From assembly GCA_026399475.1 (NCBI GenBank), contig JAPLQY010000063.1:1-64000 (forward strand): a stretch of 64,000 nucleotides of DNA. The letters run 5' to 3'. Position numbers and translations under genes: made by a program. Position 1 is the stretch's first letter, and each line of letters opens with the position of its first letter. Under the pieces are notes generated by a model. That model had not been told where the DNA came from. It did not search any database and worked only from the letters and a program-made list of their open reading frames with translations. This DNA comes from Rhodocyclales bacterium. GTDB lineage: Bacteria > Pseudomonadota > Gammaproteobacteria > Burkholderiales > Rhodocyclaceae. This document shows positions 1 to 64,000 of this stretch, one piece after another.

Positions 1-217
1 ACGCTTCGAGGCGGCCCGAGGTTAAAATGACCACCGACTTTCCCACCGCGCCGCCCGCCTACGGTCTAGAGGGACCTTCGGCAGGCCGCACCGTGGAAAA
101 GTCTCCGAGCGCCTCACACACAAAAAATCTGACACCCCCGAAGGCCGCCAACTCGCCACACATCTGGCTCAGGCCATTTCCCGCTTCGAGTCCGGTATTG
201 ACGGGCTCGAGCATGCC

Positions 218-583
218 GTGGCTGATGAACTTCTGGCACTGGCGCTCGAAATTGCCCGCAAGGTGATTCAGCAGACCACCGCGGTACAACCCGAGGCAAT
301 TCTCGGCGTAATCCGTGAGGCCCTGGTCCAACTACCTTTGCAGCACACCACGATTCATCTCAGCGTGCAGGATGCCGCGCTGGTGCGCAGCCATGCCGGC
401 GCGGAACTGGCACATGGCGGACACCGCATTCAGGAAGATCCTCAACTCGCACGCGGCGATGTCGTCGTCGAAGCCGGCGGCACGCATCTGGACGCTCGTC
501 TCGCCACGCGCTGGCAACGCGTCATCGCCGCGCTCGATCAAGGCACGCCGTGGCTTGCAGCGGACGAGACGGGGCAATCATGA
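218..583 (+). CDS. fliH: Flagellar assembly protein FliH, C-terminal part (5' portion frame-disrupted)
   Basis: FliH binds the export ATPase FliI and delivers substrates to the flagellar export gate. The C-terminal half reads cleanly: a helical stretch ([19 protein letters not shown]) followed by the conserved FliH C-terminal fold ending [15 protein letters not shown]. The listed start is an in-frame GTG. The same frame is open back to position 26 and still looks FliH-like (GRQLATHLAQAISRFESGI) but has no ATG and a stop at 23-25, while a neighbouring frame carries a plausible FliH N-terminal piece around 27-100. So the gene is either frameshifted near its start or the sequence is unreliable here. 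Its TGA overlaps the ATG of fliI. Confidence 0.8.
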
Positions 584-1971
584 ATCCGCAGCGCCTGACG
601 CAGTATCTCGATCAATGCCGCGTCCAGGTCGCCGCGGCCCAGGCCTGGCAAACCGCCGGCAGGCTGACCCGCATCAATGGGCTAGTAATGGAGGCCTCGG
701 GCCTGAAACTGCCGCTGGGTGCCGTGGTTCGCATCCAGACGCCGGGCGAGGGAATGGTCGAAGCCGAAGTCGTCGGCTTTGCCGGCGACCGGCTGTTCAT
801 GATGCCCGCCGAAGATGTTTATGGACTGGCTCCCGGCGCCCTGGTCCTGCCGCAGGATCCGCCTTCAGCAGGCCCGGTTCTCGGACAAAGTCAGCCAGCG
901 AAGCGCCGTGCAAGGGATCGCACCAAACACTTGCCGGTGGGTGACGAATTGCTCGGCCGGGTAGTGGATGGCAATGGCCGGCCGCTCGACAACCTCGGCC
1001 CGCTGGTCACCCAGCGCCTGCATTCGCTGGCCAGCCGGCCGCTCAATCCCTTGCAGCGGGAACCCATCCGGCACAGCATGGATGTCGGCATCCGCGCCAT
1101 CAACGCCCTGTTGACCGTGGGACGCGGTCAGCGCCTGGGGCTGTTTTCCGGATCCGGTGTGGGCAAGAGCGTGCTTCTGGGCATGATGGCGCGCTACACC
1201 GACGCCGACCGGATCGTGGTCGGACTGATCGGCGAACGCGGTCGCGAAGTCCAGGAGTTCATCGACCAGAATCTCGGCAGCGAAGGCCGCGCCCGCTCCG
1301 TCGTCGTCGCCGCGCCAGCCGACGTCAGTCCGTTGCTGCGGCTACAAGGCGCGGCCTATGCCACCGCCATTGCCGAACACTTCCGCGACGAAGGCCGGCA
1401 CGTGCTGCTGATCATGGATTCCCTGACCCGCTACGCCATGGCCCAGCGCGAAATTGCCCTGGCCGTCGGCGAGCCGCCCGTCACCCGTGGTTATCCGCCT
1501 TCGGTCTTCGCGCGCATGCCACAGCTGGTGGAGCGAGCAGGGAATGGCCCCCCCGGTGGCGGATCGATCACCGCCTTCTATACGGTACTCACCGAAGGCG
1601 ACGATCCGCAAGACCCGATTGCCGATGCCGCCCGCGCCATTCTGGACGGTCACATCGTGCTGGGACGCCAACTGGCCGATGCCGGGCATTACCCGGCCAT
1701 CGATATCGAACAATCCATCTCGCGCGTAATGAACCAGCTCATCACGCCGGAGCAACTCGAACTTGCACGCCAGTTCAAGCAGCTGTATGCGCGCTACCAG
1801 CGCGCGCGCGACCTGATCGCCGTTGGTGCCTATGCCCCCGGCTCCGATCTCCTGCTCGACCGCGCGATTGCGCTCTATCCCAGGCTGGAAGCCTTTCTCC
1901 AGCAACCGATCGGCGAACGCGCCGACAGTCAGAGTTCGCGGCAGCATCTTGGCGAACTGTTCGCGCTGTGA
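580..1971 (+). CDS. fliI: Flagellum-specific ATPase FliI
   Basis: Cytoplasmic hexameric ATPase of the flagellar type III export apparatus, related to F1-beta. The protein is 463 residues, the usual size. The P-loop SGSGVGKS lies at about residues 190-197 and the Walker B strand is [12 protein letters not shown]. The ATG at 580 overlaps the fliH stop (ATGA), so it was preferred over an in-frame GTG at 550 that would add ten residues without homology. Part of the fliH-fliI-fliJ unit. Confidence 0.97.
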
Positions 1972-2012
1972 CATCAACACTACCGGCCAAATATTTCTGA
2001 AAGCTCCCCATC

Positions 2013-2480
2013 ATGTCCCCACATTTCCATCTTCAGCCCCTGCTCGATCTGTCCCATTTGCGTCTTGACGAAGCTGCGCGTGAATTGGGCAAACTGATTG
2101 CCGGCGAGCAGGAAGCCTCGCAGCGCCTTAGCCTGCTGGTGCAGTATCGCGAGGAATACCATGCAAGGTTTCTGGCGGCGGCAAAGAATGGCATCGGCCC
2201 CGGCGAATGGAGCAATTACACCCGTTTCTTTGCCCGCATCGACGATGCGATCATTCCGGCTGCCCAGTCGGTCACCCTCACCCAGCAACGCACCCTCGCC
2301 GGGCAGCAGCATTGGATGGGAAGAAACGGACGCGTCAAGGCATTCAATACGCTGGCGGATCGGCATCGGTCACAACTCACCTGCCAGGAACAGCGGACGG
2401 AACAAAAAGCCAGCGACGAGCATGGCGCGCGCCGCCACGCCGAGAATAGCAGCGCAATAACACCTGAAATCCATTCCTGA
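2013..2480 (+). CDS. fliJ: Flagellar export chaperone/stalk protein FliJ
   Basis: FliJ is a coiled-coil protein that sits in the FliI ring and links it to FlhA. The 155-residue product is charged and helical (LRLDEAARELGKLIAGEQEA near the N-terminus), with no membrane segment. Length and helical character match the weakly conserved FliJ family, and the position directly after fliI supports the call. The C-terminal 30 residues are polar and probably disordered. 41 bp separate it from fliI. Confidence 0.88.
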   Translation: MSPHFHLQPLLDLSHLRLDEAARELGKLIAGEQEASQRLSLLVQYREEYHARFLAAAKNGIGPGEWSNYTRFFARIDDAIIPAAQSVTLTQQRTLAGQQHWMGRNGRVKAFNTLADRHRSQLTCQEQRTEQKASDEHGARRHAENSSAITPEIHS

Positions 2481-2526
2481 TGGTTTTACCGGATTTTCCT
2501 GCAGGGAGCACTATCTGTTGAACTCA

Positions 2527-2541
2527 TGGCACAAGCCTTGC
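2527..2541 (+). promoter_or_regulatory. Sigma-54 promoter of fliK
   Basis: TGGCAC-N5-TTGC, a full match to the RpoN -24/-12 consensus. GG is at 2528-2529 and GC at 2540-2541 with the required ten bases between. The predicted transcription start is about 12 bp downstream, some 30 bp before the fliK ATG. It lies in the fliJ-fliK gap, so fliK onward can be transcribed independently of fliHIJ. Confidence 0.85.
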
Positions 2542-2582
2542 GTTAGGTAGTGCACGATGATCCAGGCCGGAAGGAAAACCAC

Positions 2583-3839
2583 ATGGCTGAAATACTGATT
2601 GCACCCCACGCTGTAACCGCTTCGTCACAAGTGACCGGTCGCAGCAATGAAGGGCGTACCAACGAAGCGGTCCGGGCCGATACGGAAGCCGAAGCGCCCA
2701 CGCCGTTCGCCGCAGTGCTTAAATCAAAGAGCGAAACCAAGGCGGCGGACTCCACCAAGGAGAATGCATCTGCGACAGAGGTGCAAGCGGCTGCGGACGA
2801 AACCGCGACAGCGGCAGCGCCCCCGGCGCCGACCGATCCATCCGCCCTGCTATCCCTGCTGATCGTGGATTCACCTCGCACCGCGCCTGTGGCACAGACT
2901 GAGTTCGCATCCACCCGTTCGACAAGGATCCCGGACGTGGCCGATACCCTCACCGTCACGGCCTCAGCACCCTCGTCAGTGACTGCATCCACGGTTGTTG
3001 GTGCCTTGTTCCCGGCGCCGACCGCAGAGCCGGCCAGTTCCTTGCCCCCTGAGCCGACAGTTGCCACTGCCGGCTCGATATCACCCAATGGAATCTCATT
3101 CGAGGCATCGCCAGCGCCGACGGTCTCCATCGGCGAAGCGCGAAGCGCCGAAAAAAATCGCCCAGATCAGCGCAACGCAGTATCGGCAGACCTCGCCAGG
3201 GAGCGCAACACCTCCCCGGACAAGCTTGCCGTCGACGCGGCAATTACTGCCGAATCAGGCAAAACTGGCGCCGCATCGACTGCCAGTGATTCCGGTGGAG
3301 GGGACTTCCGGGCCCTCATGGAACACATGGCAAACAACCCCGTTAATGTTGCAGTGCAGACAAGCGCAACATCGACAGCCGCATCGTCAGGCCCTGCCCT
3401 GCGGGTAGAAACACCGCTGGGCGAGGCCGGGTGGCACGACGAGATGGGCCAGAAGCTGACCTGGATGGTGAGCAACAACCGGCAACAGGCGGAACTCGTG
3501 TTGAATCCGCCGCAACTCGGTCGCATTGAAGTCACCTTGACCATCGATGGCGACCGAGCCAGCGCGAGCTTCGCCTCGCCCTATGCGAACGTGCGCGAAA
3601 CGCTCGAAAATTCAATGGCGCGACTGCGCGAAGCGCTGGCGGACGCCGGTGTCACCCTCGGTCAGACCCATGTTGGCGCCGACTCCCGCCATGATCCGAA
3701 TTCAATGGACCCGAAGAATGACGAATTTGCATTCGGGCGAAAGGATCGCGAACCTTATGCCGCGACAATAGGCGAAATGACCAGCGGATCGGCATCTCGC
3801 TTTGCAACTGGTCGCGGCATGGTGGACGTTTTTGCATAG
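2583..3839 (+). CDS. fliK: Flagellar hook-length control protein FliK
   Basis: Secreted molecular ruler that measures hook length and triggers the export specificity switch in FlhB. The product is 418 residues. The first ~280 are Ala/Thr/Ser/Pro-rich and low-complexity, as usual for the ruler part. The C-terminal Flg_hook domain (about 285-385) includes LVLNPPQLGRIEVTLTIDG and the following NVRETLENSMARLREALADAG. The ATG at 2583 was chosen because GGAAGGAAAA sits just upstream; an in-frame GTG at 2550 would begin at or before the transcription start predicted from the sigma-54 promoter. Confidence 0.95.
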   Translation: MAEILIAPHAVTASSQVTGRSNEGRTNEAVRADTEAEAPTPFAAVLKSKSETKAADSTKENASATEVQAAADETATAAAPPAPTDPSALLSLLIVDSPRTAPVAQTEFASTRSTRIPDVADTLTVTASAPSSVTASTVVGALFPAPTAEPASSLPPEPTVATAGSISPNGISFEASPAPTVSIGEARSAEKNRPDQRNAVSADLARERNTSPDKLAVDAAITAESGKTGAASTASDSGGGDFRALMEHMANNPVNVAVQTSATSTAASSGPALRVETPLGEAGWHDEMGQKLTWMVSNNRQQAELVLNPPQLGRIEVTLTIDGDRASASFASPYANVRETLENSMARLREALADAGVTLGQTHVGADSRHDPNSMDPKNDEFAFGRKDREPYAATIGEMTSGSASRFATGRGMVDVFA

Positions 3840-3866
3840 AACGGGATGACACGTGGGGCCGGCACG

Positions 3867-3900
3867 GGCAGCCCGGTTGCGGGACGGCATTTCGCGGCAA
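3867..3900 (+). promoter_or_regulatory. Candidate sigma-54 promoter and activator half-site before fliL
   Basis: GGCAG-N5-TTGC with GG at 3867-3868 and GC at 3879-3880, correct spacing but two mismatches in the -24 box. A GCGGCAA half-site (3894-3900) follows, the same half-site that forms the palindromes elsewhere in this window. Suggestive only. Confidence 0.4.
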
Positions 3901-3971
3901 TGGAACAAAAATATGGGTCGTGGAGAACACCTCGTGACCATGTACCGATGACCGAACTCTGGAGAAAATAA

Positions 3972-4559
3972 ATGGCAGATGCCAAAAAACCTGAAGTGGA
4001 AGCCGTCGCAGCGCCGCCCAAGAAAAAAGGCAAGTGGATACTGTTCGTCATCATCGGGATTGTCGGCTTGTCACTGGGTGGTGGCGCCGCCTTTTTCCTG
4101 CTGAAGAAAAAGGCTCCACCGGAAGGCGAGGATGCCACAGAGGGAGCGACGCGTGAAATCGTCAAAAAGAAGAAGGCCGACAACGGCGCGCCGCCCACTT
4201 TCTACAAATTCGACAAAGCATTTACCGTCAAGCTGCAAACGGAACAGCAGGAAGCCTATCTGCAGACGGAAGTGCAAATGAAGCTGCAAGACTCGCATGG
4301 TCCGGACCTGGTCAAGCAGTACGAACCAGAGCTGAAACATCGCATTACGCTGGTCTTGATGGGGAAAAAGGCTTCGGAGCTTGGCACGGCAGCGGGTGTC
4401 CAACGGCTGGCCAACGAATTGAGGGATGTCACCAACCAGGTCATCACGCCTCAAGCGGCGCAGAAGACCAAGCCGGCCGGCGAAGCGGGGCCCGCCGACA
4501 CAGCTGAACCCGATGCCATGGTGCAATCCGTGTTATTCTCAACATTCATCATCCAGTAA
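3972..4559 (+). CDS. fliL: Flagellar basal body-associated protein FliL
   Basis: Single-pass inner membrane protein that surrounds the stator and supports torque. It is 195 residues: a short Lys/Pro-rich cytoplasmic tail, a transmembrane helix at about 22-44 (WILFVIIGIVGLSLGGGAAF), then the periplasmic FliL domain with the characteristic YLQTEVQMKL strand and the C-terminal VLFSTFIIQ ending. A GGAG eight bases before the ATG supports the start. First gene of the fliLMNOPQR run. Confidence 0.95.
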   Translation: MADAKKPEVEAVAAPPKKKGKWILFVIIGIVGLSLGGGAAFFLLKKKAPPEGEDATEGATREIVKKKKADNGAPPTFYKFDKAFTVKLQTEQQEAYLQTEVQMKLQDSHGPDLVKQYEPELKHRITLVLMGKKASELGTAAGVQRLANELRDVTNQVITPQAAQKTKPAGEAGPADTAEPDAMVQSVLFSTFIIQ

Positions 4560-4589
4560 CTCATCGCCTTTTCCGGACTCGGACCCTTA

Positions 4590-5567
4590 ATGGCCCAGGA
4601 TTTTCTCTCCCAGGAAGAAGTCGACGCGCTGCTCAAGGGCGTTACCGGTGAAACCGACGAGGCGCCAGCGGAAGTCATTGATGACGGGGGCGTCAAGCCC
4701 TACGATCTAGGGCGTCAGGAACGTATCGTTCGCGGGCGCATGCCGACGATGGAACTTATCAACGAGCGCTTCGCCCGTTATCTGCGCATCGGTCTGTTCA
4801 ATTACATGCACAAGGGCGTCGAGGTTTCCGTCGGCCCGATCAAGGTGCAAAAATACAGCGAGTTCATCCGCAATCTGGTGGTGCCCACCAATCTCAACCT
4901 GATTCAGGCCAAGCCCTTGCGCGGCACCGGTCTGATTGTGCTTGATCCGAACCTGGTCTTCCTTGTGGTCGACAACATGTTCGGCGGCGACGGTCGCTTC
5001 CATACCCGCGTCGAAGGCCGCGACTTCACGGCAACGGAGCAGCGCATCATCCAGGGCTTGCTCGGCGTTGTCTTCAAGGAATACCAGAAAGCCTGGCAAC
5101 CGGTGTATCCGCTGGCATTCGAGTTTGTGCGCTCGGAAATGAACACGCAGTTCGCCAACATTGCAACGCCATCGGAAGTCGTGATAGCGATTACCTTCAA
5201 CCTCGAGTTGGCCGGCAACACGTCGGAGCTCCACATCTGCCTGCCCTATTCGATGGTGGAACCGATTCGGGACATTCTCTACAGTGCGATGCACAGCGAG
5301 CAGGCCTCCTCCGACAATCGCTGGACCAGCATGCTGACACGGCAATTGCAAACGGCGGAAGTGGAACTGGTGGCCACGCTGGGAACCACGAGCGTAACGT
5401 TTGGCGAGATCATCAACATGAAAGTCGGCGATATCATCCCGCTGACAATCGAGGAAAACGTGCAGGCCACAGTAGACGGAGTGCCTGTCGTCGAGTCCCG
5501 CTACGGCATTCAGAACGGGCAATATGCGCTGAAGATCAAGCGCTTCCTCGCTGAGGAAGAAACATGA
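4590..5567 (+). CDS. fliM: Flagellar motor switch protein FliM
   Basis: C-ring protein that binds CheY-P and sets rotation direction. At 325 residues it is normal length. The N-terminal CheY-binding segment is present (DFLSQEEVDALLKG), followed by the CheC-like middle domain (about 50-240, including LVFLVVDNMFGGDGRF) and the C-terminal SpoA domain that packs on FliN (MKVGDIIPL). It lies 30 bp after fliL. Confidence 0.97.
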   Translation: MAQDFLSQEEVDALLKGVTGETDEAPAEVIDDGGVKPYDLGRQERIVRGRMPTMELINERFARYLRIGLFNYMHKGVEVSVGPIKVQKYSEFIRNLVVPTNLNLIQAKPLRGTGLIVLDPNLVFLVVDNMFGGDGRFHTRVEGRDFTATEQRIIQGLLGVVFKEYQKAWQPVYPLAFEFVRSEMNTQFANIATPSEVVIAITFNLELAGNTSELHICLPYSMVEPIRDILYSAMHSEQASSDNRWTSMLTRQLQTAEVELVATLGTTSVTFGEIINMKVGDIIPLTIEENVQATVDGVPVVESRYGIQNGQYALKIKRFLAEEET

Positions 5568-5615
5568 TCGTTATAGCTGACGCTGCGCCTGGCGTCATGA
5601 TGTCGGGGGCATAAA

Positions 5616-6044
5616 ATGAACGAAACTGCTGCATCCACAAACGTCGAAGAACCGATTTCCGAAGACGACTGGGCCGCCGCCATGGGCGAACAGGCCACTG
5701 CCGGGACGGCGCCCGGCCCGGGTGTGCAGCCGGCGCAGATTTTCGAAGAGTTTTCCGAAACGGGCGGGAAACTCCCTGCGCCGCAAGGATTCGACATGAT
5801 CATGGACATCCCGGTTGCACTCACGGTGGAACTGGGGCGCACCAAGATCTCCATCCGCAATCTGCTGCAACTGGCGCACGGCTCGGTAGTCGAACTCGAC
5901 GGCCTTGCCGGCGAACCTATGGATGTACTGATCAACGGCACGCTGATTGCGCAGGGCGAGGTTGTCGTGGTAAACGACAAGTTCGGCATCCGCCTGACCG
6001 ACATCATCACCCCGCAGGAACGCATCCGCAAACTGAACCGCTGA
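5616..6044 (+). CDS. fliN: Flagellar motor switch protein FliN
   Basis: C-ring component forming the base of the switch and a docking point for FliH. The 142-residue protein has a variable acidic N-terminus (about 1-55) and a C-terminal SpoA domain (about 60-140): MDIPVALTVELGRTKISIRN, then the VVELDGLAGEPMDVLINGTL core and a conserved NDKFGIRLTDII end. 48 bp follow fliM, with no promoter seen between them. Confidence 0.97.
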   Translation: MNETAASTNVEEPISEDDWAAAMGEQATAGTAPGPGVQPAQIFEEFSETGGKLPAPQGFDMIMDIPVALTVELGRTKISIRNLLQLAHGSVVELDGLAGEPMDVLINGTLIAQGEVVVVNDKFGIRLTDIITPQERIRKLNR

Positions 6045-6161
6045 TAAGTCGGCGCTTAGCCCCTTTGCTTCGCGGCTTTTTGGAGCCGTCGTCGCATTAT
6101 GCTTGCGCCACTATTTCCGCCGCTATTTCGCCGTCACGCGGCGTCGCGATTTCAGGTGCGC

Positions 6162-6566
6162 ATGCGCAAACTTTCCGCCCTCTTCGTCATTCTTTTCCTG
6201 TGCGCCGCCGATGCGTCGGCGCAGGCGGCGGCTGTGCCTTCGGTGAGCGCCAGCCTGATGCAGATGTTTCTTGGCCTGGTCGGCGTCCTGGCACTCCTGG
6301 TCGGCAGTCTCTGGCTGCTGAAAAAACTCACGGCGCAGCGCGGGGCCGCTGCCGGACTGATGCGGGTCGTCGCCGCCACCGCGGTTGGCGGACGCGAGCG
6401 CGTTGTCATTGTTGAAGTTGGCAGTACCTGGCTGGTGCTGGGAGTGGCCCCGGGCCGTGTTTCCGCCCTTGCCGAAATTCCCCGGCAGCCTGTTCCCGAG
6501 CCGCCGCCCGGATCGGGAACGATCACCGTCCCGCGCTGGCTGCAGCAGTTGATGCAAGGACGGTGA
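6162..6566 (+). CDS. fliO: Flagellar export protein FliO
   Basis: FliO helps assemble the FliP ring of the export gate. From the ATG at 6162 the protein begins with a clear signal-like segment ([20 protein letters not shown]), followed by a transmembrane helix (about 38-60) and a cytoplasmic SpoA-like domain that includes [20 protein letters not shown]. An upstream in-frame ATG at 6099 would add 21 residues with no recognisable feature, so it was rejected. The 3' end abuts fliP. Confidence 0.88.
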
Positions 6567-6568
6567 GC

Positions 6569-7300
6569 ATGCTGGCGCGCATTCTCATGATCTATCTGCT
6601 CTCGCCGGCCCTGGCGATTGCCCAGGCATTGCCTGCGCTGACCAGCACCCCGACAGCGGGCGGTGGCGTCCAGTGGTCGCTCTCGATTCAGACCCTGCTG
6701 CTGCTCACCGGCATCACTTTTCTGCCGGCGCTGATCCTGATGATGACCAGCTTCACCCGCATCATCATCGTGTTCTCCCTGCTGCGCCATGCACTCGGAA
6801 CCCAGACCTCGCCTCCTACCCAGGTATTGGTCGGCCTTGCGCTATTCCTCACTTTTTTCATCATGGCGCCGGTCGGCGACCGCATTTACAACGAAGCCTA
6901 TCTGCCGCTTGCCGAAAGCAGGATCGGCTTTCAGGAAGCATTGGAGAAAGGGGCTGTACCGCTGCGCACATTCATGCTCAAGCAGGTGCGCGAGGCCGAT
7001 CTCGCCACTTTTACGAGAGTTGCCAAACAGCCCGTGCCGGCGAAACTCGATGAAATCCCCATGCGTGTCCTGATTCCGGCCTTCGTCACTTCAGAACTGA
7101 AAACGGCCTTCCAGATCGGCTTCATCGTTTTCATCCCATTCCTCATCATCGACATGATCGTGGCTTCGGTGCTGATGTCGATGGGCATGATGATGATGTC
7201 GCCCGTCATCGTCGCCTTGCCGTTCAAGATCATGCTGTTCGTGCTGGTCGATGGCTGGAACCTGCTGATCGGCTCGCTCGTCCTCAGTTTCGGCCAATGA
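6569..7300 (+). CDS. fliP: Flagellar export gate protein FliP
   Basis: Integral membrane subunit of the FliP5-FliQ4-FliR1 export channel. It has a cleavable-type signal ([19 protein letters not shown]), then several membrane helices including [20 protein letters not shown] and a conserved [12 protein letters not shown]-like segment (seen as [20 protein letters not shown]). A GTG at 6563 overlaps the fliO stop; the ATG at 6569 is listed because AAGGA has better spacing to it. The stop overlaps the fliQ ATG. Confidence 0.96.
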
Positions 7301-7566
7301 CTCCGACGGCTGTCATCGAGATCGGCCGCGGTGCACTGGAACTCACCTTGCTGATTTCGGCACCGCTGTTCATCGCGGCACTGGTGACCGGACTCATCGT
7401 CAGCATCTTTCAGGCGGCAACCCAGATCAACGAAGCCACGCTCTCCTTCGTGCCGAAACTGGTGGCCATTTTCATCACGCTGATTCTTGCCGGACCGTGG
7501 ATGATCACCATGATGACCGACTACATGCGCCGCCTTTTCGAATCGATTCCCGGAGTCATCGGCTAG
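7297..7566 (+). CDS. fliQ: Flagellar export gate protein FliQ
   Basis: 89-residue two-helix membrane subunit of the export gate, exactly family size. The first helix (about 16-38) ends in the conserved [18 protein letters not shown] hairpin, followed by the second helix [18 protein letters not shown]. The ATG lies within the fliP stop (ATGA) and the TAG shares a base with the fliR GTG, so the three genes are translationally coupled. Confidence 0.97.
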
Positions 7567-8348
7567 TGATTTCCGTCAGCTCGGCACAGCTCGACGCCTG
7601 GCTTGGCCTGTTCATGTTCCCGCTGACGCGCATTCTGGCTTTGCTGGCTACGGCACCGATATTCAGCAATGCAGCATTGCCCATGAACATCCGCCTGGTC
7701 GTGGGCCTGGCCATCGCGTTTGCGCTGTCAACTGCCCTGCCTGCACCGCCGTCGATTTCTGCCGGCTCCTGGCTGGGTCTGGCTGTCATCGGCGAACAAC
7801 TGCTGATCGGCGCAATGATGGGCTTTGCCCTGCGCATTGCCTTCGCCGCCCTCGATGTCGCCGGCGAACTGATAGGCCTGCAAATGGGGCTCTCGTTCGC
7901 CACTTTTTTCGATCCCGGCAGTGGCAGCGAGACTCCGGTAATCTCGGAATTCCTCGGGCTCCTGACGGCGCTGATCTTTCTCGCCATGAACGGCCATTTG
8001 CTGACGCTCACACTGCTGGCCGAAAGCTTTACGCTGCTGCCGGTGAGCGCCACGCCCTTTCACGCGGTAGCACTGTCATCGCTGTTGACGGCCGCGGCCA
8101 TGATGTTTTCTCTGGGGGTGATGTTGGCCTTGCCCTTGATTACCGCCCTTCTGGTCACCAACATCTCGCTGGGCGTTCTGGCGCGCGTCGCGCCGGCCCT
8201 GAACCTGTTTGCAGTCGGGTTCCCGGTGACGCTGGCGCTGGGTTTCATCGTTCTGTTGCTGTCGCTGCCCTATATCGGCGCCGCCCTGGAAGCGGTGTTC
8301 ACCAGGGGTTTTACCGCTCTGGAAATGCTGCTGCATGCAGCAGCATGA
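7566..8348 (+). CDS. fliR: Flagellar export gate protein FliR
   Basis: Export gate subunit that closes the FliPQR spiral. From the GTG at 7566 it is 260 residues, the family norm, with about six membrane helices and the conserved central GLQMGLSFATFFDP loop. The longer reading from 7497 would run inside fliQ and was rejected. Last gene of the rightward run; the convergent lipoprotein gene ends 13 bp beyond. Confidence 0.96.
   Translation: MISVSSAQLDAWLGLFMFPLTRILALLATAPIFSNAALPMNIRLVVGLAIAFALSTALPAPPSISAGSWLGLAVIGEQLLIGAMMGFALRIAFAALDVAGELIGLQMGLSFATFFDPGSGSETPVISEFLGLLTALIFLAMNGHLLTLTLLAESFTLLPVSATPFHAVALSSLLTAAAMMFSLGVMLALPLITALLVTNISLGVLARVAPALNLFAVGFPVTLALGFIVLLLSLPYIGAALEAVFTRGFTALEMLLHAAA
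8326..8345. terminator. Possible hairpin at the convergent fliR/lipoprotein ends
   Basis: A perfect 20-bp palindrome, TGCTGCTGCA followed by its reverse complement, at the very end of fliR. It could fold with a CATG loop and might act for both converging transcripts, but no T-run follows on the + strand, so termination is a guess. Confidence 0.3.
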
Positions 8349-8361
8349 TGAACAGGACGGT

Positions 8362-8847
8362 TTATTTGCGCGTCAGCTGAATCACGCCCTGAGCTACCCG
8401 TTGCGAGCCAAGTATCGACGAGTCCAGCCCTTCGGTATATTCCACCACCGTATAGGCATCGAATCCATTCTGCCGCATCAGTTCCTTGGCCCGCTGGTGA
8501 AATACGACGCGCGACTCACCTGCACCACCTGAATATACGCGCTTCATCTTCAGCGACAGATGGTAGTAACGATCCGGAAAGCTCGCCTGCTCGATCTCCC
8601 AGTTGGGCGCGAGGGGGTCGAGAATCAGCCAGGCTGCACCTGCGTACAAACCCCACCCCACGATTTTTTCCAGTGGAATCTGCACCGAGTTCGAGAGGTT
8701 GAGTGCGGTATCGGGAATGAGCGGCCCCTGCGCGGGGAAATTGCCGCTGAGACTCGTCGGACCGGGGTAATTGAGAGCGCTACAGCCTGCCATCCCGCAG
8801 GACAGGACTGTGACAAGCAAGAGTCGGCGCTGAAGGAATGTCATCAT
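8362..8847 (-). CDS. Small outer-membrane lipoprotein of unknown function
   Basis: 161 residues with a bacterial lipoprotein signal: RRLLLVTVLSCGMAGC, the lipobox Cys at about residue 22. Residue +2 is Ser, which favours outer-membrane sorting. A hydrophobic stretch (VGWGLYAGAAWLILDP, about 63-80) precedes a mixed alpha/beta region ending VAQGVIQLTRK. The ATG overlaps the flgL stop (ATGATG), so it is the distal gene of the flgK-flgL unit. I do not recognise the family; a role in filament-hook junction or outer-membrane passage is only inferred from position. Confidence 0.75.
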   Translation of the reverse strand: MMTFLQRRLLLVTVLSCGMAGCSALNYPGPTSLSGNFPAQGPLIPDTALNLSNSVQIPLEKIVGWGLYAGAAWLILDPLAPNWEIEQASFPDRYYHLSLKMKRVYSGGAGESRVVFHQRAKELMRQNGFDAYTVVEYTEGLDSSILGSQRVAQGVIQLTRK

Positions 8848-10136
8848 AGATAGTTAAACAGTGAAAGCTGCGCGATCTTGACAAACGACTGCTGCGCCGC
8901 CTGCAAAGCGGTCTGAGTGCGCGTGAGATCGGAGATGGTCCTGGCGTAATCGACGTCCTGCAAGTTCGACAATGTCTGCTGATATTGCAGGCTGAGGTTG
9001 TCGGCCGCGCTGCCCAGCGAGTCGAGCTCATTCATGCGCGAGCCGACCTGGGAACGAATACCCAGAATATTGTTGCTGGCCTGATCGAGGTTGTTCACCG
9101 CGAAACCAATTTCATTCATGTACCTGGCATCACCAGCCGCTGTTCCGGTCGGCGCCTCAAGCGCGCCGATCAAATTGGCCAGCGTGGCAAACACGCTCTG
9201 CGATGTGCTGGGAGCGATGGAAAAGCTGTCCCCGTTCGCCGGCGCACCGTTGATGGTAACGCTCCCGCCAAGATCGAAGGCCGGCGGACTCGCCTGACTG
9301 AGCACGATGGCCTGGCCACTCTGGAATGTCCGCTGGCTTGCTGCGGGCGCCGGAGCTGCTCCTCCAGTCAGCAACGAATTGCCGCTCACGGTATCCACCA
9401 GGTCATAGGTCGTAATGCCCGCTGCCACGGTGAATTGGACCGCAACATTTTTCGTGCTCGCCGCGGCCCAGGCCGCGGGGTTGGTTACCGTACCGGAAGT
9501 GATGATCCCTGTACCTGTATTTCCAGCGGCATAGTCGGTGGCGAAATAGCCATTGCCATTCCTGATACGCTGGAATACATCGCTGCCTGAATCTGCTACC
9601 GGGACAGAGCTTCCCGGGGAGACTTGCAGCTTGCGCTGACCGTCATCGCCCTGATAGAGGATTTCATTTCCGGCAAGAATGTTATCGACCGCGCCGCTGA
9701 AAGGCGTGGTCGCCCCCATGAAACCGGCAAAAATGTGCTGTCCATCACCATCGGTAGCATTGGCAATGCCGAGCAGTTGATCGAAACTTGCGCGCAACTC
9801 GGTGGCGATTGCCTTGCGGCCGGTCGCCGACAGGGTCGTATTGCCGCCCTTGATCGCCAGTTCGCGCGCCCGTGCCAGCACGTCGCCGGCACCTGTCAGT
9901 TGCGCTTCTTCGATCCCCAGTGCGGATGTGGCGGCGTCCTGATTCTGCTTGAACCGGGCCACTACATCGCTGGCCTGCGTTACTTCCAGTGCCCTTGCGG
10001 CAGCAACCGGATCGTCGCTTGGCCTCAGAATTCTCTGGCCGGAAGACAGCTGCTGCTGCGAATGCAGGAGCGAGGCTGTTTGCCGGTTCATGCCGGATAT
10101 CCCGGCATCAAAAATCATTCCGCTACTGACGCGCAT
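8844..10136 (-). CDS. flgL: Hook-filament junction protein FlgL (HAP3)
   Basis: Flagellin-like junction protein between FlgK and the filament. It shows the flagellin-type N-terminal helix (MNRQTASLLHSQQQLSSGQR, then PSDDPVAAARALEV) and the matching C-terminal helix (RTQTALQAAQQSFVKIAQLS). At 430 residues it is normal size. The ATG at 10136 has GGAAGGAG seven bases upstream, so it was preferred to an adjacent GTG. 27 bp separate it from flgK. Confidence 0.96.
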   Translation of the reverse strand: MRVSSGMIFDAGISGMNRQTASLLHSQQQLSSGQRILRPSDDPVAAARALEVTQASDVVARFKQNQDAATSALGIEEAQLTGAGDVLARARELAIKGGNTTLSATGRKAIATELRASFDQLLGIANATDGDGQHIFAGFMGATTPFSGAVDNILAGNEILYQGDDGQRKLQVSPGSSVPVADSGSDVFQRIRNGNGYFATDYAAGNTGTGIITSGTVTNPAAWAAASTKNVAVQFTVAAGITTYDLVDTVSGNSLLTGGAAPAPAASQRTFQSGQAIVLSQASPPAFDLGGSVTINGAPANGDSFSIAPSTSQSVFATLANLIGALEAPTGTAAGDARYMNEIGFAVNNLDQASNNILGIRSQVGSRMNELDSLGSAADNLSLQYQQTLSNLQDVDYARTISDLTRTQTALQAAQQSFVKIAQLSLFNYL

Positions 10137-10163
10137 CACTCCACTCCTTCCAGCCCGGGGGGG

Positions 10164-12092
10164 TCATCGGCCCAAGGCGATAATTTCATCAAACAGCTTG
10201 CCGGCAATTGCAAACACCTTGGCCGATGCCTGAAAGGCTTGCTGATAGCGCAACAGGTTGGCCGCCTCCTCATCCAGGTTGACGCCGGAAATCGACTGCA
10301 AGGCTTGCGTGGCATGATCGGCCAGCCCCTGCTGCGCGGCTCCAATCGCCTGAATTTCGTTACCCTTGCTGCCGACCGCATTGACGATCTGCGCATAGGC
10401 CGATCCGTAGGATGCAGTAGCGACCGAGGTCGCACTGCCCAACATGGTGCTGCGCGTCTGCAACCCTCCCAGCAAGGCGGCATTGCGATTATCGCCAACG
10501 CCATTGGCATTGGCATCGATGGTGAACTTGTCGCCTGTCGCCGGAGTGCCGGAGATCTTAGCGGTCCAGCCGTTGTAAGTCATATCGGCACCGGCGGTGT
10601 AGGTGAGGCCGCTGGCCAGCGACGTCGCAGTGGTGACATCGAACACATCGAAGGTCGTCGCGCTGGTAAAAGTCAGCGTCACCTTGTGCTGGAGATCGAC
10701 ATCGATCGGCGGCGGTGCATTCACGGTCCCGGCGCTGATGGCTGCCGTGCCGGTATTGGTCAGTGCTGCGCCCGTACGTATCGGCGCGGCGGCGGCGATC
10801 TGGCGCGCATCCGAAATGGCCACGGCAATACTGCCGGCACCTTTGCGGGCGGGCTGGATCAAAACGCTGTCGTTGGCGGCGGGAGTCCATGCGCCTAAGG
10901 CTATCGTCATTCCGTCGACCGTCTGCGGCAGGGTGGCAAAGCTTTGTACCTGGTTGTCGGCCAGGCGGATCAGGTTGTAGTTGCCGCCAAAAAAGCTTAA
11001 GCGGTAATCGCTGCCGCTGAGTCGATCGATTGTCGTGGCATCGATACTTACCGTTGGCGCACCTGTTCCGGTATTGAGGCTGCTGGCCCGCACGGTCGGT
11101 CCAGAGATGCTGAAGAAGTCCTGGCCGAGTGCGCCGGTCAAATCCTGTCCGAGCCGGTGTTGATCATTGAAGTTCTGCGCCAGAGTCAGCGCGATGCGAC
11201 CGAGGGAATTTTGTGCCCCATCGAGGGTCTGGCTGCGAAAGTTGAGCAGGCCGCCAAGGCTGCCGCCGGTAACTTGCGACTCGGGCAGAATCTGGGCCGT
11301 ACCGCCGGCACCGGCAACGGCAACGGTGGTACGGTCGGGATCATCCGTGGCCTGAACCGCCTTCAATTGATAGGACTGAGCTCCAACCACCAGCGGCTGC
11401 CCGGTGCCGATAAACACGCTGAAGCTGCCGTCCGACTGGGTTACCGTATTCACCCGCACCAGTTTGTTCAGGTCCTTCACCGCCTGGTCGCGCTGATCGA
11501 GCAGGTCATTGGGTGGCTGATTGCCGCCACCTGCCTGCGCCAGGTTTATGTTCTGATTCATGGCAGCCAGTTGCGAACTATAGGCGTTGATCTGGGTGAT
11601 CTGTCCGGCAATCTGCTGATTGGTGCCATCACGGATGCTCGAGAGACTCTGATCCAGTGTCTGAAATCTCGAGGTCAACGTCTGTGCCGCGGACAGCAGC
11701 GACTGGCGGGCGGCAATCGAGGCCGGACTGGCGGCGAGATCCTGCACCCCTTTGAAAAAACCCGAAAGTGCAGAAGTCAGCCCGGCTCCGGGGTCGGCCA
11801 GCAGATTGTCCATCTGGCCAATCTGCGCCTGATAACTGTCCATCTCTGCTGCGGCCGCCTCAGCGGTCATCACCTGACCGCTGAGGAACTGGTCATAGAT
11901 TCGCCTGACGGTTTGTACGTGGGTCCCCTGGCCGAAATAGCCAATGCCGGAGTACACGGGTACATTCGTACCCTGAACGATCTCCTGCCGGTTGTATCCT
12001 GCGGTCGATGCATTGGAAATATTGTGGCTGGTCGTCAGCATGCCGCTCTGCGCTGCATTGAGCCCGCTGGTGCCAATACTCAAAATGCTCAT
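10164..12092 (-). CDS. flgK: Hook-filament junction protein FlgK (HAP1)
   Basis: First junction protein on the hook tip. It has the rod/hook N-terminal motif (SILSIGTSGLNAAQSGMLTT, then SNASTAGYNRQE) and a C-terminal helix (GVNLDEEAANLLRYQQAFQA), with a long variable middle; total 642 residues. The ATG at 12092 is preceded by GGAG at good spacing; the 11-residue longer reading was rejected. It has its own sigma-54 promoter and a 17-bp palindrome in the leader, so flgKL and the lipoprotein gene form a separate transcription unit. Confidence 0.96.
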   Translation of the reverse strand: MSILSIGTSGLNAAQSGMLTTSHNISNASTAGYNRQEIVQGTNVPVYSGIGYFGQGTHVQTVRRIYDQFLSGQVMTAEAAAAEMDSYQAQIGQMDNLLADPGAGLTSALSGFFKGVQDLAASPASIAARQSLLSAAQTLTSRFQTLDQSLSSIRDGTNQQIAGQITQINAYSSQLAAMNQNINLAQAGGGNQPPNDLLDQRDQAVKDLNKLVRVNTVTQSDGSFSVFIGTGQPLVVGAQSYQLKAVQATDDPDRTTVAVAGAGGTAQILPESQVTGGSLGGLLNFRSQTLDGAQNSLGRIALTLAQNFNDQHRLGQDLTGALGQDFFSISGPTVRASSLNTGTGAPTVSIDATTIDRLSGSDYRLSFFGGNYNLIRLADNQVQSFATLPQTVDGMTIALGAWTPAANDSVLIQPARKGAGSIAVAISDARQIAAAAPIRTGAALTNTGTAAISAGTVNAPPPIDVDLQHKVTLTFTSATTFDVFDVTTATSLASGLTYTAGADMTYNGWTAKISGTPATGDKFTIDANANGVGDNRNAALLGGLQTRSTMLGSATSVATASYGSAYAQIVNAVGSKGNEIQAIGAAQQGLADHATQALQSISGVNLDEEAANLLRYQQAFQASAKVFAIAGKLFDEIIALGR

Positions 12093-12118
12093 GATCGCTC
12101 CACGATTGAACCTGAATA

Positions 12119-12135
12119 ACGGCAAAACTTGCCGT
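12119..12135. promoter_or_regulatory. Inverted repeat ACGGCAA-N3-TTGCCGT in flgK leader
   Basis: Seven-base arms around a three-base spacer. It lies about 15-30 bp downstream of the predicted start from the sigma-54 promoter at 12161-12175. The same element recurs at 21346, 39914 and 62795. A binding site for the flagellar sigma-54 activator (FlrC/FleQ type) is the most economical reading. Confidence 0.65.
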
Positions 12136-12160
12136 GAGTTGAGGATTCATGGCAAATAGA

Positions 12161-12175
12161 GCAACGGGCGTGCCA
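12161..12175 (-). promoter_or_regulatory. Sigma-54 promoter of flgK
   Basis: On the minus strand this reads TGGCAC-N5-TTGC, a full consensus match: GG at 12174-12173, GC at 12162-12161, ten bases between. Predicted start near 12150, about 58 bp before the flgK ATG. Confidence 0.87.
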
Positions 12176-12247
12176 GGCTGAGGACAGAAGGCAAAAGACG
12201 GCAGTAAATGCGGCGCAAAGCGCCGGTAACAATTCGCCCTCTGAAAA

Positions 12248-13252
12248 TCAGCCGGCCAGGGCCTGCCGCAGCGTCGTACCGCCGATAATGCGTTCGAGTT
12301 TTGCCGCGTACAGGGGATCGGTGGCAAACCCTGCGGCCTGCACCCCACGGGCAAAGCGGGCGGGCTCCTGAGCGCCAAGAACTGCCGCATAACGCGGATT
12401 GCCGGTCAGAAGCTTGGCGTAGTCGTGAAACGCCTCCTCATAGGAACCGTAGGCGCGGAAGCGTTCAACCCGAACCTGCGACACGCCTGCAACGACTTCC
12501 GTGGTAGTCGCGTCCACGGCTGGCCCGCGCCATTGAGCGCCCGCCTTGATGCCGAAGACGTTGAAACTGGTGCTGCCATCGGCACGGCGCGGCTCGGATT
12601 TGCCCCAACCGGTTTCGAGCGCCGCCTGGGCCACCATGAAATGCGCCGGAATGCCGGTCGCACGTCCCGCTTCAACTGCCGCCGGCCACAACCGGGCGAC
12701 GAATTCGCGAACCGGAGCGGACGGATTGACACCCTCCTCCATCGACACAGTTCCAACAACCGGGGAAGACAGGAGACTGCCGCGTACCGCAGGAAGAGGA
12801 TACGGTTGTGCAGCAGGCAAGGGCAAGGGTAGCTGATTCTTTTCGGCCGGCAAGGGAATCATTCCCCTCTCCGTAAAGGGAATGAATTGAGTTGGCGGCG
12901 ACAAGGGCAAAGGACCGTCAAGCGCTTGCGGCTCCCGGGTTTGCTTCAGCAGCTGCTTCTCGATCATCGCCGCAAGCCCAGTCCCACCGCTCTTGGCCCC
13001 CAGCACCTGGGCCATTTGCTGATCAAGCAGCGATTCGTACATCCGCGACTGATCGCTATCGAACATGCCTTCCCGTGGGGTGGCGTCGCGCATGGACTTC
13101 AATACCATTTGCAGAAACAGCGCCTCAAACTGCTGCGCGACCGCCTTCAGGGACTTGGGATCGCCGTCCTTCATCTGACGTTTCAAGGCAGTAAGATTGC
13201 CTACGTCGAAGACGTTCGGATTGACAGCGGAGGCGTTTGCGCTGGTGTTCAT
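12248..13252 (-). CDS. flgJ: Peptidoglycan hydrolase/rod cap protein FlgJ
   Basis: Dual protein: the N-terminal rod-cap domain (about 25-110; FLQMVLKSMRDATPREGMFD) scaffolds the rod, and the C-terminal muramidase/glucosaminidase domain (about 180-330) opens the wall. The catalytic Glu lies in AQAALETGWGKSEPR, and the SFNVFGIKAG motif is intact. A Pro-rich linker of about 60 residues joins them. 334 residues, full length. Last gene of the flgB-J run, since flgK has its own promoter. Confidence 0.96.
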   Translation of the reverse strand: MNTSANASAVNPNVFDVGNLTALKRQMKDGDPKSLKAVAQQFEALFLQMVLKSMRDATPREGMFDSDQSRMYESLLDQQMAQVLGAKSGGTGLAAMIEKQLLKQTREPQALDGPLPLSPPTQFIPFTERGMIPLPAEKNQLPLPLPAAQPYPLPAVRGSLLSSPVVGTVSMEEGVNPSAPVREFVARLWPAAVEAGRATGIPAHFMVAQAALETGWGKSEPRRADGSTSFNVFGIKAGAQWRGPAVDATTTEVVAGVSQVRVERFRAYGSYEEAFHDYAKLLTGNPRYAAVLGAQEPARFARGVQAAGFATDPLYAAKLERIIGGTTLRQALAG

Positions 13253-13329
13253 GGCAGGGTAAAGAATGTCAGATGATCGCCTTGGTCATTCGTCGAATCA
13301 GGGTGACCAGATATTCCTGACTCGAATGA

Positions 13330-14442
13330 TCAAATGATCTCGAGTTCGGCACGCAGGGCACCCGCCGACTTCATCGCCTGGAGAATTGCCGTCAGATCCT
13401 GGGGATTGGCTCCAAGGGCGTTCAAGGTTTTGACGATGTCCGCCAGATTGGCGCCCGCCTTGACATTCATCAACACACCACCCTCCTGCTTGATTTCGAT
13501 CTGCGCGTTCGCCACGGCCGCAGTTTGTCCGCCGGACAAAGCGCCTGGCTGGCTCACGGCATTTTCAGCGCTCACCGAAACCGAAAGATTGCCATGCGCT
13601 ACCGCGCAACTGTCAAGCATCACCGACTGATTCATCACCACAGATCCGGTACGGCTGTTGACAATCACTTTTGCGGCAGTTCTCGCCGGAGTCACCTGGA
13701 CATTCTCGATGCGCCCGATGAAGGAGACGCGCTCATCGAGATCGGTGGGAGCGCGCACGCGGATCTGACGGGCATCGGCGGCCGTGGCGGCACCCGGAGT
13801 CATTTTGTTGATTGCCTCGACCATCAACTGGGCGGTACCGAAATCGGTCGTATTCATGTCGAGGTAGACAAATTCGCCTTGCCCCAGGGGCGTAGCCACT
13901 TCGCGTTCGACCGTCGCTCCGCCGGTAATGCGCCCGACCGAAAGGTGATTGACTGTCACCTTGGAACCGGCACCGGAAGCTCCGGCCCCCACGACTACGA
14001 CATTCCCTTGAGCCATGGCATAGGTCTGCCCGTCAGCACCTTTCAGCGGGGTAAGGATCAGCGTCCCCCCCTTCAGGCTTTTGGCGTTGCCGATCGACGA
14101 TACCGTGATGTCGATCTGCTGCCCCGCACGGGCAAAAGGCGGCAAATTGGCGGTCACCATGACGGCAGCAACATTCTTCAATTGCAGTGACTGTCCGGGC
14201 GGCAGATTGACGCCCATTGCCGATAGCATGCTGATTATGCTCTGCACGGTGAACGGCGTTTGGGTGGTCTGGTCGCCACTTCCGTCCAACCCGACCACCA
14301 GGCCGTACCCCACGAGCTGGTTATTGCGCACGCCTGCAATCGAAGCCAGATCCTTTATGCGCTCGGCATGCGCTGCATCCACGACCAGCAAGGACGCCAG
14401 CACCCAGATGAACGTCAGGAAGCTCTTTCTGATTTTAGTCAT
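13330..14442 (-). CDS. flgI: Flagellar P-ring protein FlgI
   Basis: Periplasmic P-ring subunit. Starts with a Sec signal peptide (MTKIRKSFLTFIWVLASLLV, cleaved after HAERI-like AHA) and continues with the near-invariant RIKDLASIAGVRNNQLVGYG motif. 370 residues, normal. The ATG at 14442 is preceded by GAGGAA; the 17-residue longer reading overlaps flgH and was rejected. 11 bp from flgH. Confidence 0.96.
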   Translation of the reverse strand: MTKIRKSFLTFIWVLASLLVVDAAHAERIKDLASIAGVRNNQLVGYGLVVGLDGSGDQTTQTPFTVQSIISMLSAMGVNLPPGQSLQLKNVAAVMVTANLPPFARAGQQIDITVSSIGNAKSLKGGTLILTPLKGADGQTYAMAQGNVVVVGAGASGAGSKVTVNHLSVGRITGGATVEREVATPLGQGEFVYLDMNTTDFGTAQLMVEAINKMTPGAATAADARQIRVRAPTDLDERVSFIGRIENVQVTPARTAAKVIVNSRTGSVVMNQSVMLDSCAVAHGNLSVSVSAENAVSQPGALSGGQTAAVANAQIEIKQEGGVLMNVKAGANLADIVKTLNALGANPQDLTAILQAMKSAGALRAELEII

Positions 14443-14453
14443 GTCCAGATTCC

Positions 14454-15329
14454 TCAGAATGGCAGGAAGGTCAGGAAAAAGCGCCCCAGCCATCCCATGA
14501 CCTGTGCCGAATCGATAAAGCCGTTGGCCTTGTACTCGATGCGCGCATCGGCCACCTGCGTCGAAGTTACGGTATTGGCGGACGTGATCGTGTTCGGGTT
14601 GATTACCCCGGAGAAGCGGACGAACTCCTCGCCCTCCTTCAGGCCGATCTGCTTTTCGCCCGACACCAGCAGGTTGCCGTTGGGAAACACCTCGATCACG
14701 GTCACGGTAATCGTTCCGGTGAAATCATTGGATGAGGTGTTCTCGCCCTTGCCATCAAAATTGTTGCTGTCGCTCGCCGCCAGAGCCGTTCCCTGTGCGC
14801 CCTTGAATGGCAGGCCGACAATGGACGGCACACTCACATCCACCGTCTGACTGCGGGTCGTCTTGTTCTCCGACTTCTTGGAAGCCTGGACCTTCTCCGC
14901 GATGTTGATGGTAATGGTGTCGCCAACGAATCGCGCACGCCTGTCCTCAAAGAGCGGGCGGGCCGATGCGATGTTGAAGATTGCCCCGTTGCTCGGTGGC
15001 GCATAATTGCGCGCTTCCGGACGAATGCTCATCGGCTGATGAATCGCCGTGGTCGGTGTGGTCGTAACGCATCCGGCGAGCGCCGCCACCAAGCTGGCAA
15101 ATAAAACTGCCGTTAGCCTTCGCTGAAATTTCGATTTAGTTATGGCCGCTGCGCTTAACGCCGATACGGCCGGCGTTAGCCTCCACTGAAATTTCATTTT
15201 AGCTACGGCCGCTGCGCTTAACGCCGATACGGCCGGCGTTAGCCTCCACTGAAATTTCATTTTAGCTACGGCCGCTGCGCTTAACGCCGATAAGGCCGGC
15301 GTTAGCCTTCGCTGAATCTTCGATTTCAT
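14454..15329 (-). CDS. flgH: Flagellar L-ring lipoprotein FlgH with repeat-expanded N-terminus
   Basis: Outer-membrane L-ring subunit. The mature part is standard: lipobox LVAALAGC, then GAIFNIASARPLFEDRRARF and the C-terminal VTSTQVADARIEYKANG. The region before the lipobox is abnormal: about 65 extra residues made of three to four copies of a 21-residue unit (KFQWRLTPAVSALSAAAVAK type), encoded by a 63-bp DNA tandem repeat. Copies 2 and 3 each start with ATG, so translation could begin at 15329, 15260 or 15197. The copy nearest the lipobox has ATA where the others show a potential start region. Confidence 0.92.
   Translation of the reverse strand: MKSKIQRRLTPALSALSAAAVAKMKFQWRLTPAVSALSAAAVAKMKFQWRLTPAVSALSAAAITKSKFQRRLTAVLFASLVAALAGCVTTTPTTAIHQPMSIRPEARNYAPPSNGAIFNIASARPLFEDRRARFVGDTITINIAEKVQASKKSENKTTRSQTVDVSVPSIVGLPFKGAQGTALAASDSNNFDGKGENTSSNDFTGTITVTVIEVFPNGNLLVSGEKQIGLKEGEEFVRFSGVINPNTITSANTVTSTQVADARIEYKANGFIDSAQVMGWLGRFFLTFLPF
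15135..15329 (-). repeat. 63-bp tandem repeat inside the flgH signal-peptide region
   Basis: 15135-15197 and 15198-15260 differ at only two positions; 15261-15329 is a more diverged copy with a 6-bp longer end, and the sequence from 15134 downward begins a further partial copy. Each unit contains an inverted repeat, TAACGCCG and CGGCGTTA around a short loop. The length is a multiple of three, so the frame is kept. Confidence 0.9.
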
Positions 15330-15342
15330 GATGTCGCTCGAT

Positions 15343-16125
15343 TTACAGTTGGGTCAGTCGGGAAAGCATCTGGTCCGAGGTGGTGAGAGCCTTCGAATTC
15401 ATTTCGTATCCGCGCTGCGCCACGATCATGTTGACCAGTTCCTCGGCCACGTTCACGTTTGAAGTTTCGACATAGCCCTGACTCAGCATGCCGACTCCAT
15501 TTGTGCCCGGGGTGTTGGGAGTCGGCGTTCCCGATGAAGCCGTCTCCACAAAAAGATTCTGGCCGGTGCTTTGCAATCCGCCGTTGTTGACGAAGTTGGC
15601 CAACTGTATGTTGCCCACCTGGGTCGGTGCGGTAGTTCCCGGCTGGGTAATCGTGACGATCCCGTCGCGAGACACGGCAACGCTAAGCGCATTGGACGGG
15701 ATGGTCATGGCCGGGCTCAGCGGATAACCGTTGGCGGTGACAAGCTGGCCGTTGGCATCCTTGGTAAACGAGCCGTCGCGTGTGTAGGAAAGCGTGCCGT
15801 CCGGCATCTGCACCTGAAAAAACCCGTTGCCTTGAATGGCGAGGTCGAGCGGGTTCGATGTCTGCTGCACGGTACCCTGCGTGAATATGTGTTCGGTGGC
15901 AATTGCCCTGACGCCGGTGCCGAGCATAAGCCCGGAAGGAACCGTAGTCGCCTGAGAAGAGGCGACCCCTGGCTGTCGCAGCGTCTGGTAAAGCAGATCC
16001 TCGAACACCGGACGCGAGCGCTTGTAACCATTGGTGCTGACGTTGGCGAGGTTGTTGGTGATGACATCCATGGACGTCTGCTGTGCATCCAGACCTGTCC
16101 TGGCAATCCAGAGGGAACGAATCAT
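15343..16125 (-). CDS. flgG: Distal rod protein FlgG
   Basis: 260 residues, exactly the family length. N-terminal rod motif ([20 protein letters not shown], then [20 protein letters not shown]) and C-terminal motif ([20 protein letters not shown]) are both canonical. GGAG ten bases before the ATG supports the start. It forms the distal rod that the L and P rings encircle. 13 bp before flgH. Confidence 0.97.
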
Positions 16126-16254
16126 TGGGTCTTACTCCTGGCGAAGCTAAACAAGTTGAATACTGCGCGAGTGCAGGTATCGGTATCGGCAACCAGGCCT
16201 TTGGGCCTGTCTGATGGATAGGCATTCATATTCCGCTGTCCCTGTCGCTGACCA

Positions 16255-17511
16255 TCACGGCCTGGACGCATTCATCAGGTTCTGCAAGATCTGGTCCTGA
16301 ATCTTCAAGGTCTGGGCGCTGGCCTGGTAGTTGCGCTGCTGTTCGATCAGGGCTACCAGTTCCGTGCCGAGGTCTACGTTGGATTGCTCCTTGGCTCCTC
16401 CTTGCAGCGTGCCCATGCCCATTGGCTTGCCGCCCACCAACCCGGTACGCCCCGGGGTGTCCAGAATCACTGACCCCGATCCGCTGACCGGATCCTGGTT
16501 CTCCTTCCACTGGTTGTCTCCCAGGCTGATCAATCCGTTGGGATTGACAAAATTGGCCAGCACGATCTGCGCTACCTTGCGCGACTGGCCGTTGGAGTAG
16601 AAGGCTTGAATGATCCCGTCGGACCCGACGGTAAAGCCATTTGAGCTATTGATGGCGCCGTTACCGTAGCCATCCTGACTTATCGAGTCCACGCTGAAAG
16701 CACTGCCGTACTGAACGGTTCCGCTCAAATCAAGCGCTACGGAAACACTTCCGCCACCGCTCAATGCATAGGTCTGCGACGCCAGCGGCATGGTGGTACC
16801 CATCAGGCCCTTGGTATCGAAATTCAGGGCAACCGGGCCCGTCGACGAGCCATTGTCCAGGGTGGTATAGAGATCCCAGGCATTCGGTCCCGACGACGAC
16901 TTGGCAAAGTACATTCTCAACTCGTGGGTGACGCCCGCCGAATCGAATACGCCAAGCCCTGCCGTATTGGTATACGTCATGCGATTGTTCGCGGCGAAGG
17001 GCGTGACGGATGGCGGCGCGACGCGCGCATCCAGTGTGGCGCCAAGCAATACCTTGCCGGTGGCCATCGCGGGCATGAACGGGTTGACGGTGATGTTCTG
17101 CGGCGCAGACGATGTCACAATCACGCCTTTGGGGTCGGCGGAGTATTCAGCCAGATACCCGGTCACATTCAGCCCGGTGCGATTGACGAGAGCGCGCTTG
17201 TCCGGAGTGTTATCGTCATAGGACAGCTGAAACTGGCCGTCGCGGGAATAGGTAATCGCCCCGCGATTGTCCAGGCGGAAAAATCCCAGCCCGGTAATCG
17301 CCATGTCGAGCGGGTTGTCGCTCTGCGTCGGGCTGCCCTGCGTAAATTGCTGGTTAATGATGGCGGCGCTCGCCCCACCTGATGAGGAGTCGGCAAAGCG
17401 AGCCTTGGATGTCTTGAAGCCTATGGTTTGTGCATTGGCGATGTTATTGCCGATGACGTCGATAGCCCTCGATGCGCTATCCAGTCCGCTAAAACTCAAT
17501 GAGAAAGGCAT
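16255..17511 (-). CDS. Second hook protein-like gene (FlgE paralogue) between flgF and flgG
   Basis: 418 residues with the rod/hook N-terminal motif (SLSFSGLDSASRAIDVIGNN, IANAQTIGFKTSKARFAD) and C-terminal motif (TELVALIEQQRNYQASAQTL). Length and domain order match FlgE (the gene at 18390 is 425 residues), not FlgF or FlgG (about 250-260). The middle region differs strongly from that of the flgE at 18390, so it is an old paralogue rather than a fresh copy. AAGGAG supports the start. It may form an extra rod/hook segment or adapter, or be an alternative hook protein; which of these cannot be told from sequence. Confidence 0.88.
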   Translation of the reverse strand: MPFSLSFSGLDSASRAIDVIGNNIANAQTIGFKTSKARFADSSSGGASAAIINQQFTQGSPTQSDNPLDMAITGLGFFRLDNRGAITYSRDGQFQLSYDDNTPDKRALVNRTGLNVTGYLAEYSADPKGVIVTSSAPQNITVNPFMPAMATGKVLLGATLDARVAPPSVTPFAANNRMTYTNTAGLGVFDSAGVTHELRMYFAKSSSGPNAWDLYTTLDNGSSTGPVALNFDTKGLMGTTMPLASQTYALSGGGSVSVALDLSGTVQYGSAFSVDSISQDGYGNGAINSSNGFTVGSDGIIQAFYSNGQSRKVAQIVLANFVNPNGLISLGDNQWKENQDPVSGSGSVILDTPGRTGLVGGKPMGMGTLQGGAKEQSNVDLGTELVALIEQQRNYQASAQTLKIQDQILQNLMNASRP

Positions 17512-17589
17512 TTCTCAACTCCTTCCGTTTGCCGGCTGCATATCCCGGCCAGTCAGTTCAATCCGCAGCAAGTGGATCACCGGCCAATC

Positions 17590-18342
17590 CTAGAGTGCCG
17601 AAAGAACCTGTGTTGCGGCGCGGTCGTTGGCATCCGCCATCGACAACATTTTCATTTGCATTTCAAACTGCCGCGCCAGGGAAATCATGCTGACCATCTG
17701 TTCGGCGGGATTCACGTTGCTGCCTTCGAGACTCCCTGCCGCAACCTGAACGCTCTCATCGGTCGATGCGGCGCTGCCATCGCGCATGCGAAACAGACCA
17801 TCCTCGCCGCGCACCAGATCGGTTTGCGGCGGATTGACCAGCTTGATGCGGCCGATGACGCTCACCGTATTCTGGGCACCTGTCTCCGGTGCAGCAGAGA
17901 TCGTGCCATCGACACCGATACTGATCTTCACATCGGGCGGAATGGCGATCGAGCCACCGTCACCTTGCACCGGCACGCCATTGCGGGTCTGCACAATTCC
18001 ATTGACATTGGTTTCAAAGCCGCCGTTCCGGGTATAGGCCTCGCTTCCATCGGGCATCTGCAGGGCAAACCAACCGGTCCCCTGCACCGCCATGTCGAGT
18101 GGTCTGCCGGTGATCATGATCGGACCAGGATTGAAGTCCGTATGGGTGCTGGCATCGACAGCAAAGGCACGCGTTGCCAGACCCTTCTGCTGGGCGTTCG
18201 ACTGCACCTGGACCGCTCGCAACCGATGCTCCTCGGCCCGATAACCTGCCGAATTGACATTGGCGAGATTGTGCGCCACCGCCGCCTGCCGGTTCAGCAT
18301 CTGGCTTGCACCGGTCATCGCCGTGTAGATCAGCCTGTCCAT
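17590..18342 (-). CDS. flgF: Proximal rod protein FlgF
   Basis: 250-residue rod subunit. N-terminal motif LIYTAMTGASQMLNRQAAVA with NLANVNSAGYRAEE, and C-terminal SNVNPAEQMVSMISLARQFE. It begins 47 bp after flgE and has a purine-rich site (AGGGCG) upstream of the ATG. Normal length, no oddities. Confidence 0.95.
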   Translation of the reverse strand: MDRLIYTAMTGASQMLNRQAAVAHNLANVNSAGYRAEEHRLRAVQVQSNAQQKGLATRAFAVDASTHTDFNPGPIMITGRPLDMAVQGTGWFALQMPDGSEAYTRNGGFETNVNGIVQTRNGVPVQGDGGSIAIPPDVKISIGVDGTISAAPETGAQNTVSVIGRIKLVNPPQTDLVRGEDGLFRMRDGSAASTDESVQVAAGSLEGSNVNPAEQMVSMISLARQFEMQMKMLSMADANDRAATQVLSAL

Positions 18343-18389
18343 TTTGTCGCCCTGTTTGCCTTATCGTCAGTGCCGTCCGCGCGTAACGC

Positions 18390-19667
18390 TTACCGCAGGT
18401 TGACCAGGGTTTGCAGGATGCTGTCCTGCGTCTTGATGGTCTGGGCATTGGCCTGATACACCCGCTGCTGGGTAATCATGCTGACCAGTTCGGCCGTCAG
18501 ATCGACGTTGGCTTCTTCCACCGCGGCGGATTGCATCACACCGTACTGGCCTGAGGAACCTGGCGTGCCGAGAATCGATGTCCCGCTCTCGGGCGTCTGC
18601 GCCCAGACGTTGTTGCCGAGTGGCTGCAAGCCTTGGGGATTGCGGAAGGTTGCCAGCACGGCCTGGCCCACTACCACCGACTGCCCGTTGGTGTAGTTCC
18701 CCAGCACCGTACCGTCGCTGCCGATCTTGAATCCCGCCAGGGTACCTGCGGCATAGCCATCCTGCAGCGCGGTGTTGACCGAAAAAGACGAACCGAATTG
18801 GGTGCTGCCCGCAAAATTCAGATTGAAGCTCATCGGCGTAACGCCACCGGCATACCCAAGCTGTGCAGTTGTCAGGGTGATGGGCAGGGGCGCCGACGTA
18901 AGCTGGCCGAACGTATCGAAGGACAAGGCGCCCGCCAGCCCGAGGTTGCTGAACGCGGGTGCGGCCCCGGCCGGATTGTTCAAGGTAGCGTACACATTCC
19001 ACGCATTCGTCGCCGACTTGACGAAATACGTCGTGTAGGTGTGCGGATTGCCGAGGCTGTCGTAAGTGGTAACCGCCGTCGATTGGTTGTAAGACGTCGG
19101 ATCGGAGGAACTGAATACCGGGGTAATCGGCGATGCGACACGCGAATCGAGATTGAGGTTGACCTGAACGCCTGTCCCCGTAACGCTGGCACCGGTGGCC
19201 TGGGGTGAGCCGGTCAGGCTCTGACTGGGATCGAACAGACGCAGAGGCACGTTGGGGCTGCCAGGCGACACGGCACCATTCACCGCCATGATGCCCTTCA
19301 GCTGCAAACCCTGGGCATTGACGAGGAAACCGTTCTTGTCCAGTTGAAACTGGCCATTGCGGCTGAATAGCGTGCTGCCCAGCGAGTCTGCCACCTGAAA
19401 GAAGCCGCCGCCATTGATGGCAACATCCAGCGGATTGTTGCTGATCGAAATATTGCCCTGGGTAAATTGCTGCACGATGGTGGATACCCGCGCTCCCAGA
19501 CCGATCGGTGCCGCTCCTGCGCCATTCAGCGAAGAGGAGAAGACATCGGCAAATTGCGTCGAGCCCGACTTGAAGCCAATCGTGCCGGAGTTGGCAATGT
19601 TGTTGCCAATGGTATCCAGCGACTTGGAAGATGTAGCGAGTCCGCTCAGTCCTTGTTGAAAGCCCAT
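18390..19667 (-). CDS. flgE: Flagellar hook protein FlgE
   Basis: Hook subunit, 425 residues. MGFQQGLSGLATSSKSLDTI with NNIANSGTIGFKSG at the N-terminus and EANVDLTAELVSMITQQRVY at the C-terminus. GGGAG before the ATG. It follows flgD by 13 bp in the standard flgBCDEF order, so this copy rather than the one at 16255 is taken as the true hook protein. Confidence 0.96.
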   Translation of the reverse strand: MGFQQGLSGLATSSKSLDTIGNNIANSGTIGFKSGSTQFADVFSSSLNGAGAAPIGLGARVSTIVQQFTQGNISISNNPLDVAINGGGFFQVADSLGSTLFSRNGQFQLDKNGFLVNAQGLQLKGIMAVNGAVSPGSPNVPLRLFDPSQSLTGSPQATGASVTGTGVQVNLNLDSRVASPITPVFSSSDPTSYNQSTAVTTYDSLGNPHTYTTYFVKSATNAWNVYATLNNPAGAAPAFSNLGLAGALSFDTFGQLTSAPLPITLTTAQLGYAGGVTPMSFNLNFAGSTQFGSSFSVNTALQDGYAAGTLAGFKIGSDGTVLGNYTNGQSVVVGQAVLATFRNPQGLQPLGNNVWAQTPESGTSILGTPGSSGQYGVMQSAAVEEANVDLTAELVSMITQQRVYQANAQTIKTQDSILQTLVNLR

Positions 19668-19680
19668 GATCTACTCCCGT

Positions 19681-20358
19681 TCAGAAAATTTGTTTGATGT
19701 CGTTCAGCGTGACCAGGCCCAAGGGCCCGAGATTCAGGCTCACACCCTGGCTGCTGCGATTGATGTTTTGCACGGCTGCGAGTTGCAAGGCCGTCGCCGT
19801 CAACTTGTTTTCGCCCTGCATCGCGGCTACCGAAACACTGTAGGCGCCATTCACCGCCTGCACCCCGGCGCCATTTTTTCCGTCCCAGGTGAAATTTTGC
19901 ACGCCGGCATTGAGCTTGCCCAAATTCAGGGTATTCATCACGATTCCATTCGCATCCTTGATGGTGACGGTCACCTGGTCTGCGTTGGCGCCAAGTTCGA
20001 AGCCGCCCACTGCACCAGCGTCGGTAAGCTGGAGGCCGCCACCCGCGATCATCACCTGGTGCCCGACCAGCGCCGCGGCCTGCAAGGCTTCCGAATCCGT
20101 GCTCGACGACAGGAGTTGCTTCAGTGTTGCATTGAGTTTCTCGATGCCATCGACCGTGCTGATCTGCGCCAGTTGCGATGTCATCTGGGCGTTATCCATC
20201 GGGTTCAGGGGGTCCTGGTTCTTCAGCTGCGTGGTGAGCAGTTTGAGGAAGCGGTCCTGAGCTTCGCTGCTCACGCTGGCGGCTTTTGTGGCCGCGCCAT
20301 TGACCGAATCAAGCAAGGACTGCGTCACCGAGTTGCCTGTCGTTACTGTGCTTGCCAT
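19681..20358 (-). CDS. flgD: Hook assembly cap protein FlgD
   Basis: Hook-capping scaffold, 225 residues. It holds the N-terminal FlgD signature (DRFLKLLTTQLKNQDPLNPM, then QMTSQLAQISTVDGIEKLN) and a C-terminal Ig/tudor-like FLG domain (about 105-215). AGGAG precedes the ATG. Between flgC and flgE, 20 bp from flgC. Confidence 0.96.
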   Translation of the reverse strand: MASTVTTGNSVTQSLLDSVNGAATKAASVSSEAQDRFLKLLTTQLKNQDPLNPMDNAQMTSQLAQISTVDGIEKLNATLKQLLSSSTDSEALQAAALVGHQVMIAGGGLQLTDAGAVGGFELGANADQVTVTIKDANGIVMNTLNLGKLNAGVQNFTWDGKNGAGVQAVNGAYSVSVAAMQGENKLTATALQLAAVQNINRSSQGVSLNLGPLGLVTLNDIKQIF

Positions 20359-20378
20359 CTCATTTCTCCTGGAAAGTC

Positions 20379-20780
20379 CTACTGCCCTATCGCCAGCGTT
20401 TTCTGCATCAGCGACTTGGCGGCATTCATTACTTCAACATTGTTTTGATACGCCCGCGAAGCCGAAATCATGTTGACCATTTCGTCGACCACATTCACGT
20501 TAGGCATGGCGACATAACCCTGTTCGTTCGCCACCGGACTCGCCGGGTCGTACATCATGCGCAGCGGCGCGGCGCTATCGACTACCTGGGTGGCCCGCAC
20601 TCCGGTACCGCCACCTTCTACCGCCGTCGCCTTGAACACCACCTGCTTGGCGCGATATGGCTGACCATCCGCGCCGACCACGCTGTCGGCATTGGCCAGG
20701 TTGCTTGCCACGGCATTAAGGCGGACGGATTGCGCAGTAAGTGCGGAACCGGCGATTGAAAATACGTTGAGCAGGCTCAT
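20379..20780 (-). CDS. flgC: Proximal rod protein FlgC
   Basis: 133-residue rod subunit with N-terminal [27 protein letters not shown] and the C-terminal [20 protein letters not shown] motif. Spacing of 5 bp from flgB and normal length give a confident call. Confidence 0.96.
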
Positions 20781-20785
20781 GGCGG

Positions 20786-21190
20786 TTACTGGCTCATCGC
20801 CAGTTGCATGTCCTTGAGATCGCTGCGAATGAATGTCAGCGCCGCCTCCAGGCGCAGTGCGTTCTCGGCGAATGCGCTGCGCTCTATGTCCATATTCACT
20901 GTATTGCCGTCGATGCTGGGCTGGAATTCGGTGCGGTATCGGGTGACACCGGCGAACGAGGAATCCACGCGAGTGGCAATGTGCCGTGGCGAGCTGGCCG
21001 CCAGACCGACATCGCCACTTCGACGTCCGGCAACCGCCCCTTCCAGCGCACTCCTGAAATCAATATCGCGCGCCTTGAAATGGGGCGTGTCCGCATTGGC
21101 GATATTGGAGGCGAGGAGTTCCTGGCGGTAAACCAGCGTGCCAAGTGCCGCGCGCTGGGTTCTGAGCTGGTCTTCAAGTCGGTCGATCAT
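20786..21190 (-). CDS. flgB: Proximal rod protein FlgB
   Basis: 134-residue rod subunit: [20 protein letters not shown] at the N-terminal motif and [20 protein letters not shown] at the C-terminus. First gene of the flgB-J operon, with a near-consensus sigma-54 promoter 46 bp upstream and a palindromic activator site further up, shared with the divergent flgA. Confidence 0.96.
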
Positions 21191-21235
21191 GGCATCGGGT
21201 GCTGAATAGGCAAGAAACGTTATGGCGAGGTCTAC

Positions 21236-21250
21236 GCATCATCCGTGCCA
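21236..21250 (-). promoter_or_regulatory. Sigma-54 promoter of the flgB operon
   Basis: Minus strand reads TGGCAC-N5-ATGC: perfect -24 box, invariant GC at 21237-21236, one mismatch in the -12 box, correct ten-base spacing. Predicted start near 21225, 35 bp before the flgB ATG. Confidence 0.8.
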
Positions 21251-21345
21251 TGCTCCGGTAACGCCTCTGCCAGAGCCTGACAAGACATCAGAGCGGGTCC
21301 ATCCGGCAAGGGCCGCCCTCGCGGTGGCAAATGCGTGACAGGCAC

Positions 21346-21362
21346 GCGGCAAAAGTTGCCGC
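21346..21362. promoter_or_regulatory. Inverted repeat GCGGCAA-N3-TTGCCGC between flgB and flgA
   Basis: Perfect seven-base arms. It lies about 97 bp upstream of the flgB -24 box, a classical enhancer position, and 72 bp before the flgA ATG. Further GGCAA half-sites occur at about 21305-21330 and 21402. Confidence 0.65.
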
Positions 21363-21433
21363 CCGAAAAGCCGGCTGGCCGGAACGATCTCGAATGCGCT
21401 CGCGGCAAGGGCTTCGTGTTGTATTCTTCACCC

Positions 21434-22129
21434 ATGCACCTGCCTGCCACCGCACTCCTCGCCCCGCTCTTCTCGATATTCTTTGTGATCGCCTCCCCTG
21501 TGCGGGCAGCCGACGCGGAACCCATCCAGCGCGCCATTGCTGATTTTCTGCGTGTCCAGAACAAAGGCTTGCCGGGTCAGGCCAGTTACCGAATCGGCGC
21601 CATCAATGCCGGCGGTTTGCCTGCCGGCTGTCGCACCATCGATGTGACCATGGATGCCGGAGCACCGCCGTGGGGACGAACCCATGTCAAGGCGCGTTGC
21701 ACGGAAGGCGCTACCTGGAGCCTTTATGTTCCGGTGCAGATTCATGTTGCGGTCGACTATCTGGTCAGCGCCCGCCCCCTGCGCGCGGGTCAGCTTGTTG
21801 CCGAGGGAGACATTGCGCGCCGCCAGGGTGACCTGGCCGATTTGCCTGCGGGCGTATTGACCGATCCCGCGCAGGCGCTCGGCCAGTCCTCCAGGGTTTC
21901 CCTGCCCGCCGATCGACCCTTGCGCGCCGACATGCTGCGACAGCCCATGGTCGTGAAACAGGGACAGACCGTCAAACTCGTCTCTGGAGGCGCCGGCTTT
22001 CAGGTCACCAGTGAAGGACGTGCGCTCAACAACGCCGCCACAGGCGAAGTGGCGCAGGTGCGCCTCGCTTCTGGCCAGGTTATCAGCGGCATCGCGCGCA
22101 ACGACGGTACAGTCGGGGTAACGTATTGA
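21434..22129 (+). CDS. flgA: P-ring assembly chaperone FlgA
   Basis: Periplasmic chaperone for FlgI, 231 residues from the ATG at 21434. Signal peptide PATALLAPLFSIFFVIASPV with cleavage after VRAAD-like ARA; C-terminal SAF domain (about 115-230; VSARPLRAGQLVAEGDIARR, then GQTVKLVSGGAGFQVTSEGR). The 33-residue longer reading upstream would place a charged tail before the signal peptide and was rejected. Divergent from flgB; no good promoter box was found for it. Confidence 0.94.
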   Translation: MHLPATALLAPLFSIFFVIASPVRAADAEPIQRAIADFLRVQNKGLPGQASYRIGAINAGGLPAGCRTIDVTMDAGAPPWGRTHVKARCTEGATWSLYVPVQIHVAVDYLVSARPLRAGQLVAEGDIARRQGDLADLPAGVLTDPAQALGQSSRVSLPADRPLRADMLRQPMVVKQGQTVKLVSGGAGFQVTSEGRALNNAATGEVAQVRLASGQVISGIARNDGTVGVTY

Positions 22130-22248
22130 CGTACCAACCCGAAACGCCAACAATCCCCAATTGTCGCCGTATCCACCATGGTGAATGGCTCTTCGCCCTG
22201 CTTCCTGCGCCTTTCCGCCGATTCCGGAAAAAATCGGCGCGTAAATGC

Positions 22249-22275
22249 TAAAGTTCGCCACTTCCTGGCCGTTAA
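22249..22275 (+). promoter_or_regulatory. Sigma-28 (FliA) promoter of flgM
   Basis: TAAAGTTC-N11-GCCGTTAA, seven of eight matches to the -35 box and a strong -10 box with exact spacing. It lies 36 bp before the flgM ATG. Confidence 0.9.
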
Positions 22276-22311
22276 GTCTGGCAAGTTCAAAACCTTGTGC
22301 AGGTGCAAACC

Positions 22312-22602
22312 ATGAAAATCGACTCCTCGATACCCTCGCCAGCCGTGCCATCGAAGGCCCGCCCGCAGACCGCTGCGAGCACGGCGGGAACTGCCTCCGC
22401 AGCGAGCGATGCATCGGTCGCCACGCACCTGCAACAGGCGGGAGCACTCGCCTCGGCAACGGCTCCTTTCGACAGCAAGCGGGTCGCGGAAATCCGCCAG
22501 GCGATCGCCGAAGGTCGTTTTCGGATCGACGCCCACAAGATTGCCGATCGTTTGATCGACGGCGTACGCGAACTGCTGGGTAAAAACCGGCCACCGGCCT
22601 GA
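22312..22602 (+). CDS. flgM: Anti-sigma-28 factor FlgM
   Basis: Binds FliA until the hook is complete and is then secreted. 96 residues with a disordered Ala/Ser-rich N-terminal half and the conserved C-terminal FliA-binding helices (VAEIRQAIAEGRFRIDAHKI, then DRLIDGVRELLG). The ATG at 22312 was chosen over one 15 bp earlier because it gives the usual MKID start. FliA-type promoter upstream implies autoregulation; flgN follows by 13 bp. Confidence 0.95.
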   Translation: MKIDSSIPSPAVPSKARPQTAASTAGTASAASDASVATHLQQAGALASATAPFDSKRVAEIRQAIAEGRFRIDAHKIADRLIDGVRELLGKNRPPA

Positions 22603-22615
22603 TCGCTTCATCGCC

Positions 22616-23086
22616 TTGACCGCAATCCACACCCTTCTGGACCAAACGGTCGCCGAACTGCACGGTTTCCTTGCCGTCATCACCGCGGAACGGCGCATTC
22701 TGGTTACCGGCGATATTGAACAGCTGCCCGAAATCGCCGAGAAAAAATCGGCGCTGGCGGCACGCCTCGCCAGTCTCGAAGCGCAACGCGACGCCGCGCT
22801 TGGTGCAGCGGGGTTTGGCACGGGACGCGGCGGCATGGAAGCCTGGCTGGCCTCGAAAGATGCCGCCTCCGCGCTCTCCCCGCGAAATGCATGGAAGCTC
22901 TACATGGAACTGGCGTCCACAGCGCGACGCGAAAACGAGATCAACGGCAAGCTGATTGGCGCACGCCTGCAACAGAACCAGCAGGCGCTTGCGATCCTTC
23001 AGGGAGAAGCCGCCGATACCACCACGTATGGCGCCGACGGTCAGCGCAAAACCTCTTCGGGCCGGCGGCCGCTGGGCAGCGCCTGA
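22616..23086 (+). CDS. flgN: Flagellar export chaperone FlgN
   Basis: Cytoplasmic chaperone for FlgK and FlgL. 156 residues, all-helical with a long coiled-coil-like segment (about 20-70; GDIEQLPEIAEKKSALAARL) and the C-terminal NEINGKLIGARLQQNQQALA that holds the substrate-binding helix. It starts at TTG with no ATG available nearby. Directly after flgM, convergent with motD. Confidence 0.9.
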   Translation: MTAIHTLLDQTVAELHGFLAVITAERRILVTGDIEQLPEIAEKKSALAARLASLEAQRDAALGAAGFGTGRGGMEAWLASKDAASALSPRNAWKLYMELASTARRENEINGKLIGARLQQNQQALAILQGEAADTTTYGADGQRKTSSGRRPLGSA

Positions 23087-23096
23087 ACTTTCCGGC

Positions 23097-23900
23097 TTAT
23101 TCCGGCAGCGGTACGTCCACCCGATTGTCCGACGTTCGTGACTCTATCGTGATGGCCACGCGGCGATTGCTTTGCCGCCCCTCGGCAGTCGCATTGTCGG
23201 CAACCGGTCGCTGATCAGCGTAGCCGGTCGCGGTCAGGCGCCGTGGATCCACCGCGGTATCGATAAACAGCCGCACCACACTGGCCGCCCGCGCGGTGGA
23301 AAGTTCCCAGTTGGAAGGAAATTGCGGTGTGCTGATGCGAATGTTGTCGGTATGCCCCTCGACCACCATCGGAAAGTCGGCGGCGGCCAGAACCCGCCCC
23401 ACGGCACCCAGGGCGCGCACCGCCCCCAGATCGAGCCGCGCCTCGCCCGGCGCAAACAGGACGCTCGCATTGATGTCTACGGTAATGCCCAGGGCGCCCT
23501 CGGTCACCCTGACCTTGCCCTGAGCCATCAATGGCGCCAATGCCTGATTCAGATCCTTGGCCAGGTTGCGCAAATGCTCCTTTTTCATCGCTTGCGTTTC
23601 GTCGGTCTTGACACGGGCCGGATTGCGCCGTACCGGCATCGGAATCGCCATCGGCGGCGGATCGCCCGGACTGACCACCGCCATCACCCCCGTGGTCGGG
23701 CCCGGCACACTGCGAAATGCGGACACGATGGAATCGGACATGACGCGATATTTGCCCTCGTTGATCGAGGAAATCCCGTACATCACCACGAAGAAGGCAA
23801 ACAGCAGGGTTATGAAATCGGCATAGGACACCAGCCAGCGCTCATGGTTTTCAGGCTCGTCCGAATCACGCCGACGACGACGGTGGCGATAGTAGGCCAT
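23097..23900 (-). CDS. motD: Flagellar motor stator protein MotD (MotB type)
   Basis: Peptidoglycan-anchored stator half, 267 residues. A basic N-terminus (HRRRRRDSDEPENHERWLVS) leads to the single membrane helix YADFITLLFAFFVVMYGISS, where the Asp is the proton-binding residue. The plug/linker follows, then an OmpA domain (about 135-250; VEGHTDNIRI and GYADQRPVADN with NRRVAI). It overlaps the end of motC by one base. The fliA-motC-motD order resembles that of pseudomonads. Confidence 0.95.
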   Translation of the reverse strand: MAYYRHRRRRRDSDEPENHERWLVSYADFITLLFAFFVVMYGISSINEGKYRVMSDSIVSAFRSVPGPTTGVMAVVSPGDPPPMAIPMPVRRNPARVKTDETQAMKKEHLRNLAKDLNQALAPLMAQGKVRVTEGALGITVDINASVLFAPGEARLDLGAVRALGAVGRVLAAADFPMVVEGHTDNIRISTPQFPSNWELSTARAASVVRLFIDTAVDPRRLTATGYADQRPVADNATAEGRQSNRRVAITIESRTSDNRVDVPLPE

Positions 23901-24646
23901 CAGACGAAATAGCCTTGCAAGCGGCTTTCAATGATGCGCGGATTGTCGCCATTGGCGATGCCAACCAGGCCATCCACCAGCATTTCCCGCAGGGTGACGA
24001 CACGGGCGATGTTCGCCATCAGCTTCTTGGCGATCGGCAGAAAAATCAGGTTCGCCGCGCCCACGCCATAAATGGTGGCAACGAAAGCCACGGCTATGCC
24101 GCTACCGAGTTTGGTTGGGTCGGACAGATTTTCCATGACATGAATCAGGCCCATCACGGCGCCGATGATGCCGATCGTCGGCGAATAACCTCCCGCCGAC
24201 TCCCATACCTTGGACGCCGCCTTCAGATTGGCCTCCCAGGCACTGATCTCCACCTCCAGCACTTCGCGCAGGCGCTCCGGCTCGGCGCCATCGACCAGCA
24301 ACTGCAAGCCCTTGGCGGCAAACGGGTCGCGCATGGTGCCGATCTGGACTTCAAGCGCGAGCAAACCTTCCTTGCGCGCAAGCTGGCTCCAGTGGGCGAT
24401 GTCGGCAATGACTTTCTGCGGTTCGACGACCGGCGGGAAAAACACCCATTTCGTCATTTTCATCCCGTCCCTGAAAACCCTCAGCGGGCTTTGCAACATC
24501 ACCGCACCCAGGGTGCCGCCGACGACGATCAAAAATGCTGTCGGCTGCACCAGTGAATCGAGGTGGCCACCTTCGAGCACCTGACCGCCGACGATGGCCG
24601 TCAATCCGATAAACAAACCAAGGAAACTGATCTTGTCCATGGCCAT
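23900..24646 (-). CDS. motC: Flagellar motor stator protein MotC (MotA type)
   Basis: Four-helix stator subunit that, with MotD, converts ion flow to torque. 248 residues: helices near 8-25 and 33-50, the cytoplasmic loop (about 60-145), then GYSPTIGIIGAVMGLIHVME and SGIAVAFVATIYGVGAANLI for helices 3 and 4, containing the conserved prolines/threonines of the ion path. Start overlaps the fliA stop (TGATG). Confidence 0.96.
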   Translation of the reverse strand: MAMDKISFLGLFIGLTAIVGGQVLEGGHLDSLVQPTAFLIVVGGTLGAVMLQSPLRVFRDGMKMTKWVFFPPVVEPQKVIADIAHWSQLARKEGLLALEVQIGTMRDPFAAKGLQLLVDGAEPERLREVLEVEISAWEANLKAASKVWESAGGYSPTIGIIGAVMGLIHVMENLSDPTKLGSGIAVAFVATIYGVGAANLIFLPIAKKLMANIARVVTLREMLVDGLVGIANGDNPRIIESRLQGYFV

Positions 24647-25410
24647 CAGGCTCCGCTGCGGGCCGCCGCCGAATCGCGGCGCATCGTGCTGACCGGTCTG
24701 CTTCCACCCGTAACGCTGGCGCGCAAACGGGCGACCGCCTGGCTATGCAATTGACAGACACGCGACTCGGTCACTCCCAGAACTTCGCCGATTTCACGCA
24801 GATTCAAATCCTGTTCGTAATACAGGGCCATCATCAGTTTTTCCCTTTCCGGCAGCGCTTCGATTGCCGTTGCCAGAGCTGCGCGCGTCCCGGCCTCCTC
24901 CAGCAATGCCAGCGGGTCGAGGCCGGTCGACGGCGCATGACGCTCGAGATAGTCGTCGCCGCTGCCATCGGTCATGTCCTCGATATAGACCAGTTGATGG
25001 CCGCGCGCATCGAGCAGCAGCTTCTGGTAGTCCGCCAGGGACATGTCCAGAGCCCCTGCAAGTTCGCCCTCGGAAGGCGCGCGACCGCGTTCGTGCTCCA
25101 GTTTGCGAATCGCCGCCTCGACCCGGCGCATCTCGCGGCGCACGCCACGCGGCAACCAGTCGTTTTCCCGCAAGCCATCCAGCATGGCCCCGCGTATCCT
25201 CTGCACCGCATAGGTTTCGAACTGGGCGCCCAGACCTTCTTCATAGCGATCAAGCGCATCGAGCAGTCCGATCATTCCGTTCTGGATCAGATCATCAACA
25301 TCAACGCTGGCCGGCAGCTTTGCCATCAGCAGGAAAGCGATGCGCTTTACGAGTGGAACGTAACTGGCAACCTGCTGGTCTTTGGCGAGTACGCCCTGGG
25401 CGGTGTACAT
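24646..25410 (-). CDS. fliA: RNA polymerase sigma-28 factor FliA
   Basis: Sigma factor for late flagellar genes (flgM, flagellin and others here). 254 residues with region 2 (DDLIQNGMIGLLDALDRYE, FETYAVQRIRGAMLDGLREN), region 3 (REMRRVEAAIRKLEHERGRA) and region 4 helix-turn-helix (LNLREIGEVLGVTESRVCQL). ATG at 25410 follows an in-frame TTG. Leads the fliA-motC-motD unit and has a 420-bp leader region with a 64-bp repeat. Confidence 0.97.
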   Translation of the reverse strand: MYTAQGVLAKDQQVASYVPLVKRIAFLLMAKLPASVDVDDLIQNGMIGLLDALDRYEEGLGAQFETYAVQRIRGAMLDGLRENDWLPRGVRREMRRVEAAIRKLEHERGRAPSEGELAGALDMSLADYQKLLLDARGHQLVYIEDMTDGSGDDYLERHAPSTGLDPLALLEEAGTRAALATAIEALPEREKLMMALYYEQDLNLREIGEVLGVTESRVCQLHSQAVARLRASVTGGSRPVSTMRRDSAAARSGA

Positions 25411-25486
25411 CAATTCCGTCGCTCCGGCCGTGTTTGGCGCATTGACTGTGGCTTCGCGGAAGGGGCCAGGTGAATTCGCATGCTGG

Positions 25487-25603
25487 TCAGAATGTCGTGG
25501 GCGCGGCCGGGGGAATGTTCAGCCGCAGGTATTCCCCGCCGCGCAAACCATGGAGGGACAAGAATGTCGTCACCGAATCGTTCACCCGCACAAGCTCACG
25601 CAT
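25487..25603 (-). CDS. Possible small protein, 38 residues, in the fliA leader
   Basis: Minus-strand ATG at 25603 preceded by GGGGAAGGAACT, a strong ribosome-binding site with good spacing, and closed by TGA at 25489-25487. The product starts MRELVRVNDSV and contains SLHGLRGGEYLRL; no known domain. It could be a short leader peptide or a small regulator of fliA expression. The call rests only on the ribosome-binding site and position. Confidence 0.35.
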   Translation of the reverse strand: MRELVRVNDSVTTFLSLHGLRGGEYLRLNIPPAAPTTF

Positions 25604-25702
25604 AGTTCCTTCCCCTGTAAAAGGGCCGCGAAGCCTTGCGTTTCGCCCATCAAGGCGAGTCGCCGGAATGTTCGCGTCCCACGCACAGGCATATTCTCAA
25701 AG

Positions 25703-25766
25703 GCGCAAGGTTTTGTTTATCCGTGAATTACGCGACAAACTGCGGTATCTACGTAGGGCGACGCAG
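25703..25766. repeat. 64-bp direct repeat, copy 1 (left edge of signalling island)
   Basis: Identical over 64 bases to 34213-34276 and in the same orientation; identity stops sharply at both ends. It contains a CTACGTAG palindrome as read on the minus strand. Together the copies frame the four sensory genes. Confidence 0.95.
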
Positions 25767-25830
25767 GCGCAGTCAGGTGTCGTACCCGGCATAGCCACAT
25801 GAATCAGTCATGCGGCCTGCTGCAGGTACC

Positions 25831-27129
25831 TCAGCGCCCGACACGCTCCCGCAACACGTAGATCTCCACGCTGCGGCCTGAATCTCGCTCCACGGTGACC
25901 AGTTGGTCTATCAGGCGCCGCTCCAGCGCCGTGCTCTTCGACAGCAGGAGGAAGCCATCGGGGTGCATCACATCCCGTGTCAGCAACATCCCTTCCTGCA
26001 GGTGGCCGGCGCTGACCCTGATCTCGTCGATCTCGTCAGCCTCGTCGAAAGCCAGGAGGGGCTCCAGCCGATCGATGACTGCAGGGTCATAGCGACGGCC
26101 ACGACCCTCGACCAGCGAGCGGTGGCTATTCTTTATCGTCATCGGCGACGTGGTCAGCGCCCCGCTCCTGAAGTCGTCATAGTCGCTGACGGCGGCGATG
26201 ATACGGGCACCCAGGGGGATATCGAGACCACTACGCCTCTCGGGGAAGCCCGAGCCATCATAACGTTCGTGATGGTAGCGGACGATGGGTGCGATATCCG
26301 CCAGGGCCTCTATCTTGGCGAGCGCGTCAGCCCCCCGCGTCGGGTGTCGCCGGTAGATGGCCAATTGCTCAGCAGTCATGGCGTTGACCGGCTTCTTCAG
26401 CATCTCGTCGGGAAAGCTGATCTTGCCGATGTCGTGCAGCAGCGCGGCGACGAACACATCCTGGGCTTCCGCTTCGGTCAGCCCCATGTCGCGCGCCAGT
26501 TGGCGAGACATATCGGCCACGCGGCGGGAATGTTCGCCGATGGAAGCACCGCGCAGCTGAGCCAGGGCGCTGATGGCCATCAGCGTGCCCAGGTACGACT
26601 TCTTCAGGGCCGCATGCGCTGTCTCGGTCTTGTCCAGCGCCAACTTGAGCGCCTGGGTCCGTTCTGCCACGAGACCTTCGAGCCGGGCATTCTGATCAGC
26701 CAGATGATCGCGGGCCGCCTTGAGTTCGAGCTGAGTATGCACTCGGGCGAGCACAATGGCCGGACTGATCGGCTTGGTGATGTAATCGACGGCACCGAGT
26801 TCCAGCCCGTGCTGCTCGTTTTCGCTGGAATCCATCGCCGTGACGAAAATCACCGGCAGTTCGCGGGTCACAGGCGATTCGCGCAGTTTGGCCAGCACCG
26901 TGTAGCCGTCCATCTCCGGCATCATCACGTCGAGCAAAACCAGGTCGGGCCTCGGCGCCGTCCCGACTACCCGCAATGCCTCGGCCCCCGAGCGGGCGAC
27001 GCGGACGCGAAAATGGGGTTGGAGCACCGCGTTCAGCACGCCGAGATTGGCCGGCTCGTCGTCGACCACCAGTATCGTCGCTTCGGCGTGATTCGGTTTT
27101 ATTGGATCAGTCCCGGGCTTTTTGTCCAT
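25831..27129 (-). CDS. Response regulator with degenerate HD-GYP domain
   Basis: 432 residues: receiver domain (about 15-130; LVLLDVMMPEMDGY, with the phospho-acceptor Asp), a coiled-coil linker (about 135-185), an HD-GYP c-di-GMP phosphodiesterase domain (about 195-340) and a C-terminal HD-GYP-associated segment (VSAGHLQEGMLLTRDVMHPD). The metal motif HDIGK is kept and HHERYDGSGFP replaces the usual HHE..DGSGYP. The later DxFDAL-type stretch reads SDYDDFRSG and the following R.Y. segment is lost, so activity may be altered. Last gene of the island operon, 12 bp after the hybrid kinase, its likely phosphodonor. Confidence 0.9.
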   Translation of the reverse strand: MDKKPGTDPIKPNHAEATILVVDDEPANLGVLNAVLQPHFRVRVARSGAEALRVVGTAPRPDLVLLDVMMPEMDGYTVLAKLRESPVTRELPVIFVTAMDSSENEQHGLELGAVDYITKPISPAIVLARVHTQLELKAARDHLADQNARLEGLVAERTQALKLALDKTETAHAALKKSYLGTLMAISALAQLRGASIGEHSRRVADMSRQLARDMGLTEAEAQDVFVAALLHDIGKISFPDEMLKKPVNAMTAEQLAIYRRHPTRGADALAKIEALADIAPIVRYHHERYDGSGFPERRSGLDIPLGARIIAAVSDYDDFRSGALTTSPMTIKNSHRSLVEGRGRRYDPAVIDRLEPLLAFDEADEIDEIRVSAGHLQEGMLLTRDVMHPDGFLLLSKSTALERRLIDQLVTVERDSGRSVEIYVLRERVGR

Positions 27130-27141
27130 TTTTCCGCCTCA

Positions 27142-31724
<4,583 letters not shown>

Positions 31725-31728
<4 letters not shown>

Positions 31729-32768
31729 GTCGGCCCCTTTGCGTCCGGCGCGCCGGCAAAGTCCAGCGCAAACGGCGGCGCCCGCCCGAGTTCGCGCGAC
31801 AGTCCATTCACCTGCTGCTTGAGGCTGATCATTTCCAGCTCACGGCCAACCGTGGCGCGGTTGAAGCGCTCGAGTTCGTCGTTGCGCTGGGCCAGCGCCT
31901 CCGCTTGCTGCCTGAGTTCCGCTGCGGCCCGATACCGCTCGGTGATGTCGCGGGAGATGCCGAACATGCCGATGACTTGACCCGCGCCATCTTGCAGCGG
32001 ACTCTTGGTAGCCAGGTAGGTGCGCTCACCATCCGCGGTGGAGAGCGTTTGTTCGTAAGTATTTATCCTGCTCTCGGCGATTACGCGGCAGTCGTTGTCG
32101 CGAATTATCTTGGCCTGATCTGGTGGAAGCAACGTCGTATCATCGCTGCCGATAATCTGGTCGGCGGACTTGCCGATAAGTCGCTCAAATTCCCGATTGA
32201 CCATCAGGTAGCGGCCCTCCAGGTCCTTGGCATAGATGGAATCACTGGAGCCCTCGACAATGGCCGCCATGATCATCCGCTCCTTTTGCAGGCTGGCTTC
32301 CACCGCCTTGTTCGCCACTCTCAGGGCCTCCTCGGCACGTTTGCGTACCGCGATCTCGGTTTGCAGGGCTTCGTTGGCGTACCTCAGTTGATCTGGGCTG
32401 GGCAGTTTCAGCGCGTGCGGGATCAAGGGCCAGAGCGCGACTGCGGTAAGCACCGAAACGAAGGCGGTAATCGCCTTGAGCAGGGCATCCAGGCCGTACA
32501 TCGGCTGCCACAGCACGATGGCTCCCATCAGGTGGGTCGCGCCGCAGGCCATGATGAAGACGGCGAACAGCCATAGGAGCCAGCGGTAGGGGAAATCCTT
32601 GCGTCGCTGCGCGAAATAGCCGATGGCCACGGGCATGGAAAAATACGAAAGGAAAATCAGGATGTCGCTGGCGACAAAGGTCCATAGCAGCGTCGGCGAC
32701 CAACTGATGCAATACCCGTGAGGAAGATAGCCGTTGACCGCCAGAAGCCGGCTCAGTTCGTCAATCAT
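31725..32768 (-). CDS. Ethylene-receptor-like (ETR1_N) membrane protein with PAS domain, no kinase
   Basis: 347 residues. Three transmembrane helices (about 28-52, 61-85, 95-117) match the ligand-binding domain of plant ETR1 and cyanobacterial Etr1: [13 protein letters not shown] and MACGATHL correspond to SDFFIALAYFSIP and LCGATHL. With a constant offset of 10, Asp35, Tyr42, Pro46, Ile72, Cys75 and His79 align to ETR1 Asp25, Tyr32, Pro36, Ile62, Cys65 and His69, including both copper ligands. A coiled coil (about 125-165), a PAS domain (about 170-290; [20 protein letters not shown]) and a C-terminal coiled coil follow. No histidine kinase domain is present; output must pass to the overlapping hybrid kinase. 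Ethylene itself as ligand is inference; another small neutral ligand is possible. Confidence 0.9.
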
Positions 32769-32843
32769 GAAATTGCCCTCCGGGTGATACCGGGTGCCGC
32801 CATTCGGCGGTCCACCACCGATCCGGCTTGCTCTGGTTCATGG

Positions 32844-34112
32844 CTACGGTGACCGCACGCCTGATAGTGGCGATTCATCAGTTTCGCGGTAACGCTCCGC
32901 AATGGCGACAAACTCGTCGAAACCGGTAAGGAATGCGTCGCATACGTCGGGATCGAAGTGCTTGCCGCGCTCGGCGGCGATGAGGTCGCGGGCCTCGGCG
33001 AACGGCATCGCCGGTTTGTACACCCGCGGCGCAATCAGGGCGTCGAAGACGTCGGCCAGGGCCATCAGTCGCGCGGCAAAGGGTATGGACTCGCCAACCA
33101 GTCCGTCGGGATAGCCGCTGCCGTCCCAGCGCTCGTGATGCCAGTGCGCAATTTCCTTGGCCAGGACAAGAAAGTCGACGGGTTTCTCGGCGTCGGTCTC
33201 GGCCTGCTCGATGGCATCGGAACCGAGCTTGGCGTGGGTCTTCATGATTTTCCACTCTGCCGGTGTCAGCGGGCCGGGTTTCTGCAGGATGCTGTCGGGT
33301 ATGCCGACCTTGCCTATGTCATGCAGCGGCGCGGATTTGGTCAGCAGGTCGATGTTGTGCAGGCTGAGGACTGCAGAAAAGCGCGGATGCGAAGCCAGCC
33401 GCAAGGCCAGGATGTGAACATAGTTCTGCGTGCGGTAAATATGATTGCCGGTCTCGGGGTCGCGTGTCTCGGCCAGGTGCGCCAGCGCCCGGATGCTGAC
33501 GAGCTGGGTCAGATCATTCTCGGCCATGCGCCGGGCCACTTCGGCTTCGAGACTGGCGTTCTGATCCTTCATCCAGTCGCGGGCCTGCTTGGCCTGGAGA
33601 TGAAGGCGTACCCTGGCCTGCACCACAGCAGGCTTGACCGGCTTGGTGATGTAGTCGGCAGCACCGAGTTGCAAGCCGCGCTCTTCGTCCGCCGCCTCGG
33701 CCAGCGCCGTGACGAAAACCACGGGGATGCCGCGCGTGGCGGGGTTCTCGCTCAGCCGCGCCAGCACCTCATAGCCGTCCATCCCGGGCATCATCACGTC
33801 CAGCAGCACCAGATCCGGTCGCGGTTCGCTCGCCACCGCGCGCAAGGCACTTTCTCCCGAGTTGGCGGCGCGCACCAAATACTCGGGCCGCAGCAAAGTG
33901 GTGAGGAGAAACAGGTTGGTCGGCTCGTCGTCGACGATCAGGATGGTCGCCGCGTTCATGGGACGCACCTCGTCCGCGGCATGAGGGCTGATCGCGGCAG
34001 CGCGTGAGCCCATGGACGTGAGGTTTTGCAGCCGCACAAATCCCTCGCCATCTGGTCCATGGATGGACAGCGGTATTGTCGCCGAATCGGTCATCTGCAT
34101 GACTGTGCTCAC
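32844..34112 (-). CDS. Response regulator with canonical HD-GYP c-di-GMP phosphodiesterase domain
   Basis: 422 residues: an unassigned 50-residue N-terminus, a receiver (about 55-170; LVLLDVMMPGMDGYEVLARL) and an HD-GYP domain (about 215-400) with HDIGKVGIPDSILQKPG, HHERWDGSGYPDGL and ADVFDAL all intact, so it should hydrolyse c-di-GMP. Lowering c-di-GMP favours swimming, which fits the location. Start is GTG at 34112; an internal ATG at 33959 with GAGGTG upstream would remove the extra N-terminus and is a real alternative. First gene of the island operon, 100 bp downstream of the second 64-bp repeat. Confidence 0.92.
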   Translation of the reverse strand: MSTVMQMTDSATIPLSIHGPDGEGFVRLQNLTSMGSRAAAISPHAADEVRPMNAATILIVDDEPTNLFLLTTLLRPEYLVRAANSGESALRAVASEPRPDLVLLDVMMPGMDGYEVLARLSENPATRGIPVVFVTALAEAADEERGLQLGAADYITKPVKPAVVQARVRLHLQAKQARDWMKDQNASLEAEVARRMAENDLTQLVSIRALAHLAETRDPETGNHIYRTQNYVHILALRLASHPRFSAVLSLHNIDLLTKSAPLHDIGKVGIPDSILQKPGPLTPAEWKIMKTHAKLGSDAIEQAETDAEKPVDFLVLAKEIAHWHHERWDGSGYPDGLVGESIPFAARLMALADVFDALIAPRVYKPAMPFAEARDLIAAERGKHFDPDVCDAFLTGFDEFVAIAERYRETDESPLSGVRSP

Positions 34113-34212
34113 AACGCCCGTCCTTGCAAAACGTCCCGCGAACTCTTGTATGCCATCGGAAACAAGCTAACGAAATGTTCGCGCAATACGCAGAGCGATA
34201 ATAATCCCACCC

Positions 34213-34276
34213 GCGCAAGGTTTTGTTTATCCGTGAATTACGCGACAAACTGCGGTATCTACGTAGGGCGACGCAG
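34213..34276. repeat. 64-bp direct repeat, copy 2 (right edge of signalling island)
   Basis: Perfect copy of 25703-25766, same orientation, lying about 100 bp upstream of the GTG of the HD-GYP regulator and 75 bp after the flhG stop codon. The sequence on the flhG side of it differs from that of copy 1. It may be a shared promoter/operator or a recombination boundary. Confidence 0.95.
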
Positions 34277-34350
34277 AACCGGGCCTATCGTTGGCGAAGC
34301 AGGATGAATCCGGAATGCGCCTTGACGTAAAGTCGAGGCTGACTGGCTGG

Positions 34351-35184
34351 CTACGCCGATTCCAGATGTTTCGGAGCCGCTGCTACAGCAGTTGTGCGTC
34401 GCGCAAAAGGCAGGAATCCAAATCCGTCCCCCTCCTCCGGTGCCGGCGACAGGCGGCTTTGCAGGGCCCCGGCGAGATTGTCCGCCATCGGGACGCGTGC
34501 GCTGCCCAGATATTCCAGACGTACGCCCAAGTGCTCGCGGGCCGTTTGGCGCATGTTGTGAAATATCGCCAGCGCTTCCTGCTCGGTTCGCGCCCGGGTA
34601 ATCGCGACATGAAATCCGTCGCGCCCGCGCTCCTGCGCCAGGCGCTTGATCAAGGCGTAGGCCCGGGTAATTGCCGAGCTTTGTGCCGCGACCACCACGG
34701 CCATGTGCGGCGTGGCCAGTGCCAGCGGCGACAGATGCTGGCCATTGCGCGCGGCGCAGTCGATCAGGACAAAGGAACTGCCTTCCTGCAGCTGCCTGAG
34801 GGCAGCGTCGAGCCGCCGCGCAGCAGGGGCATCGACGTACTGTACATCGGCCGCGAACTTCGCCGCAGACATTACGCTGAGCCGGGCCGCCACGGGTTGC
34901 GCCAGTCGTGCAATCGGGTAGCCGTCGCGCACCAGGTCCAGCAAATCATGCTTCGCCTTCATGCCGAAAGCCGAGTGCACGTTATCGGCACCGGTATTCT
35001 CGTCGATGATCACCACGGCTTGCCCGGCCTCGGCCAGCGCAGCAGCAGTGCGCACCAGCAGCGTGGTGCGCCCGCAGGCTTCGCGCCCCGAGACGAAGGC
35101 GACCACGCGCGCCGCCCGCGCGCCGAACAGGCGCCGCAGTCCGGCGGCCTGATCCGTCGCGGCGCCAGAGATCGAGTCAAGCAA
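34351..35184 (-). CDS. flhG: Flagellar number regulator FlhG (FleN), with altered nucleotide-binding motifs
   Basis: MinD/ParA-like partner of FlhF that limits flagellar number. 277 residues. The N-terminal FlhF-activating motif is present (TDQAAGLRRLFG). The deviant Walker A, normally SGKGGVGKT, reads SGREACGRT: both lysines are replaced. The Walker B-like strand LIDCAARNG keeps the Asp but not the usual TAAG. The C-terminal region (ITRAYALIKRLAQERGRDGF) still matches FlhG. The ATPase cycle may be lost while FlhF stimulation is kept. Overlaps flhF by 8 bp. Confidence 0.9.
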   Translation of the reverse strand: MLDSISGAATDQAAGLRRLFGARAARVVAFVSGREACGRTTLLVRTAAALAEAGQAVVIIDENTGADNVHSAFGMKAKHDLLDLVRDGYPIARLAQPVAARLSVMSAAKFAADVQYVDAPAARRLDAALRQLQEGSSFVLIDCAARNGQHLSPLALATPHMAVVVAAQSSAITRAYALIKRLAQERGRDGFHVAITRARTEQEALAIFHNMRQTAREHLGVRLEYLGSARVPMADNLAGALQSRLSPAPEEGDGFGFLPFARRTTAVAAAPKHLESA

Positions 35185-36661
35185 GCGAAGCTCCCCGCGT
35201 CAAATCCTCAGTCTGCGCAAACGTCAGTGCGACTTCCTCATTGCGCAAGCTGTGCGCCGTCTCGCTGACTGCGACCTTGAAGGCGCGGTGCAACAGGTAT
35301 TTGCGATTCGGCAGATGGAGGTCTTCAGGCACGCGCTGGCCGTTGGCGACATAACTCAGGGTCAGGCCGTGGCGCACGATGCAATCGAGCGCCGGCGCCA
35401 GGGCCGTGGCCTCATCCACCTTGGTCAGGATGCAACCGGCCAGGTCTTCGCCGCCATAGGCGCGCACCACGTCGTCGAGCGTATCGCCGCGACTGCCGGC
35501 ATTCAGCAGGAGCAGGCGATTGACCTCGCCGGAACGTGTCAGCATGGCCGCCTGTTCCGCCACCATGCGGTCGCGCTGGCTCATGCCCACCGTATCGATC
35601 AGCACCATGTGCTTGTCACGAAGGTCTTCGAGCGTACGGCGCAAGTCTTCGCCATCGCGCACCACGAACACGGGAACGCCAAGGATGCGGCCATAAATGC
35701 GCAACTGTTCGTGAGCGCCGATGCGATAGCCGTCGGTAGTGAGCAGCGCCAGGCGCTCTGCGCCATAGCGCACAACGCAGCGGGCGGCCAGCTTGGCCGT
35801 GGTCGTGGTCTTGCCCACGCCGGTCGGCCCAACCAGGGCATAGACTCCGCCGCGATCGATGAAGTCGGCTTCGGACGACAAGGTGCGCAAGCGCCGATTG
35901 ACGGCGGCGGTGAGCCACTTGCGACCATCGTCCTGGCCCAGATCAGCCGCCATTTCCTGTACCAGGCGGCGCGTCAGACTTCCCGAAAACCCGGCCGCAA
36001 GCATCTCGCCGAGAAGCAATGCACGCGTCGGGGCTTCCCGCGCCATTTCGCCCCAGGCGAAACCGGCCAGTTGGCGCTCGAGCAAATTCTTGATGATCCG
36101 CATCTCGTCCATCAACTGCGCCGTCTGCGGTGAGACATCGGCGGGCGATGTCGATGAAAATTCGTTTGCCGTCACGCACAACGAGGCGGCCAATGGCTGT
36201 GGTGCAAGGGTGTCTGCTGGCTTGCGCGGCGTGGTGCCAGGCGAATTCCGGGGCGACGGCGGGCGCATACCCGGCGCTTCCTCCCTTTTCTCCTGCGGCA
36301 CAGAAATCTTCCTTGCCGCGGCCGTATCGGCACTGCCATAAGGTGCCCACGGACGCACCACGGGCGGCTCGCGCGAGGGCGACTGGTTTGCGTCGCGCCT
36401 TGCCGACGACAGGGTGACCGTGTAGTCATCATCTGTTGGTGGCGCCTGACGGGGCGGCGCGGGCAGCGCAGAAGAGGGAGACTGGGTCGCCGGACGCAGT
36501 TGTCGCGAGATGGCATCGAGGCTCTCCGGCGACATGGCGACGATTTCAACGCCATTCTCCACGGCCCGGTTCGAAATGACCACTGCATCCGGCCCGAGCT
36601 CTTCTTTCGCGCGCCGCAGGCAGTCGCGCGCGCTGGCGCCGACGAAGCGTTTTACCGTCAT
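35177..36661 (-). CDS. flhF: Flagellar biosynthesis GTPase FlhF
   Basis: SRP-type GTPase that places the flagellum at the pole. 494 residues: N-terminal domain (TVKRFVGASARDCLRRAKEE), a disordered Pro-rich B linker (about 70-160), N-helices, and the G domain (about 270-480) with LVGPTGVGKTTTTAKLAARC, TTDGYRIGAHEQL and LIDTVGMSQRD. Presence with flhG suggests polar flagellation. ATG overlaps the flhA stop. Confidence 0.96.
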   Translation of the reverse strand: MTVKRFVGASARDCLRRAKEELGPDAVVISNRAVENGVEIVAMSPESLDAISRQLRPATQSPSSALPAPPRQAPPTDDDYTVTLSSARRDANQSPSREPPVVRPWAPYGSADTAAARKISVPQEKREEAPGMRPPSPRNSPGTTPRKPADTLAPQPLAASLCVTANEFSSTSPADVSPQTAQLMDEMRIIKNLLERQLAGFAWGEMAREAPTRALLLGEMLAAGFSGSLTRRLVQEMAADLGQDDGRKWLTAAVNRRLRTLSSEADFIDRGGVYALVGPTGVGKTTTTAKLAARCVVRYGAERLALLTTDGYRIGAHEQLRIYGRILGVPVFVVRDGEDLRRTLEDLRDKHMVLIDTVGMSQRDRMVAEQAAMLTRSGEVNRLLLLNAGSRGDTLDDVVRAYGGEDLAGCILTKVDEATALAPALDCIVRHGLTLSYVANGQRVPEDLHLPNRKYLLHRAFKVAVSETAHSLRNEEVALTFAQTEDLTRGASLA

Positions 36662-38754
36662 TTGCTTGCTCCGATGATAGTCGTCACCTTGATGGTTTTC
36701 GAGTCAGGCACTTCGCCATTGGCGATAACCTTGAGTTGCGGCACCGCGCGGCGCAGGAAGCGGGACATGAGCCAGCGCAGGTTGCCGGGCACCAGCAACA
36801 CCGGCGGCAGGCCCAGATCTTCCTGGTGCCGGGCGGCCGCGGCCGTCTCGCGCAGCAGCGTGTCGGCCAGGCCCGGCTCGATGCCGCCAGTATCATTGCC
36901 GCCCTGCAGCGCCTGACCGAGCATGCGTTCCAGGGCAGGCTCCAGCGCCATGATCTGCATTTCATTACCGGCGGGATAGAGCTGCTGGACAATGGCGCGA
37001 CCGAGCGCAATCCGCAACTGCGACGTGAGCTCAAGCGGATCTTGCGTACGCGGCGCATGATCTGCCAGGGTCTCGATAATGGTGCGCATGTCGCGGATAT
37101 TCACGCCCTCTTCGAGCAGGTTCTGCAGTACGCGCTGCAAGACTCCGAGCGGCAACTGCTTCGGCACAAGGTCCTCGACCAGCTTGGGCGACTCGCTCGC
37201 GAGATGATCCAGCAGCGCCTGCGTTTCCTGCCGGCCCAGCAGTTCCGTCGCGTGGGAGAGAATCACGTGATTCAGGTGGGTGGCAATCACGGTGCTGGCA
37301 TCGACCACCGTATAGCCAAAAACATGGGCCTGCTCGCGCAAAGTGGCATCGATCCATACCGCGGGAAGGCCGAATGCCGGGTCCTGCGTCGCCGTTCCTG
37401 CCAACTGCCCGGAAACGCGCCCCGGATTGATCGCCAGATACTGGCCGGGAAATGCCTCGCCCTCTCCGATAGGTACGCCTTTTAGGGTCAGCCGATAGGC
37501 ATTCGGACGCAGTTCCAGGTTATCCCTGATGTGCACCGGAGCCGGCAGGAAGCCGATCTCCTGGGCAAATTTCTTGCGCAAGCCACGAATCCGCTTCAGC
37601 AATTCGCCATCCTGCCCGCGGTCGACCAGCGGAATCAGGCGGTAACCTACCTCGAGGCCCAGTACATCAACGGGCACGACGTCGGACCAACCGGCTTCGA
37701 GGTTTTCCGCGGGTTGAGCGACCGCCTGTTGCGCGGCAGCGGCTGCCGCAGCCTCCTTCTCCATCGCAGGCAGACGACGCAGCCCCCGCCATGCAAGGAA
37801 ACCCAGGATCGATGCCAGCATCAGGAAGACAAAGTTCGGCATGCCCGGAATCAGCCCGAGCGTACCGAGGATGACGGCAGTCAGGGCCAGCACCATGGGG
37901 TTGCCAAACAATTGCGTCACCAGCTGCTGGCCGATGTCCTGTTCGTTGGCTACCCGCGTCACGACCAGACCGGCCGCCGTGGAAATGATCAGCGCCGGAA
38001 TCTGCGCCACCAGGCCGTCGCCGATCGTCAGCAGGGTGTAGGCCTTGGCCGCGTCCCCCGCGCTCATGTCGTGCTGGATGACCCCGACAATCAGGCCGCC
38101 GATGATGTTGATGAACAGGATCAGAATGCCGGCGACGGCATCGCCGCGCACGAATTTCGAGGCACCGTCCATCGAACCGTAGAAATCGGCCTCCAGCGCC
38201 ACGGTGGCGCGACGTTTGCGCGCTTCGTCCTCGCCGATCAGGCCGGCGTTCAGGTCGGCATCGATGGCCATTTGCTTGCCCGGCATCGCATCCAGCGTGA
38301 AGCGCGCCGAAACTTCGGCGATGCGCCCGGCACCCTTGGTAATGACGATGAAATTGATCAGGGTCAGGATGATGAACACCACGATGCCGACGGCGTAATT
38401 GCCGCCGACCAGAAAGTGGCCGAAGGCTTCGATCACCTTGCCGGCCGCATCCGGCCCGGTGTGCCCGCGCAACAGCACGACTCGCGTCGAAGCCACGTTC
38501 AGCGACAGTCGCAGCAGCGTCGTCACCAGCAGAACCGTGGGAAAAATCGCGAAGTCGAGCGGCTTCATGGTGTACATCGCCACCAGCAGCACCATGATCG
38601 AGATGGCGATGTTGAAGGTGAAGAACACGTCGAGCGCAAATGTCGGCAGCGGCAGCACCATCATCGACAAAATGACCACGATGAGCAGCGGCGCCAGCAT
38701 CTGGCGAATGTTCAGGCGGCCGAGAAAGTTCTGCGCGGTCAGGCTGTCATTCAT
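36658..38754 (-). CDS. flhA: Flagellar export gate protein FlhA
   Basis: 698-residue nonameric export gate. Eight membrane helices in the first ~320 residues include the FHIPEP-type region (LPTFALDVFFTFNIAISIMV) and the AEVSARFTLDAMPGKQMAID loop; the cytoplasmic domain (about 350-695) holds the ring-forming part with AFGLPAVWIDATLREQAHVF. Length normal. The ATG overlaps the flhB stop, so flhB-A-F-G are coupled. Confidence 0.97.
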   Translation of the reverse strand: MNDSLTAQNFLGRLNIRQMLAPLLIVVILSMMVLPLPTFALDVFFTFNIAISIMVLLVAMYTMKPLDFAIFPTVLLVTTLLRLSLNVASTRVVLLRGHTGPDAAGKVIEAFGHFLVGGNYAVGIVVFIILTLINFIVITKGAGRIAEVSARFTLDAMPGKQMAIDADLNAGLIGEDEARKRRATVALEADFYGSMDGASKFVRGDAVAGILILFINIIGGLIVGVIQHDMSAGDAAKAYTLLTIGDGLVAQIPALIISTAAGLVVTRVANEQDIGQQLVTQLFGNPMVLALTAVILGTLGLIPGMPNFVFLMLASILGFLAWRGLRRLPAMEKEAAAAAAAQQAVAQPAENLEAGWSDVVPVDVLGLEVGYRLIPLVDRGQDGELLKRIRGLRKKFAQEIGFLPAPVHIRDNLELRPNAYRLTLKGVPIGEGEAFPGQYLAINPGRVSGQLAGTATQDPAFGLPAVWIDATLREQAHVFGYTVVDASTVIATHLNHVILSHATELLGRQETQALLDHLASESPKLVEDLVPKQLPLGVLQRVLQNLLEEGVNIRDMRTIIETLADHAPRTQDPLELTSQLRIALGRAIVQQLYPAGNEMQIMALEPALERMLGQALQGGNDTGGIEPGLADTLLRETAAAARHQEDLGLPPVLLVPGNLRWLMSRFLRRAVPQLKVIANGEVPDSKTIKVTTIIGASK

Positions 38755-39896
38755 TCAGGCGCTCCCGGATCGAGCCCTTCGGGCACGGCAATCAGCGCCG
38801 GTACGGTCGGCAGCAACATCGCGCCGGCATTCGCGGCAAATGCGTTCATCTGGTAAACCCAGGCCATGACCTCGGCCACAGCGGCATACAGGGCGGCGGG
38901 AATCTGGTCGCCGACGTCGGCGTGTCGATACAGCGCACGCGCCAAGGGCGGGGCCTCGAGCAAAGGCACCTGGTTGTCGCCGGCAATATCACGAATGCGC
39001 TGGGCAATCAGATTCATCCCCTTGGCCACGACCACCGGGGCCCCCATCGCGCTGCTGTCATACTTCAGCGCCACGGCAAAGTGCGTCGGGTTTGTCACCA
39101 CCACGTCCGCCTTGGGCACTTCAGACATCATGCGGCTGCGTGCCATCTCGCGCTGCTGACTGCGGATCCGCGCCTTGAGGTGAGGGTCGCCCTCGCTTTC
39201 CCTGGCTTCCTTCTTCAACTCCTCGCGGGTCATTTTCAACCGGTCGTGGTATTGCCAGAGCTGAAACGGTACATCGATCGCCGCTATGATCGCCAGGCCG
39301 GTAATCAGGGCAACAAAGCTGAAAAAAAGCAGCTGGGAAAATGAAGCCAGCCCGGTCTCGATGGGCTGTGCCAGCAGGGCAAACAGGCGATCCTGTTCAT
39401 GGCGGACGATCCAGTACAACACGCCGCCAATCAACAGGGCCTTGAGAATGGCCTTGACCAGTTCAGCCAGGCTTTGCCAGGAAAACATGCGCCCGAGGCC
39501 CTTGAGCGGATCGATGCGCGTGAGATCGAGCTGAAATGCCTTGGGCGAAAATATCCAGCCACCCATAACGAAGGGTGTCGCGATGATGGCTGCAATGATG
39601 GCCAGGAAAATCGGCCCGGCGAGGGTAAAGGCATCGATAGTCTGCGCAAGTGCGCCACCGCTCATGATCGCAGTATCGAACGCGGCGCTGCGACTGAAGC
39701 TCAAGCCATGCCGCAAAAGGCGGGCGGCACCATGCGCCATCCAGTCGCCAAGCACCCAGAACGCACCAGCGCCGGCAGCCATAACCATGAATGCCATCAG
39801 TTCGCGCGAATGCGGAACATTGCCATCTTCGCGCGCCTGTTCGAGGCGCCGCGCAGACGCGGTTTCAGTTCGTTCGAGGTCGCTGTCTTCAGCCAC
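38751..39896 (-). CDS. flhB: Flagellar export switch protein FlhB
   Basis: Export apparatus subunit that changes substrate specificity after self-cleavage. 381 residues: N-terminal DSDLERTETASARRLEQARE, four membrane helices, and the cytoplasmic autocleavage domain with the NPTH site (DVVVTNPTHFAVALKYDSS). First gene of flhBAFG; a GCGGCAA/TTGCCGC palindrome lies 18-34 bp before its ATG, but no convincing sigma-54 box was found upstream. Confidence 0.97.
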   Translation of the reverse strand: MAEDSDLERTETASARRLEQAREDGNVPHSRELMAFMVMAAGAGAFWVLGDWMAHGAARLLRHGLSFSRSAAFDTAIMSGGALAQTIDAFTLAGPIFLAIIAAIIATPFVMGGWIFSPKAFQLDLTRIDPLKGLGRMFSWQSLAELVKAILKALLIGGVLYWIVRHEQDRLFALLAQPIETGLASFSQLLFFSFVALITGLAIIAAIDVPFQLWQYHDRLKMTREELKKEARESEGDPHLKARIRSQQREMARSRMMSEVPKADVVVTNPTHFAVALKYDSSAMGAPVVVAKGMNLIAQRIRDIAGDNQVPLLEAPPLARALYRHADVGDQIPAALYAAVAEVMAWVYQMNAFAANAGAMLLPTVPALIAVPEGLDPGAPE

Positions 39897-39913
39897 GGAA
39901 GTTCTCTCTCATA

Positions 39914-39930
39914 GCGGCAATTATTGCCGC
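39914..39930. promoter_or_regulatory. Inverted repeat GCGGCAA-N3-TTGCCGC before flhB
   Basis: Perfect seven-base arms with spacer TTA, 18 bp upstream of the flhB ATG. Given how close it is to the start codon it lies in the 5' leader or at the promoter, so it could activate or repress. Confidence 0.6.
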
Positions 39931-40016
39931 CGGCCCGATTCGAGAGCATGCGAACAAACGCTAAAACCTCGGCTTATTTAAGCCATGTTTGACAATCGCC
40001 CACAAACAGACCAAAA

Positions 40017-40067
40017 ACGGGGGAAAGCGGGCTGTAAACAGCAGGCTTCCCTGCAGATTTCCCCCGT
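40017..40067 (-). terminator. Rho-independent terminator after the PilZ gene
   Basis: Ten-base perfect arms (ACGGGGGAAA and TTTCCCCCGT) around a 31-base loop that itself contains a small hairpin. On the minus strand the second arm runs into GTTTTTGG. It ends the fliD-to-PilZ transcript just before flhB's own leader. Confidence 0.8.
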
Positions 40068-40870
40068 CAGGCCATCCCCGATTCGCGCGCCTTGCGCTCG
40101 CGTTCGGTCTTGATGATGTAACGCTGAATCAGCCTTGCCATAGGCCCTGGCAGATCGACGAACTCACAAGCGGCTCGCTGGGCGCGGGCTCCGCTGCGGG
40201 TGACGGTTTCCGTCAGCCAGCGCAGGCGCAGGGTAGCGGTGAGCGACCCGACCTCGGGCAACTCGATCTCGCAGCCGGGAAGTTCCATGTCGGTTTCGAG
40301 TGCCAGATTCAGCGGCAGTCCCACCAGGCAAACACCGCCGCCGCTGATGTCGGCAACGTGGGCTTCGATCAGGCGGCTTGAGCCGTCCGCAGCGGCAAAG
40401 CGGAGTTTGCAATTGAGCGGCCGCGTAATGGGCGTGACCAGCCGATAGTTCTCGCGCCGTTGCAAGCGCAGGAGGCTGTCCGGCAGCGCCGCCCGGAACG
40501 ACGAGCGCCCATCGATTTCGACTTGATCGACGCCACGCAGGATGAACTGGATTTTCACTTTCTCGAGCAGGCAATCACAGAACAGTTTGTCCGCTTTCAG
40601 TGCCTTGCGGTTCATCTCCGCGCTTGCGCCAAACTCAAAAACCAGACCGTCGTCACCGTAACTCATCAGACTGGTGAGCACCATGTCGCGTCCTTCATTG
40701 AAGATCATGGTGACTTGCGCTACATGTTCCGCCAGGCCGCGAAAAACGGTAAACATCTCGCTCTTCGTGCGCAACAGGTATTGACTGAATTCGTCGTTGG
40801 GCAGGAGTTCAGCGACGACTTTCTGGGTCGGCGCAGTACCGGAACCGGATTCGGCGATGGGGCTTGTCAT
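40067..40870 (-). CDS. ycgR: YcgR-type flagellar brake protein with PilZ domain
   Basis: c-di-GMP receptor that slows the motor. From the ATG at 40870 it is 267 residues: N-terminal YcgR/PilZN domain (about 30-130) and a C-terminal PilZ domain (about 135-250) with both ligand motifs, RRENYRL and DISGGGVCL. Gene symbol is by family. A TTG seven codons upstream is less likely. Last gene of the fliD operon and a natural target for the c-di-GMP changes made by the HD-GYP proteins of the island. Confidence 0.88.
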   Translation of the reverse strand: MTSPIAESGSGTAPTQKVVAELLPNDEFSQYLLRTKSEMFTVFRGLAEHVAQVTMIFNEGRDMVLTSLMSYGDDGLVFEFGASAEMNRKALKADKLFCDCLLEKVKIQFILRGVDQVEIDGRSSFRAALPDSLLRLQRRENYRLVTPITRPLNCKLRFAAADGSSRLIEAHVADISGGGVCLVGLPLNLALETDMELPGCEIELPEVGSLTATLRLRWLTETVTRSGARAQRAACEFVDLPGPMARLIQRYIIKTERERKARESGMA

Positions 40871-40906
40871 CTCTATGAGCGGGGCGAGCAAAGTGCGTGT
40901 TGAATT

Positions 40907-41224
40907 TTAGCCCGGATTGGTTTCACCGGCGGAAGTAGAAAACACCGGCGCCTCCCCGCGTTCCAATCGATACAACCATGCCAGCAGTTCCGCCACCGCG
41001 ATGTAGAGCTGCGGCGGGATGTGCTGGTCCAGATCCACCTGCGCGAGCAGAGCCACCAGGGCAGGCGACTCATGGACATAAATGCCGTGTTCTTTTGCCC
41101 GGGCGATGATCGCGTCGGCAATCAGGCCGCGACCTTTCGCCACCACTGTCGGTGCGCTCGCACCGGGAGCGTATTTCAGCGCCACGGCCAGCGTGCGCTG
41201 CGTATCCTCGTCAGCCTGTCTCAT
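40907..41224 (-). CDS. FlhB C-terminal domain homologue (FlhX-like)
   Basis: 105 residues equivalent to the cytoplasmic part of FlhB after the cleavage site: AVALKYAPGASAPTVVAKGR, then IYVHESPALVALLAQVDLDQ and IPPQLYIAVAELLAWLYRLE, closely parallel to the true FlhB at 38751. It lacks membrane helices and the NPTH site. Such stand-alone domains can partly replace the cleaved FlhB tail. It overlaps the second fliK-like gene by 14 bp. Confidence 0.88.
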   Translation of the reverse strand: MRQADEDTQRTLAVALKYAPGASAPTVVAKGRGLIADAIIARAKEHGIYVHESPALVALLAQVDLDQHIPPQLYIAVAELLAWLYRLERGEAPVFSTSAGETNPG

Positions 41225-42368
41225 GTGTGGTCTGCACGCCCGGCAGCGTCAGCCCGGCCGCGGCCATCGCCTGCTGCAGGGCGGGAACCGCAGCACGCAG
41301 ATCTGCCGCACTGCCGGCGCTGGGGGTGCGCAGTTCAAGCTGGACGGTCTGGCCGCTCAGCCGCATGCGCGCATCGATGTTGCCCAGATGCGGCAAGGTC
41401 AGGCGCAGGCTGGTGTGCCAGACGGCCGTCTCGTCCGCCGCGTTATCACCCTGCGCGCCATCGCGTTCAATTTCCCAGTCCATCGGCTGGTCCGGCCATA
41501 TTTCGCCATGCCATGCCAGCCGCTGCGTGCCGGCAGCTTCGAGTTGTTGCTGCACCAGGGGCCGCAAATCGTCGGGGATCATATGGGCAACAGCTGTCTG
41601 ATTCGCCTGCTCCGGTACCGGCGCGCTGGCCGCCGCGGTCTCGCTACCGAACAGCGTTTGCAGCAGGGATATTGGGGCCGGGCTGGCAGCGACGGTTTCG
41701 CGCCGCCCTGCCAGTGCCAACCTTGCAGCGGACCCTTCCGCAGTTCCGGCGCCCCCCCAGGCTGCCAGCGTTGCGGCGCTGGAATATTGCCCTTGCGGCT
41801 CGGCCAGCAGGCTGGCAAGAGGCCGCTGGCCGAGGGCCCACTGCACCTGATGAGATTCGTAAAAAAGTCCGCTCGTGCTCACCGCCTGGGCGAGTTGTTG
41901 CGGCAGGCGCTGGGCCAGTTGCGCCGCGCTGGCCGGGGCCGACGGCAAGAGGGGGCGGCTACCCGTGAGGACTGTCGGCGCGGCCGATTCGCCGTCGCGG
42001 GCGAGCAGCGAGGCAATCAGTTGTCCGGTGCGCGAAAGCGTGGCATGTGGATACGCTTCGCCGGCTGTTTCGAGACCGCGCTCCGCCAGTTGCGCCACGA
42101 TCGCGCGCGGGGTGCGATCGATGACAACCAGTTCCAGCGTATCGCCCGCCTTTGCACCCTCCGGCAAGGACAGCGTCAGCGATTTCCCGGCAACCAGGGC
42201 CTTGAAAGTGTTGTCGGGCAGGACTTCCTGAATGCGGGCACGGAAGGCCTGCCCGGTCTGCAGATCCGGCAGGTCGGAGGGAATTTCCGCGACCGGGCGC
42301 AAGGGATGGAGCGGCGCCTCGGTTTGACTGCGAACCTGAAGACCGACATCGATGGGAATCATCACCAT
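41211..42368 (-). CDS. Second FliK-like hook-length control domain protein
   Basis: 385 residues. The C-terminal part (about 290-375; WHTSLRLTLPHLGNIDARMR, then LSGQTVQLELRT) resembles the Flg_hook domain of FliK, and the N-terminal half has an unrelated beta-rich segment (FRARIQEVLPDNTFKALVAG) followed by Ala/Pro-rich sequence. It differs fully from the fliK at 2583. Being coupled to an FlhB-tail gene, a role in export switching is likely but inferred. Confidence 0.8.
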   Translation of the reverse strand: MVMIPIDVGLQVRSQTEAPLHPLRPVAEIPSDLPDLQTGQAFRARIQEVLPDNTFKALVAGKSLTLSLPEGAKAGDTLELVVIDRTPRAIVAQLAERGLETAGEAYPHATLSRTGQLIASLLARDGESAAPTVLTGSRPLLPSAPASAAQLAQRLPQQLAQAVSTSGLFYESHQVQWALGQRPLASLLAEPQGQYSSAATLAAWGGAGTAEGSAARLALAGRRETVAASPAPISLLQTLFGSETAAASAPVPEQANQTAVAHMIPDDLRPLVQQQLEAAGTQRLAWHGEIWPDQPMDWEIERDGAQGDNAADETAVWHTSLRLTLPHLGNIDARMRLSGQTVQLELRTPSAGSAADLRAAVPALQQAMAAAGLTLPGVQTTHETG

Positions 42369-42464
42369 GATCTGTCACCAGTTTCAGGAGCGAAGCCGGA
42401 TGTGTTCGCTTTCCCGCGGCACGCGCGCATGGCACAGGCGGCGTCCCATCCGCCGCTCAGATCC

Positions 42465-42839
42465 TCAGGCTGCCGGACCCGGCCGGCTGTCCGTCGCCGC
42501 ATACGCATGCTGCACCTGCTTGCGGCGGTTTTGACTGCCGAGAAATTGGCGCACATGCTCCATCCATGGCTCGGTATGGCGACGAATCTCCGCATCGTCT
42601 TCGAGAATCTGCTGAATCAACCCGCGCCTGCGGTCGATTTCAGGCGTGCCCAGGCTTGCGTCCAGACCGAAACCTGCGTTTGCCATCATCTCGTCGCGCA
42701 GGGCTGCAACGCGGCGCTCCAGCTCGACCAGGCGTTCCCAGTCGTTGGACCGGGCGGCATCCACCATATGCGAGGACAAGGCGCGGATTTCTTCGTAGAG
42801 GTCGAGTTGGGCGGGCATCAACAGCATGGTAAGGCTCAC
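42465..42839 (-). CDS. fliT: Flagellar chaperone FliT
   Basis: Small helical chaperone for FliD, 124 residues from a GTG that overlaps the fliS stop; ATGs at 42827 and 42818 are alternatives. LYEEIRALSSHMVDAARSND and LVELERRVAALRDEM give the FliT helical hairpin. Position after fliS is standard. Sequence conservation in this family is low. Confidence 0.82.
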   Translation of the reverse strand: MSLTMLLMPAQLDLYEEIRALSSHMVDAARSNDWERLVELERRVAALRDEMMANAGFGLDASLGTPEIDRRRGLIQQILEDDAEIRRHTEPWMEHVRQFLGSQNRRKQVQHAYAATDSRPGPAA

Positions 42840-43261
42840 GCAGCGACTTTGCTCGCCGAAGCTACGGCAGGATCATTGCCTATTTCTTCCCAGGCCGACT
42901 TGATTTCGGCCAGGAGGCGGCTCACTTCGTTCAGTGCGGCCGGGTCATTGCGCAGATTGGCGTGCAGCAGACGGGTGCACATATAGTCGTAGAGCGCGGC
43001 CAGCCGTTCGGGCAGTTCGTCGCCCGCGGGAAAGCGCAGGCTGGCCCTGAGCCCATTGGCCACAATGTCTATGGCACGGGAGATGGCTTCCCCCTTGTCA
43101 GCGATGCGGCCCTGCTGCATGGCATTCCCGGCCTTGGCGATGGCGAGCAGCGCGCCGTCGAACAACAACAGAATCAGCTGATGAGGGTCGGCGGCGGCGA
43201 CACTGGTTTCCAGGCCGACTCGGGCATAGGTCTGAGCGGCGTTCTGAGCTGCAAAGGACAT
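42836..43261 (-). CDS. fliS: Flagellin export chaperone FliS
   Basis: 141-residue four-helix chaperone for flagellin. Motifs AAQTYARVGLETSVAAADPH, LILLLFDGALLAIAKA and LYDYMCTRLLHANLRND are family hallmarks. GGAG precedes the ATG at 43261; the 15-residue longer reading would run back into the fliD end. 13 bp after fliD. Confidence 0.96.
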   Translation of the reverse strand: MSFAAQNAAQTYARVGLETSVAAADPHQLILLLFDGALLAIAKAGNAMQQGRIADKGEAISRAIDIVANGLRASLRFPAGDELPERLAALYDYMCTRLLHANLRNDPAALNEVSRLLAEIKSAWEEIGNDPAVASASKVAA

Positions 43262-43274
43262 TGGGTTCTCCTGA

Positions 43275-44672
43275 TTACTTACTCGAGTTGCTTGGCAGGG
43301 CCGCAATCATCTGCGTCAGGTATTGGCTGGTCTTGTTCAGGCTGGTAATCATCACATCGAGGGCCGTGAATTGCGCGCGATATTGGGCTTCGATTTTCGT
43401 CAGACGCAAGTTCAGGGAGTCGCGGGTCGTTCCCAGGTCCTTGATGGAGGCCTTGATTCCGTCGGTGCGGCTGGCGATCAGGCCGTCAAACGCAATGCTG
43501 GCGTCCAGCATCGTGTTGAAGCGCACGGCGATACCCTCGTTGCCGCTGGTGGTCTGCGTGAATAGCGAGCTTACGTCCTTGCTCGGGTCGGCCAGGGCGG
43601 CAGCGAGCTTGGTGCTGTCGATGGCGAGCATGCCGTCCGCCTGACGGGCAATGCCGATGTCCGCCAAATAGCTGATGCCGCCGGCGACCCCGGTCACGCT
43701 GGCCGACAGCAGGCTGCTCAGTTGGGACTGGATCGAGCGTACCGTCCCGTCACCGCTGAGCACAGCCCCCTTCTTGGTAGTGGCGTCATAGCTGGAATCG
43801 GTCTTCAACAGGCTTGAGGCATAGTTGAAGGCGGTGACGAAGGTCTCGATCGCAGCGCTGGTGGCAGCAGTGTTGTTGGCGACGACCACGGTTGCCGTAC
43901 CCGGCGCAGCAAGCGTGCCTTTGGAGAGATTGAGCGTTACACCCTCAACGGCGTCGGTGATGACGTTGGAAGAACGGGAAATTGCAATGCCGTTGATGCT
44001 CAGCAGGGCGTTGTCTGCCGCCTGCGTCTGCACCAGGCTGGCCGAATCCAGCCCGGAAAGCGCGTAAGTCCCGCCGCTGCCGGAATCTGTAACGGCTACC
44101 CCAACGGTGCCGAGCGATCCGCTGGTATTGGAACTCAGCACCAGGCGGTTGGTCGAGCCGTCATTGATAATGGTGGCGGTAACGCCGGCATTGGCGTCGT
44201 TGATAGCCTGGCGGATTCCTGTCAGCGTGTTGTTGCTGCCGTCAATCGTGACATTGACCGCGCTGCCGCCACCGATCGTGATGGCAAGCGTGCCCGTATT
44301 GAAGGTATCGGTGGTCGCAGCATAGTTGGTATTGCTGCGGACAGTGTGCGCCTTGGCCAACTGCGTCACGCTCAGACCATAGCTGCCGGCAGCGGCGGCG
44401 CTCCCCGCCGAGGCGTTCAGCACGGTCGTATCAGACACTGACGTTGCCTTGCTCGTAAAAGTGCTGGTGGCAGTCAAGGCCTTGGCCGCGGTCTGCAGAC
44501 CCGAAAGAGCACCCTTGATCGAACCATAGGCCGTGAGCTTGGCGTTGTAATCGGCTTCCTTGGTATCCAGTTTCGTCAATGGTCTCTGCTCGAGCGCCAT
44601 CAACTTGGTGATGATGCCGTTGACGTCAAGTCCCGAAGCGATTCCAGGCGATGCAACTGAACTGGTGGCCAT
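43275..44672 (-). CDS. fliD: Filament cap protein FliD (HAP2)
   Basis: Pentameric filament cap, 465 residues. N-terminal coiled-coil domain (SPGIASGLDVNGIITKLMAL) and C-terminal FliD_C (YRAQFTALDVMITSLNKTSQ, then YLTQMIAAL) bracket the variable leg domains. The ATG at 44672 has GAGGAG about nine bases upstream; longer readings lack homology. Leads the fliD-S-T-fliK2-flhX-ycgR operon. Confidence 0.95.
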   Translation of the reverse strand: MATSSVASPGIASGLDVNGIITKLMALEQRPLTKLDTKEADYNAKLTAYGSIKGALSGLQTAAKALTATSTFTSKATSVSDTTVLNASAGSAAAAGSYGLSVTQLAKAHTVRSNTNYAATTDTFNTGTLAITIGGGSAVNVTIDGSNNTLTGIRQAINDANAGVTATIINDGSTNRLVLSSNTSGSLGTVGVAVTDSGSGGTYALSGLDSASLVQTQAADNALLSINGIAISRSSNVITDAVEGVTLNLSKGTLAAPGTATVVVANNTAATSAAIETFVTAFNYASSLLKTDSSYDATTKKGAVLSGDGTVRSIQSQLSSLLSASVTGVAGGISYLADIGIARQADGMLAIDSTKLAAALADPSKDVSSLFTQTTSGNEGIAVRFNTMLDASIAFDGLIASRTDGIKASIKDLGTTRDSLNLRLTKIEAQYRAQFTALDVMITSLNKTSQYLTQMIAALPSNSSK

Positions 44673-44773
44673 GTACATTTGCTCCTCTATGGCGACTATA
44701 ACGGACACAATCGCCGAATCTGTAGAAGGCATCGCGACCGAATGATGCGGCGCCGTCTTTCCAATACTGCAAA

Positions 44774-44787
44774 GCAAGTACTGCGCC
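44774..44787 (-). promoter_or_regulatory. Candidate sigma-54 promoter of fliD
   Basis: Minus strand GGCGC-N5-TTGC: GG at 44787-44786, GC at 44775-44774, exact spacing and a perfect -12 box, but mismatches in the -24 box. About 100 bp before the fliD ATG. Confidence 0.45.
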
Positions 44788-44943
44788 CGGAACGGATTTC
44801 CCTGGCGAGATGCTGGAATGGCCGGATTGGGGTACGCCCTCCCCTCTGCCCTATCCTCGCCGCCACCTTCGAAGCGCGCCCTTACCCGGGATACAGGTGG
44901 ACCTGATACTTCGAATCTGTGATGAAGAACGGCAGGAGGACCC

Positions 44944-44970
44944 TAAAGTTCTCCGGCGATCAACCGTTAA
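44944..44970 (+). promoter_or_regulatory. Sigma-28 (FliA) promoter of flagellin 1
   Basis: TAAAGTTC-N11-ACCGTTAA, one mismatch in each box and exact spacing; nearly the same boxes as the flgM promoter. 101 bp upstream of the flagellin ATG. Confidence 0.88.
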
Positions 44971-45071
44971 GGCATCCAACTGCGGTGAATAAGCCTCGCT
45001 AGCCAGAGGCAAACCGGAGGTGATGGCCCTAGTGCCGTCTTAATTGAAATCGCTACTCAAGGAGAACCATC

Positions 45072-45788
45072 ATGGCACAAGTCATCAACACCAACGTTGC
45101 ATCCCTGTTCGGCCAGCAGGCCCTGAACAAGTCGAATAATGCACTGCAGACTGCCATGCAGCGCCTTTCCTCCGGCATGCGCATCAACAGTGCCAAGGAC
45201 GACCCCACCGGCATGGTTACCGCTGCCGGCTACGACAGCACGGTTCGCGGCGCCAACCAGGCCATGCGCAACGCCAACGACGGTATCTCGCAGGCGCAAA
45301 TCAATGACGGCTTCCACGCCCAGGTCCTTGAGAACCTGCAGCGCATCCGCGAAATCGCAGTACAGAAGGGCGGCACGGCCTCAGGCAATGAATTCACTGC
45401 GCTGGCTGCTGAAAACACACGTATCCTGGGTCTGGCCGCAAACACCGGTACCGTCGTCGTCAACAAGGACGGCGGCACGCTCACCGGCACGGGCACCAAG
45501 GCTTCGATCACCGGTACGGGCGCGATTGCGGTTATCGATGCCGACATCGGACTGGTAACCACCGCACGCTCCACCTATGGCGCCGACATGGCAACCTTCT
45601 CGTCCGTCGTTGCCAACCTGGGAGTCCAGTCAGTGAATACCGCTGCCGCCTATAGCCGGGTGATGGATACCGACTATGCGGTGGAAACCACCAACATGAC
45701 CCGCAACCAGATTCTGCAACAGGCTGGCACGGCAATGCTGGCGCAGGCGAACCAGTTGCCGAACAGCGTACTCAGCCTGCTGAAATAA
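45072..45788 (+). CDS. fliC: Flagellin 1 (short type)
   Basis: Filament subunit of only 238 residues, keeping D0/D1 and almost nothing else. N-terminal helices (AQVINTNVASLFGQQALNKS, LQTAMQRLSSGMRINSAKDD) and C-terminal helix (NQILQQAGTAMLAQANQLPN, SVLSLLK) are canonical; the centre (about 95-165) is Gly/Thr-rich (GGTLTGTGTKASITGTG), the likely exposed and possibly O-glycosylated part. AAGGAG precedes the ATG. Near twin of the gene at 45864. Confidence 0.96.
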   Translation: MAQVINTNVASLFGQQALNKSNNALQTAMQRLSSGMRINSAKDDPTGMVTAAGYDSTVRGANQAMRNANDGISQAQINDGFHAQVLENLQRIREIAVQKGGTASGNEFTALAAENTRILGLAANTGTVVVNKDGGTLTGTGTKASITGTGAIAVIDADIGLVTTARSTYGADMATFSSVVANLGVQSVNTAAAYSRVMDTDYAVETTNMTRNQILQQAGTAMLAQANQLPNSVLSLLK

Positions 45789-45813
45789 TCCGCTGACTGC
45801 CGGTAAATCGAAA

Positions 45814-45846
45814 TGAGGCCAGCGATCTTCGCATCGTAAGGCCTCA
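45814..45846 (+). terminator. Hairpin between the flagellin genes
   Basis: TGAGGCC and GGCCTCA arms with an inner GCGAT/ATCGT pairing. No T-run follows, so it may be a processing or partial-termination hairpin, or stabilise the first flagellin mRNA. No clear sigma-28 box was found for flagellin 2 between the genes. Confidence 0.45.
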
Positions 45847-45863
45847 AACCAAGGAGCACTATC

Positions 45864-46580
45864 ATGGCACAAGTCATCAACACCAACGTTGCATCCCTGT
45901 TCGGCCAGCAAGCCCTGAACAAGTCGAACAACGACCTGCAAACCGCAATGCAGCGCCTGTCCTCCGGCATGCGCATCAACAGCGCCAAGGACGATCCCAC
46001 CGGCATGGTTACCGCCGCCGGCTATGACAGCACGGTTCGCGGCGCCAACCAGGCCATGCGCAACGCCAACGACGGTATCTCGCAAGCGCAGATCAACGAC
46101 GGCTTTCACGCCCAGGTTCTCGAGAACCTGCAACGGCTCCGCGAAATAGCAGTGCAAGGCGGCGGCACCGCTTCCGGTAACGAGGCCAACGCGCTGGTTC
46201 TTGAAAACACCCGCATATTGGGCCTCGCCTCAAACACCGGTAACGTCGTCGTCAACAAGGATGGCGGCATCCTTGCCGGCACCGGCACGAAGGCGACAAT
46301 CGTTGCCGGTCTTACGGTGGGTGCGCTCGATACGGCCATCACCGCCGTAACGACTGCACGCTCCACCTATGGCGCCGACATGGCAACCTTCTCGTCCGTC
46401 GTTGCCAACCTGGGAGTCCAGTCAGTGAATACCGCTGCTGCCTATAGCCGGGTGATGGATACCGACTATGCCGTGGAAACCACCAACATGACCCGCAACC
46501 AGATCCTGCAGCAGGCGGGTACGGCGATGTTGGCGCAGGCGAACCAGTTGCCCAACAGCGTGCTGAGTTTGCTGAAGTAG
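45864..46580 (+). CDS. Flagellin 2 (short type)
   Basis: 238 residues, same length as flagellin 1. Residues 1-95 and the last 75 are almost identical to the first gene in protein and DNA; only the centre (about 95-165; ILAGTGTKATIVAGLTVGAL) differs. Such a pattern suggests recent duplication or gene conversion with diversification of the exposed part. AAGGAG before the ATG. A rho-independent terminator follows. Confidence 0.96.
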   Translation: MAQVINTNVASLFGQQALNKSNNDLQTAMQRLSSGMRINSAKDDPTGMVTAAGYDSTVRGANQAMRNANDGISQAQINDGFHAQVLENLQRLREIAVQGGGTASGNEANALVLENTRILGLASNTGNVVVNKDGGILAGTGTKATIVAGLTVGALDTAITAVTTARSTYGADMATFSSVVANLGVQSVNTAAAYSRVMDTDYAVETTNMTRNQILQQAGTAMLAQANQLPNSVLSLLK

Positions 46581-46626
46581 AGCACTAACCTTCAGTCACG
46601 CCGGGGCCAGGTGACATAAGGGAATT

Positions 46627-46674
46627 CCAGGTTGCGGGCTGATCGGCTTGCGACCTGGGTTTCTCTCATTTTGC
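46627..46674 (+). terminator. Rho-independent terminator after flagellin 2
   Basis: CCAGGTTGC pairs with GCGACCTGG (one G-T pair) around a 14-base loop, followed by a T-rich tail (GTTTCTCTCATTTT). Confidence 0.75.
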
Positions 46675-46743
46675 GCAATGCCCCATATCCGCTAGCTGGT
46701 AGCTTGCAAAGGGAGTGGAACAGCAGCACGAAGGAGACACATC

Positions 46744-47136
46744 ATGATCATCCAGAATGCAAACCGTCCAAACCAGGATGCGCAGGCTGCAGCGCGCACC
46801 GGGGTTGATGCGTCCAGGATCGTCGTCGTTGCCTCAAGCGTCGAGGCCAAACGCAGCGCCGCGGTTGAAATGCCAACCAGTGGCCTCGCGCCAACCGCCC
46901 AGCAGCCTTCAGTCGAACATTTGAAAGACGCCATAAAAGACATCAACAAGGCAATGCGACAGTCCAATCGGAACCTGGAGTTCAGCGTCGATGCTGACAC
47001 CAGCAGGATGGTAGTCAGGCTGACGGACACGGAAACAGGTGAGTTGATTCGTCAAATCCCCTCGGACGAGACTTTAGCCATTTCCCGCTCGCTCGGCGAA
47101 TTCCAGCAGGGTCTGTTGCTAAGACAAAAGGCGTAG
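46744..47136 (+). CDS. flaG: Flagellar protein FlaG
   Basis: 130-residue FlaG-family protein, thought to influence filament length. A disordered Ala-rich N-terminus is followed by the conserved domain (about 55-125): LKDAIKDINKAMRQSNRNLE, FSVDADTSRMVVRLTDTETG, ELIRQIPSDETLAISRSL. AAGGAG before the ATG. Located between the flagellins and the glycosylation operon, convergent with the latter. Confidence 0.94.
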   Translation: MIIQNANRPNQDAQAAARTGVDASRIVVVASSVEAKRSAAVEMPTSGLAPTAQQPSVEHLKDAIKDINKAMRQSNRNLEFSVDADTSRMVVRLTDTETGELIRQIPSDETLAISRSLGEFQQGLLLRQKA

Positions 47137-47232
47137 GCAGCACTTATCCACTATCGCCGCCACGGCCCCAAAGAGGGCTGCGGTGGTGTTACACCTGAAA
47201 TTCGACAGCTGCGTGACAGGAGCGTCCTGGCA

Positions 47233-48336
47233 TTACGCCATTTGAATGAACAGGGCGCTACCCGCAACAAATGCGACAGCGATCCCGGAACGATTATCTG
47301 CAAGGAATTCATTTCCTGCGCGCCGGGGTCCATCACCAAAAGGCCAAACGTAGTCGTCAATGACTATCCACCCGCCGGCGATAACAAAACCGCTCCACGA
47401 TGAAATATCAGCTCTCGCAGCGGCATAACCATGATTGCCGTCAACATGCAAAATCGCGATGTCGCCGCGATAGCTCGTTGAACCAAATGATGCAGTAGCG
47501 ACATCCCGGTGCTCACGGTAATACCGTGCGCCATCAGTCGAGGGCATGCGCAAGTAGTTCACATGATTTGAACTGTATGGAAGCAGGTTCATTTCAAAAA
47601 CCGCCAGAGCTTCCTCTGCATCCACTTGCGCAGATCCGCTATCGACCATGCCTTCGCCTTCATGTTGCACCAAATGCTCGTTCGACCAGGGATCGACACA
47701 CAGCAAATTCCCGATTTCGTAGTAGCGGGCAAGCCTGGCCAGGACAAAGGCCGATTTCCCCCACCAGCTGCCGATTTCAACAATGTCTCCGGATACGCCG
47801 CAACGCGCAATCTCATGCAGGGCATCGATTTTTTCGAGGTCACACATGCCGGGAATCTGGTTCGCGTGGTGAAACAGCGCAGCCAGTTCGATTTCGGCCA
47901 TGGCGGGCCGGACCTTCAGGCGCGAGGCCAGTGGCAAAGGTCGTTCAAGCAGAAGGCGCGCACGAACTCGGGCAGCACGGTAACCGGCCAGAACCTCGTT
48001 CACCGGCGAATCATTGACCAGTTTCACGCCTGGAGCAATTCCCGGCAAAGCTCGAGACAGATAGTTCCATACAACCGGGTTCGGAGAATAGATGCCACCT
48101 ATGTCGAAATCCTCAATACCCCGTCGAAGCGCATCGTCGAACCCGGCCTGATTGATATAGGGGAGATGCAGCCACGCAGGGTATTCCCTGCTCGCTACAT
48201 CGTAATTCAATGACGAGGCACCGATGACCGGCAATCCTGCGCGCAGGCATTTCTGCAGGTAGTCAAGCGAGTGCGGCATACCGCCCGGAAAGATCAGGAC
48301 GGGCTTGGCACCATCGCCGCAGTTGTCATTTGGCAT
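47233..48336 (-). CDS. Methyltransferase fused to an N-terminal Rossmann-like domain
   Basis: 367 residues from the ATG at 48336. The first ~120 (VLIFPGGMPHSLDYLQKCLR, VIGASSLNYDVASREYPAWL) resemble the pre-ATP-grasp/Rossmann half of the ATP-grasp protein at 51760 but without a grasp domain. The C-terminal part (about 165-365) is a class I SAM methyltransferase of the Methyltransf_24 type: GDIVEIGSWWGKSAFVLARL for SAM and ILHVDGNHGYAAARADISSW for the metal/catalytic segment. Last gene of the glycosylation operon; probably methylates the glycan. Overlaps the upstream gene by 11 bp. Confidence 0.8.
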   Translation of the reverse strand: MPNDNCGDGAKPVLIFPGGMPHSLDYLQKCLRAGLPVIGASSLNYDVASREYPAWLHLPYINQAGFDDALRRGIEDFDIGGIYSPNPVVWNYLSRALPGIAPGVKLVNDSPVNEVLAGYRAARVRARLLLERPLPLASRLKVRPAMAEIELAALFHHANQIPGMCDLEKIDALHEIARCGVSGDIVEIGSWWGKSAFVLARLARYYEIGNLLCVDPWSNEHLVQHEGEGMVDSGSAQVDAEEALAVFEMNLLPYSSNHVNYLRMPSTDGARYYREHRDVATASFGSTSYRGDIAILHVDGNHGYAAARADISSWSGFVIAGGWIVIDDYVWPFGDGPRRAGNEFLADNRSGIAVAFVAGSALFIQMA

Positions 48337-49114
48337 CAGTGGCTTCGTCGCCTCGCTCGCAAAGCAGGAATATGCTGGAACACAGGTCGGGATACTGCTG
48401 ACCCAGGGCGTAGCAGCCATCCAGATACTCGCGTGAAATGATGTCCGTCTGCAGCAGGCGATCCCACTGAAAGTTCGCCAGCGCCTTGAAGAAGATCCCG
48501 GAACGGTGCACTACCTTCAAACCTGCTGCAACGGCGTCCTGCTCGAGGGTGTCGAGGGAATAAGTACGGCGATGGCCATGCTCGGCTTCGGCCGCAGTTA
48601 CTGCCGCATTGTGGGCGATCAGGCCCATCTTGACCGCGATCTGCCGCGAGGGAGCGTTGGCATTCGGGCACGCCAGGAAGAAGCGCCCACCGTCGGCAAG
48701 CCATTCGTCGTTGATGCGCCTGAGCACTCGCACCGGCTCTTCGAGGTGTTCCAGTACATGGGTCATCACGACATTGTCGTAGCGCCCGGGTAAAGTCGCG
48801 TGCTCGAAAGTCGAGTTGACGAACCGGACCCCTCCTCCCAGTTTGCGCTTCGCCTCGGCGACCGCCTCGGGCGACGCCTCGACGCAGGTGATGTCATCGA
48901 AACGGGGCTGCAGCCTCCGGGTGAAGGCGCCCTCGTAGCAGCCAAGTTCGAGCAGGCTCCCGCTCCTGAAGAAGGGCTCGAAGGACTTGATCATGCAGGG
49001 ATGAATTACGTCGAGGTCGAAGTTGTAAACATAGCGGTCCTTTCCGGGAGCCGCGAATTCGCCCGGTTCCTTGCCGCTACTGTTCGATGAAGTCAATTTC
49101 TTTCTCCTATTCAT
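48326..49114 (-). CDS. Class I SAM-dependent methyltransferase
   Basis: 262 residues. SAM-binding motif LLELGCYEGAFTRRLQPRFD, motif II ITCVEASPEAVAEAKRKL, then VVMTHVLEHLEEPVRVLRRI and the acceptor-side FFLACPNANAPSRQIAVKMG. Starts at ATG 49114; a TTG at 49096 directly behind AGGAGAAAG has the better ribosome-binding site. Very similar in layout to the methyltransferase at 53649 (both end CY/LCEVGIAYPELCS-like), so the two probably modify related sugars. Confidence 0.88.
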   Translation of the reverse strand: MNRRKKLTSSNSSGKEPGEFAAPGKDRYVYNFDLDVIHPCMIKSFEPFFRSGSLLELGCYEGAFTRRLQPRFDDITCVEASPEAVAEAKRKLGGGVRFVNSTFEHATLPGRYDNVVMTHVLEHLEEPVRVLRRINDEWLADGGRFFLACPNANAPSRQIAVKMGLIAHNAAVTAAEAEHGHRRTYSLDTLEQDAVAAGLKVVHRSGIFFKALANFQWDRLLQTDIISREYLDGCYALGQQYPDLCSSIFLLCERGDEATDAK

Positions 49115-49136
49115 GGCGATGGCCGAGTTCCGCAGA

Positions 49137-50114
49137 TCAGCCATTCGGTTCTTTCTCCAGTTCCCGATCCAGCACGGCAAGGCCAAATCCGAGCCGACCG
49201 AATTCGTTGCCGTTGTAGAGCATGTAGACTTTCCCGCTCAGTTCGAAGACGTGTGGGTAACACTGCATTTGCGAATCCCAGCCCGCGTCCGAAATATCGA
49301 TCCCGCCCCTGCTGTCATCGCGTACCCAGTCGATCAGGTCATCGGAAAAGGCGTAGCCGATCCGATACGCATTGTCGCTCTGTTTGCGGAAGCCATGCGC
49401 CTGTCGATAGCAGAAATACATGTGGTAGAGGCCGTCGAGCTGAAAGACCGTCGGCAGGGCCTGGCACTCATCCTCGTTCAGCCTGTCGCTGATGATTTGC
49501 CTCCCGCTTCTGCGCCAGTTCATTCCGTCTTCAGAAGTGGCGTGTGCGATCTTGTACACCCGGTCGGGCGGCTCCGTCGCGTTGAATTTTTTCCAGCGCG
49601 TGCCGAAGATGTACCACATGTGAAACAGCCCGGCGTAGCGCCGAACAAAGGCATCGGCCACCAGAAACGGCTCATTCAAGGACGCCGCCATGATCGGCCC
49701 CCAGCCGAATTTCCGAAATGTCAGGCCCTCGTCGTGACTGATGGCGAGGCCGATCGATGCGTCAGCTGACACCGAGACCTTGCGGTTCCACCCGGTGGTG
49801 AAGGCCAGTATCCGATCTCCATCCCGCAGCACATTGACCGGAAATATCCCGTGCTCGTCGAAACAGCCGAGGCCGCCCAGTTCTATCACCGTGTGCTGCG
49901 ACACGCCGAGGATACGCTGCATGTCCAAATCGAAATCGACGAAGGTGGGATGACTCAGGTACTTGCCGACGCTGTCCCTTTCGCGGGTCGAGCAATACAC
50001 TCGGACACGATCGGCCAGGACCAGGGCCTGTGGCGACTGGGCGAACTCATGGCAATCGTTCGGGAGGGTGTGTTCAGTGGGATCGAATATCCGGCCCAGC
50101 TTGGTCCACTTCAC
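49137..50114 (-). CDS. Beta-propeller glycosidase-like protein (GH43/GH130-like fold), copy A
   Basis: 325 residues of repeated beta-strand units with W/Y-rich blades: FAQSPQALVLADRVRVYCST, IGLAISHDEGLTFRKFGWGP, IAHATSEDGMNWRRSG, IGYAFSDDLIDWVRDDS. The ISHDG/SEDGxxW pattern is typical of five-bladed glycosidase-like propellers. No signal peptide, so it acts in the cytoplasm. Its neighbour upstream is a clear paralogue, and the two genes overlap by 4 bp. Which sugar it handles, and whether it is catalytic, cannot be told. Confidence 0.78.
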   Translation of the reverse strand: MKWTKLGRIFDPTEHTLPNDCHEFAQSPQALVLADRVRVYCSTRERDSVGKYLSHPTFVDFDLDMQRILGVSQHTVIELGGLGCFDEHGIFPVNVLRDGDRILAFTTGWNRKVSVSADASIGLAISHDEGLTFRKFGWGPIMAASLNEPFLVADAFVRRYAGLFHMWYIFGTRWKKFNATEPPDRVYKIAHATSEDGMNWRRSGRQIISDRLNEDECQALPTVFQLDGLYHMYFCYRQAHGFRKQSDNAYRIGYAFSDDLIDWVRDDSRGGIDISDAGWDSQMQCYPHVFELSGKVYMLYNGNEFGRLGFGLAVLDRELEKEPNG

Positions 50115-51085
50115 GGCTTGCTCCTGTCCAGGGGGCCACGCAATCTCGCCAGCCCGATGCCCGCACGCCCCATTTCGTTGCCCTGGTAGAGCATCCAGGT
50201 TTCGTCATCGAGCATGAATACGTGCGGATAATTCACCATTTCCGAATCCCAGCCGCTTGGCGAAACATGCATTCCGGCGACATCGTCACGTCGGGTCCAG
50301 GTCGTCATGTCCTCCGAGAAGGCATAGCCTATGCGGTAGCCACCTTCCTTGCTCCTGTAGTTGTGGATGTCCCGGTACGAAAAGAACATGTGGTACTTCC
50401 CGTCACGAAACAGCACGTCGGGACAGGCCTGGCACTCGTGTTCGCCGAGGCGGCTTTCGATCAGGTCCTTGCCGAACTTGACCCATTCGATGCCGTCCTC
50501 GGAGGATGCCATGCGAATCCGGTACACGGGCTCCGGCCGGCCTTCGGTGCGCAGCCATTCCTTCCCCGATACGTACCACAGGTACCACTTCCCGCCGTAG
50601 TTCCGGATGCGCGGGCTGCCCAGCAAGAAGGGCTCGTCAGGACTGTAGGAGAGTACAGGGCCCTCACCGAGGCGGGTGAAGGACTCGCCACCATCGTGGC
50701 TCACCGCAAGGCCGATAGCGGCATTGAACGGTACTGACTCGCAGCGGGTCCATCCCGCGTAATAGGCACGCACCGCGTCCCCGTCACGGATCACGGAAAC
50801 CGGATAGGTGCCGAACTCGTCGAAACTGCCGCAACCACCGAGACTCAGGACCGGCTTGGGGCAGACCCTGAGGATCCTGAGCAGATTGCTTCGGTCCAGG
50901 TCGATCCAGGAAATGAAACTCAGATACTGACCATCCGCCGCGGGCGCGGGCCTTGAACAGAAATAGACCCGGACACAGGTGTCGAACACCAGCACCGACG
51001 GAGACTGCGCATACTCCTTCATCCAGCTGCCGCCCCCGAGGTCTTTTGGATCGAACAGCTTTCCGAGTTTTTCCCACTGGAACAT
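50111..51085 (-). CDS. Beta-propeller glycosidase-like protein (GH43/GH130-like fold), copy B
   Basis: 324 residues, paralogous to the gene at 49137 over the full length: MFQWEKLGKLFDPKDLGGGS versus MKWTKLGRIFDP, IGLAVSHDGGESFTRLGEGP, IRMASSEDGIEWVKFG, IGYAFSEDMTTWTRRDD. The ATG at 51085 was chosen by alignment to the paralogue; the 10-residue longer reading overlaps the phosphoesterase gene. Likely forms part of the glycan precursor pathway. Confidence 0.78.
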   Translation of the reverse strand: MFQWEKLGKLFDPKDLGGGSWMKEYAQSPSVLVFDTCVRVYFCSRPAPAADGQYLSFISWIDLDRSNLLRILRVCPKPVLSLGGCGSFDEFGTYPVSVIRDGDAVRAYYAGWTRCESVPFNAAIGLAVSHDGGESFTRLGEGPVLSYSPDEPFLLGSPRIRNYGGKWYLWYVSGKEWLRTEGRPEPVYRIRMASSEDGIEWVKFGKDLIESRLGEHECQACPDVLFRDGKYHMFFSYRDIHNYRSKEGGYRIGYAFSEDMTTWTRRDDVAGMHVSPSGWDSEMVNYPHVFMLDDETWMLYQGNEMGRAGIGLARLRGPLDRSKP

Positions 51086-51104
51086 TGCAGCGCCCCTTGT
51101 CCGG

Positions 51105-51782
51105 TCAGTCCGCAAGCCGGCGCAACGTCCTTGCCCCGGTCTTCAAGCCGCCGTAGTAGTAGTCGCCGAATCCGGCGGCCTCCATCAGGTCGAACACCGG
51201 CTGCATGTCGTATGCCACCCGGTGCAGGCGGAACTCGTACCCGTCATGGGTGGCGAAAGCGGCGCGCGGGTCGCCGTCCCGCGGCTGGCCAACGGACCCG
51301 GGATTGCAGTAGGTCTTGGTGCCGAATTGCTGCAGCGTCTGGATATGGGTATGCCCCGAAACAAAAACATCTCCGGGCAGCCTCTCGAAATATTCTGAAC
51401 CAGGCTTGAGGTATTCGTCGATGGGATCGCCCCATCCGCCATGCACCATGTGAATGCCGTCGATGCGCATCTGCAGCGGCAGCGTTCGCAGCCATTCGAC
51501 GTGCTGCGACTCGATGATGCCGCGCTGATAGGCAAGGCAGTCATTGACGCTCCTCGAGCGCGGGCAAAAGCCGTCGCCGGCCATATACCAGTCGTGGTTA
51601 CCCATCACGCTCGGAATGCCTCGCCGGCGCAGCTCGGCACAGCACTCGTTGACCTGCGTGTAGTAACCGACGATATCTCCCGCGCAATACACGCGGCTGA
51701 TGCCGAGCCCGTCCAGCTCCGCCAGCACGGCCTGCAGTGCCTGAAAATTGCCGTGGATGTCAGAGATGAAGGCTGTCTTCAT
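51105..51782 (-). CDS. Calcineurin-like metallophosphoesterase
   Basis: 225 residues with all metal motifs: FISDIHGN, CAGDIVGYY, MGNHDW, MVHGGWGD and SGHTHIQ. The compact form resembles YfcE/MJ0936-type phosphodiesterases. In this operon it might dephosphorylate or hydrolyse a sugar-phosphate or nucleotide-sugar intermediate; that is inference. It overlaps the ATP-grasp gene by 23 bp. Confidence 0.88.
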   Translation of the reverse strand: MKTAFISDIHGNFQALQAVLAELDGLGISRVYCAGDIVGYYTQVNECCAELRRRGIPSVMGNHDWYMAGDGFCPRSRSVNDCLAYQRGIIESQHVEWLRTLPLQMRIDGIHMVHGGWGDPIDEYLKPGSEYFERLPGDVFVSGHTHIQTLQQFGTKTYCNPGSVGQPRDGDPRAAFATHDGYEFRLHRVAYDMQPVFDLMEAAGFGDYYYGGLKTGARTLRRLAD

Positions 51783-52737
51783 AAAATATGCAATCCTCCG
51801 TATAGCGCACCGCCCTGCCGCGCCTGATCACGGGTTGTTGAGGCGTGCGTCTCTCCAGAAAATAGTCCGCCGCCATTGCGCTCTCGTTGTAGCCGAAGGC
51901 TGTCCGGATCGAGGTCGAGGAAGAAATTCTCGGGTTGATTTCCAGCAGCTTGACGTCGCCGGAAGCAATTCTGAACTGGAAATTCGTCGGCCCCACGGGC
52001 TCGAAGGCCTGGCACAGCGAAGACATCGTGGCGATGAATTCGTCGCTGGCCACCACTTCCGCCTTCTCGGTGTAGCCGTCGCGGGACAGTTTGCGCCGGA
52101 GCGTCATGCAAGCATGGAAACCACCCTTGCCGTCGCAGAATGCAGAGCTCGTGAATTCCTCGGCCTCATTGCCGACAATAGGCTGCGCCATCAGGATCGG
52201 ACCAATGTTCGCTTGCTGACGCAAAAAGGCGGCTTCGTCACCGATTTGCACAATGCCCCGGCCGCCGAATCCGCGCCTTGGCTTGAGCAGAAAGGGCAGC
52301 CCGAAGCGCTCCGCCAGTTCGGCGTATTCCGTGCCGAGCGAACTATCGATCCGGCAGGGCATCCCGATGCTGCGCAAACGCTCGTGGAACAGCCACTTGT
52401 CCTGGCACAGGCTCACCAGTTCCAACTTGTTCAGCATGGCAACGGCGCCGGATTTATCGATCTCTTTGGCATGTGCCGCCCAGGCGTGCAGGTCGATTTC
52501 TATGCCCGGAATGACCAGATCGACCTTGTGGCTGGCGATAGTGTTCAGCAGCCAGGGCATGTAGGACGGATCATGGGTGTGCGGCGCCAGCTCAAAGATG
52601 TCGCAGAAACGCGGCGCCACCGAGTCGCCGTAAATCGACGTGCCGATCAGGCGCAGATCCATGCCTGATGATTTCAGGGAGCGGAGAACTCCGTAGCCGA
52701 CGATGCCGCTGGCACCGGACACCAGTATCATCTTCAT
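51760..52737 (-). CDS. ATP-grasp ligase (carbamoyl-phosphate synthase-like)
   Basis: 325 residues: an N-terminal Rossmann-like pre-grasp domain (LVSGASGIVGYGVLRSLKSS, DLVIPGIEID) and an ATP-grasp domain (about 110-290) with GLPFLLKPRRGFGGRGIVQI and the metal-binding VKLLEINPRISSSTSI. Ligases of this kind join a carboxylate to an amine or other nucleophile, so it could attach an amino acid or acyl group to a glycan precursor. ATG overlaps the epimerase stop. Confidence 0.87.
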   Translation of the reverse strand: MKMILVSGASGIVGYGVLRSLKSSGMDLRLIGTSIYGDSVAPRFCDIFELAPHTHDPSYMPWLLNTIASHKVDLVIPGIEIDLHAWAAHAKEIDKSGAVAMLNKLELVSLCQDKWLFHERLRSIGMPCRIDSSLGTEYAELAERFGLPFLLKPRRGFGGRGIVQIGDEAAFLRQQANIGPILMAQPIVGNEAEEFTSSAFCDGKGGFHACMTLRRKLSRDGYTEKAEVVASDEFIATMSSLCQAFEPVGPTNFQFRIASGDVKLLEINPRISSSTSIRTAFGYNESAMAADYFLERRTPQQPVIRRGRAVRYTEDCIFYEDSLHL

Positions 52738-53582
52738 CCGGCAGCCCTTCGCTGGGCCGCTTCCATTTCCATCCCGAGTTCGACAGAAATCCGCGGAAAA
52801 TAATCGATCAGTCGGAACAGCGAATCATCCAGCGGAAACACGCTGTCGGGGATGTCGGCTTCATCGGCGACGAAGCGGATCTTGCCTTTGCTGCCAAAAG
52901 CCCTGGCCGCCGCCGCGGCAAGCTCGGAATAGCGCACATCCCTGGTGTTCATGCAGGTGTAGATGCCTTTCAATTCGCGCTGGACCACCCGCGCAACAAT
53001 TCTGGCCATGTCCTCCATATGGAGAAAGTTCCTCAGCGCATCGTTCGAGCCATGAATCAGGATGTCTGCACCTTCGACAGCCCGTTCGATAATTGCCGAA
53101 AGGAAAGGCTGGTGCCGTCGCCGGGCTTCCCCGACACCGTACAGGCGACCGGGCCGGAGTATGGTTAGCGGCAGCCGGAAACGCGAACTGAAGCCGGTCG
53201 CCAGTTCGTCCCCGTGCCGCTTCGACAGCGCATAGGCACTGAAAAAGGGCGATGTCTCGTCGAGGCCGGCGAAGATACTCGAGACCTGGACCATGTGGCC
53301 AACGCCCGACGCCACGCATGACTGGCAGAGCTTCAGGACGCCGAGGGCGTTCACCGTTTCCATCCGCAGGATATCCTCGAAACTGTCGCCACCGAATTGC
53401 GCCGCAGTGTTGATGACGACATTGATACCCGCGGGAACCAGGAACTTGTCCTGCGCGTCGCTCAAATCCAGCCTGACATCGCAGCCGTGGCGACCGGCGG
53501 TCAGCACCTCGGCGTCTTCCCCGAGAACCGGCTTCAGCGTCTGCGCCAAGGCGGAAGTACCGCCGACAATCAGTATCCGCAT
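52734..53582 (-). CDS. NAD-dependent epimerase/dehydratase (extended SDR)
   Basis: 282 residues. NAD-binding loop is ILIVGGTSALAQTL (a variant of GxxGxxG), then AAQFGGDSFEDILRMETVNA, the active-site YALSKRHGDELATGF (YxxxK) and the extended-SDR proline motif LRPGRLYGVGE. Probably makes or reduces an NDP-sugar for the filament glycan. 66 bp after the methyltransferase gene. Confidence 0.9.
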   Translation of the reverse strand: MRILIVGGTSALAQTLKPVLGEDAEVLTAGRHGCDVRLDLSDAQDKFLVPAGINVVINTAAQFGGDSFEDILRMETVNALGVLKLCQSCVASGVGHMVQVSSIFAGLDETSPFFSAYALSKRHGDELATGFSSRFRLPLTILRPGRLYGVGEARRRHQPFLSAIIERAVEGADILIHGSNDALRNFLHMEDMARIVARVVQRELKGIYTCMNTRDVRYSELAAAAARAFGSKGKIRFVADEADIPDSVFPLDDSLFRLIDYFPRISVELGMEMEAAQRRAAG

Positions 53583-53648
53583 GAAATCCTCACGGCAGCC
53601 ATCTCCAATGGTTGCCCGGACGCGGGCGCAGGGGTGCAGGCGATGAAA

Positions 53649-54371
53649 TCATGTGATGGAAGCTTCGGCGAGGATGCCGCTGCACAGTTCAGGATAGGCA
53701 ATGCCGACTTCGCACAAGCCGCGGATCACCCCATCTTCCAGCTTCAGTGCCAGCATTTGCCCGGTGGTAATCGGCTTCAGGAATATCCCTTCCATGCTGG
53801 CGATACTCAGCCCGGCACGCTCAATTTCCGCGCGCAGTGTGTCAAGGGTGTAATAACGTTTGTGTCCCAACAGTCGATCGTTGTCTGACAGTGCCTCCAG
53901 ATCGTCGAGCATGCCGGCCAGATGCCCGAGTCGCCTGTTCAGTGCCTCGGCATTGGGCACCGCCACGAACATCCGGCCGCCCGGCGCCAGAAAGTCCCGG
54001 TAGCGCCTGATGATGTCCTGTGGGTAATCGACGTGTTCCAGAATGAAGCCCATCACGATCACGTCGAATTTTTCGTCGGTCTGGAACTCCTCGAAATAGG
54101 CTTCGCATATCTCGGCACTACATCGGGGAAAGCGCTGGCGGAAATTTTCAATCACCGCGTTCGACCCTTCCAGCACCAACTGCCGCGTGAAGTGTCTGGA
54201 AAAAATCTCGGTGGCAAATCCGTGGCCCAAGCCGAGCTCAAGCACGGAGCGCGCCGCCGGACTCCTGCCGACGACCCGCTGCGGATACCAGCTCAGCAGG
54301 ATCTCGTTGTCGAAATCATAAGGATTGCGACCCTGATAGGCGGCGACGTGAATGTCCAGATGGTTTGCCAT
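53649..54371 (-). CDS. Class I SAM-dependent methyltransferase
   Basis: 240 residues. SVLELGLGHGFATEIFSRHF is the SAM motif, with FDVIVMGFILEHVDYPQDII and GGRMFVAVPNAEALNRRLGH downstream. A close relative of the methyltransferase at 48326. Sits between epimerase and WbqC-like genes; an O- or N-methyltransferase for a sugar is likely. Confidence 0.9.
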   Translation of the reverse strand: MANHLDIHVAAYQGRNPYDFDNEILLSWYPQRVVGRSPAARSVLELGLGHGFATEIFSRHFTRQLVLEGSNAVIENFRQRFPRCSAEICEAYFEEFQTDEKFDVIVMGFILEHVDYPQDIIRRYRDFLAPGGRMFVAVPNAEALNRRLGHLAGMLDDLEALSDNDRLLGHKRYYTLDTLRAEIERAGLSIASMEGIFLKPITTGQMLALKLEDGVIRGLCEVGIAYPELCSGILAEASIT

Positions 54372-54383
54372 GATGGTGGGTGA

Positions 54384-55118
54384 CTAATCCGCAGTTCCGG
54401 CCGCAATCCCGTCGGCCCCGATCAGGTCGAAGCCCGTCGCGATTGCGGCAAGTGCGCGCTCGCGCGGGTTGAACATCAGAACGTCGATCATCGACAACCA
54501 GGGTACGAAGGAGTCGCCGAACTGCTCATACGCGAATGGTCTCGATTGAAGGAATTTAAGGTCGACACCCTTGTCCCGGAACCCTTCTCTTGAATACAGC
54601 CCCATGCCGCCGATCGCGTTCACATACGTGTCTGCGCCGACCGCCGAACATAGCGCGAGGACCTTGTCCTCGCTCTTCAGCGCATGGTCGATGTCGATGT
54701 CCGAAGATATTCTGATCTCGGTCGCAATCCCAAGATGCTGGCAGGTCTTGACGATGGAGTGATGCAGAAAGCGAAACAGGTTCTGATCAGCATGCTGCAC
54801 GATCTGCTCGATCAATGGAAACGTCGCGCCAAAGTAGGGCGCCCGCCGGTAAGCCTCCCTGAATTGGTTGAGCAGCTTGTCGCGCCGGAAATCCGCCGCC
54901 AGTTCCCGGTCGCAGACATTCAGATCGTCCGATCCCCCTTTCAGCGGCAGCGAGAACATCACGTCCTTGCCATCCTGCAATAGGCGATTCCGGTTGATCC
55001 ATCCCTTCTTCGTGTACTTGATGTTGTCGTACACAATGAACATGTCCACCGCACCGATCAGCTGAAAGTAGCCAATATAGGGGAAGAAGTATGGCTGCAT
55101 GATCGCAAGGCGTTTCAT
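54384..55118 (-). CDS. WbqC-like family protein
   Basis: 244 residues with the WbqC signature start MKRLAIMQPYFFPYIGYFQL, then VYDNIKYTKKGWINRNRLLQ. WbqC genes are common in O-antigen and flagellar glycan clusters next to DegT aminotransferases; the biochemical role is not settled, though acyl transfer to an amino sugar has been considered. The ATG at 55118 gives the canonical start. 7 bp after the aminotransferase gene. Confidence 0.9.
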   Translation of the reverse strand: MKRLAIMQPYFFPYIGYFQLIGAVDMFIVYDNIKYTKKGWINRNRLLQDGKDVMFSLPLKGGSDDLNVCDRELAADFRRDKLLNQFREAYRRAPYFGATFPLIEQIVQHADQNLFRFLHHSIVKTCQHLGIATEIRISSDIDIDHALKSEDKVLALCSAVGADTYVNAIGGMGLYSREGFRDKGVDLKFLQSRPFAYEQFGDSFVPWLSMIDVLMFNPRERALAAIATGFDLIGADGIAAGTAD

Positions 55119-55125
55119 TGACCGC

Positions 55126-56244
55126 TCAGAATGCGACAATTTTGACTATCAAATCAATCTGGTCATTTGTCAGCGCGGGATAGATTGGCAAACAGATGAC
55201 TTGTTCCGCCACTTTCCTTGCCACGGGCAAATTCGCATGTGCCGCCGAAGGCATGCCGCGGTACATCGGAAAATCGCTTATCAATGGATAGAAATACCGT
55301 CGCGCATAAACACCGCTTTCTTGCATCTTTTGGTACAGCGCATCACGGCTGAGGGGATAGTCCGGCTTTACCAGAATCGGAAAGTAGGCATAGTTTGCGA
55401 CCTTCTCGCCAGCACCCGACAGACAATTGATGCCCTTGACATCGGCCAGAGCCTCGCGGTAGCGACGATCAATGGCTTTGCGTTTTTTCAGAGCTTCATC
55501 GATGCCTTTGATCTGAAGCAATCCAAAAGCGGCATTGATTTCGCTCATCTTGCCGTTGATGCCGGGCGCGACCACCGTCACCTCGTCCACAAAGCCAAAG
55601 TTCTTCAGGTGGTCAATCCTTTGCTTCGTCTTGGCATCGTGGCAGACAATGGCACCACCTTCAAAGGTGTTGAATACTTTGGTGGCATGGAAACTGAGAA
55701 TCGACAGGTCGCCGTGATTGAGCACGCTGCCGTCATGACATTGCACGCCAAAGGCGTGTGCGGCATCGTAGATGACTCTGAGCCCATAGTTGTCGGCTAT
55801 TTTCTGGATGCGATCTACATCGCAGGGATGCCCATAGCAATGCACGGGCATGATCGCGGTGGTTTGAGGGGTGATAGCCGCTTCAATTCTTTCCGGGGCA
55901 AGATTGAGCGTGACCGGATCAATGTCCACAAACACCGGCTTGATTCCGTTCCAAAGCAGAGAGTGCGAGGTTGCCACGAAAGAGTATGGCGTAGTGATCA
56001 CCTCCCCCGTTATGCGCAATGCCTGCATGGCGGTGATGAGGGCTACGGTGCCGCTGGTGAACAAGGCGACGTGTTTCACTCCGAGATAATCGCAGAGCGC
56101 CTGCTCCAGTTGGTGATGGAAGGGACCATTGTTAGTCAGCCACTTGCTGTCCCATATCTGCTGCAGATAAGGGATGAATTCCTCGAGAGGCGGTAACAGC
56201 GGTTGCGTGACATATATTGGCGTCGTCGCCTTGGATGTAGCCAT
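55126..56244 (-). CDS. DegT/DnrJ/EryC1/StrS sugar aminotransferase
   Basis: PLP enzyme that makes amino sugars from keto-NDP-sugars. From ATG 56244 it is 372 residues, the family norm. SGTVALITAMQAL binds phosphate, YDAAHAFG holds the PLP Asp, and SFHATKVFNTFEGG the Schiff-base Lys. A longer reading to 56406 adds 54 residues without homology and was rejected. The 118-bp gap upstream contains no promoter box that I can see. Confidence 0.94.
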   Translation of the reverse strand: MATSKATTPIYVTQPLLPPLEEFIPYLQQIWDSKWLTNNGPFHHQLEQALCDYLGVKHVALFTSGTVALITAMQALRITGEVITTPYSFVATSHSLLWNGIKPVFVDIDPVTLNLAPERIEAAITPQTTAIMPVHCYGHPCDVDRIQKIADNYGLRVIYDAAHAFGVQCHDGSVLNHGDLSILSFHATKVFNTFEGGAIVCHDAKTKQRIDHLKNFGFVDEVTVVAPGINGKMSEINAAFGLLQIKGIDEALKKRKAIDRRYREALADVKGINCLSGAGEKVANYAYFPILVKPDYPLSRDALYQKMQESGVYARRYFYPLISDFPMYRGMPSAAHANLPVARKVAEQVICLPIYPALTNDQIDLIVKIVAF

Positions 56245-56362
56245 GTCCTGAGCTCGCCTGTCGGCCTGCAGGACAACTTCAGGTGACGTGTGACATGCCT
56301 GCGCATTCGGCTTGTCGCCTGATGAATGATGCGTGATGCCCTCCGCTGACGTCGCTACCGAC

Positions 56363-59194
56363 TCAAGTGACATGCCAGCCATCCCTCGCCGAATAAAAAA
56401 AATCACTCAAATCCTCGACACACTGCAGATTGTCATACAAGCCCGAATTGTTTTTCAGTATCGAGGCACTAAGCCTGTTTCGCAGCACTGGGCTGCGGGC
56501 GATCTCGACCGCTTTCCGCGCATACTTTTCGGTATCTTCCGCGATGCATTCCGCCACGCCCAACAGCTCACAGCAATATGCGCCTACCCGCCCCCGCATG
56601 AACTCTCCCGCCTTCGTCACTATCGGAGTACCCGTCAGTGCTGTCATGGCTACCGTTGAACCGATGCCAAAATGGAAAGGGTCGAGAACCACATCCGCTG
56701 CCGCGATGGCACTGATGAAATCAACCGAATCCTTTAGCCAGGGCATAAAAATTATCCGTTCCCGAAGCTCCCCGGGAATCGTATTCTCGAAGCGCCTGAC
56801 CAGTTCCGTCTTCCAATGCGGGTATGTATGGTCTTCGAACAGAACCACCACCCCGTCGGGATCAAGCTGCAGCAGCCTCGATATCGCGGCATCGAAATCC
56901 GGATGAAGCTTTTGCAGCTTCATTGGACAAACGAAAAGGTGTTTTTCAACAGGCAAACCCAACTCTTCACGCGTCTTAAATTTTTCTGGAAGGCTGGGGC
57001 GCGATATGTAGAAGAGCGGCCTATTCAGACAAATCAAGGTTTCGCTGTAGTGTTCGTCCGCGTCAAGAGGCTCAATCACTGCGGACGAAACGAAGTAGTC
57101 CATATTTCCGATCCCCGTTGTTACCGGATGTCCAGGCAGAACGCACTGCGTTCGGGCCAGACGTGAAAACGCCAGGAAATAGCCGAGCGGCTCCATGCCG
57201 ATATCGAGGTACACCAGGATATCCAGTTCCAACCCGGCGACTGCTTCTCTGGCCGGTACCAGATTATTCGGCAAACGCACACGTTTGCCTGCAAACTCGC
57301 GATAAATGGTTTCATCGATAGCCTGACTGGAAAGCAGGGTCACTTCAAAATCCTCATTCGATGAAAGACCCTCAATTATTTTGCTAAAGCAAAAAGACAC
57401 CGAATGGCCGTACAAGAATTTCGAGAAGAAACCGAGCCGGATCTTCCCTTGCGTTTCTGGTCTCGGTTTCAGGCAATGAGGAGCGGTATAAAGCAGGGAT
57501 GGGCAAGCCTGCTCATAGAACTGGGCCACCTTGATTTGCAGGTCCCGGTCATTTAGTCCGTTATAGGCCAAATAGAAATTGGTCTCCCCGACATTCATCA
57601 AGGGATCGTCAAGCGTCGCATGTTCGGCATGCAATGAATCCAGATTCCGCTCGAAATGCGCACGGCATTCAAGCATTTCCGGCCTTGTGCCCATGATGGC
57701 GGGAAGCATGAACGCGTACCTTATTCCCGCTCTGGTGCTCCCCAATTCTTGCGCCCTCAGATAGCTGGCCCTGGCTTCGTCGAGACGCCCAAGATTTTTT
57801 AGCGTGTTACCCAGATTACATTGAGCATCGGGTGAATCCGCCTTGATCGATAGTGCTTTTCGGTAATGTTTTTCTGCCTCATCCAGACGATCCGCACTGT
57901 AAAGGGTGGTGCCCAGGTTGTTGTGCATCTCAGCGCTTTCGGGATTGGCTTCCAGTGCCCGTCGGTCGCTGACCTCAGCTTCGTCAAGACGTCCCAAGTC
58001 ATGAAGAATTGCGCCAAGGGTGCTATGTGCATCGGCGTAATCCGGTCGGATTCGTAAAGCCCGTCGGCAGCATGCCTCGCCCTCTTCCAGTCGGCCCGCA
58101 CTTCTAAGGATGATTCCAAGATTTCTATGCGCCACGGCAAAATCCGGATCGATTTCAAGTGCTCGCCTCAAGCTTGCCTCCGCTTCACCCAGACGCCCCT
58201 GTGTGGCCAGAACGTTCCCCAGCCCGTTGTATGCCTCTGCCCAATTCGGGTTGATTTCCAGCGCTTGCCGGAGACACACTGCGGCCTCTTCCAGTCGCCC
58301 CAATTCCTGAAGCGCGAGACCCAGGTTGAGACGCGCCGGGGCCAAATCCTGGTTGATCGTCAGTGCCTGCCTGCAACTTGTCTCTGCCTCACCCAATCGC
58401 CCCAATTCCATCAGGGTGAGTCCCAGATTGCTATGCACTTCGGCGTCATCCCGCAATAGTGCGGCGGCCTTCTGCATGGGCATCAGCGCGGCAGCGTTTT
58501 GTCCCGTTTGCTGAAGCGTCGCCCCCAACACCTTCCAGCCAAACCCATGCGACGGGAAATGCAGGGTCATGTCCCGGGCGAGGGTTGCTGCCTCGGCGAA
58601 ACGTCCCTCGTTGAACAGCGACGCCAGCAAACTTGTTGCCTGCGCGGAAGGCTCCTTTCTCTTGTGCGCCGCAGAATGTTTGCCCGGCCTGTCAAGCCCG
58701 TTCGGTTTACTCTTGGATGTATTTTTTCCGTTCCGACCGAATGCCGGCGGACTCGGCCGCGATTCCCCTTGGCCCTGCTGCGGTTTCGGGTCTGGTTGTT
58801 CCTTGATCGCTGCAACGGATTCCAATTGCCGAGCCAGAATCTCAACCTCTTCCCCCTCCAGGCCTTGCTGCCGGGCTAGTGCCAACACCTGCCGCGCAGC
58901 CTCCGTCTGACCTGCCTGAAACAGGGCATCGACGTAACTCAACCAGTATTTTCCACGTGTTGGGTCGGCTTCAAGCGCTGCTGCCATATGTGTCAACGCA
59001 GGATCTGCTTGTTTCGCGTCCAACGCCAGGAGCCCCAGGTTGTAGTTAGCTTCCGGATGGCCTGGATCGATTTGCAGGATGGCTCGGTAAATCTCCTCGG
59101 CTTTACGTGGCTGACATGACTGATGTTGCGCAGCGGCCAACCCGATCGCCTGTTCTATGGCCAAAGTCTGGTTCGAGGAAGAAACAGTGGTCAC
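56363..59194 (-). CDS. TPR glycosyltransferase, GT41 HMW1C-like catalytic part
   Basis: 943 residues starting at a GTG inside the upstream stop (GTGA). Residues ~1-110 give degenerate TPRs, ~110-180 a charged linker, ~190-490 about eight TPR units (NPNWAEAYNGLGNVLATQGR type), then a catalytic part (about 560-930). The latter lacks the OGT HTGKNRL motif and instead has LPGHPVTTGIGNMDYFVSS, EHYSETLICLNRP and VVLDPFHFGIGSTVAMTALT, which parallel bacterial HMW1C N-glycosyltransferases. Predicted to glycosylate a protein, probably flagellin, in the cytoplasm. Acceptor residue type is uncertain. Confidence 0.85.
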   Translation of the reverse strand: MTTVSSSNQTLAIEQAIGLAAAQHQSCQPRKAEEIYRAILQIDPGHPEANYNLGLLALDAKQADPALTHMAAALEADPTRGKYWLSYVDALFQAGQTEAARQVLALARQQGLEGEEVEILARQLESVAAIKEQPDPKPQQGQGESRPSPPAFGRNGKNTSKSKPNGLDRPGKHSAAHKRKEPSAQATSLLASLFNEGRFAEAATLARDMTLHFPSHGFGWKVLGATLQQTGQNAAALMPMQKAAALLRDDAEVHSNLGLTLMELGRLGEAETSCRQALTINQDLAPARLNLGLALQELGRLEEAAVCLRQALEINPNWAEAYNGLGNVLATQGRLGEAEASLRRALEIDPDFAVAHRNLGIILRSAGRLEEGEACCRRALRIRPDYADAHSTLGAILHDLGRLDEAEVSDRRALEANPESAEMHNNLGTTLYSADRLDEAEKHYRKALSIKADSPDAQCNLGNTLKNLGRLDEARASYLRAQELGSTRAGIRYAFMLPAIMGTRPEMLECRAHFERNLDSLHAEHATLDDPLMNVGETNFYLAYNGLNDRDLQIKVAQFYEQACPSLLYTAPHCLKPRPETQGKIRLGFFSKFLYGHSVSFCFSKIIEGLSSNEDFEVTLLSSQAIDETIYREFAGKRVRLPNNLVPAREAVAGLELDILVYLDIGMEPLGYFLAFSRLARTQCVLPGHPVTTGIGNMDYFVSSAVIEPLDADEHYSETLICLNRPLFYISRPSLPEKFKTREELGLPVEKHLFVCPMKLQKLHPDFDAAISRLLQLDPDGVVVLFEDHTYPHWKTELVRRFENTIPGELRERIIFMPWLKDSVDFISAIAAADVVLDPFHFGIGSTVAMTALTGTPIVTKAGEFMRGRVGAYCCELLGVAECIAEDTEKYARKAVEIARSPVLRNRLSASILKNNSGLYDNLQCVEDLSDFFYSARDGWHVT

Positions 59195-62169
59195 TGGCCT
59201 GTCTCCCTCGCCGCATCGGCAATTGTTTGTCGTGTCACTTCGAACGACTCCGCCGGCAAGCCTGCACACCAGCGTTGCCACATGATGCGCAAGGCCCGCT
59301 CCAGTCCGGCCGCGATCAGTTCCGGCTGGCCTATCGCGGACTTCGCGACGCGCTCCCGCAACCCGCTCCGGATCACCGACAACGCCGCAAGGTTGTCTGA
59401 CCAGAACAAGCCATTCTCCAGAAAACCTGCGGCATCATTGGCGACAAATTTTTCCAGTCCAACATGGCTGAGAATTGAAGTGCCGGTCCGACCCGCTACG
59501 GTGCTCCCTGAAAGAGTAATTGTCGGCACGCCCATCGATAGAGCAAGAAGAGTCGTAGTGCCCCCGTTGTAGGGGAATGTGTCCAGGCCGATGTCCACCT
59601 GCTGGTGCAATCCCAGATAAGTATGCATGTCGCTGCGCGGATAAAAATCCAAACGCTCACGCGCGATACCTTCCGTCTCAAACCATTCGATCAGCGCATC
59701 AAGTTTCCCGTCTTTTGGCATGGCACCCAACAACATTCGAGACGACGGTACCGATCGCAAGAGTTTCGACCACAGTGCAATCACCTCGCGGCCAAGTTTG
59801 CTCAATCGGTTGAAGCTGCCAAAGGTTATGAAGCCCTTGCTGAGCGCGGGAAGCGTATTGACAGGCGGAGCATCTTTGCTCGGCAAGAACGGAGCGTTTG
59901 CCGGCAAACGGATGATTTTTTCTGTAAATTGGCTATCGAATTTTCCTTTGGGAAGAAAGTACGGATCAGATAAATAGTAATCCATGGCACGAAGACCGGT
60001 AGTGCCCGGATAACCGATCCAGCTAGCCTGCACCGGCGCCGGTTTTCTGGCAAAGGTCAAGAGGCGATTCTTGCCAGTATGTCCGGAGAGATCAATCAGG
60101 ATGTCGATGCCGTCGGCGCGGATCCTGTCGGCCAGGACCGCATCGTCGATGCCCGCTATGAAATGCCACTGCGAGAACAACTCTCGCAGGCGTTGAGTGA
60201 CCGCGTCTTCTATGGCGTCGTTGGAATAGGCGTGCAGCGAAAATTCCGGATTGGTCGATAGGTGGGCGAGCACCGGCTCGATAAAGGACGCCACAGGATG
60301 ATTGCGCAAATCACCCGAGACAAAGCCGATCCGCAAAATACGATCAGCGGTTCGCGCATTTGTTAACTGAGGATGGCAGACAGCAAGGGCGCGGGAAAAC
60401 TGATCGCCGAATCGGCAGTGTTCTGAAAACAGGGTCTCTGCGTCCACTTTTGCATTCTGAGTAAGGCAAAAAAGCAGATTGCTGTATGCAAGGGCGTAAT
60501 CCGGCTTGATCTCCAGCGCACGGCGAAAGCAAGCTTCGGCTTCTTCATGCCGGCCCAAATCATGCAGGCCACTCCCCAGGTTGCTGTGCGCTTCAGGAGA
60601 AAGCGGCTTAATCAGTATCGCCCGTCGGCAGTGTGCCTCTGCTTCATCCTGCCGCCCCATATCCTTGAGGATAACGCCCAGATTGGTAAGTGCCCCGGCG
60701 ACATCCGGCTTTATCTCCAGCGCTCGCCGGTAGGCCACTTCGGCGTCCTCCAGCCGCCCATGGAAATGAAGAATGGCGCCCAGGTTACTGAGTGCTTCAG
60801 CGAAATCGGGCTTGATCTCCAGCGCTCGACGGAAGCTGGCTTCAGCCTCGCCCAGCCTGCCCACGCCATGCAAGCTGCTCCCCAGGGTGTTATGCGCCTC
60901 GGCCAAGTCAGGTTTGATCTGAAGTGCCAACCGGCAACTGGCTTCCGCCTCGCCTAACCGGCCCAGATCGTAGAGAATGTGCCCCAGGTTGCCATGCACT
61001 TCGGCAAGATCTGGATTGAGGTGTAGCGCTCGGCGAAGACTGGCTTCGGCCTCGTCCAGCCGCCCCAGATCTTTGAGGGTGATGCCCAGGTTGCGGTAGG
61101 CCTCAACGTAATCCGGTTTAAGCTGTAGCGCCCTTCGATAGCTCGGCTCAGCCTCGTCCAGGCGACCCAGATCATGAAGGATGGCCCCCAGGTTGTTGTG
61201 CACCTTGGCGTAATCCGGGTTGATCTGTAGCGCCTGCCGATAGCGGGCTTCGGCCTCGTCCAGGCGACCGAGCGCCTGAAGCGTGGCGCCCAGATTGCCA
61301 TGCGCCTGAGCGTAGTCCGGGTTGATTTCCAGTGCTTTTCGGTAACTTAGCGCGGACTCTTCCAGTCGCCCCATATCCTTGAGGGTGATGCCCAGATTGT
61401 TGCGTGCCTCTGCATCACCCGGCGACAGCGCTACCGCCTTCTGCATGGGCGCCAAGGCGTCGGCATTTCTTCCCATTTGCAGGAGTACGACGCCCAGCAT
61501 CTTCCAGCCAGCCCAGTGCAGAGGGTATTCCACAGTCATCTTCCGGGCGAGGCTTGCTGCATCCGCAAAGCGCCCTTGGCCAAATACAGCCACCAATGCG
61601 TTTATTTCTTCAGGGCCGGGATCTTTCCCGTGACGTGAGGCCGCTATTCTGGCGGCCTTGTCCAGCCCGGTGGGTTTGGCCGTGGGGCTCTTCCTGCTTC
61701 GTTGATGGACTGCCGATGAAGCATGCGGCGTTTCCCTTGCGGCATGCGACGGTTCCGCATTTGAGTACTCCGAAGTCCGCGCACTCCCTTCCAGACGCGC
61801 CGCCAGCGCGCCTACCTCATCCCCTTGCAGACCCTGCTGTTGGGCAAGTGCCATCACTTCCCGTGCGGCTTCCAACTGCCCGGCCTGAAACAGTGCGTCG
61901 ATGTAACTCAACCAGTATTGCCCGCGTTCCGGATCGGCATTCAGCGCCGCCGTAAAATAGGGCAAACCCGCTGCAGGCTGCTTCATCTGCACGGCTACCC
62001 GCCCCAAATTGTGGTTTGCCACCGAATGCTCCGGATGGTCTTGCAGAATGGCCCGGTAGAGTTCCCCCGCTGCTTGAAACTGGCCGGCCTGATGATGGAT
62101 GACAGCTTGCTGGAGTACTTGCTCAGTGTTGAATGTTGCGGCTTGCTGCCGCGACTCGGCGTAAGTCAT
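59191..62169 (-). CDS. TPR O-GlcNAc transferase-like protein (SPINDLY/GT41)
   Basis: 992 residues. N-terminal TPR pair and linker (1-190), about eleven consecutive TPRs (about 200-590) encoded by visibly repeated ~102-bp DNA units, then a canonical GT41 domain (about 615-970): RIGFVSGDLRNHPVASFIEP, LIDLSGHTGKNRLL, IGYPGTTGLRAMDYYLSDPY, DTFPYNGGTTTLLALSMGVP. Transfers a sugar to Ser/Thr; the flagellins here have a Thr-rich centre. Shares its N-terminal architecture with the following gene, with which it is coupled. Confidence 0.93.
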   Translation of the reverse strand: MTYAESRQQAATFNTEQVLQQAVIHHQAGQFQAAGELYRAILQDHPEHSVANHNLGRVAVQMKQPAAGLPYFTAALNADPERGQYWLSYIDALFQAGQLEAAREVMALAQQQGLQGDEVGALAARLEGSARTSEYSNAEPSHAARETPHASSAVHQRSRKSPTAKPTGLDKAARIAASRHGKDPGPEEINALVAVFGQGRFADAASLARKMTVEYPLHWAGWKMLGVVLLQMGRNADALAPMQKAVALSPGDAEARNNLGITLKDMGRLEESALSYRKALEINPDYAQAHGNLGATLQALGRLDEAEARYRQALQINPDYAKVHNNLGAILHDLGRLDEAEPSYRRALQLKPDYVEAYRNLGITLKDLGRLDEAEASLRRALHLNPDLAEVHGNLGHILYDLGRLGEAEASCRLALQIKPDLAEAHNTLGSSLHGVGRLGEAEASFRRALEIKPDFAEALSNLGAILHFHGRLEDAEVAYRRALEIKPDVAGALTNLGVILKDMGRQDEAEAHCRRAILIKPLSPEAHSNLGSGLHDLGRHEEAEACFRRALEIKPDYALAYSNLLFCLTQNAKVDAETLFSEHCRFGDQFSRALAVCHPQLTNARTADRILRIGFVSGDLRNHPVASFIEPVLAHLSTNPEFSLHAYSNDAIEDAVTQRLRELFSQWHFIAGIDDAVLADRIRADGIDILIDLSGHTGKNRLLTFARKPAPVQASWIGYPGTTGLRAMDYYLSDPYFLPKGKFDSQFTEKIIRLPANAPFLPSKDAPPVNTLPALSKGFITFGSFNRLSKLGREVIALWSKLLRSVPSSRMLLGAMPKDGKLDALIEWFETEGIARERLDFYPRSDMHTYLGLHQQVDIGLDTFPYNGGTTTLLALSMGVPTITLSGSTVAGRTGTSILSHVGLEKFVANDAAGFLENGLFWSDNLAALSVIRSGLRERVAKSAIGQPELIAAGLERALRIMWQRWCAGLPAESFEVTRQTIADAARETGQ

Positions 62170-62179
62170 GATGGATTTT

Positions 62180-62734
62180 TTACTTCTGACCCGACGCCCG
62201 ACTCGATGACTGCAGGTCCTGTTCCAGTTGAGCGAGGAGCTTCTGGGCAGCAGATATGTTCCCTGTCTGCAGCGCCTGGTTCAAAGCGTTCAGGTCATTC
62301 GGAATGGAGCCCACCGCGGGCTGAGTGCCACCCGGCATAGCCTTGGATGCGACAGGCGCCCCTTGCGCGCTCTGCATCAACGCATAGACCGACTGGGCGT
62401 GCTGAATCTCCTGCCGGAGATGGGATTGCCATGCTGCCTTCGCATCATTCTGCAGTTTGCCGAGCGCATCCTGCGCTGACGCGAGGTTTCCGGACTGGAG
62501 TGCCTGGCCCAGGGCAGACCAGTCCGCAGCTACGGGATTTGCCTGCGTTACCGAAGAACTCGCCAGCCCTGCCTGAATCTGCTGAAAACTACCGTACGCC
62601 ACTTGTGCGGCGTCCAGATTGCCGCTTTGCAGCGCCTGAAAAAGTCGATCAACGTCCTGATTCGCCTGGTGAATCGAAGAACGCCCACCCGACGAAGCAA
62701 TCAATTTATCAAGACCGACACTGGATACGCTCAT
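62180..62734 (-). CDS. Unknown protein with three ALQSGNL-type repeats; first gene of the glycosylation operon
   Basis: 184 residues from ATG 62734. Three copies of a ~22-residue helical unit: LFQALQSGNLDAAQVAYGSF, LGQALQSGNLASAQDALGKL and LNQALQTGNISAAQKLLAQL, separated by Ala/Ser/Gln-rich linkers. Resembles short TPR-like helical hairpins. No signal peptide or membrane helix. I do not recognise a function. A sigma-54-like promoter and a GCGGCAA palindrome lie upstream, and the OGT gene follows after 10 bp, so it is probably a flagellar or flagellin-binding accessory protein. Confidence 0.75.
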   Translation of the reverse strand: MSVSSVGLDKLIASSGGRSSIHQANQDVDRLFQALQSGNLDAAQVAYGSFQQIQAGLASSSVTQANPVAADWSALGQALQSGNLASAQDALGKLQNDAKAAWQSHLRQEIQHAQSVYALMQSAQGAPVASKAMPGGTQPAVGSIPNDLNALNQALQTGNISAAQKLLAQLEQDLQSSSRASGQK

Positions 62735-62794
62735 GATGACCCCTGCCTCAAATTGACTCCTTACCGAGAAATGCACCAATCCGATTATTGGCTG

Positions 62795-62811
62795 GCGGCA
62801 AGAATTGCCGC
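62795..62811. promoter_or_regulatory. Inverted repeat GCGGCAA-N3-TTGCCGC before the glycosylation operon
   Basis: Perfect arms, extended by one further G/C pair on each side. 61 bp before the ATG at 62734 and about 75-90 bp downstream of the start predicted from 62898-62912, the same downstream placement as at flgK. A further GCGGCAA half-site occurs at about 62824. Confidence 0.62.
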
Positions 62812-62897
62812 CCTGCCAAGCGACCGCGGCAAGCTTGGTGCGCATGGATGCACTTCGATGCTCGCTGCCGCATTTCTCGACGACCCACCTTCTTCAT

Positions 62898-62912
62898 GCA
62901 CGAGGCGTGCCC
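62898..62912 (-). promoter_or_regulatory. Candidate sigma-54 promoter of the glycosylation operon
   Basis: Minus strand GGGCAC-N5-GTGC: GG at 62911-62910 and GC at 62899-62898 with correct spacing; one mismatch in each box. Predicted 5' leader of about 150 bases. Confidence 0.55.
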
Positions 62913-62952
62913 GCTACCAAGCTTGCCGGATTCATTTATTTGGCTTGATCGC

Positions 62953-62979
62953 TAAAGTTATTCCTAAAGGCGCCGTAAA
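62953..62979 (+). promoter_or_regulatory. Sigma-28 (FliA) promoter of the unknown gene at 63026
   Basis: TAAAGTTA-N11-GCCGTAAA: seven of eight in the -35 box, strong -10 box, exact spacing. 47 bp before the ATG at 63026 and divergent from the sigma-54 candidate. Confidence 0.82.
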
Positions 62980-63025
62980 TACTCGACGTACACCGGGTAA
63001 GTCCGCCTGGTGCCTGGAGATGACC

Positions 63026-63718
63026 ATGGATATCAGCAATGCCGGCAACTTGAATGCAAACAGTGCTCCGCAGCCTGCTCGAGCCGCTGGTGCCGATCCT
63101 CGTGCTGAGCAGCCCGCCGATAAGGATAATGGCGTACCGACCCCGCCTCCTCGTCGCAGCAGCCACTTGCTCGCTGCGGTGAGCCAGACTCTGAATCAAT
63201 CGGGTTTCGGTGTGCTCAGCTCGAACCCGGTGGCCCCGGTTGCAGGAGCACAAGCGACCCGCACCGATAACGACAAGGAATCCAGCCATAGTCAGAACAT
63301 GGCGCAGGCACTGCAAAGTTTCATGCACTCTTTAGTCCAGGCCCTTGCTGCGACGGGCGTGGACTCTCCGGGACAAGGTCAAGGCTCGCAGCCGGACAAG
63401 GGGATTAGCACCCCCCCTGTGCTTACAGTGAGCGGCGGCAAGGGATACGGCGACCTGGTAAGCCGCCTGCAAAGCCTGGTTCAGTCCCTGAGTAATGGAT
63501 CGTCGTCTGCGACACCCACGGGCAGCGGACCCGCAGTTTCGTCCGAGCTCAATTCCTCATACCAAAATCTTGCCCAAACTCAGCAGGGCAGCGGATCTAG
63601 CCGAGCGGCAAGCGGGGCTGACCTGCAAACCTTCCTGAAGACCCTGTTACAAAATCTTCAGAGTTCGGGAGACCGTACCCTCGCCAGCACAGGAAATGTG
63701 ATCAACACGGCAGCCTGA
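63026..63718 (+). CDS. Unknown Ser/Gln/Gly-rich protein under FliA control
   Basis: 230 residues from ATG 63026 (TGGAG six bases upstream; an ATG at 63020 is too close to it). The first 75 residues are disordered (Pro/Ala/Asn-rich); three amphipathic segments follow, MAQALQSFMHSLVQALAATG, YGDLVSRLQSLVQSLS and LQTFLKTLLQNLQSSGD, joined by Ser/Gly/Gln linkers, ending GNVINTAA. No Cys, no signal peptide. The composition suits a type III flagellar export substrate. Function unknown; paired with a FlaG-like gene. Confidence 0.75.
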   Translation: MDISNAGNLNANSAPQPARAAGADPRAEQPADKDNGVPTPPPRRSSHLLAAVSQTLNQSGFGVLSSNPVAPVAGAQATRTDNDKESSHSQNMAQALQSFMHSLVQALAATGVDSPGQGQGSQPDKGISTPPVLTVSGGKGYGDLVSRLQSLVQSLSNGSSSATPTGSGPAVSSELNSSYQNLAQTQQGSGSSRAASGADLQTFLKTLLQNLQSSGDRTLASTGNVINTAA

Positions 63719-63746
63719 GTGCTCCACTTTTGGACAGGAATCCGCC

Positions 63747-64000
63747 ATGACCAACCTTCAGCCGATAACCGGAATATCTCCGCAAGGGGGACCGGAACAA
63801 CGGCTGGCATCGCCAGCCGCTGCCAATGAAATTGGACCTCCGACCGCGGCTCGGGTGCCATCCGGAGACGCCAATGAGAATATTGCGCTCACTATGGCCG
63901 AGCAGACGACAAGGCCGGAGCCCAACCCGGAAGAGTTGAAGCGTATTACCGGCGAGTTGCAGCGCAGGGTCGCCGCCGTTGCACCTGAACTGCATTTCTC
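63747..64000 (+). CDS. Second FlaG-like protein, cut by window end
   Basis: At least 84 residues, incomplete at the 3' side. The disordered N-terminus (TNLQPITGISPQGGPEQRLA) is followed by EELKRITGELQRRVAAVAPE and LHFS, matching the start of the FlaG domain (compare LKDAIKDINKAMRQSNRNLE, FSVD in the flaG at 46744). 28 bp after the unknown gene, so probably driven by the same sigma-28 promoter. Confidence 0.72.
   Translation, partial: MTNLQPITGISPQGGPEQRLASPAAANEIGPPTAARVPSGDANENIALTMAEQTTRPEPNPEELKRITGELQRRVAAVAPELHF

Follow-up and report, generated by a model that had tools for sequence, protein, structure and literature searches.

AzoEtr1 of Azospirillum brasilense is an experimentally supported ethylene receptor located at a cell pole, and its loss is reported to leave swimming motility unchanged (PMC11819568). 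SynEtr1/UirS of Synechocystis carries an N-terminal ethylene-binding-type domain (EBD) fused to a cyanobacteriochrome and a kinase, and acts in phototaxis and biofilm formation, not on flagella (PMC6682694). These two receptors and two from Geitlerinema are described as one-piece kinases, and a review points to a wide range of EBD output domains (PMC7700396). In nitric oxide signalling, HnoX of Shewanella is an auxiliary gas sensor controlling the kinase HnoK and thereby the phosphodiesterase HnoB (PMC8846402). The main text of the latter source, a census of c-di-GMP stimuli, does not contain the word ethylene, and within openly licensed papers, as far as their accessible text goes, a literature search returned neither an EBD protein lacking a kinase nor any EBD connected with flagella and c-di-GMP. 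The EBD itself and its use in bacterial receptors are already known; what is new relative to the earlier observation of the locus described here is that, as judged from sequence comparison, its EBD-PAS gene is a mosaic.

The locus lies in a 64,000-nt stretch of DNA (the window) from a Rhodocyclales bacterium, whose draft assembly comprises 114 contigs, with completeness rated at 100% and contamination at 9.08%. The first-pass annotation had placed there an ethylene-receptor-like sensor inside a flagellar cluster, and an open reading frame of 347 aa is indeed found at 31725..32768, on the minus strand with its ATG at 32768 and its stop at 31725; frame 1 of the plus strand is interrupted by stops over this interval. 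The features are as follows.

24646..25413, minus strand: fliA sigma factor gene, downstream flank of the block (NCBIfam PRK06986, 300 bits, cut-off 201)
25831..27129, minus strand: response regulator REC-HD-GYP 2, 432 aa, with HDIGK and a GFP variant
27142..31728, minus strand: hybrid histidine kinase, 1528 aa, its ATG overlapping the stop codon of the EBD-PAS gene
31725..32768, minus strand: EBD-PAS-tail protein, 347 aa, consisting of EBD, signalling helix, PAS and C-terminal tail without a kinase (from ORF, Pfam and model)
31728..31880, minus strand: C-terminal tail, from about residue 297, a conserved end of detached sensor proteins
31929..32255, minus strand: PAS domain, residues 172-280, nearest to the PAS of detached two-helix-PAS sensors and their kin
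32275..32795, minus strand: approximate mosaic segment (27 nt upstream, EBD and linker), its boundaries uncertain by some tens of nt
32391..32690, minus strand: EBD, residues 27-126 (Pfam match 32403-32690 and residues)
32844..34112, minus strand: response regulator REC-HD-GYP 1, 422 aa, with canonical HDIGK and HHERWDGSGYP
34351..35184, minus strand: flhG/MinD-type ATPase gene, upstream flank of the block, following flhF (sub-cut-off MinD matches; congener homologues lie beside flhF)
40067..40891, minus strand: YcgR-type flagellar brake with PilZN and PilZ (Pfam 73.2 and 29.4 bits, both over cut-off)

The ethylene-receptor type of the N-terminus, proposed earlier, is borne out by the Pfam model ETR1_N (PF25487), which matches residues 27-122 with E=4.5e-37 and 126.7 bits (cut-off 27). 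As also noted before, the protein has a PAS domain (PAS_4 at residues 172-280, 72.9 bits) and lacks a kinase, with neither HisKA nor HATPase_c found in it by Pfam and with the matches of NCBIfam kinase models staying under cut-off and confined to the PAS and adjoining helices. Without a kinase in the same protein it is no ethylene receptor histidine kinase; it has the layout of a detached sensor, a kinase-less sensor whose gene stands beside a kinase gene. Like AzoEtr1, it combines an EBD-type domain and a PAS in a flagellated proteobacterium and a two-component context, and D35, C75, H79 and K98 stand at identical numbers in both; AzoEtr1, however, has its own kinase followed by a solo REC, whereas the EBD-PAS protein has a separate overlapping kinase gene as its likely partner, HD-GYP regulators and a Met in place of Ile35 (PMC11819568). 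With SynEtr1/UirS it shares the N-terminal EBD and a putative tie to motility behaviour (PMC6682694). The HnoX-HnoK-HnoB and NosP-NahK-NarR systems share the succession of a detached gas sensor, a kinase and a REC-phosphodiesterase acting on c-di-GMP, but use haem (HNOB) or FIST sensors for nitric oxide instead of an EBD (PMC8846402), and the EBD-PAS unit would follow an HnoX-type logic with an ethylene-type head. Within the genus, six operons with a REC-HD-GYP gene, a two-helix-PAS gene and a kinase gene (L115-L119 and L121) have the same gene order, the PAS with its tail and an HD-GYP regulator, with the kinase joined by a 4-nt overlap in five of the six. They differ in the head, where a two-helix membrane segment that has no Pfam name takes the place of the EBD, and among them the N-terminus type of the window's kinase is found beside the sensor only in L118. 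We favour, at even chances, the reading that the EBD-PAS protein is a detached receptor subunit with a recombined EBD head, gating the overlapping hybrid kinase and the HD-GYP phosphodiesterases, with an output on the flagellar motor or a motile-to-sessile switch.

The flagellar setting stands as first described, FlhB, FlhA, FlhF, a MotA-type motor protein, MotD and FliA all being identified by NCBIfam models above their cut-offs; flhG is named from its position and weak MinD-type hints. Along the minus strand the order is YcgR-type gene, flhB, flhA, flhF, flhG, REC-HD-GYP 1, EBD-PAS, hybrid kinase, REC-HD-GYP 2, fliA, MotA-type gene and motD. A gap of 75 nt separates REC-HD-GYP 1 from EBD-PAS, the next gene is the hybrid kinase, whose overlap, noted in the first-pass annotation, measures 4 nt, and 12 nt further on follows REC-HD-GYP 2, itself 417 nt from fliA. 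The c-di-GMP hydrolases proposed earlier correspond to two REC-HD-GYP genes that bracket the EBD-PAS/kinase pair, and both products have the HD and GYP motifs and phosphorylatable REC of HD-GYP phosphodiesterases, canonical in regulator 1 and with GFP instead of GYP in regulator 2, whose best NCBIfam match is the NosR family at 310.8 bits, under the cut-off of 400. The kinase consists of about seven hydrophobic segments, five PAS stretches, HisKA (SHEIRTP), HATPase, REC and Hpt (HALKG), so that, with the REC-HD-GYP motifs, the parts for a His-Asp-His-Asp relay to c-di-GMP hydrolysis are present. The PilZN-PilZ protein reaches 71.2 bits with the NCBIfam YcgR model, under the cut-off of 400, and is by its domains likely a c-di-GMP effector on the motor in the same cluster.

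It is possible, if rather doubtful, that the signalling operon landed by accident between flhG and fliA and has no flagellar tie, its output being bulk c-di-GMP or biofilm formation. Among congeners, 19 others have flhG, of which 16 were examined; in three of these the contig ends after flhG, and in the 13 that carry flhG and fliA on a single contig, the two genes are 34-773 nt apart without any EBD or HD-GYP match between them, so that the insertion appears so far only in this genome. Operons of like composition also stand elsewhere, one of them in the same genome (L119). The block is, however, co-oriented with the flanking flagellar genes and lies in the midst of them, the cluster also encodes a YcgR-type c-di-GMP brake, and HD-GYP activity generally favours motility, all of which count against an accidental landing. 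Given the unchanged swimming of A. brasilense on AzoEtr1 loss, an effect on motility should not be taken for granted.

In two congeners (L156:2428-2793; L164:12280-12645) the flhG-fliA interval holds a lone REC gene, and it therefore takes up signalling genes. A foreign island was considered from composition and rejected, the GC content being 0.59-0.66 over 22-40 kb without a step. Counts of promoters and terminators match those of shuffles (2 versus 2.1 and 8 versus 8.6); sigma-28-like patterns were absent, and loose sigma-54-like patterns were found inside genes only. Past the flagellar genes, positions 47233-62169 of the window hold two TPR proteins of about 1000 aa each and several sugar-/methyl-transferase-like ORFs, and from these ORFs, read by eye, this is perhaps a flagellin glycosylation region.

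In the EBD, all six residues named in the first-pass annotation are kept at an offset of +10 from ETR1, as D35, Y42, P46, I72, C75 and H79, in an alignment with a hand-entered ETR1 sequence; C75 and H79 are the equivalents of the copper ligands Cys65 and His69. The constancy of this offset holds for helices 1 and 2 and fails in helix 3, where it becomes +7 and where K98, S105 and P117 are further kept equivalents (of K91, S98 and P110). The position of ETR1 Ile35, missing from the earlier list, is occupied by Met45. In 64 aligned rows, which take in duplicates and the hand-entered ETR1 and count the window among the Met rows, this column has Ile in 41, Met in 22 and Leu in 1, and all nearest relatives of the window's EBD have Met. 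Tyr32 is a residue that we take to be essential for ethylene binding by ETR1. Ile35, Pro36, Ile62, Cys65 and His69 are reported as essential for it (PMC6586836), and Asp25 is named as essential as well (PMC11819568). Of these seven binding-essential residues six are kept, the exception being Ile35. Across the 127,996 residues of all six frames of the window the exact-spacing residue pattern turns up once, and of 100,000 shuffles of the protein 0 contained it; by this rarity the spacing is not a matter of chance.

The check by structure prediction that had been proposed agrees with an N-terminus of three transmembrane helices: AlphaFold2, run with a 19-sequence alignment (mean pLDDT 84.3, pTM 0.49), models helices at 25-55, 62-85 and 91-112, and beyond the EBD a long helix at 125-173, a PAS fold at 177-274 and a C-terminal helix at 276-326. 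A sequence search of solved structures gave none at E<=1 for residues 1-126, and with the whole protein chains were matched over the PAS half only.

An unlikely but by no means far-fetched alternative is that the EBD of this clade is a copper-dependent membrane sensor for some other small ligand, or for copper itself, in an otherwise unchanged circuit. Methionine can ligate Cu(I), and the window shares Met at the Ile35 site with every one of its nearest relatives (22 of the 64 rows); moreover, the 26 record titles examined include no plant source, most being metagenome bins with the habitat unstated in the title. Such a change of ligand is opposed by the retention of the C65, H69, D25, Y32, P36, I62, K91, S98 and P110 equivalents and by the ethylene binding shown for receptors from one proteobacterium and from cyanobacteria (PMC11819568, PMC6682694).

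Matches to ETR1_N occur in 16 of 369 genomes of the class (12 over cut-off), in 27 of 399 of the order (25 over cut-off) and in 12 of 101 among relatives (11 over cut-off), the window's genome being counted each time, and a search of 14 control genomes gave zero matches. The 57 distinct EBD ORFs, window included, carry HATPase_c in 39 cases, HisKA in 38 and GGDEF in 11 (E<=0.001). Among individually inspected EBD proteins, those of the window, L028, L031, L035 and L048 were without kinase and GGDEF, and L035 may carry a diverged kinase. L028/L197 was dropped as a kinase-less EBD-PAS candidate, its C-terminus running out of frame into a kinase fragment; at L012:10001-12062 and L197:6638-8535 the reading frame of the EBD protein is lost ahead of the kinase part, and the latter resumes in an overlapping frame. 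Fusions of the EBD to c-di-GMP enzymes were also seen, namely EBD-GAF-GGDEF diguanylate cyclases and one EBD-PAS-GGDEF-EAL protein (L056, L061, L066, L068, L071; L003:8735-11269). With GGDEF in 11 of the 57 EBD proteins, EBD and c-di-GMP may be linked more widely.

The last 46 residues of the EBD-PAS protein match the ends of two-helix-PAS proteins, and a search with the 55-aa tail gave 28 matches in 16 of the 31 genomes of the genus. Across the examined stretches, 27 ORFs are tail-ended in the sense that they stop no more than 60 residues from the tail motif. Of these, 17 directly precede a kinase gene, 5 precede another tail-ended sensor and 4 some other gene, and in 1 the contig ends first (one row was reassigned by hand); a 4-nt overlap joins 15 of them to the next kinase or sensor gene. 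HD-GYP or EBD genes partly guided the choice of these loci, which are not a random sample, and the window is one further case beyond the 27. Included in the 27 are the kinase-less EBD proteins L031 (198 aa) and L048 (334 aa) of other genera, which end in a comparable tail, with a kinase gene 3 nt and 23 nt further on, respectively. There are exceptions to the rule: one of the 27, the ORF L262 8269-10410, is itself matched by the kinase query and the REC query, and a tail-like motif in L265 and L266 lies far from the stop, 416 and 414 residues before the end. The tail would thus be a mark, albeit an imperfect one, of detached sensors working with the next kinase, and from this association it may be presumed to dock on the kinase. 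A tail-ended protein of 464 aa at L254 has the membrane N-terminus of the window's kinase and no kinase match, and at L254:7688-11567 three consecutive tail-ended sensors without a kinase match, joined by 4-nt overlaps, precede a kinase, a REC and a hybrid kinase.

Comparison along the gene points to its composite origin, in which the two-helix head of a sensor already lacking a kinase seems to have given way to an EBD cassette of roughly 0.5 kb. The closest EBD, at 92% identity over 114 columns, is that of L002 from the same genus (gene layout as in G773:C111, L111), where it heads a 731-aa EBD-PAS-kinase-REC protein convergent to a homologous pair of REC-HD-GYP and hybrid-kinase genes. In 25-residue steps, protein identity to L002 is 88, 92, 92, 96, 84, 76 and 60% over residues 1-175 and 40, 24, 32, 44, 36, 0 and 0% beyond them, and that to the two-helix-PAS protein of L118 is 0, 0, 0, 8, 40, 24 and 32% and then 64, 40, 52, 76, 44, 76 and 55%; by domain, identity to L002 is 84-96% in the EBD and drops to 24-44% in the PAS, where that to L117/L118 rises. 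The DNA, taken in 50-nt steps, is 68-84% identical to L118 over 33974..~32880. Over 32795..~32246 identity to L002 is 80-92% in 8 of 11 steps and 68-78% in the other 3 (linker), as against 24-46% to L118 and 32-54% to L119 of the two-helix-PAS operons. Over 32274..31517 L118 reaches 60-82% in 13 of 16 steps, the others being 50, 42 and, in the last partial step, 16%. The contrast is modest over the early PAS, where L002 still gives 50-62%, and hence the second breakpoint is not sharp. The segments matching two-helix-sensor operons are the preceding HD-GYP gene, the PAS with the tail and the start of the kinase gene. In a quick tree built from 76 PAS domains, which has few columns and is weakly supported, the window's PAS stands beside those of two-helix-PAS and related proteins, and forcing it together with 11 EBD-linked PAS domains changes the log-likelihood by -121 and is rejected (p-AU 3.2e-6).

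An unswapped operon is found elsewhere in the same genome, where L119 comprises REC-HD-GYP, a 282-aa two-helix-PAS protein and a kinase; L118, from another congener, has the same order and a kinase that shares 61% identity with the window's kinase in the membrane N-terminus. Tail-ended detached sensors lie directly upstream of intact EBD kinases in three congeners (L117:13851-18054; L261:2366-6902; L264:1-2556), an adjacency that is the sort of setting from which the swap could arise. The L002 genome has a second EBD start at L023:8462-8659 (= L080, G773:C159), 91% identical over residues 1-66 and ending at the contig edge. From the match of PAS and tail, the kinase-less design is native to detached-sensor subunits and involves no truncation, which strengthens the inference that the EBD-PAS protein signals through the neighbouring kinase.

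A mosaic of this kind might also be a recent recombinant that is expressed yet uncoupled, with the kinase relying on its own membrane and PAS domains; we consider this improbable. In its favour, the gene is known from a single genome, and the kinase itself contains about seven hydrophobic segments. Against uncoupling, the frame is intact, the 4-nt overlap with the kinase is kept, the PAS and tail, which lie nearest the kinase, are native parts, and dN/dS is about 0.13 for the EBD versus L002 (150 codons) and 0.29-0.35 for PAS and tail, the EBD being, on this ratio, under purifying selection. Still less credible, and in our estimate very improbable, is an assembly error joining genes of different organisms or operons: the draft state in 114 contigs, the 9.08% contamination and the multi-copy REC-HD-GYP genes of many genomes of the genus, which invite misjoins, speak for it, but the frame is open across the junction and the overlap intact, the flanking flagellar genes match the genus, and the EBD-PAS gene is the sole ETR1_N match at E<=0.001 in its assembly, with no second (donor) EBD. 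A truncated ethylene-receptor kinase that lost its kinase part by mutation, for which HATPase_c in 39 of the 57 surveyed EBD proteins might be cited, is scarcely conceivable and largely contradicted by the mosaic, the C-terminus being a conserved native end common to other detached sensors and the PAS and tail being nearest to a family other than EBD kinases.

Under the favoured reading of a detached receptor subunit, a small gas, most likely ethylene, would be bound on Cu(I) held by Cys75 and His79 and would alter the conformation of helix 3 and the signalling helix. PAS and tail would then pass the signal to the hybrid kinase, translated together with the subunit, and through its His-Asp-His relay this kinase would phosphorylate both REC-HD-GYP regulators and thereby change c-di-GMP hydrolysis. 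Because of the flhG-fliA position and the YcgR-type brake in the cluster, the output would probably fall on the flagellar motor, via that brake, or on the motile-to-sessile switch. We infer the ligand, the copper, the direct kinase contact, the sign of the effect and the motility output from this arrangement of parts. The interpretation given in the first-pass annotation survives with respect to the EBD with its copper-ligand Cys and His, the PAS, the lack of a kinase, the kinase overlap, the HD-GYP flanks and the flagellar cluster, which also encodes a YcgR-type PilZ protein; the Met at the Ile35 site and the unchanged swimming of A. brasilense without AzoEtr1 speak against a plain transfer from ETR1. 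Several findings count against the favoured reading, namely the change of Ile35 to Met45, the unchanged swimming on AzoEtr1 loss, the kinase's own membrane N-terminus and five PAS stretches, by which the hybrid kinase may need no EBD-PAS subunit, the flhG-fliA placement in a single genome whose assembly is rated 9.08% contaminated, the promoter counts at chance level and the exceptions to the tail rule. A bolder version, by which an ethylene-gated, kinase-free swapped subunit controls a flagellar-cluster c-di-GMP circuit via the YcgR-type brake, with the tail as a general coupling element and heads swappable like cassettes, is put forward only tentatively, and we lean against it.

The mosaic, as reconstructed here, shows exchange of a sensor domain, with donor-like and recipient-like genes within one genus, and the short C-terminal tail points to detached sensors, though imperfectly. 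If the favoured reading is true, a receptor head on an exchangeable subunit would tie ethylene sensing to swimming, and ethylene or a like gas would be a motility signal.
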